Of a stretch of DNA of 32,408 bases, positions 1 to 32,408 are shown in pieces. Both the position numbers and the translations under genes were made by a program. Positions within the stretch are counted from its first letter, which is position 1; the number at the start of each line of letters is the position of its first letter. The notes under the pieces are model-generated. The model was not told the origin of the DNA. It worked only from the letters and a program-made list of their open reading frames with translations, and searched no databases. Source of the stretch: Flavobacteriales bacterium (GTDB lineage Bacteria; Bacteroidota; Bacteroidia; Flavobacteriales_D; Crocinitomicaceae); contig CANGHX010000013.1 in the NCBI GenBank assembly GCA_947453715.1, forward strand, positions 1 through 32,408. The letters run 5' to 3'.

Positions 1-40
1 ATTAGGAACGACTTCTTTGTTATTTATCGATGAAAATAAA

Positions 41-3000
41 TTATTTAGAAATAACAATTCTTTCAATTCTATTGAAATTGTTGTTATAAACTTTCACAAC
101 ATAAATACCTGCAGCAAAACCTTCAACATTTAAAGTTGATTGTTCGTTAGCATTAACTGTTGATTGTAAAAGAGCTGTTTGACCAGTAACATCCAATATT
201 TCTACTGTTGCATTTTCTGGTGAAACTATGTTTAAAATATTCATTGTTGGATTTGGGAAAATATTTACCAACATAGAAGATAAAGAAGATAAGCTATTTG
301 TTAATCCATCTAATTCAACTTGAGCAACTTTACCATTTAATAAACCGAAAGTTGAGTTGATATCTTCAGCAGTAACATTACCATTAACTTTATCAAATCT
401 TACAGATAAAACAACTTTATTTAAATCAAAGTTTGTCATATCAGTTGCTGTATATCTTAATGTTCTATCATTTTCATTGAAGTGAGCAAAACCATCGATT
501 TCATTGTTATTAGAAACAATTGAATTAAAAGTTAATTTATCCTCATTGAATTTGAAAGCGAAATCTAATGCTCTAACATCAGTTGTTGACATAATTGAAA
601 CTGGGATGTCAATTGAAGTTCCATTATCTATAGCGTTTGTAATATCTAAAATAACTTTACCATTGTTTTCCATACTTTTCAATACACCATCAGCATTGTA
701 TGCAGCATAACTTCCATCAACATCACCTAACATAATTGATTTATAAGTTTCAGCAGTAATAACTGGACAATCAGAATAACTAGAAACTGGAACACTTAAA
801 ACAAATGGAGTTACTGGAACTTTCGCTTTAGAGAAACCAACGTTATCATTTAAAGGGAACGTAGAAGAAATATGGTAAGCAGCATTATTTTGAATTCTAG
901 CAGAATCAACAAAGATCCAATCTTTAGAAGCTTCACCATTTGATACTCCAGCATTTGAATAGTTCCAAGCTTGTTGGAATTCAGGGATATTTAAAGTAGC
1001 TCTTTGTTTAATTTGAGAAATATCACCTGCACTTACAACACCATCCAAGTTAACATCTAAAGCAATTACTTGATAAATTGAAGGAGTAAATGTTGCAACG
1101 TTTGTAATTAAATCTTTACCTAATGCGATATCTGCAGCATTAATAATACCTTGAACAACAGCTAAGTTATTGATATCTCTTTTGATATTGATTCCTAATC
1201 CATTTGTCAAAGAATAATTAAATTCACCTAATAAAGATGGATTAACAACGATATTATTAGCATTTAAAACACCTGTAGATACATCAGCACCTTGAACATT
1301 AGTGATTAAATATGTGTTAGGAGCACCTGCATCATATTTAATTGCACTGTTATCTGACCAGAATTTTAATGATCCAACAAAGTTTTCATTTCTATAAGTA
1401 ATCGCTTTACCATTTGAAACAGATTTAGTAGCAACACCAGTAATATAACTTTCTTGTAAGAAAGAAGCTGAAACTACAGCTGTATCAATTTGATGGAAGT
1501 TTGCTGTTTTAGTAAACTCAACACAGAAGATTTTACCTGTTCCATTGAATTCAGTTGTACTTGGTGCAGACCCTTTAAAGAAAACAGAAATATTCATAAT
1601 TCCATTAACTGCATCAATTGTATTAGCTGTTTCAACTAAAGAAGAGTTAATCAAATCATTGAATAATGAAATATTTCCTGTTGGAGTAACTTTCGTTTTA
1701 TCATATTGTAAAGTTACATCGTAACCTTTTACGTTATCAACTGGTGTAGTAACAGCAACTGATAAAGGAATACAGAAAGTTGGTACGTTACAAATTTGAG
1801 AAACAGTTCCTAATTCATAAGGTAAAGCATTTGGATCTGCAATGTTTAAAGTAAGAATAGAAGAATTTGTAATCGCTCCTTTGTTATCTGTTGATCTAAC
1901 TTTAATGTTAGCAACTCCTGGAGTACTTGTCCATGCAAATGAATATGGAGAAGTAGCATCTGTACCAACAACAACATTATTTACTAAAAACTCAACTTGA
2001 GCAACAGTTCCATCAGCATCAGTTGCTGTTGCTGTGATAGTTACAATATTTGGTGCAATATAAGAAGCTGTAGATAAAGGTGAAGTAATTGCTGAAGTTG
2101 GAGGGTTATTATTAACTACAGTTAAAGTAGAATTTGATGTAGTAGTTGTTAAACCTAAGTTATCTGTAGCAATAGCTTTCACTAAATGCGTACCAACTAC
2201 TGCAGAATATGTAGTAGCATATGGAGCAGTAGCATCAGTTCCAACTAAAACATTGTCAACAAAGAATTGAACTTGAGCAACTGAACCATCAACATCAGAA
2301 GCAGTAGCTGAAAATGAAACTACATCAGCATCAATTGCAGCAGAAGGAGCTGTAAGTGAAATTGAAGGAGCTTGATTATTAGCAACACTTATTGCAATAC
2401 TGCTAGAAGTTGTAATATCTCCAGAGTTATCAGTTGCTTTTGCTAAAATTGTATGAGAACCAACTGTAGCAACATATGTATTAGAATATGGAGAAGTAGC
2501 ATCAACACCTACAGAAACACCATCAACAAAAAACTCAACTTGAGAAATTGTTCCATCTGAATCAGTAGCATTAGCTGTAATTGAAGTTGAAGTACCAGTG
2601 ATAATATTTGCACCATTTGTAGGAGCAGTAATACTAACTACTGGAGGAATATTAGGAACTAAGTTTAAAGATGCGTTTGTTAACTCACCACCTGTTGGAG
2701 CACTAGAAACGTAATTTTCAGCAACACCTGTAGCGATATTTACTAATTGCACATTTAAATGGTAACTAAATACACCATCCGTTGTAAATTGACCAATCAA
2801 CACCATATTAGAAGCTGTTGGTCCAACTACACCACCTAAAGCAGCAATTGCACCATTTGTACTTACAAAACTGTTTCCTGGAGTTTGATCAAATACACCC
2901 AATTCAGTTGAAATTCCTAAAACGTTAGGAACGATAACTGAACCAGTAATCATACCATCCGCTGCAGATGTACTTGTAGTACTTCCAATGTTAATAGGTA

Positions 3001-3484
3001 AACCAAAAAGACCACCTGGGTTATTTTGTAATACTGATTGAGCATTACCTGGAGATCCATCTGTATCTTCCGATTTCAAAACACCAACTTTACCAGTAGC
3101 AATTCCACCAGTTGTAAACCAAGAATCAATTAACGCTGTATTTTTTCTAACGTTAGTTGTACTGATTGCAGATGGATTTGTAGTTGATCCTGAATTAGGG
3201 TCATTATAAAAGTTTGTTGTTGTTGTTAATTGTAAAGGGTGAGCAGCTGTACCATAAATTTGAGAAAATTTATAACCTGCAGCCATATTAACATAAACTC
3301 TGTAAGTTACAGAACCAGCATTCAAAGGTGAAGCTGAACCATTATTCAATGCATTTGCAGCATCTGCAGCATTAGATTGGTAGAATTTTTCAACTACTAT
3401 ACCTTCTAATCCTTGCGCTTGAGCGAAATTACCAATGAAGGCAAGTCCTAATCCAAGTATGATTTTTTTAGTATTTTTTTTCAT
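41..3484 (-). CDS. Secreted multidomain protein: N-terminal 'GLExIxVEKYY' family domain, three bacterial Ig-like repeats, cohesin-like / dockerin-like / cohesin-like region, T9SS type A C-terminal sorting domain
   Basis: 1147-aa ORF; signal peptide MKKNTKKIILGLGLAFIGNFAQAQ; three repeats of the type PPVVSITAPTNG...ATDSDGTISQVEFFVDGVSVGVDATSPYS; EF-hand-like DVNLDGVVSAGDI; CTD ...VNIFPNPTMNILNI...GIYVVKVYNNNFNRIERIVISK. Confidence 0.9.
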   Translation of the reverse strand: MKKNTKKIILGLGLAFIGNFAQAQGLEGIVVEKFYQSNAADAANALNNGSASPLNAGSVTYRVYVNMAAGYKFSQIYGTAAHPLQLTTTTNFYNDPNSGSTTNPSAISTTNVRKNTALIDSWFTTGGIATGKVGVLKSEDTDGSPGNAQSVLQNNPGGLFGLPINIGSTTSTSAADGMITGSVIVPNVLGISTELGVFDQTPGNSFVSTNGAIAALGGVVGPTASNMVLIGQFTTDGVFSYHLNVQLVNIATGVAENYVSSAPTGGELTNASLNLVPNIPPVVSITAPTNGANIITGTSTSITANATDSDGTISQVEFFVDGVSVGVDATSPYSNTYVATVGSHTILAKATDNSGDITTSSSIAISVANNQAPSISLTAPSAAIDADVVSFSATASDVDGSVAQVQFFVDNVLVGTDATAPYATTYSAVVGTHLVKAIATDNLGLTTTTSNSTLTVVNNNPPTSAITSPLSTASYIAPNIVTITATATDADGTVAQVEFLVNNVVVGTDATSPYSFAWTSTPGVANIKVRSTDNKGAITNSSILTLNIADPNALPYELGTVSQICNVPTFCIPLSVAVTTPVDNVKGYDVTLQYDKTKVTPTGNISLFNDLINSSLVETANTIDAVNGIMNISVFFKGSAPSTTEFNGTGKIFCVEFTKTANFHQIDTAVVSASFLQESYITGVATKSVSNGKAITYRNENFVGSLKFWSDNSAIKYDAGAPNTYLITNVQGADVSTGVLNANNIVVNPSLLGEFNYSLTNGLGINIKRDINNLAVVQGIINAADIALGKDLITNVATFTPSIYQVIALDVNLDGVVSAGDISQIKQRATLNIPEFQQAWNYSNAGVSNGEASKDWIFVDSARIQNNAAYHISSTFPLNDNVGFSKAKVPVTPFVLSVPVSSYSDCPVITAETYKSIMLGDVDGSYAAYNADGVLKSMENNGKVILDITNAIDNGTSIDIPVSIMSTTDVRALDFAFKFNEDKLTFNSIVSNNNEIDGFAHFNENDRTLRYTATDMTNFDLNKVVLSVRFDKVNGNVTAEDINSTFGLLNGKVAQVELDGLTNSLSSLSSMLVNIFPNPTMNILNIVSPENATVEILDVTGQTALLQSTVNANEQSTLNVEGFAAGIYVVKVYNNNFNRIERIVISK

Positions 3485-3514
3485 TTTTTCTTATTATTTG
3501 TTTGTTTTATCAAG

Positions 3515-3657
3515 AAAAATTATTCAATAGGATTCCTAACAACCACAAAGTTTGTGATTTAAATAACTGATATAGTGAAGTTTAAAAAAGTAAACTAAAC
3601 ACTAATTGTTCAAAAAACTTTAATGATTTATTAGACGAATACTATTGAATAATTTTT
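3515..3657. repeat. Inverted repeat, 21-nt arms 20/21 complementary, filling an intergenic region
   Basis: AAAAATTATTCAATAGGATTC at 3515-3535 and GAATACTATTGAATAATTTTT at 3637-3657. Confidence 0.8.
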
Positions 3658-3665
3658 ACAAAATA

Positions 3666-5384
3666 TTAATTACAAGAAGTACCAAAAGCTGGTGCGAAAA
3701 TCAAGAAATCAGAAACATCTGTAATTCCGTCACCATTGATATCTGTAGGACAAGAAACTAATCCTTTAGTAGCACCTAAGATTTGAGAATATGACCAATC
3801 AGATAACCAGTTGTCACCAGTTGAAGCAAATGCACCTCTGTAGTTTGCAGCTCTAAAGAAACCATCAGCAGGAGCAACTGGACAACCAGCAACTGATAAA
3901 GATGGATTAGGAATTGGATCATTTTTAGCAGCAAAAACGTTTGTATTGTTATTTACTGAAAAAGAATAATCAAATCCTGGTAATGTATTCCCTGTAACGA
4001 TTGTATTCAAATCTGTTGTAGTAAATTGTGTATTATCAGCAGCAACAACATTCGCAACTGCAGAACCAACTGTTAATGGGTTTGTACATCCAACAAATGT
4101 ATTACATTTCACTTTTAAAATTTGAGTTCCATTTCCATTTGCAGTTGACCAGTTATGGTAAGCTTCTGATGTTCCGGGTCTTGTACCTAAAGATTTAACT
4201 AAGTTTAATCCATTTTTGAAGTTAGCGAAAACTGAATTATAGATTTCACCTCCTGTCAATTCTTTTGCATTAATTGCAGCAATTGAAGAGTTATCAGAAG
4301 TTAATGTTGTTTTTTCATTTCCTAAAATAGTAACATTGTAAATTACAGGAATAGATTTTGGATTATTATTAGATTTTCCATCATCAGAATCTGCTTCAAA
4401 TCCATTATCAGAATCAGCACTTGCAGTGTTATCTGTTTTCATACCAAATAAAAATTGAGCTTTTCCAGACCAACCTAAATCCCAATCAAACATATCATCA
4501 TTTCCGAATAAACCAGTAACATATTTAACGTTTACTGTACCACCAAAAAACTCAATATTATCATCAGCACTAGAAACAATTTCTAAATGTTCAATAGTAG
4601 TACCTCTACCAACTGAACCTAAAGACAATCCATTTAACTCAGCACCAACAGCTAAAATAGCTCCAGCATAACGAATTGAAACATACTTTAATGTTCCTGA
4701 ATTATCATTATCATTAAAAGTTTCACCAGCTGTTAAGTTAGCACCATATTGATCCTGAGTACCAGTACTAGCAAAACCTTCCATCGTTCCTAAACCATCA
4801 GCTATTGCTAATTTACCTGAACCACCTGCAACGAAAGGACCATTAGCAGCTAAAGTAAGGTTGTTAGTTGCTTTACCTAACATAACTACTCCACCCCATT
4901 GACCTTTATTAGCAATTGGAAATGAACCATCTAAAGGGTCTGCCTCTGCAGTAAAAACGATTTGGCAATCTGCAGATCCTTCAGCCATAATTTTTCCACC
5001 TCTTTCAATTACTAATGCATTTGCATTTTCTGGTGCAGCATCATATCTTCCTTTGATAACAGTTCCAGGATTAATTGTTAATACTTGACCTGAAGGAATG
5101 TATATTTTTTTATCTAAAATGTATGTTTTATCACATGATAATGTAGCACCTTGAGTTAACTCACCACCTGGAACAGTTGTATGAGTAACACCACTTTGTA
5201 CATAAGTTGTAGGAGTTAATGCCGTAAAACCAGGCAAAGAAGACAATAATACTGTAGGTCTTGAAGCAACTGGAGGACAACCGCAAGCTGAACCTAAACC
5301 TGTTTGCCCAAAACTTGGAGCAACCGCAGCAACTGCAAAAGATACAGAAGCAACTAACTTAGAAAAGTGTTTTTTTGTTTTCAT
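3666..5384 (-). CDS. Secreted protein, probable right-handed beta-helix/repeat fold, with C-terminal dockerin-like EF-hand tail
   Basis: 572-aa ORF with signal peptide; IYIPSGQVLTINPGTVIKGRYD...LVIERGGKIMAEGSADCQIVFTAEAD and GQWGGVVMLGKA are typical of Bacteroidota beta-helix-like surface proteins; C-terminus CPTDINGDGITDVSDFLIFAPAFGTSCN. Confidence 0.85.
   Translation of the reverse strand: MKTKKHFSKLVASVSFAVAAVAPSFGQTGLGSACGCPPVASRPTVLLSSLPGFTALTPTTYVQSGVTHTTVPGGELTQGATLSCDKTYILDKKIYIPSGQVLTINPGTVIKGRYDAAPENANALVIERGGKIMAEGSADCQIVFTAEADPLDGSFPIANKGQWGGVVMLGKATNNLTLAANGPFVAGGSGKLAIADGLGTMEGFASTGTQDQYGANLTAGETFNDNDNSGTLKYVSIRYAGAILAVGAELNGLSLGSVGRGTTIEHLEIVSSADDNIEFFGGTVNVKYVTGLFGNDDMFDWDLGWSGKAQFLFGMKTDNTASADSDNGFEADSDDGKSNNNPKSIPVIYNVTILGNEKTTLTSDNSSIAAINAKELTGGEIYNSVFANFKNGLNLVKSLGTRPGTSEAYHNWSTANGNGTQILKVKCNTFVGCTNPLTVGSAVANVVAADNTQFTTTDLNTIVTGNTLPGFDYSFSVNNNTNVFAAKNDPIPNPSLSVAGCPVAPADGFFRAANYRGAFASTGDNWLSDWSYSQILGATKGLVSCPTDINGDGITDVSDFLIFAPAFGTSCN
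3669..3752 (-). other. Single C-terminal EF-hand/dockerin-like motif
   Basis: Encodes CPTDINGDGITDVSDFLIFAPAFGTSCN-stop, near-identical to the first motif of the 2194-aa protein. Confidence 0.75.
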
Positions 5385-5703
5385 TTTTTCTTATTAATAA
5401 TTAATTAAACGTATTAAGTAAAATCACTTAATTTTTCGATACAAATATCGCTCAGAGAAAAAGGAAAAAAGGAAAATTTATATTATGAAAGAAATATGTT
5501 TAATGACAAAAAATATTTTCCAAATATTATGAGCTCCTAAAGATTTGGTCACATTAACCTTAAATGGTCATATTAAATTAATACGGGTTGTTTTTATAAT
5601 TTTATATCGAACAAAGTGGCAATTTAGTCGAACTAAACCGTTTAATATTCAAAAAGTATATTAACCGAATATTAATATCTGTTTTTTAGATATTCTGTAA
5701 AAC

Positions 5704-5746
5704 AAAAAATCTTTGCAAGAAAAGAATTTTTCTCACAAAGATTTTT
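5704..5746 (-). terminator. Candidate terminator downstream of the 2194-aa protein gene
   Basis: 19-nt arms AAAAATCTTTGCAAGAAAA (5705-5723) and TTTTCTCACAAAGATTTTT (5728-5746), 17/19 complementary, followed on the minus strand by a T-rich tail. Confidence 0.7.
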
Positions 5747-5764
5747 GTTGTTTGTAGTTAAAAA

Positions 5765-8700
5765 TTAATTACAAGAGCACACCCTATTAAATTTAGGTGC
5801 AAATAATAAAAAGTCATTAATATCAATAGAACCATCGTGGTTTATATCTTCACGACAATTTGAACATGTAAAGCCAAATGCAGGTGCGAAAATTAAAAAA
5901 TCGTTTATATCAGTCACACCATCATCAGTTAAGTCTGTAGCTTCGCAATTGGACAGCAAAATAGTTGAAGAATTATAAATACATCCAAATAAATCTGTTT
6001 GAGTAACAGAATAATTACCAAAATTTGAAACTACTATAGATTTTGAAGTTGATCCATTTGTCCATATAAAACTAGATGGATTTGGTATTGTTGGAGCTGT
6101 TAATGTTGTCGATGATCCTCCACAAAATGATGAATTTACTGCATTTACAGCACTGCTAACTGGCATACATAAATCAATTCCAGTTAATATGTCAGATCTA
6201 AATTTTCTTAAATTTAAATTTCCATAATCTTTTGCTTCTAAACCATCATTATAAATTACATCTGAACCACCGTCTGAAATTACTTGAAGTTGAGACATAG
6301 ATGTTATTCCATTAGCTTTAACTTCCATTACACCTTCCATATTTAATTTTCCATTTCCTTGTGATGAAACCAATATCGGTGAATCAGCAGAATTTCCAGT
6401 CCATTTATAAATTGAACTTAAAGCTAAATTAGGACCCGCATCACCTGCAACAATAATATAAGTACCATTTTCTAAGCGAATTATATCACGTATACCTTTT
6501 CCACCTAAATTTAATTCAATTGGAGCACCGAATGTTGGATTTCCAACTTGAGAACCATTGTTAAACCATGTTTCGAAATTTAAGATTGGGGCAATTACTG
6601 CTTTTGTTCTGTTTACTGTTGGTACTAAAGGAGCTCTTAAACCAATCCAAAGTGTTGTACTATCTGGACCAAACACCATTCCTTCTGCAGCAAAACCAGA
6701 AACTGATTTAGAATCCACTCCAGCAGCAGCACTTGCAGTAAAATTATATCCATGAGCATCACCCCATGTTAATAATGCTGAACGTATTGCTGTATATCCA
6801 TTTACCGAAATAGTAGTTGCTGCACCTGTTCCTGTAACTGTTGTAGCAAACAAACGATCTCTATTTGGTTTATTATCAAAAGGATCTTTTCCATTACTCA
6901 TTGAACCTAACCAATAATATCGATTTGCTATTTTGTAACTTTTAGCACTTGCTTCTGCATCAACCTCAGGTTTAGCTTGGTCTGGTAAATTCAAATACGA
7001 AGCATAATTGAATGAAGCAACTGGTAAACCTGAATTATGTCGTGAATAAACGTTAATTACATCAACTTCATCATCGGCGGTCATATAATAATCATTATCA
7101 AGTGAAATTGCATCGGATGCATCAGACATTCCAGTATGCCATTGCGTGTTATTTAAAACAATTTTCGGAATCGAATCTGAAGCTGCATAATTAATCACAT
7201 ACGATGCATTATTTAACCCGTCACTCACTTGAATCGTTATGGTAGAATATCCAACAGCAATAGGAGAAATTTTTAGATTTCTAATTGATAATGAACCTGT
7301 TAATAGCATATTTCCATTTGGAACTACTGTTATATTACTACTTGCAACAGTAACGATCAAACTTGAAGCAGCTGTTTCTGCATCGTTGATAATAAAATCG
7401 ATTCCTAACGTTGCAATTGGATCCGTTACGTCACCTATAGAACCACTTATTGTATAAGGACTTACTGGTGAACTAGCAACACCTCCATCAATATAATTAG
7501 TAGTTGAAGCAACATTTATAAAAATAGTCGGCGCACTATTATCGTTATCAGAAATTACAACATTTTGAGAAGTAGTTGTTCCCAATAATAATCCAGGTGA
7601 TGGATTAGAAATTGTAAGGACTGCAATTTCATTTCCTTCCATTAATACATCATCAACAACAGTAAAAGTAACTGAACCTGATGAAGCACCTGAAGGAATT
7701 ATAATTGTTGAATTAGAAAGTGTGAAATCTCCATTCGTAATATTTGTTCCCGTAACAGCTAATGAAACTATTTCAGTTGAAGATAACGTTGAAGAAGAAG
7801 TTGCCGTAACAGTTATTGCTGTTGTACCTGCCTCTGAACCAGCATTTGAGCTAACTGATAAATTAACTGTTGGTGTTCCAGCACTAACTGGTGAAAAAGC
7901 AATTCCTTTATAGTATACACCAGCAACTGCAGGAACTATTGTAAATGCATTTGAACTTGGTCCCGAATCAGCAATTTTAATTACTCTATTTCCAGTTGTT
8001 TCAAAAGTAGTTGCGTAGATGATTGGATTTGCTCCAGAATAATCAACTAATAAACCATAAGCTCCAATATTAGCTGCTCCTGTACTTAACGTATATGCTA
8101 ACGTCCAAGTTCCAGCTGATTTCGTCCATTTTTGAATTCCTCCTGAAGCGGTGTTCAAATTCACTGCAATATAACAAACATCTAAAGATGAATTAAAAGA
8201 GAAATCTTCAGGTATAATAGAACCTGTATTAATAATTTGCACCGGTGTAGCCGTTCCTGAAGTCTGTAATCCTGAACCAATTGAGAAAATACCTAACTGA
8301 GTCGCTGAATTTGAAGGACCTGCTTTTTGAGTTGAATAATAAATTTGATTATTAAAAATTCTTGTAGCGTATGCTTTTGAAGGAATAGCTCCAGAACCTA
8401 AAACAGTTGGTGTACCTGGCCCAACATAATTTATACCATCCACATTTGCTGTAGAAGCTCCACCTACCCAATAGTTTGTTCCATCTGAAACAGCTGAACG
8501 TATATCATTTAAGTTAAACATTGTAGAACTTGAATACATTTGTTGGTATAATCCTGAAGGTGTTACTTGTCCAATTACTCTTGGTACAGTGTTAGAAGCA
8601 GTTGCAGTAACATCAGCAAAAGTTGATGAAGTACCGTAACCAGCAACTACTAAATATTTACCATCTGTAGAATTCGTTAAAAATCCTTCTGAACCACCAT

Positions 8701-11700
8701 ATACTCCCGCTGTTTGAATTGGAGTAGTTCCTGTTGAAGGTAAATTAACTGTTACACCAGGCACACCTGTAACTGTATACTCTTTCAAAGTAATTGAATT
8801 TGAAGATTTACTTACACTACCAGTTGTTTGTAGTACTACGATTCTACCAGGAGTAAAGTCAGTTGAAATAAGCGTAATATTAATAGATCTAGGAATACTA
8901 TTACCATAACTATTGATAGCATAAACACTTAAATTTCCAGCTGTTGCATTTGATGCAAAGTTAATCGTTATACTATTTCCTGAACCAATAATAGTAGCCC
9001 CTGTTCCACTATAACTCCAAGAATAAGTTACTGAAGGGTCATTTGGAACTGTATAAGCTACACCTGATTGACCATAAATTACAGTTGAAGAACTAACTGT
9101 AAAATCAGCAGGTTGAGAAGGTAAATGTGTTACTGTTAAAGCTAGAGACGCAATTGAATCACATCCTGCAGCATTCGTCGTAGTATATGTATAGGTTCCT
9201 GAATTTGTATAATTTGTTCCATTCCAAGAATATGAATCATTTACTGTTACCGTATTTGTAGATTTAGTAGTTAAACAAATATTAAAGTTTGCTCTAACTG
9301 TTGTTGGATTGAAATCTTCGTTTTTAGAAAATAAATTACCAACTCCTATTCCCATGTCGGCATCTCTTCCAAGACCCATCACGTTAACTTTTCTATCTGT
9401 ATATAAGTTTACTAATGTATATCCTAAGTATTGTTTCCCTGCTCCCATGAACAATGTCTCAACTCTTGAACCTCCATTACCTGCAACTACTTGCCATGTT
9501 TTTCCAGCATGTGGGTGAATAGTATCCCAACAGTGTTCGTGTGCTGCAAACATTGCTTCACAGTTATTGTTCTCTAAATATTTCCACAAACTATCTCTTT
9601 GTGCTACGTAAGCTGCACTTCCAGAATTTTCTAATCCATCTCCAGGTTTCATTGATGAAGAGTAAGCTGGTTTGTGACCAAAAGCAAATATATGACGTGC
9701 ATTGTTTGCTCTTGCGGTTTGAACATCGTTCGCAACCCAATGGAAAGGTACTTTACTATCTTGTCCTGTTGGATCTGTATTTAATACGATGAAGTGATCT
9801 TGTCCATAATTGAATGAATAAGTCAGTTTGCTTTGGTCTGTAGCTAAATTATCTGCTCCGCCAACGCCTGGACCATTGCTTCCATTAATATATGGTGCCA
9901 TTACTCGTGTGTAAATACGTTCAGCTTCAACATACGATGTTTTTCCTGCTGCCTTATTTTGAGTTTCGTGGTTACCAGGGATTGCTACCAATGTGATGTT
10001 CATTGATGACAATGGGTGAGATTGATAAATTGCTTTCCAGCTTGTTAATTGTTTTACCAATTCTGCTGTATCAGCTACTCCCTTGTATCCCATTACGATA
10101 TCTCCTGTTAAGAAAAGGTATTTTGGCAATGGACTGATATGTGAAATCTCTGTGAATAAACGTTTCAATTGGTAAACGTTCGCTGTACTTTTTCCTGTTG
10201 CAACATCTAATCCTGTTGTTGCTGATGTATCTGTGTAATCTACTCTGTTACATCCAACTGTTACAAATGAGTAATCTAAGTTCGTTTGTGGAATTGTTAT
10301 TGAATTGTTTAAGTTAATCGCTACTGTTCTTGCAGTACTTGATCCACAAGCAACATTATTTGCAGTTACACTTAATGTTCCACTTGTTGCAATTGAAGAG
10401 AAATCAATTGTTACACTATTTCCTGAACCATTGATGGTTTCTCCTGTTCCGCTATACGTCCAGTTGTATGTTACACCTGATACATTTGGAACTGTATAAA
10501 CAACTCCCATTTCTCCTTTGTAAACAAATGTGTTTTTAACTGTGAAATCTGCTGGTTGTTGAGGTAAACTTACAACCATTGTTAAAGAATTTGATGTAGC
10601 AATTGAAGGACTTACACAAGCATCGGAAGATATTAATATACAAGTAACTACATCGCTATTTAGTAACGAATTAGTTGAAAAAACTGCATTATCTGTGCTT
10701 ACAATATTACCATTTAATTTCCATTGGTAGCTAGCAGTTCCGCCGTTTGTTGGAGTAGCTGTAAAAGTTACAGTTGCACCTGGACAAACTGAAGTTCCTA
10801 AATCTGAAGCAATACTCACTGACGGAACAACTGTTGGATTAACCGTAACCGTTGTCGCACTTGATGTTGCTGAGCAATTACTTGCATTTGTAACAGTAAC
10901 TGAAAAAGACCCGGATGTTGAAACAGTAATAGCTTGAGTTGTTTCACCAGTTGACCATAAATAACTAGAACCAGAAGATGCTGTTAAAGTGATTGAATTA
11001 CCTGAACAAAAAGTTGTCGCTCCACTTGGAGTTATAGTTGCAGTTGGTAATGCATTCACTGTTCCTGTAACAGAAGAAGTAGAAGTACCACAACCATTAG
11101 AAACAGTAATTGAATAAGAACCTGTTGCAGCGGTAGTTGCTGATGAAATACTAGGATTTTGAGATGAAGATGTGAAACCATTTGGTCCAGTCCAAGAATG
11201 AGTTAATGGTGATGTACCAGTTGTAGATAAATTTAAATTTAATGTATTATCAGCACAAACAGAACTACTTGTAACAGAAGTTATAGCAGGAGCAACACAA
11301 GGAGCAAAATCTACTCCGTGAAACCAAACATTTGTAGTCGCTGCAACTAAAGTAGAAGCTGAAGAACCTGAACCAGTATCTGTAATTTTGATGATTCTAT
11401 TTCCAACAGTTGCTTCAGAAGTAGTAGCATAAATTACAGGATTTGCTCCTGAATAATCTACTACCAAACCATAAGCTCCGATATTTGAAACACCAGTTCC
11501 TAAAGTATATTGTAGTGTCCAAGTTGCACCAGATTTTGTCCATTTTTGAATTCCTCCAGCTGCGGTGTTTAAATTAACTGCAACATAACAAATTGTACCA
11601 GCAGTATTAAAAGAAAAATCTGCTGGAACAGTAGTACCCATATCAATTACTTGTGTCAAAGTTGGTGAACCACTAATTGGTAAACCAGTTCCAACTGAAA

Positions 11701-12349
11701 ATATTCCTAAATGAGAAGTTGTATTTGAAGGTCCTGCTTTTTGGGTAGAGCAATACATTTGACCGCCAAAGATTCTTAAACCATACGCTTTAATTGGTGT
11801 TGCACCACCTCCTAAAACAGCTGCAGTTGAAGGACCAAAATAGTTTATACCATCAACATTTGCAACAGAAGCACCTGAAGTCCAATAATTTGTTCCATCA
11901 GAAACACCACCTCTTATATCATTTGCACTATAATAAGTAGTACTCGAATACACTTTTGAAAAATTACCACTCGCATCTATTTTATAGATAGCTCTAGGAA
12001 CAGTAGCTGAATTTGAAGCAGTAATATCAGTAGAAGAATAGTCAGCTGATGTAGAGTATCCTCCTAAAATTAAATTTGCTCCATCAGAAGATTGAGTTAA
12101 GAATCCTTCTGAACCACCTAAAGTAGCTGCCATTTGAATAGTGTTAATTCCTGTTATAGGCAATGTAACTGAAACACCTGAAACACCTGAAGGTGTATAT
12201 TCTTTTAACGTAACTGCTGAACCAAACTTTGTTGTGGCTCCAGTAGTTTGAACTGCAACTATTCTACCTGGAGTAAATGAACTTTGCCCGAAAAGGAGAA
12301 AAGTGCAAAAAATCGAGGAAATTGCTAATAGTAATGTTTTTGATTTCAT
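5765..12349 (-). CDS. Giant secreted mosaic protein: two copies of a ~330-aa propeller-like domain, Ig/PKD-like segments, calcineurin-like metallophosphoesterase, Calx-beta, DUF3616-like region, tandem C-terminal EF-hand-like tail
   Basis: 2194-aa ORF with signal peptide; metallophosphoesterase motifs TGDIVMG, PGNHETQ, FGHKPAYS, AAHEHCW; Calx-beta VSLAVTGTNITNGDFTLSNSTIIIPSGASSGSVTFTVVDDVLMEGNE; C-terminal DLTDDGVTDINDFLIFAPAFG and DINHDGSIDINDFLLFAPKFN. Confidence 0.9.
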   Translation of the reverse strand: MKSKTLLLAISSIFCTFLLFGQSSFTPGRIVAVQTTGATTKFGSAVTLKEYTPSGVSGVSVTLPITGINTIQMAATLGGSEGFLTQSSDGANLILGGYSTSADYSSTDITASNSATVPRAIYKIDASGNFSKVYSSTTYYSANDIRGGVSDGTNYWTSGASVANVDGINYFGPSTAAVLGGGATPIKAYGLRIFGGQMYCSTQKAGPSNTTSHLGIFSVGTGLPISGSPTLTQVIDMGTTVPADFSFNTAGTICYVAVNLNTAAGGIQKWTKSGATWTLQYTLGTGVSNIGAYGLVVDYSGANPVIYATTSEATVGNRIIKITDTGSGSSASTLVAATTNVWFHGVDFAPCVAPAITSVTSSSVCADNTLNLNLSTTGTSPLTHSWTGPNGFTSSSQNPSISSATTAATGSYSITVSNGCGTSTSSVTGTVNALPTATITPSGATTFCSGNSITLTASSGSSYLWSTGETTQAITVSTSGSFSVTVTNASNCSATSSATTVTVNPTVVPSVSIASDLGTSVCPGATVTFTATPTNGGTASYQWKLNGNIVSTDNAVFSTNSLLNSDVVTCILISSDACVSPSIATSNSLTMVVSLPQQPADFTVKNTFVYKGEMGVVYTVPNVSGVTYNWTYSGTGETINGSGNSVTIDFSSIATSGTLSVTANNVACGSSTARTVAINLNNSITIPQTNLDYSFVTVGCNRVDYTDTSATTGLDVATGKSTANVYQLKRLFTEISHISPLPKYLFLTGDIVMGYKGVADTAELVKQLTSWKAIYQSHPLSSMNITLVAIPGNHETQNKAAGKTSYVEAERIYTRVMAPYINGSNGPGVGGADNLATDQSKLTYSFNYGQDHFIVLNTDPTGQDSKVPFHWVANDVQTARANNARHIFAFGHKPAYSSSMKPGDGLENSGSAAYVAQRDSLWKYLENNNCEAMFAAHEHCWDTIHPHAGKTWQVVAGNGGSRVETLFMGAGKQYLGYTLVNLYTDRKVNVMGLGRDADMGIGVGNLFSKNEDFNPTTVRANFNICLTTKSTNTVTVNDSYSWNGTNYTNSGTYTYTTTNAAGCDSIASLALTVTHLPSQPADFTVSSSTVIYGQSGVAYTVPNDPSVTYSWSYSGTGATIIGSGNSITINFASNATAGNLSVYAINSYGNSIPRSINITLISTDFTPGRIVVLQTTGSVSKSSNSITLKEYTVTGVPGVTVNLPSTGTTPIQTAGVYGGSEGFLTNSTDGKYLVVAGYGTSSTFADVTATASNTVPRVIGQVTPSGLYQQMYSSSTMFNLNDIRSAVSDGTNYWVGGASTANVDGINYVGPGTPTVLGSGAIPSKAYATRIFNNQIYYSTQKAGPSNSATQLGIFSIGSGLQTSGTATPVQIINTGSIIPEDFSFNSSLDVCYIAVNLNTASGGIQKWTKSAGTWTLAYTLSTGAANIGAYGLLVDYSGANPIIYATTFETTGNRVIKIADSGPSSNAFTIVPAVAGVYYKGIAFSPVSAGTPTVNLSVSSNAGSEAGTTAITVTATSSSTLSSTEIVSLAVTGTNITNGDFTLSNSTIIIPSGASSGSVTFTVVDDVLMEGNEIAVLTISNPSPGLLLGTTTSQNVVISDNDNSAPTIFINVASTTNYIDGGVASSPVSPYTISGSIGDVTDPIATLGIDFIINDAETAASSLIVTVASSNITVVPNGNMLLTGSLSIRNLKISPIAVGYSTITIQVSDGLNNASYVINYAASDSIPKIVLNNTQWHTGMSDASDAISLDNDYYMTADDEVDVINVYSRHNSGLPVASFNYASYLNLPDQAKPEVDAEASAKSYKIANRYYWLGSMSNGKDPFDNKPNRDRLFATTVTGTGAATTISVNGYTAIRSALLTWGDAHGYNFTASAAAGVDSKSVSGFAAEGMVFGPDSTTLWIGLRAPLVPTVNRTKAVIAPILNFETWFNNGSQVGNPTFGAPIELNLGGKGIRDIIRLENGTYIIVAGDAGPNLALSSIYKWTGNSADSPILVSSQGNGKLNMEGVMEVKANGITSMSQLQVISDGGSDVIYNDGLEAKDYGNLNLRKFRSDILTGIDLCMPVSSAVNAVNSSFCGGSSTTLTAPTIPNPSSFIWTNGSTSKSIVVSNFGNYSVTQTDLFGCIYNSSTILLSNCEATDLTDDGVTDINDFLIFAPAFGFTCSNCREDINHDGSIDINDFLLFAPKFNRVCSCN
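5768..5947 (-). other. Tandem C-terminal EF-hand/dockerin-like motifs
   Basis: Encodes CEATDLTDDGVTDINDFLIFAPAFGFTCSNCREDINHDGSIDINDFLLFAPKFNRVCSCN-stop. Confidence 0.75.
7880..8865 (-). repeat. Propeller-like domain copy B in the 2194-aa protein (approximate limits)
   Basis: DFTPGRIVVLQTTG...GGSEGFLTNSTDG...VSDGTNYWVGGASTANVDGINYVGP...YYSTQKAGPSN...GGIQKWTKSAGTWTLAYTLSTG, clear paralogue of copy A. Confidence 0.85.
9340..10285 (-). other. Calcineurin-like metallophosphoesterase domain within the 2194-aa protein (approximate limits)
   Basis: Motifs II to V recognisable (GDIVMG, GNHE, GHKP, AHEH); motif I is divergent (FVTVGCNRVDY). Confidence 0.75.
11300..12285 (-). repeat. Propeller-like domain copy A in the 2194-aa protein (approximate limits)
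   Basis: SFTPGRIVAVQTTG...GGSEGFLTQSSDG...VSDGTNYWTSGASVANVDGINYFGP...YCSTQKAGPSN...GGIQKWTKSGATWTLQYTLGTG, shared with copy B. Confidence 0.85.
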
Positions 12350-12392
12350 AACTTGATAATTTGTCGTAAAGACTAGTATTAAATATTGAAAC

Positions 12393-12400
12393 CAAAATTA
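12393..12400 (-). promoter_or_regulatory. Candidate -7 element (TAATTTTG) for the 2194-aa protein gene
   Basis: Matches TAnnTTTG 44 nt upstream of the start codon; no clear -33 element. Confidence 0.3.
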
Positions 12401-12522
12401 CTTTTGACTAATTAAGTGGAAAAGAAATCGAATTAACTATTGATTAAATAATTAGTTGATTTGTTAATTCTATAATAAGAAAATTTAAGTAAAATTTACT
12501 ATTAGTTAATATTTGATTGTTA

Positions 12523-13197
12523 TTACAATGTGTAAAACAAACCACAATTACTGCCAATAGAATAAAAATATTTTTTTACTGGTGCATCCATGACAGTTGT
12601 GATTGATTGTCTGTAAATTAATTCAAATTTAAAACTCCATTTAGGAGAAAAATTTGTTTTTAAACCTGCTCCAATTATAGAAGTAAAATTTAATTTAGAA
12701 AATTCTGAATTTCCTATTATTAACTCTCTTGATGACGAATTTTCCTTTTGCATTAATATTTTACTTGAAAGAAACAGATTTGAAGAAATTCCTGCAGAAA
12801 TAAAAATTTTTGTATTCTTATTTATAATATTATAATTCACTTTTAAAGGAATATCTAAATAGTGAATGTGATCTACATATTTTTCAATTGTAGGAATAAT
12901 TTTAGATCTTAGTTGTTCACCTTTATCCGAATACAATATTCCAGTTGAAAGTGAAATTTTTTGAGTAAATTGATAATCTAAATTTATTCCAGTCGTAAAC
13001 CCAAATTTAGCAACTTCCAATGTATCGAATTGATCTTTCATCCATTGATTATCAGAATTTGTATTCGTAATTCTATAACAAAAATCAGGTGAATAAGTTA
13101 AACCTATTGCTATCGACTTTGGTTTAATTGTATCAGAAGTTTGAGCTAATATAAAGATTGGAAATAAGAAGATTATAAATGAAATTATTCTTTTCAT
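12523..13197 (-). CDS. Outer membrane beta-barrel protein (PorT/OMP_b-brl_2-like)
   Basis: 224 aa, signal peptide, alternating beta-strand pattern, YSPDFCYRI...GFTTGINLDYQFTQKISLSTGILYSDKG...LDIPLKVNYN. Confidence 0.75.
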   Translation of the reverse strand: MKRIISFIIFLFPIFILAQTSDTIKPKSIAIGLTYSPDFCYRITNTNSDNQWMKDQFDTLEVAKFGFTTGINLDYQFTQKISLSTGILYSDKGEQLRSKIIPTIEKYVDHIHYLDIPLKVNYNIINKNTKIFISAGISSNLFLSSKILMQKENSSSRELIIGNSEFSKLNFTSIIGAGLKTNFSPKWSFKFELIYRQSITTVMDAPVKKYFYSIGSNCGLFYTL

Positions 13198-13215
13198 GTG
13201 AAATTTTTTAAAATT

Positions 13216-13932
13216 TTAGTCTTTAACGCAACGGATACTAAATCCATAATTTTTGTAGGTAAATTGTCGATATACTCCTTTTTGCTGACTATCTAAATAT
13301 CGATACCAAGCTTGATTGTTATGCTCAGTCGAAGTCCAGAAAAATGCAGTATTTGTCTGATTGTTTAATGATCCATTAAAAACTCTACAGCCAGAAGGTA
13401 TAGCATCAAAACCAACAGTACTTGAATAAATTTCAATCGGATTAACCCATTCAATAGACGTTTTCATCAACATTAAACCGGTATTAGATCCTCTCCAAGC
13501 CAAACCATCAGCTTCTTCTTGTTTTGTTCCAAGTGACTTTTCTAATGTCTTCCACTCTTCATCAGAAGGAATGTGCCAACCTTGTGGAGCTATTTTTTTT
13601 GAATTGTTTACAGAAAACCAATTATATAATAATCCAAAACGAGCATCAGCTGAACAAAATGAGCCTACTTGAGTATTTTCCCATATGGAATCATTTCCTG
13701 AAATTGAAATTTCATTTATTGCTGTTCCATCACTATATTTATGCACTTTTAAATTTTCAGCCATCCACCATTGATCACCAATTTTAACAGTCTTGTATAC
13801 ATTCCCATCAATGTCTTGCATCGTACTGGTTTCATTTGGAACAGTCTCTTTTTTTGTTTCTTTTTTACAAGAAATAAAAAGAAAAACAATAATTCCAAAA
13901 ATATAATTTAACCTCATCATTTTGAATTTCAT
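13216..13932 (-). CDS. FISUMP (Fibrobacter succinogenes major paralogous) domain lipoprotein
   Basis: Lipobox-like LFISCKK; DIDGNVYKTVKIGDQWWMAENLKVHKYSDG...LYNWFSV...APQGWHIPSDEEWKTLE...GSCR...WTSTEHNNQAWYRYLD...GFSIRCVKD. Confidence 0.9.
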   Translation of the reverse strand: MKFKMMRLNYIFGIIVFLFISCKKETKKETVPNETSTMQDIDGNVYKTVKIGDQWWMAENLKVHKYSDGTAINEISISGNDSIWENTQVGSFCSADARFGLLYNWFSVNNSKKIAPQGWHIPSDEEWKTLEKSLGTKQEEADGLAWRGSNTGLMLMKTSIEWVNPIEIYSSTVGFDAIPSGCRVFNGSLNNQTNTAFFWTSTEHNNQAWYRYLDSQQKGVYRQFTYKNYGFSIRCVKD

Positions 13933-15263
13933 TAATTTTTCATAAATAATTTTGTAGCAGTTTGCCCTCCTGCATTTACTAAAACAGTATATAACCCATT
14001 ATCAATTGCATTTAAATCAATTTCTTCATTTGAAATAAAGTTTGCATTACCAAATGATTTTTCAACAAGTACAATCCCAAAAGAGTTAATTATTTTGTAA
14101 CTTAATTCCGTTGATTCACCAGCAATAATATTTAAGATTAATTTTTCGCTTGCTGGATTAGGATGAATATCGAATTCAAAAGAGTTTCCTCTTTGAGACG
14201 GACAAACTACTGAAATATCACGATTTGCACATGCACCTGGATAACAACATAATGATTCAATCATAAAATTAACTTTTGAATCATAATTACAAGCCATTGA
14301 GTCAGAACAACCAAATACTATGGGTGTTTGACAAGCACCTGGTAGGCTGCAAACAAATGATTTATCATATTCTAAGTAATTTCCATCTGTACATCCACAT
14401 GAGTATGGATAACTCAAAAAAGAACTAACTTCTTCATCAGATTGAAGTAAAGTATCTTTAGAAACATATTTTAATGTTTGTAAAACACCATCTACAAGTG
14501 CTTCAATCTCTAGATTGATTTCAAATGAAAGTTGACCTTTAGTTGTTAATTGGGCAATTAACACTTGATTACTATCAGTAAGCACACCTGAAACTCCAGA
14601 ATTTTGAAGTGCAAAACTAGTACTTGAAAAACTCATTTTAGGTACTAATGAACCAAATATTGTACTGTCATTTCCTGAAACAAAATCTTTTATTCCATTA
14701 TCAATCCAAGTATCTGGAATGTTTACCATCGTATCCATTCCATCAGAAATAGTAAGCGGAATGCCTAATAACGCGTCATTATTCGTTAACATTCCATCCG
14801 AAATCATCGCACTTCCTCCGTCATTATTTACTCCTCCAATGAAAGAACCATCAATATCTTGTGATTTTAATAAACCAAAATAAGTTTTGTTTCCTTGCTT
14901 TTTAGTTGTTTGCCCCAAAGTCAACCATGTATCCAATGCTACAGTATTTTCACCATATCTAGCTTTAATAAAGTCTTTTGCAAAGGTTTGACCTTCAATA
15001 TTATTGTAAAAATAATCAGTACTTGAAATTGAAAAGGGATGCTCATTATTTCCATAAATTTTTTTCAATTTACTTCCAGGTAACATATCTACGTAAATTC
15101 TGTAAGTAGTCGAACCAGCTTCAACTTTTCCACCAATTGTATCTGTTGAATCAGCGTAATTTGAAATATAATAAGTTTCAACAATAATCTTTTCAAGTTG
15201 TGAAAAAGCAGATGAAGAAATAAAAAATAATACGAATATGTAAAAACAATTTCTCATTTTCAA
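13932..15263 (-). CDS. Secreted 'GLExIxVEKYY' family protein with Cys-rich insert and T9SS type A sorting domain
   Basis: 443 aa; LEKIIVETYYISNYADS...AGSTTYRIYVDMLPGSKLKKIYGNNEHP...; FGCSDSMACNYDSKVNF; CTD FDIHPNPASEKLIL...GLYTVLVNAGGQTATKLFMKN; stop codon overlaps the next start by 1 nt. Confidence 0.88.
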   Translation of the reverse strand: MKMRNCFYIFVLFFISSSAFSQLEKIIVETYYISNYADSTDTIGGKVEAGSTTYRIYVDMLPGSKLKKIYGNNEHPFSISSTDYFYNNIEGQTFAKDFIKARYGENTVALDTWLTLGQTTKKQGNKTYFGLLKSQDIDGSFIGGVNNDGGSAMISDGMLTNNDALLGIPLTISDGMDTMVNIPDTWIDNGIKDFVSGNDSTIFGSLVPKMSFSSTSFALQNSGVSGVLTDSNQVLIAQLTTKGQLSFEINLEIEALVDGVLQTLKYVSKDTLLQSDEEVSSFLSYPYSCGCTDGNYLEYDKSFVCSLPGACQTPIVFGCSDSMACNYDSKVNFMIESLCCYPGACANRDISVVCPSQRGNSFEFDIHPNPASEKLILNIIAGESTELSYKIINSFGIVLVEKSFGNANFISNEEIDLNAIDNGLYTVLVNAGGQTATKLFMKN

Positions 15264-15278
15264 AATGAATTTAATTTG

Positions 15279-18200
15279 TTATAATTTATAGGAAATACTC
15301 AAGTTATAATTTGTTCCATATCTGAAACTATCATAATCTACCCATCCATTTGGTAATTTATAGGCTCTTCTAACTTTAGCATTTAATAAATCTCTTATTG
15401 TTAGACTTGCACTGAAATGTTTACCTAGTGTCTTCGTCACCTTAAAATCAATAGTGTTTCTAGGCATTTCATAAACATCTGGTCGACCTTTTACAATTCC
15501 TGTAATAACTAACCTAGGACCTTGAACATTATAACTTATAGTTGCCGTTAATCCTAAACTATCTGCTTTATACATTAACAAAGCATTTATTATGTAGGGA
15601 GCTTGACCAAGCATAGAACGATTAACTGTATCAATTGGAGTAGAAATTTTCTCACCATTTACATATTGAATATCTTTTCGGATAAAAACAGAATTTGATT
15701 TTACTAAAGTCACATTCGTTCGAAATTCAAAGTATTTTGAAATTGCCTTATTAATTTCAAACTCTATACCTTTTACATTAGATTTATCAATATTCTGCCA
15801 ACTAATAGCACCACTTTCAAAACCCATTTCAATATGATTCTTAAAATCTTTATAAAATAAACTTACAGAAATATTATCACCATTTTTTAAGTAAGATTCT
15901 GCACGAATATCAAAGTTTTTAATATGTACCGTTTTCAAATCGGAATTACCATGAATTAAAGTTCTATACTCATTATCATAAACTGCAGCATCATTTAGTT
16001 CTCTAATACTTGGTCGTGCAACAGTTTGGCTGTAATTAAATCTTAAATTCGTTTTTGCAAATTGAATTTTAGTTATTTTATAAATGATATTCGCACTAGG
16101 TAAAAAGTTTACTTCATTAATATTAGCAGCATTCACACTATTTGGCAGTCCGAAACCATTTCCTCTTCTCGGATCATTTTTTGCATAACCTAAACGATAA
16201 TAATCATTAATATCAGTAAAAATTTTAGCTTGTTCAACTCTCAATCCACCCGAAAAACGGATTGAAGATTTTAATTCATAATCAACCATTGCAAATGCAG
16301 CTTTAATGATGCTATAACCAAAAGAGTGATTGTAAGCAGCTTTATTTTCATCGTAATAATAGTCTACTTTTCCGTTCGACATAATAAAACGATTCGCATT
16401 TAAAAACTCATCAATATTTTCGCTTGTAGGACTTGGATGAGAACCATTACCTTCAACAATTGAAAAATCTTGAATATCTGATTTACGATCTGTACGTTGA
16501 TAAGCTCCACCAAATTTCACTTTACGTAATAATTTTTCTGTTGCATTTTTTAATGGTAATTCAGCTGATAATCTTGAATCAAAAATATTTTCTGATAAAT
16601 ATCTATAAAAACGATGAACTCCATCTCCCACTGTAGGTCCAAATTGGTAAACACTTTTCACATTATTATCTAAAGTATATCCGTACTGAATGACTTTAAA
16701 ATCTGGAGCTATACTATTACCTTGTGTAAAAGATGAATTAAAATCTATTTTCATTTTAGGCCCAGCTAAATAGTGTTCAGATTTAAATTGATATATTTTT
16801 TGTTTTCGTTGTTCGTAAAAGAGTAAGTTCTGTGTTCTACCCTCTTGACTCCCAATAGAATTAGTTGGAATTGAAGTTGCAAAATTACCAATATCATTTG
16901 TTCCACTGAAATTAGGCATAAACATCAATGACACTTTATTTTTATCATTGAGTTTGTAAGCTAAATTCATTAACCCACTCCAACTATTTGTTTCTCTACT
17001 TACTTTCGCAGAATCTCTAACATCAAATGGGAAATTCAATTGTTCAGCACCCACTCTTTGAGAAACCCCATTTGGATCATATCGAACAGCAGTAGCATAT
17101 CTGAACCCAACTATATATCCTAATGGTTTTCCAAACAACGTTACTTGATCACCAACACTAAAGCTTTGTGTATTATTTAAAGGCGCTTTTCTTTTCACTA
17201 TATTCCAATTGTGAGCAAAACCATTATTATAATCTGAACCATCAGGATTAATTCTACTTTCTGCTTGCGCCTTATAAGTATTATTATATTGATTTTGTGC
17301 ATTTTGAATAGCTGCTGGATCATTTATTAAAGCCCTTGGCAATAAACCCAATTGGACTAATCCTAATTTATTGTAGGTAATACCTTCTGAAGTTCCATCA
17401 ATCCAGCCATCAACTCCCAAACTATTAAAATAAGAACCCAATCCTAAAGCAACCATTTCTTGATAGGTAGATGGATTTAATGTTGGAGAACTAATCGGCT
17501 CATCTTTTCTATTTCTTAATCCATTATCATAACCTAACCAATCAGTTGAACTTCTTTGAGTACTAACTATATCTTTGAAAGAAGTTTGAGCATTATATCC
17601 AAATTGTGATTCAACGTTCACTTGTAATTTGTCTGGATAATCTTTTGTTTCAACTGAAATGTATGCTCCTGTCCAATCACCTGGCAAATCAGGACTAGCT
17701 GTTTTAGTTATGATAATATTGTCAACTAAACTTGCAGGAAAAATATCTAATTTAATATTATTTGTTAGTGGATCGAGTGTCGGAATACGAGAACCATTCA
17801 AGGTTGTTTTAACATATCTATCACCAATACCACGTACAGTAATAAAACCACCGTTTGTTGAAACACCTGAAACTCTCGCAACAGCAGCACCAATTGTTGC
17901 ATCACCAGTCTTTTTCATTGTTTCAGCTGAAATGTAATCTAAAGTTGTAGCTGAATTAATTTTAATTCGTTCCATATAGCCATCGTTCGAACGAATTTGT
18001 TTAGCTACAATTTTCACTTCCTCTAGCTCGGTTTTTTTAGGGGAAATCGTGAAATTTTTGATCAAAACTTCATTATCTTTCAATTGGACAACCTCTAGTA
18101 TTGTATCATAACCAATATAGGCAATAACCAACGTTAAATAATTTGAATTTTTTATCGAAATATTATAATTTCCATCAAAATCACTTAATGTTCCAGCTGT

Positions 18201-18341
18201 TTTTTCATTTTGAGGATAAATTTGAACATCAAAAACAGGCTGCCCTTTTTCATCTGTAATTTTTCCCCGAACGATACCTTGACTCCATGAAAAAACCGTT
18301 GTCATCGAAAATATGACAAAAATTAGTAATCTATTTTTCAT
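15279..18341 (-). CDS. TonB-dependent receptor with carboxypeptidase-regulatory-like N-terminal domain
   Basis: 1020 aa; GIVRGKITDEKGQPVFDVQIYPQ...GTLSDFDGNYNISI; plug ATIGAAVARVSGVSTNGGFITVRGIGDRYVKTTLNGSRIPTLDP; C-terminal beta-barrel ending SFRYGTNYNLSISYKL. Confidence 0.93.
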   Translation of the reverse strand: MKNRLLIFVIFSMTTVFSWSQGIVRGKITDEKGQPVFDVQIYPQNEKTAGTLSDFDGNYNISIKNSNYLTLVIAYIGYDTILEVVQLKDNEVLIKNFTISPKKTELEEVKIVAKQIRSNDGYMERIKINSATTLDYISAETMKKTGDATIGAAVARVSGVSTNGGFITVRGIGDRYVKTTLNGSRIPTLDPLTNNIKLDIFPASLVDNIIITKTASPDLPGDWTGAYISVETKDYPDKLQVNVESQFGYNAQTSFKDIVSTQRSSTDWLGYDNGLRNRKDEPISSPTLNPSTYQEMVALGLGSYFNSLGVDGWIDGTSEGITYNKLGLVQLGLLPRALINDPAAIQNAQNQYNNTYKAQAESRINPDGSDYNNGFAHNWNIVKRKAPLNNTQSFSVGDQVTLFGKPLGYIVGFRYATAVRYDPNGVSQRVGAEQLNFPFDVRDSAKVSRETNSWSGLMNLAYKLNDKNKVSLMFMPNFSGTNDIGNFATSIPTNSIGSQEGRTQNLLFYEQRKQKIYQFKSEHYLAGPKMKIDFNSSFTQGNSIAPDFKVIQYGYTLDNNVKSVYQFGPTVGDGVHRFYRYLSENIFDSRLSAELPLKNATEKLLRKVKFGGAYQRTDRKSDIQDFSIVEGNGSHPSPTSENIDEFLNANRFIMSNGKVDYYYDENKAAYNHSFGYSIIKAAFAMVDYELKSSIRFSGGLRVEQAKIFTDINDYYRLGYAKNDPRRGNGFGLPNSVNAANINEVNFLPSANIIYKITKIQFAKTNLRFNYSQTVARPSIRELNDAAVYDNEYRTLIHGNSDLKTVHIKNFDIRAESYLKNGDNISVSLFYKDFKNHIEMGFESGAISWQNIDKSNVKGIEFEINKAISKYFEFRTNVTLVKSNSVFIRKDIQYVNGEKISTPIDTVNRSMLGQAPYIINALLMYKADSLGLTATISYNVQGPRLVITGIVKGRPDVYEMPRNTIDFKVTKTLGKHFSASLTIRDLLNAKVRRAYKLPNGWVDYDSFRYGTNYNLSISYKL

Positions 18342-18366
18342 TTGAAACTTGTTTTCCTTGAAAGAA

Positions 18367-19485
18367 TTAATGTTTGATTATTTTGAAAGTATTTACTTTG
18401 TCGTTAGCAGTAACGTTAACGAAATAAATTCCATCAGGTAAATTACTTGTTTCAACTTTTTTAGAATAATTTGCTTTCATATCATTCAAATTTTCAGAAA
18501 CTAAAGTTTTTCCCATTACATCTTGAATAGAGTAATTATTATTTTGAGAATTTAATTCAGCATTATTAATATAAATTGTAAATGCATCTTTTACTGGATT
18601 TGGGTAAATCGAAACGAATGTTTTTTGAACTTCTAATGCATTTACACTAGCATTTCCTCCAGCACTTGTTGTATCTTGAACAAAAGACGAATAAATTAAA
18701 GTTGAATCCGTCAATTGACCGTTCCCAGGGTTTAAAGCTGTATAAATTTCGCTACCCCCTGATACTGGAGTTCCAATTTGAAGATTTAATTCAAAACTAA
18801 AAATTCCATCTGTTGTAAATTGCCCTAATAACACCATATTACTAGCTGTTACTCCAGTTGCTCCGCCTAAAGCAGCAATAGCTCCATTATTAATAGCAAA
18901 TGTATCACCAGGTGTTTGATCGAAAATATCTAATTCTGAAGTTATTCCTAAAACATTAGGAGCTATCGGAGTTCCAGGCATCATTCCGTCCTGAGCGTTT
19001 GTACCATTAATTGGTATACCCATTTCAATTGTACTATTTGCCAATAATGATTGAAGATTTCCAATTGAACCATCTGTATCTTCTGATTTTAAAACTCCCA
19101 TTTTTCCAGAAGCAACTCCTCCAACTGAAAACCATGAATCAATTAATGTTGTGTTTTTCTTTGTATTATTAACCGTAGTACCATGGGAAAAAGTCGATCC
19201 AAAATTTGGATCATTGTAAAAATCAGTTGTTGTATTAACTGTTAAGGTATGAGTTGCATCACCAAATAAGGTAAGGAATTTATATCCAGGTAGTAAATCC
19301 GCATAAACTCTGTATGTAACAGAACCAACTCTCAAAGGAGAAACTGCTGAATTATCTGCAGCATTCGTTGAATCAGCAAGGTCAGAAACATAGTATTTTT
19401 CAACTACAATTCTTTCTAAACCATTTTGAGCGATTAAAGTTGTTCCAGAAAGGATCAATCCAAGTAATAAAGTAATTTTTTTCAT
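18367..19485 (-). CDS. Secreted 'GLExIxVEKYY' family protein with T9SS type A sorting domain
   Basis: 372 aa; GLERIVVEKYYVSDLADS...VGSVTYRVYADLLPGYKFLTLFGDATHTL...KNTTLIDSWFSVGG...GVLKSEDTDGS; CTD VSIYPNPVKDAFTI...DGIYFVNVTANDKVNTFKIIKH. Confidence 0.9.
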   Translation of the reverse strand: MKKITLLLGLILSGTTLIAQNGLERIVVEKYYVSDLADSTNAADNSAVSPLRVGSVTYRVYADLLPGYKFLTLFGDATHTLTVNTTTDFYNDPNFGSTFSHGTTVNNTKKNTTLIDSWFSVGGVASGKMGVLKSEDTDGSIGNLQSLLANSTIEMGIPINGTNAQDGMMPGTPIAPNVLGITSELDIFDQTPGDTFAINNGAIAALGGATGVTASNMVLLGQFTTDGIFSFELNLQIGTPVSGGSEIYTALNPGNGQLTDSTLIYSSFVQDTTSAGGNASVNALEVQKTFVSIYPNPVKDAFTIYINNAELNSQNNNYSIQDVMGKTLVSENLNDMKANYSKKVETSNLPDGIYFVNVTANDKVNTFKIIKH

Positions 19486-19490
19486 TTTTA

Positions 19491-20333
19491 TTAATTATTT
19501 CGTTTAACTCTTTTTTTTCTTTTATTGATTTCTTCACTTTTAAAAATGAGTGAAGGCAATATAATTTCATTTCCTACTGGATTTCGTGCAACATAATTTT
19601 GAGAAACACCTTTTGTTGGAGTTCCAATTTGAATATTTAACTCAAATTCAAACTTACCATCTGTAGTTATTTGAGCTATTAAAACTCGATTCGTAGTTAA
19701 TGAATCGGGGCCAAAAGAACCTCTACCCATACAAGCCCAAGCTCCATTTTTAGTTGAAAAAACAGAACCTTTATGTTGATATTTAAAAATATTAGCTAAA
19801 CTATCAATTCCAAAAAAAGTTGGTCTAGGAACGTTTTCAGCTTCAGTTAAACCATCTTTTTCATTTAAACTGTATGAAAAATGCTTATTGTTTTGTAAAT
19901 ACAATTTTTCATGTTTAATTGTTCCTATAGTGTCATCGATTTCTTTCATTACACCGTAATACTGTTCACCTGATGCTCCTGCAGATAACCAAGAATCTAA
20001 CATCACAGTATTTTTCTTTAAAGTTCTTCTTGGAATAACATTTGGAATAACATCTCCGTTTTCAATGTTATTAAAGAAGTATGTAGAAGTTATCATTTTC
20101 AATTCATGACTAGGAGTACCATATGCAGCTTGAAAACTATATCCAGGTAAAAGATCTAAATAGATTCTATATGTTACTGAACCAATTGGTAAAATTCCAG
20201 CATATCTATTAGCTGCAGTATCATTTTGATTTGAAACATAATATTTTTCAACAATTACATTTTCTAAACCATTTTGAGCTGTTCCAAAAAAATTATTTAA
20301 TACTACTAATAATAAACAACTGATGTTTTTCAT
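19491..20333 (-). CDS. Secreted 'GLExIxVEKYY' family protein without a recognisable T9SS CTD
   Basis: 280 aa; GLENVIVEKYYVSNQNDT...IGSVTYRIYLDLLPGYSFQAAYGTPSHEL...KKNTVMLDSWLSAG...NRVLIAQITTDGKFEFELNIQIGTP; ends in basic KRKKRVKRNN. Confidence 0.85.
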   Translation of the reverse strand: MKNISCLLLVVLNNFFGTAQNGLENVIVEKYYVSNQNDTAANRYAGILPIGSVTYRIYLDLLPGYSFQAAYGTPSHELKMITSTYFFNNIENGDVIPNVIPRRTLKKNTVMLDSWLSAGASGEQYYGVMKEIDDTIGTIKHEKLYLQNNKHFSYSLNEKDGLTEAENVPRPTFFGIDSLANIFKYQHKGSVFSTKNGAWACMGRGSFGPDSLTTNRVLIAQITTDGKFEFELNIQIGTPTKGVSQNYVARNPVGNEIILPSLIFKSEEINKRKKRVKRNN

Positions 20334-20533
20334 AACACGTTAACTAAATCCATTTAAGACAGTGCAATGTTAGACATTACAAGTAATCATGGAATTAATG
20401 CAGTATTATACTTGAATTAAGTAAACGTATTTATTCTTAATATGAAATCTATCTTGAGTTTATATTGAAAAAATAAAGAAGTCTAACTTATTGTTTGTTA
20501 TATACTTACATATTAATCATTTATTAACAACAC

Positions 20534-20562
20534 AAAAAAAGGTTGAGAAAATTCTCAACCTT
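20534..20562 (-). terminator. Rho-independent terminator downstream of lysS
   Basis: Perfect 11-bp inverted repeat AAGGTTGAGAA/TTCTCAACCTT followed on the minus strand by TTTTTTT. Confidence 0.85.
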
Positions 20563-20614
20563 CGTATAATTATTAAATCATTTCACTAAATACTAACCCA
20601 ATAAAGAAGATTTA

Positions 20615-22327
20615 TTAACCTATAACTTCTACAATTAAAGAATCATCTGTTTTAGTCACTTTAGTCAAACCTAATTGAGCTAAAGACTTTATTCCTTTAT
20701 CCCATTGTTTATTAGAAAGTGCAGATTTTTCTTTTAATTCCTCTAAATTCATCGTTTTAAATTTAGAAAGAATGTCGAATATTACTTTTTCATTCTCTTC
20801 TAATTCTACAGCCTTCTTTTCTCCAAATTTCTCTGGTCTCATTTGAGGGAAAAACAATACTTCTTGAATAGATGAATTATTCGTTAAAAGCATCACTAAA
20901 CGATCAATACCAATTCCCATTCCTGATGTTGGAGGCATTCCGAATTCCAACGCTCTCAAGAAATCTTGATCGATAAACATTGCTTCGTCATCACCTTTTT
21001 CAGATAAACGCATTTGCTCCTCGAAACGTTCTCGTTGATCAATTGGGTCATTTAATTCAGAATATGCATTTGCAATTTCTTTACCATTTACCATTAACTC
21101 AAAACGCTCTGTTAATTCTGGATTTTCTCTATGACGTTTACATAATGGAGACATTTCGATTGGATAATCAGTAATAAATGTTGGTTGGATATAGTTTCCT
21201 TCACATTTTTCACCGAAAATTTCATCGATTAATTTTCCTTTCCCCATTGTTGCATCTGTCTCAATTCCCATTGATTTACAAGCAGCATGTAATTCCTCTT
21301 CAGATTTACCATTGATATCAAATCCTGTAAATTCTAAAATTGAATCACGCATTGTCACTCTTTTGAAAGGAGCTTTCAAAGAAATTGTATTTTCACCAAC
21401 TTGAACAGAAGTGCTTCCAACAACATCTAAAGCAACTTTTTCAATCATTTGTTCAGTGAAGTCCATCATCCAATTGTAGTCTTTATAGGCTACATAAATT
21501 TCCATTACTGTAAACTCAGGATTATGTGTTCTATCCATTCCTTCATTACGGAAATCTTTTGCAAATTCATATACACCTTCAAAACCACCCACGATTAATC
21601 TTTTTAAGTATAATTCGTTTGCAATTCTTAAATATAAAGGAACATCTAATGCATTGTGATGTGTCATAAATGGTCTAGCTGTTGCACCACCTGCAATTGG
21701 TTGCAAGATTGGTGTTTCAACTTCCATATATCCTTTATCATTAAAGAAATGACGCATAGAAGCAATCGTTTTTGAACGTTTAACAAACGTATCTTTAACT
21801 GAAGGATTAACTACTAAATCAACATAACGCTGTCTGTATCTTAATTCAGGATCTGTAAATGCATCATGAACTTTTCCATCAGCATCTGTTTTTGGAAGAG
21901 GAAGTGGCTTAAGTGATTTACTTAATAACGTAAATTCTTCTACGTGAACTGAGATTTCACCAACTTGCGTTGTAAATAAATAACCCTTGATCCCTATAAA
22001 ATCTCCAAGATCTAATAACTTCTTGAAAACCTCATTATAAAGTGTTTTATCTTCTCCCGGACAAATTTCATCACGGTTAAAATATACTTGAATTCTTCCT
22101 GTTGAATCTAAAATTTCAGCAAAAGAAGCTTTACCCATTACACGTTGACTCATCAAACGTCCTGCGATGCAAACCTGCTTCTTATCTTCAAACTTTTCCT
22201 TTATGTTAGCAGCATGATCTGTAACTGGATACAATTCTGCAGGATAAGGTTCAATCCCCATCTCACGCAATTTTTTCAACGACTCTCGACGTTGAATTTC
22301 TTGTTCGGAAAGTTCTAAAATACTCAT
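20615..22327 (-). CDS. lysS: Lysyl-tRNA synthetase, class II
   Basis: 570 aa; [88 protein letters not shown]. Confidence 0.98.
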
Positions 22328-22347
22328 TGTTTAATTTTTTCTAGGTG

Positions 22348-22355
22348 CAAAGATA
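22348..22355 (-). promoter_or_regulatory. Candidate Bacteroidota -7 element (TATCTTTG) for lysS
   Basis: Matches TAnnTTTG ~21 nt upstream of the lysS start; no clear TTG -33 element. Confidence 0.3.
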
Positions 22356-22420
22356 ATTTGAATAGTTGAAATAAGGAAAACAGTTCCAATGAAAGATGTT
22401 TAAATTCTAAAAAGAAAGAA

Positions 22421-24799
22421 TTATCTTAATAAATTGACGTGTCCAACTATTGTGTCTTCAAAGCCAGAATTTGCAACGTATTTGATTTTATAAATATATG
22501 TATCGTTTTTAGCCTCTACATTACCAAATGTTCCATCCCATCTAAAATCAACTCGATCAGAAGTGAAAACAACTTCACCCCAACGATTGTAGATAGCGAC
22601 CGTCAAATCTTTTATACCAACAGTACTAGCACTGAAGTAATTATTAAATCTATTTTTATCTGGAGTAAAAGTATTTGGAACAAAAATATAATGTTCTTCT
22701 TCAATGAAAATTTCTTTTGAAATCGTGTCTTTACAACCCAAATGATCTGTTGCAACTAAAGTAACCGTAAAATAACCGTGATCGGCATATTCATTATTTG
22801 GACAAATCATCGTTGAACTATTTCCATTTCCAAATGTCCAATTATAAGATTGAGCATTTATTGATAAATTTTCAAATGTAATTGGAACATTATTAAAAAC
22901 GGGTGAACTTGCAATGACAAAATCTGCAGTTGGTTTAATTACTGCAACCGAAGTTGTACCATCAACATGAAAAGTTTGACATTCATCTGAAACGGAAACA
23001 ATATATGAAGTTGTTGATAATGGATGAACCCATTGGCTAGATGTTGTTGCTCCATTATTATGCCATGAATAATAATATTGACCATAACCACCAGTTGCTT
23101 GAACTGAAATTTGTGAAGAGTCAAAAGGACATATTTCAACTGCTGGAGACATAGTTAATTCCAATGGTGGACTAGTGACTATGTAAATAACATTCGCAGC
23201 TTGAACTGTATCACACTGATCTTTTACAATAACCGTGTATATAGTAGTTCCACTTGGATATATTGCTTGTAAGGTATCATGACCTAAAAATTCAGGTGTA
23301 CTACTTGTCCATTGATAAGTATATTTTCCTGCACCACCTTCAGCGTGCACGCTCAGAGTATCATGCAAATAAGGACAAATCACAGTAATGTCAGGAGTTT
23401 CAATTAATGTAATCGGAGGATAAACAGGTACTGTAACCGTACCAATATCACTTACCGTTTGATGTAAACAATTATCTGTAACTGTGCAGGTATATGATGT
23501 TGTTACTAATGGTCCAACCGAAATGGATGAAGATGTCCCTCCTGTATTCCAAACATAGGTATAGGGACCAGCTCCACCTGATACAGTTGCATATAAAATA
23601 ACCGGATCACCATAACATAAAACATTTGTATCTTGTACTGCAACGGTTACAGGCAATACATCTTCGATTTTTAAGTCAAATTCAATTGGAACTGTATCAC
23701 CGCATGCATTCACCAATGGAAATAATAAATGAACATTTTCTTCTGGCTCAACAATTCCATCATTAATAGCATTAAATGAAAAAGATGCTGTTGTTTGACC
23801 AGCAGCAAAATTTATTGTTGCTGGAATTGTTGAAGTATAATCGGCACCTTGAGTAGCCGTTCCTGATAATATAACAGGTATTGAAATAGGTGTATCAAGC
23901 GAAGATGCGGAACCTGATCGTACAATGTTAAAGTTAGCGGTAACACATCCTTCAATCATTTTACTAGGATCTGGATAAGCCTGATAAGATAAATTATATG
24001 AAACATCAATTGGCATTTTAGATTTTAAACTATTTGCTTCTAAAAAAATTCCAGAATCATAAATTCCATCCCCTGCATCTGCAACTGCGATAACCAAATG
24101 ATAGGTTTTACCACACTGAACTTTCGAAACAGCTTCTAATGGTTTTGTAAATCCATCATATTGTATGTAGGATGCTGAAGAATTATAAGGCGAATCACTT
24201 CCAGTTCCATTATAAACAAAATAATTGCTATTAGTACTAATATTAACATTATCAATAGTTACAGCTGTTCCACTCCCAGGTAATTTAGCTATATTTTGTT
24301 GACCCGAAATTCCAGGTCCAGAAATAAAAAATCCAAAAACATCATTAAAACCTTTTTTTACAAATTCAGGATATTCCTCTGAACCAAAAACATATTTAAA
24401 TTTTACAGTATCTGAATACGGAACAAAATCAAATTGTAACACTGCAGCATTGTATGTTTGAGCTCCATTTACCAAATTAGTTAGTAAGGGTAAACCTGGA
24501 GCATGATTGTCTACTCCAGAATTAGCAACATTATTTGGTCCTTGAGGTCCATCACCATTATTATAAATAGTACCTGTTGTCATTACAATACCTGATGAAA
24601 TACCTAAATTTGTACCAGTTGCACTAAATGAACCTATTGAAGTAGACACACCGTTGTATTGAACATTTGATACAGTAACACCAGGACCTAACAGAATATT
24701 TTGAACCAAACTTCCAGCACTATTGACACTAGTTGTTAATTGTCCGTATGAACAAAAAACAATTAAAAATGACATTATGTTGAAAGTTATAAATTTCAT
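22421..24799 (-). CDS. Choice-of-anchor L domain protein with Ig/PKD-like repeats and T9SS type B (gliding motility-associated) sorting domain
   Basis: 792 aa; N-terminal SVNSAGSLVQNILLGPGVTVSNVQYNG...GISSGIVMTTGTI; PKD-like YNWTFGNGNSS; C-terminal FVPNTFTPDKNRFNNYF...VAIYNRWGEVVFTSDRVDFRWDGTFGN...TYIYKIKY. Confidence 0.93.
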   Translation of the reverse strand: MKFITFNIMSFLIVFCSYGQLTTSVNSAGSLVQNILLGPGVTVSNVQYNGVSTSIGSFSATGTNLGISSGIVMTTGTIYNNGDGPQGPNNVANSGVDNHAPGLPLLTNLVNGAQTYNAAVLQFDFVPYSDTVKFKYVFGSEEYPEFVKKGFNDVFGFFISGPGISGQQNIAKLPGSGTAVTIDNVNISTNSNYFVYNGTGSDSPYNSSASYIQYDGFTKPLEAVSKVQCGKTYHLVIAVADAGDGIYDSGIFLEANSLKSKMPIDVSYNLSYQAYPDPSKMIEGCVTANFNIVRSGSASSLDTPISIPVILSGTATQGADYTSTIPATINFAAGQTTASFSFNAINDGIVEPEENVHLLFPLVNACGDTVPIEFDLKIEDVLPVTVAVQDTNVLCYGDPVILYATVSGGAGPYTYVWNTGGTSSSISVGPLVTTSYTCTVTDNCLHQTVSDIGTVTVPVYPPITLIETPDITVICPYLHDTLSVHAEGGAGKYTYQWTSSTPEFLGHDTLQAIYPSGTTIYTVIVKDQCDTVQAANVIYIVTSPPLELTMSPAVEICPFDSSQISVQATGGYGQYYYSWHNNGATTSSQWVHPLSTTSYIVSVSDECQTFHVDGTTSVAVIKPTADFVIASSPVFNNVPITFENLSINAQSYNWTFGNGNSSTMICPNNEYADHGYFTVTLVATDHLGCKDTISKEIFIEEEHYIFVPNTFTPDKNRFNNYFSASTVGIKDLTVAIYNRWGEVVFTSDRVDFRWDGTFGNVEAKNDTYIYKIKYVANSGFEDTIVGHVNLLR

Positions 24800-24930
24800 T
24801 CTGTTTATATAGACGTAAATTTAATGAATTCGTTACTTTTACAGTTGTAATAATTTAGATTTAGTAAATAATTAACAATTGATTAACTGCAAAATAAGTG
24901 AAATTATTGCATTGATTCATAGATAAAAAA

Positions 24931-25785
24931 ATGGCCTGGTTAAAAAATAGAATCGAGAATTTAAAAGAGCAACTTCGAATTGTTGTCACAAACCCTGATA
25001 ACTTCGAAGTGAAATGGACAATCACTAGTAGTAAAATTCAAATATATTCTTTCATTTTTTTGGTTGTTATTGTTGTCGGGATACTTTTTTCATTATTAAT
25101 TATAAAAGGTTCGTTATCTGGATATGAAGCAAAAAATGATGTTACAATTGATCGTCAAAAGTTGATGTCACAAGCCCAAGAAATTAAAAAATTATCTTTA
25201 AAAATAGACTACCAAGAATTATATATTTCAAACATCAAAAAAGTAATAAATGGTGAAATTATTGCCGATTCCTTTAACTCAGAAATTCCGGAAATGCAAC
25301 AAGTAATAGTTCCAAAACTTGATGGAAAACTAACTGATAATGAAAAAGAAATAGCAAAGAAAGTAAAAGATGATATGCAAACATCATCACAACCTAAAAT
25401 AAAAAAATCAAAGAAATTAACATACTTTTCAAGTCCTGTAAAAGGGGAAATAATTGCCACTTATGATCTAGCAAACCATCCATTTATTGAAGTGAAAACA
25501 GCAAAAGATATGACAATAAAAGCATGTTTGGCTGGTACAGTAATTTATTCTGGATATACATCAAAAGATGGTTATATGTTAATAATCGAACATCCAAATG
25601 ACTATATTTCAATCTATAAACATGCAAAAATTGCATTAAAAAAAATCGGTGCTAAAGTTCAAACAGGTGATCCAATTGGAATTGTAGGAAAAAATGGAAG
25701 TTCTTCATTTGAACCTCATTTATGGTTTGAATTATGGTATAATCAAAATAGCCTAAACCCGATTGATTACATAAGCTTTAAATAA
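24931..25785 (+). CDS. M23/LytM-like protein, probably catalytically degenerate, with N-terminal transmembrane helix
   Basis: 284 aa; KACLAGTVIYSGYTSKDGYMLIIEHPNDYISIYKHAKIALKKIGAKVQTGDPIGIVGKNGSSSFEPHLWFELWYNQNSLNPIDYI; TM SFIFLVVIVVGILFSLLII. Confidence 0.85.
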   Translation: MAWLKNRIENLKEQLRIVVTNPDNFEVKWTITSSKIQIYSFIFLVVIVVGILFSLLIIKGSLSGYEAKNDVTIDRQKLMSQAQEIKKLSLKIDYQELYISNIKKVINGEIIADSFNSEIPEMQQVIVPKLDGKLTDNEKEIAKKVKDDMQTSSQPKIKKSKKLTYFSSPVKGEIIATYDLANHPFIEVKTAKDMTIKACLAGTVIYSGYTSKDGYMLIIEHPNDYISIYKHAKIALKKIGAKVQTGDPIGIVGKNGSSSFEPHLWFELWYNQNSLNPIDYISFK

Positions 25786-25799
25786 TTCTGAAATCTTGT

Positions 25800-25807
25800 T
25801 ACTTTTG
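25800..25807 (+). promoter_or_regulatory. Candidate -7 element (TACTTTTG) for the 25840 lipoprotein gene
   Basis: Matches TAnnTTTG in the short gap after the M23-like gene; no clear -33 element. Confidence 0.25.
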
Positions 25808-25839
25808 CAACTTCTTGCATTCTAATTAAAAAAAATAGT

Positions 25840-26628
25840 ATGAACGTATTAAATATATTTACCTGCATTTTAATCTCAATATTTTTCATTTCTTGTTCTT
25901 CGAATGAAGAAAATACTGAAATTGATACAAATTCGACATATACTCCAATGCAAAATGAGGATGAATATGAAAAATACGTTGCTGAAATCGACATGAATGA
26001 TACATTAATGGAAGTTGGAAGTTTATCATTTACGAAAGAAGATGCATCTGAATTCGAAGTATCTGCTTTTTTAGATGGAAAGAAAAAAATTGTAAAATTA
26101 GTTCAACGTTTTGTCAATGGTCAAACAAAAGAATATGGAACTTCAACATTTTACTTTAAAAAAGGAAAAAAAATTGTTTCAAAAGAACGTTTTGAAGATC
26201 ACTCAAATGTGAAACCAAAATTTGTTGAACGAATTTCATATTACAAAACACCAGAACAAGTAAGTAGTTCAAAATTCCGTGAAGCAAATTTCGAAGAAGA
26301 ATTGGATCAAATGCTTTTTATGAAATGTAAACCTACGAATTGTTCTTCCAAAAATGCAGAAGATGCTTTAAATCAAAGAGGTGATTTCATCACAACATTC
26401 CAAGGTTTTGTTGAAACTGGAAAAGATTTATTTTTAACAGTTGGTGAAAACAAAAAAGATGGATATATCTCTGCGTTAATGGTTCAAGCAATTGATGAAA
26501 ATATCAAGAAATTACAAAACAATGAGATTTTGATGATTGGAAAACAATTGACTGTGAATTTTGAACGTATGACTGATGCTTCAGGATTTCAATTTCAAGT
26601 GTTAACTGGAATAAAGATTTTAGATTAA
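25840..26628 (+). CDS. Predicted lipoprotein of unknown function
   Basis: 262 aa; lipobox-like IFFISCSS after a hydrophobic N-terminus; no recognised domain. Confidence 0.8.
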   Translation: MNVLNIFTCILISIFFISCSSNEENTEIDTNSTYTPMQNEDEYEKYVAEIDMNDTLMEVGSLSFTKEDASEFEVSAFLDGKKKIVKLVQRFVNGQTKEYGTSTFYFKKGKKIVSKERFEDHSNVKPKFVERISYYKTPEQVSSSKFREANFEEELDQMLFMKCKPTNCSSKNAEDALNQRGDFITTFQGFVETGKDLFLTVGENKKDGYISALMVQAIDENIKKLQNNEILMIGKQLTVNFERMTDASGFQFQVLTGIKILD

Positions 26629-26644
26629 ACTGAATCAAAAAAAA

Positions 26645-26830
26645 GGAGCTGTCCAGAAAGAATGAATACAGTTTAAATTTAAACCATATAAGTAATTTAA
26701 GGTATTATAAGTTAACTTATATCTAATTGAATAACAGCTTGTTAATTAAAATTATTTGAAACTTATATGTTCTAATAATCCCTTATATGGTTTATTTAAA
26801 ACAAAGGGACGTCCTTTTCGGACACCCTCT
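26645..26830. repeat. Imperfect ~185-bp inverted-repeat element between convergent genes (MITE-like or structural)
   Basis: Left GGAGCTGTCCAGAAAG...TTTAAACCATATAAG against the reverse complement of the right end AGAGGGTGTCCGAAAAGG...TAAACCATATAAG; 13-nt perfect internal arm (26680-26692 / 26782-26794). Confidence 0.5.
26795..26827 (-). terminator. Candidate terminator for the FtsE-like gene
   Basis: Minus strand reads GGGTGTCC-GAAAA-GGACGTCCC-TTTGTTTT (stem with one bulge, T-rich tail). Confidence 0.6.
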
Positions 26831-26850
26831 AACATATAATTATTTCCCTT

Positions 26851-27570
26851 TTATTCTTCTGTAAAATTAAATTGCTCAAACGGATTAAAGCGATTTAAAG
26901 TATTAATTTCTTTTATCTTACCATTCTCAACTCTGGCAACTCTACCTGGATATTTCTCAACCATTGTCATATCGTGAGTAGCCATTAATACTGCTGATTT
27001 TTCTTCCTTTGCAACGGCCAATAATAATCGCATAATTTCCTCAGAAGTTTCAGGATCTAAATTTCCTGTAGGCTCATCTGCTAATATTAATTTTGGCTTA
27101 TTGATTAATGCTCGAGCAATAGAAACTCTTTGTTGCTCTCCACCTGATAACGCATGAGGCATCACATTAATTTTATGTTCAATACCAACTAATTGCAATA
27201 TATCTCTTGAACGAGCCTCCATTAATTTTTTATCTTTCCATCCAGTTGCTCCCATGACGAAAAACAAGTTTTGTAACACTGTTCTGTCCGTTAACAATTG
27301 AAAATCTTGAAAGACAACACCTAACTTTCTACGAAGCATCGGCACTTCTTTCTTTTTTAGGTTACGTAAGTCATATCCACAAACAGTTCCCTCACCTTCT
27401 TTCAAAGGAACTTCACCATAAATTGTTTTTAACAAACTACTTTTCCCGCTTCCTGTTTTTCCAATTAAATAGATAAACTCAGTTTCACCCAATTCAAAGT
27501 CGACTTCGTCTATAACTAAAGCTTCTTTTTGATAGATTTTTGCGTTTTTTATGCGAATAACGTGTTCCAC
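26851..27570 (-). CDS. ftsE: FtsE-like ABC transporter ATP-binding protein
   Basis: 239 aa; Walker [13 protein letters not shown], signature [15 protein letters not shown], Walker [14 protein letters not shown]; FtsE/LolD-like architecture; no ftsX adjacent. Confidence 0.85.
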
Positions 27571-27704
27571 TTCTCTTGTATTTAGTGTAAAGGTGATAAA
27601 AATAGGGATGAGAAGAAAAATTTTACTGAAATAATCTTAACAGATTCACGTTTAAAACTTTTATAACAACTTACAAAAAGCATCATCTTCACTCTTAATT
27701 TTAC

Positions 27705-27737
27705 TTGGTTAAAACCATTTCTTCGAATTTAACTTTG
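27705..27737 (+). promoter_or_regulatory. Candidate promoter (TTG - 22 nt - TAACTTTG) for the TPR gene
   Basis: TTG at 27705-27707 and TAACTTTG at 27730-27737, consistent with Bacteroidota TTG/TAnnTTTG. Confidence 0.4.
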
Positions 27738-27813
27738 GATAAAATATAAAAGGTTTAATTTTTAGAAATTGAGAATAAAGATAACAAGGTCATATAAGGC
27801 AAATAAATAGTTT

Positions 27814-30800
27814 ATGAACAAATTTTTGGTCATCTTATTTCTGAGTGTAATTACCCAATATTTCGGGCAATCATCAGAGAAATATAATTCTGAATACGCT
27901 ACATTTTACAGGGCGGAAGAACTTTACAATAAAGAACAATTTGGGGCTGCTAGAAATGAATTTAGAAATTTCATTACACACTTTGACAAGAAAAATGATC
28001 CTTTATATGTAAAAGCACTTTATTACGAAGGACTTTCTGCACTTGAATTATTTCACAATGATGCAGTAGATTTATTAATCAGTTTCAATCAAAATTATCC
28101 AGAAAGCATCTATCACAATGCCATATTTTTCCGTTTAGGTAAATATTATTATCAAAAGAAAGATTATTCTGAGGCTCTTATTTGGTTAAATCAGTTGAAT
28201 GTAAAAGATATTGAAGAAGACAATCAATCTGAATTTTACTTCAAAAAAGGTTATGCTAATTTTCAAACGGAACAATTTGGAGAGTCTAAGAAAGCATTTT
28301 TTGAAATCAAAGGTGATAGTTCACAATACGCCTCACCAGCACTTTATTATTATTCACATATTGCTTATCAAGATAAATCGTATCAAACTGCATTAGAAGG
28401 GTTTGTGAAACTACAACATGATGACCGTTACTCAAAAGTCGTGCCTTATTACATTGCTCAAATTTATCACTTACAAGGAAAATACAAAGAAATAACCGAA
28501 TTGGTTCCAAGCTTATTAGACACAACAAATATTGTCAATATTAATGACGTAAACCATATTGTTGGAGATGCATTTTATAGAATTGGAAAATTTGAAGAAT
28601 CAGTTACATTCTTAGAAAAATACAATGAAAAATCGAAAACAACTCGAGAAGATGATTACCAACTTGGATATGCTTATTTTAAAAGTAAAAACTATGAAGA
28701 AGCAATCAAATTCTTTGGTAAAACTACTGAATCGAGAGATAGCTTAAGTCAAGTTGCTTATTATAATATTGGAGAAAGTTATTTAAAATTAAACAAATTA
28801 GCACCTGCTAGAGCATCGTTTAATGAAGCATCAATGATTGCAATAAATCCAAAAATTCAAAAAGATGCGTTGTACAATTATGCTGTATTATCCTACAAAT
28901 TAGATATTAATCCATATGACGAAGCGGTCGAAGCATTACAATTATATTTGAATAAATATCCTGAATCAGAGCGCAAAAATGATATCTATCAATATTTAGT
29001 GAATGTTTATACCACAACAAATAAGTATGGTAAAGCATTACAATCGTTAGATAAATTGGAAAACAAAGACATCCGATTAAAAACAGCTTATCAAATTGTA
29101 GCTTATAATTACGGAATAGAACAATATCAAAAAGGAGAGTATTCTGAAGCTATCAAAACATTTGGTTTAGTTGATAAATATCCTTTAGATCCAACAATTT
29201 CTGCAAATGCAAAATTTTGGGAAGCTGATGCTCAATTTCAATCAAAGAAATTCGATAAAGCGATTCAAGGATATAGAGCGTATATTAACTCTCAAGGTAT
29301 TGTAAATCCGTTTATGAAAGCAGATGCTTACTATAATATTGGGTATGCTTATTATGCAAAGAATGATACTTCTCAAGGAGTTGAAAACTTTAGATTATAC
29401 ACTCAGATGGTAACATCAAGTAACGCCAAAAACAAACGAAAATTAGTAGATGCTTATATGAGAACTGCTGATGGTTATTATATGTTAAGAGAAGACGAGA
29501 ATGCAGCTAAATTTTACCAAGGTGCATATGACTTAAAATCTGGTTTTGAAGATCAAGCATTATACTATTTGGCAAAAACGTATACATACATTAAAGGAAA
29601 AGGAGATTTGAAAATTGCAGCTCTTCAAAATATTATCAATAATTATTCGTCGTCTAAGTATATATTAAATTCAATTAACGAATTAGCAATTACGTATAAA
29701 TACCTGAATAACAATGATCAAGCGTTAAAGTATTATCAATTGATTGTAACAGATTATCCAAATTCAGTTTTAGTAAAAAATGCTCGAATTGAAATTGCTG
29801 ATTTATACTATAAAAAACATGAATTTGCAAAATGTGAAAAGGCATATAAAGAAATATTAGAAGAGTTTGGAACAGAAAGTGAATTTTGTGAAAAAGCTTC
29901 AAAAGGTTTGTATGAATTATATAACGAACTAAAACGAATTGATGATGCAACTATGATTGCAAATAAATATCCGTGCGCTGGTATTTCAAAAGATCAACAA
30001 GAAAGAGATTTGTATTACATGCCAGCAATGAAAGCTTATGGTGATTCAACTAAAACAAATGAAGCGATCGTAGATTTGGAGCGTTATTTAACAACCTATC
30101 CAAATGGAATTTATGCTAACGAGGTAAGAAATCATTTAGCAGATTGTCATTATAGAAACAAAAATTTCGACAAAGCAATCGAAATATATATTCAAACATT
30201 ATCTGAACCAACAAATGGTTACACTGAGCTTGCTGCTATTCGCGTGTCTAAACAATTGTTTAACAATGGGAAATACGCAGAATCAATTCCATATTATGAA
30301 AGATTAGAAAGTATCAGTTCAACTCCTGTAATTATATTCAACTCACGTTTGGGAATGATGAGAAGTTATTTCTTAATCGAGAATTGGAAAAAAGCTGCAG
30401 ATTACTCTAAATTGGTTTTGGAAAGTTTACAATTGAATCCGACAAATCGTTTAGAAGCTGAATATGCAAAAGGAATGTCGAATTATTACCTAGACAATTT
30501 TACAGACGCTAAACCATCATTGGAATGGATCGTGAAAAATACAACTACAGAAAAATGTGCTGAAGCTAAATTTTCTTTAGCTGAAATGTATTACAAACAA
30601 AAAGAATTAGATAAATCTGATGCTGAAGTTCGTGCATTATTGAAAATGAAACCTACTTACAATTATTGGGTAGCGAAGGGATTAATTCTTCAAGCAAAAA
30701 CATTGATGTTGAAAAATGATTTATTTCAAGCAGAACAAACTTTGAAATCTGTAAAAGAACATTATCCTGATCAGGAAGATGGAATTTTGAATGAAGCAAA

Positions 30801-30897
30801 TGAAGTTTGGGAAGAATTAATGCAATTGAAAAACAAACCTAAAAATATTGTTGAACCAGGTAACACTGTTATCGAAGTAAACGAAGGAGGAAATTAA
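27814..30897 (+). CDS. Large tetratricopeptide-repeat protein, exported
   Basis: 1027 aa; signal peptide; many TPR-like units, e.g. ALYYLAKTYTYIKGKGDLKIAALQNIINNYSSSKYI, YYQLIVTDYPNSVLVKNARIEIADLYYKKHEFAKCEKAYKEIL. Confidence 0.9.
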   Translation: MNKFLVILFLSVITQYFGQSSEKYNSEYATFYRAEELYNKEQFGAARNEFRNFITHFDKKNDPLYVKALYYEGLSALELFHNDAVDLLISFNQNYPESIYHNAIFFRLGKYYYQKKDYSEALIWLNQLNVKDIEEDNQSEFYFKKGYANFQTEQFGESKKAFFEIKGDSSQYASPALYYYSHIAYQDKSYQTALEGFVKLQHDDRYSKVVPYYIAQIYHLQGKYKEITELVPSLLDTTNIVNINDVNHIVGDAFYRIGKFEESVTFLEKYNEKSKTTREDDYQLGYAYFKSKNYEEAIKFFGKTTESRDSLSQVAYYNIGESYLKLNKLAPARASFNEASMIAINPKIQKDALYNYAVLSYKLDINPYDEAVEALQLYLNKYPESERKNDIYQYLVNVYTTTNKYGKALQSLDKLENKDIRLKTAYQIVAYNYGIEQYQKGEYSEAIKTFGLVDKYPLDPTISANAKFWEADAQFQSKKFDKAIQGYRAYINSQGIVNPFMKADAYYNIGYAYYAKNDTSQGVENFRLYTQMVTSSNAKNKRKLVDAYMRTADGYYMLREDENAAKFYQGAYDLKSGFEDQALYYLAKTYTYIKGKGDLKIAALQNIINNYSSSKYILNSINELAITYKYLNNNDQALKYYQLIVTDYPNSVLVKNARIEIADLYYKKHEFAKCEKAYKEILEEFGTESEFCEKASKGLYELYNELKRIDDATMIANKYPCAGISKDQQERDLYYMPAMKAYGDSTKTNEAIVDLERYLTTYPNGIYANEVRNHLADCHYRNKNFDKAIEIYIQTLSEPTNGYTELAAIRVSKQLFNNGKYAESIPYYERLESISSTPVIIFNSRLGMMRSYFLIENWKKAADYSKLVLESLQLNPTNRLEAEYAKGMSNYYLDNFTDAKPSLEWIVKNTTTEKCAEAKFSLAEMYYKQKELDKSDAEVRALLKMKPTYNYWVAKGLILQAKTLMLKNDLFQAEQTLKSVKEHYPDQEDGILNEANEVWEELMQLKNKPKNIVEPGNTVIEVNEGGN

Positions 30898-30898
30898 G

Positions 30899-32408
30899 AT
30901 GAGAAAATTAGTTATATATTCTTTAGTCGCTTTTAGTTGGTTGAGTAGTTTTGGACAAAGACAAGGTGATTCAACTGTTATTAATGTAATATCTAAAAGA
31001 ACAATTGAACCAGCATTTCGATTTACTGAAAACCCAAAAATCATTGATTCAATAAAGCCAACACAAGTAATTGAGTATCCATTATTAGTCATTCAGCATC
31101 CTACAAAAATTGTTTTGGATACAATAAAACCAGCTTCAATAAAAATTGTAGATAAATTACCTCAGTTGTATCATTCATATGTCAAATTAGGAATAGGAAG
31201 TAAATTGATGCCTTTAGGTGAAGTTTACTTTGATGGAAATCGTTCTAGGAGATATGCTTATGGTGTTCATGCTAAACATTTAAGTTCATTTGGTGACATC
31301 AAAGGATATGCTCCTGCACAATATGATCGTAATAACTTGAATCTATTTGGAAGTATCAATGAAAAAAATTACACGCTTAAAAGTGATCTACATTTCAACA
31401 GCAAAGGATTTCATTATTATGGTGTTCAAAATGATTCGTTAAATCGCGATAGTATTGCACAACGATTCACAGATCTCGGTGGTGATTTCTTATACAGCTC
31501 ACATAAAAAAGATACTGGTAATTTGAATTACTCAATAGGATTGAATTACAATAATTTCCAAACTAAAAAACCATTAATCGACAGTTTAGCAAAATGGAGA
31601 GCTACAGAAAACTTCATTGGTTTAGCTGGTTCAGCAATTTACAAAACAGAAAAAGAAGTTTATACTGCCGATCTAAATATTCGCTACAATGGTTACAAAT
31701 ACGGAATTTTAGATACTGGTATTTCTAAAATTGATACAGGACTTGTATTGAATAATACGATTATCAATTTAAAACCAACCATTACAACATTCCTTAAAAA
31801 CAATAGATTTAAAGCAAGAGTTGGAGTTGATTTAACCTTGGATGCTCATAAACAAACAAAGTTCTACATTTATCCAATTGCTGAATTAAAATATTCACTT
31901 TTCAATGACATGTTTATCCCATATGTAGGTTTGAAAGGTGGCTTAAAACAAAACACATTTAAATCAGTATCAACTGTGAATGAATTTGTGTTACCAAACA
32001 TTGTAATGAAAAACGAAAACACCGTTATCGATGCATTTTTTGGGATAAAAGGAACATTATCAAAAAGAATCAGTTTTAATGCAAGTGCAAGTTTTGCAAG
32101 TGTAAAAAATAAACTATTATTTGTTACTGATACAATGTATTCACTTCGCAATAAATTCAATGTTGTATTTGATAATGGAAACATTACAACAATTGAGGGG
32201 TCAATTTCTTATCAGTTAGTTGAGAAATTAAAAATTGATGCGATTGGTAGATACTATTCTTATGCTATGACAAAAAACATCTACGCATGGAATTTACCTC
32301 AAGTACAAGTAATCACTAGAGCACATTATAATTTATACGATCATTTTATTTTCAATTTAGATCTAAATTTTGAAGGTGGTAGGTACGGATTAGTTTACGC
32401 AAAAGAGG
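30899..32408 (+). CDS. Outer membrane / TonB-dependent receptor-like beta-barrel protein, 3' truncated by the window end
   Basis: ATG at 30899, 1 nt after the TPR stop codon; open to the window end (MRKLVIYSLVAFSWLSSFGQRQGDSTVINV...YVKLGIGSKLMPLGEVYFDG...YNLYDHFIFNLDLNFEGGRYGLVYAKE); not in the supplied ORF list because no stop is reached. Confidence 0.85.
   Translation, partial: MRKLVIYSLVAFSWLSSFGQRQGDSTVINVISKRTIEPAFRFTENPKIIDSIKPTQVIEYPLLVIQHPTKIVLDTIKPASIKIVDKLPQLYHSYVKLGIGSKLMPLGEVYFDGNRSRRYAYGVHAKHLSSFGDIKGYAPAQYDRNNLNLFGSINEKNYTLKSDLHFNSKGFHYYGVQNDSLNRDSIAQRFTDLGGDFLYSSHKKDTGNLNYSIGLNYNNFQTKKPLIDSLAKWRATENFIGLAGSAIYKTEKEVYTADLNIRYNGYKYGILDTGISKIDTGLVLNNTIINLKPTITTFLKNNRFKARVGVDLTLDAHKQTKFYIYPIAELKYSLFNDMFIPYVGLKGGLKQNTFKSVSTVNEFVLPNIVMKNENTVIDAFFGIKGTLSKRISFNASASFASVKNKLLFVTDTMYSLRNKFNVVFDNGNITTIEGSISYQLVEKLKIDAIGRYYSYAMTKNIYAWNLPQVQVITRAHYNLYDHFIFNLDLNFEGGRYGLVYAKE

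Follow-up and report, generated by a model that had tools for sequence, protein, structure and literature searches.

The window, the whole 32,408-nucleotide stretch analyzed here, carries on its reverse strand the genes for two exported proteins of 572 and 2194 residues, and these lie between the gene for a 1147-aa scaffoldin-like protein and a block of conserved upstream genes (Table 1). Both open reading frames and their C-termini are exactly as quoted in a first-pass annotation made from the DNA letters, which had called the two proteins giant, a term that does not fit the 572-aa protein. That annotation was right that both have signal peptides, which by eye are of the Sec type and sit at the N-terminus, and that a T9SS sorting domain (CTD) of type A or B is missing, as neither protein matches TIGR04183, TIGR04131, or NF033708 (types A, B, and C). 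It was also right that the remainder of the two proteins is unrelated, with a best blastp E value of 0.62 once the tails are removed. A Foldseek search with the core of the 572-aa protein returned weak β-helix matches.

Table 1. Features of the window, with the upstream genes listed in order
Feature	Position	Strand	Evidence or remark
1147-aa scaffoldin-like neighbor: ~260-aa N-terminal domain, Big_7 x3, Coh1, Dockerin_1-like, Coh2, T9SS type-A CTD	41..3484	(-)	
Type-A sorting domain of 1147-aa protein	50..262	(-)	TIGR04183 E 1.4e-11, 44.2 bits, cut-off 23
Coh2, cohesin-family domain (aa 943-1065)	290..658	(-)	PF00963 E 3.5e-4, 21.2 bits, cut-off 24.1
Internal Dockerin_1-like segment (aa 779-828)	1001..1150	(-)	PF00404 21.5 bits, cut-off 22.9
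Coh1, cohesin-fold domain (aa 554-698)	1391..1825	(-)	AlphaFold pLDDT ~90-95; Foldseek
572-aa exported passenger: signal peptide, β-helix core, one C-terminal tail	3666..5384	(-)	
Single dockerin-like tail of 572-aa protein, CPTDINGDGITDVSDFLIFAPAFGTSCN	3669..3752	(-)	Profile A1, E 2.6e-18
2194-aa exported protein: signal peptide, PKD and Ig-like repeats, calcineurin-like metallophosphoesterase (aa 725-940), tandem C-terminal tail	5765..12349	(-)	
Tandem tail repeat 2, 2194-aa protein, DINHDGSIDINDFLLFAPKFNRVCSCN	5768..5857	(-)	Profile A1 search
Tandem tail repeat 1, 2194-aa protein, DLTDDGVTDINDFLIFAPAFGFTC	5858..5944	(-)	Profile A1 search
Conserved upstream genes	12523..20333	(-)	Same order beside 572-aa homologue in many other genomes
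Upstream gene: 224-aa protein, outer-membrane barrel	within 12523..20333	(-)	By inspection
Upstream gene: 238-aa protein, FISUMP-type lipoprotein	within 12523..20333	(-)	By inspection
Upstream gene: 443-aa protein, CTD-A	within 12523..20333	(-)	
Upstream gene: 1020-aa TonB-type receptor	within 12523..20333	(-)	By inspection
Upstream gene: 372-aa protein, CTD-A	within 12523..20333	(-)	
Upstream gene: 280-aa protein	within 12523..20333	(-)	

The tail is single in the 572-aa protein (3669-3752) and tandem in the 2194-aa protein (5768-5944), as had been described. In its single form it is 28 residues long and consists of one loop and one helix with two flanking cysteines; the 572-aa protein and its homologues have one such loop-helix repeat, and the 2194-aa protein has two. 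The loop follows the 12-residue dockerin-type calcium pattern D-x-[ND]-x-D-G-x-x-[ND]-x-x-D, in agreement with the dockerin-like reading first proposed, and N or D is found at loop position 3 in 69 and at position 9 in 70 of 72 tails. In the tandem, the first loop has T at position 3, and the positions of the second loop are dockerin-like. From this pattern, the tail is probably calcium-binding. Tail-against-tail blastp comparisons gave E values of 4e-10 and 5e-8, but pairwise identity is 54-61%, so the tails, first described as near-identical, deserve that term for the DFLIFAPAFG core only. Profile A1, built from the three window tails and searched across the whole genome, recovered these three at E 1e-19 to 3e-18 and no other convincing copy, giving a total of three copies in two proteins. 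The genome encodes the T9SS sortase PorU, and a census of its sorting domains counted about 104 type-A CTDs. With the tail confined to two proteins compared with ~104 CTDs, a general, genome-wide sorting tag is rejected for this genome.

The tail keeps strictly to the C-terminus. Every one of the 39 homologues of the 572-aa protein whose C-terminus could be read ends in it (42 were fetched; L061 and L072, at contig ends, and L075, with an early stop, were left out). All 64 loci that could be read, a few of them redundant, have the stop codon 4-7 residues after the final aromatic of the final repeat, be it single or tandem. The complete genome G065, of family f9, has the tail at the C-terminus of 54 of the 55 proteins read. 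A mostly internal placement, which would have spoken against the first-pass reading, is not what these sets show.

Homologues of the 572-aa protein reveal what else can occupy this position. A search of 197 Bacteroidia genomes with the tail-less core detected it in 149; despite this presence, the family (3666-5384 in the window) is without a Pfam or NCBIfam model. Among 65 complete core homologues that were read, the tail closes 18 and a type-A CTD 31; another 15 lack any C-terminal module but show, by inspection, a lipobox, and the remaining one (L171) is apparently frameshifted. None of 33 tail-bearers matched a CTD model, and a paralogue in the genome that contains the window (G000:C103) combines the core with CTD-A. 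In a tree of 76 cores, on which the states tail, CTD, and lipobox were compared, the tail-bearers form one clade (98 SH-aLRT) spanning eight family codes, and CTD and lipobox interchange. Attachment state changes seven times on this tree compared with 33.5 times in shuffles. A limit of this evidence is that the 572-aa passenger family acquired the tail a single time. As read from these homologues, the tail is in the slot held by a T9SS anchor or a lipid anchor in relatives of the 572-aa protein, and this exchange supports a role of the slot in surface attachment. The attachment half of the original suggestion of an anchoring or sorting tag is therefore strengthened, and the tail probably serves in surface attachment as a dockerin-like module, in half or full form.

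Among known dockerins, the tandem form falls in or close to the GC-type family NF041540, judged by profile scores. This family is understood to sit at the extreme C-terminus, as the tails do, and like the window tandem it has a C-terminal pair of calcium-loop repeats with a Cys between them. The window tandem scores 21.1-27.2 bits, under the cut-off of 29, whereas f9 tandems score above it; the 572-aa protein has no match to NF041540, its single tail being half of the domain. With type I dockerin, PF00404, the tail shares the calcium-loop spacing (positions 1, 3, 5, 9, and 12) followed by a helix, but it differs in the single repeat of the 572-aa protein, the conserved aromatic FAPAFG helix, and the flanking Cys. 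Neither window protein has a PF00404 match above the Pfam curated cut-off, and weak matches are seen in 7 of 18 tail ends (best E 0.0014). A tail with a single loop amounts to half a classical dockerin, which is a point against the interpretation that we favor below.

The 1147-aa neighbor had been put forward as the site of a cohesin-like partner. Its Coh2 domain is the sole PF00963 match in this genome and falls below the curated cut-off; 21 of 34 Coh2 homologues match PF00963 (best 2e-8), and genes homologous to the 1147-aa gene in relatives score up to 32.8 bits. For Coh1, 4 of 20 homologues match. A comparison of folds was needed because sequence searches against the PDB gave no match for Coh1 and weak matches for Coh2. 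AlphaFold modeled the Coh1-Doc-Coh2 stretch with high confidence in Coh1 and moderate confidence in Coh2, and the best Foldseek matches of this model are cohesins, with TM scores of 0.7-0.78 to single modules, the matches not being apportioned between the two domains. The fold is shared with PF00963 cohesins, known from clostridial scaffoldins and Archaeoglobus (5nrk, 3ul4, and 2xdh), whereas the window copies lie below the Pfam cut-off and within a protein that has Big_7 repeats and a T9SS CTD-A. On these models, the proposal is largely right in that the neighbor holds two cohesin-fold domains together with a T9SS CTD. The top Foldseek matches were to a Coh-X-Doc scaffoldin piece (3kcp and 4fl4), and the Dockerin_1-like segment of the neighbor sits between both cohesin-fold domains. 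The ~260-aa N-terminal domain of the neighbor, which neither Pfam nor NCBIfam matches, is found again in the 443-, 372-, and 280-aa proteins around the TonB-type receptor (41-3484, 13932-15263, 18367-19485, and 19491-20333) and is the part of the neighbor that is retained even where the cohesin is lost.

Gene order also brings tail and cohesin together. The next gene starts a median of ~64 bases past the stop of the tail protein (34 loci), and in relatives further SP-cohesin-CTD and SP-cohesin-PKD-CTD genes follow that of the neighbor; three distant families have the cohesin gene ~1.5 kb past the tail. The tail is present in 18 of 79 relatives, in 11 of them together with cohesin profile A3 and in 7 alone, with cohesin alone in 3 and neither in 58; neither these counts nor the gene linkage are independent of phylogeny. 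No Coh1 match was found in G253. More broadly, 35 of 296 genomes drawn from the class have the tail, mostly in one copy and within the 572-aa homologue, but two f9-family genomes carry 76 and 59 copies. In the f9 genomes with 59-76 tails, no match to PF00963, A3, or A4 was found, and G055, G065, and G077, the f9 genomes richest in tails, have no cohesin match. In the f31 clade, the neighbor beside the tail combines the 260-aa domain with PKD_6 and CTD-A and lacks a cohesin match, and L044 and L048 likewise keep the tail next to a neighbor without a cohesin match. Given these exceptions, a cohesin partner for the tail is plausible in this lineage from the sequence data, but cohesin as its universal partner is unsupported.

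On balance, and with little more than even confidence, we favor a model in which the tail is a dockerin-type attachment module whose most likely partners are cohesin-fold domains, namely one or both of those in the 1147-aa neighbor and those of further cohesin-CTD proteins. In this model, the 572-aa protein carries a half-dockerin (one loop, one helix, and two Cys) and the 2194-aa protein a complete dockerin with two loops, each taking over the role of the T9SS type-A CTD or lipid anchor found in homologous proteins. The tail would bind the cohesin fold of the 1147-aa neighbor or, in relatives, that of the cohesin-CTD proteins encoded just beyond. Because these partners would be exported and anchored by the T9SS via their own CTD, the tailed proteins would be displayed on the surface non-covalently. 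A tail in an attachment slot adjoining a gene for a T9SS-anchored cohesin-fold protein thus probably hooks proteins onto the cell surface.

The main rival to cohesin pairing is another T9SS-displayed receptor, such as the ~260-aa N-terminal domain or an outer-membrane barrel, with the tail still an attachment module and the cohesin incidental. Where cohesin is missing (the f31 clade and L044/L048), the next gene still encodes a CTD-A protein with the 260-aa domain, and the tail-rich f9 genomes do without a recognizable cohesin. However, divergent cohesins may escape the profiles, most of this lineage has a cohesin next to the tail, and the dockerin calcium-loop pattern has the cohesin fold as its textbook receptor; we consider a different receptor unlikely. 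A further step, which we regard as improbable, is piggy-back export, in which tailed proteins without an outer-membrane export signal of their own would reach their fold in the periplasm, associate there with the cohesin of a CTD partner, and cross the type IX translocon as a complex. If it does occur, the T9SS could deliver non-covalently assembled surface complexes.

Similarly improbable is that the tail serves the fold alone, as a calcium-binding cap or for self-association, and plays no part in anchoring. Short segments of the EF-hand type are widespread, and the tail has low confidence and is poorly defined in the AlphaFold model of the 572-aa protein, but it is common to unrelated proteins, is always C-terminal, and is complementary to CTD and lipobox anchors. 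Also improbable is a non-canonical T9SS secretion signal read directly by the secretion machinery: the tail does take exactly the position of the CTD in paralogues, in a genome with PorU and ~104 CTD proteins, but it is a loop-helix of 28 aa, against 72 positions in the type A models and other, longer families for types B and C (PMC10202324), the tandem form in related bacteria matches the GC-type dockerin model, and lipoprotein homologues show that the slot can hold something other than a secretion signal.

The dockerin-cohesin pairing that we favor has precedents; we rate the window system as a variant of T9SS-anchored cohesin/dockerin systems that are already known. In "Ca. Stygibacter" (Cloacimonadota), a cohesin scaffoldin with a T9SS-type CTD and proteins with C-terminal dockerins were inferred from genomes (PMC8542988). 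The window has the same two elements, but the dockerins of "Ca. Stygibacter" are on hydrolytic enzymes and its multi-cohesin scaffoldin is 3755 aa long, whereas here, in Bacteroidia, a half-dockerin on a β-helix protein lies beside a two-cohesin protein. The planctosome of freshwater Planctomycetes is likewise a non-cellulosomal cohesin/dockerin complex proposed for surface display, although with a lamin-tail protein anchor, peptidase cargo, and no T9SS described (PMC6461901). A 2023 review of T9SS effectors names CTD types A, B, and C, and the words "dockerin" and "cohesin" are absent from its text (PMC10202324); our literature search found no paper on half-dockerin tails in Bacteroidota.

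Proteins with a signal peptide but without a CTD are usually omitted from predicted T9SS surface proteomes. Were the tail to provide an additional, non-covalent way of displaying proteins, some Flavobacteriales relatives (59-76 tail copies) would each have dozens of proteins moved to the predicted cell surface, and T9SS bacteria would add a half-dockerin form to cohesin/dockerin display. Because one passenger family naturally exchanges tail, CTD, and lipobox, the question lends itself to direct testing. Tails do not displace CTDs wholesale in the tail-rich genomes, as the f9 genomes also hold at least 142-150 CTD-A. The tail-rich f9 loci of G065, a genome in which cohesin went undetected, are L272-L282, and several of nine tail proteins scanned there are of extracellular type, including subtilases, an α-amylase with starch-binding domains, and an LTD/ExeM-like protein.
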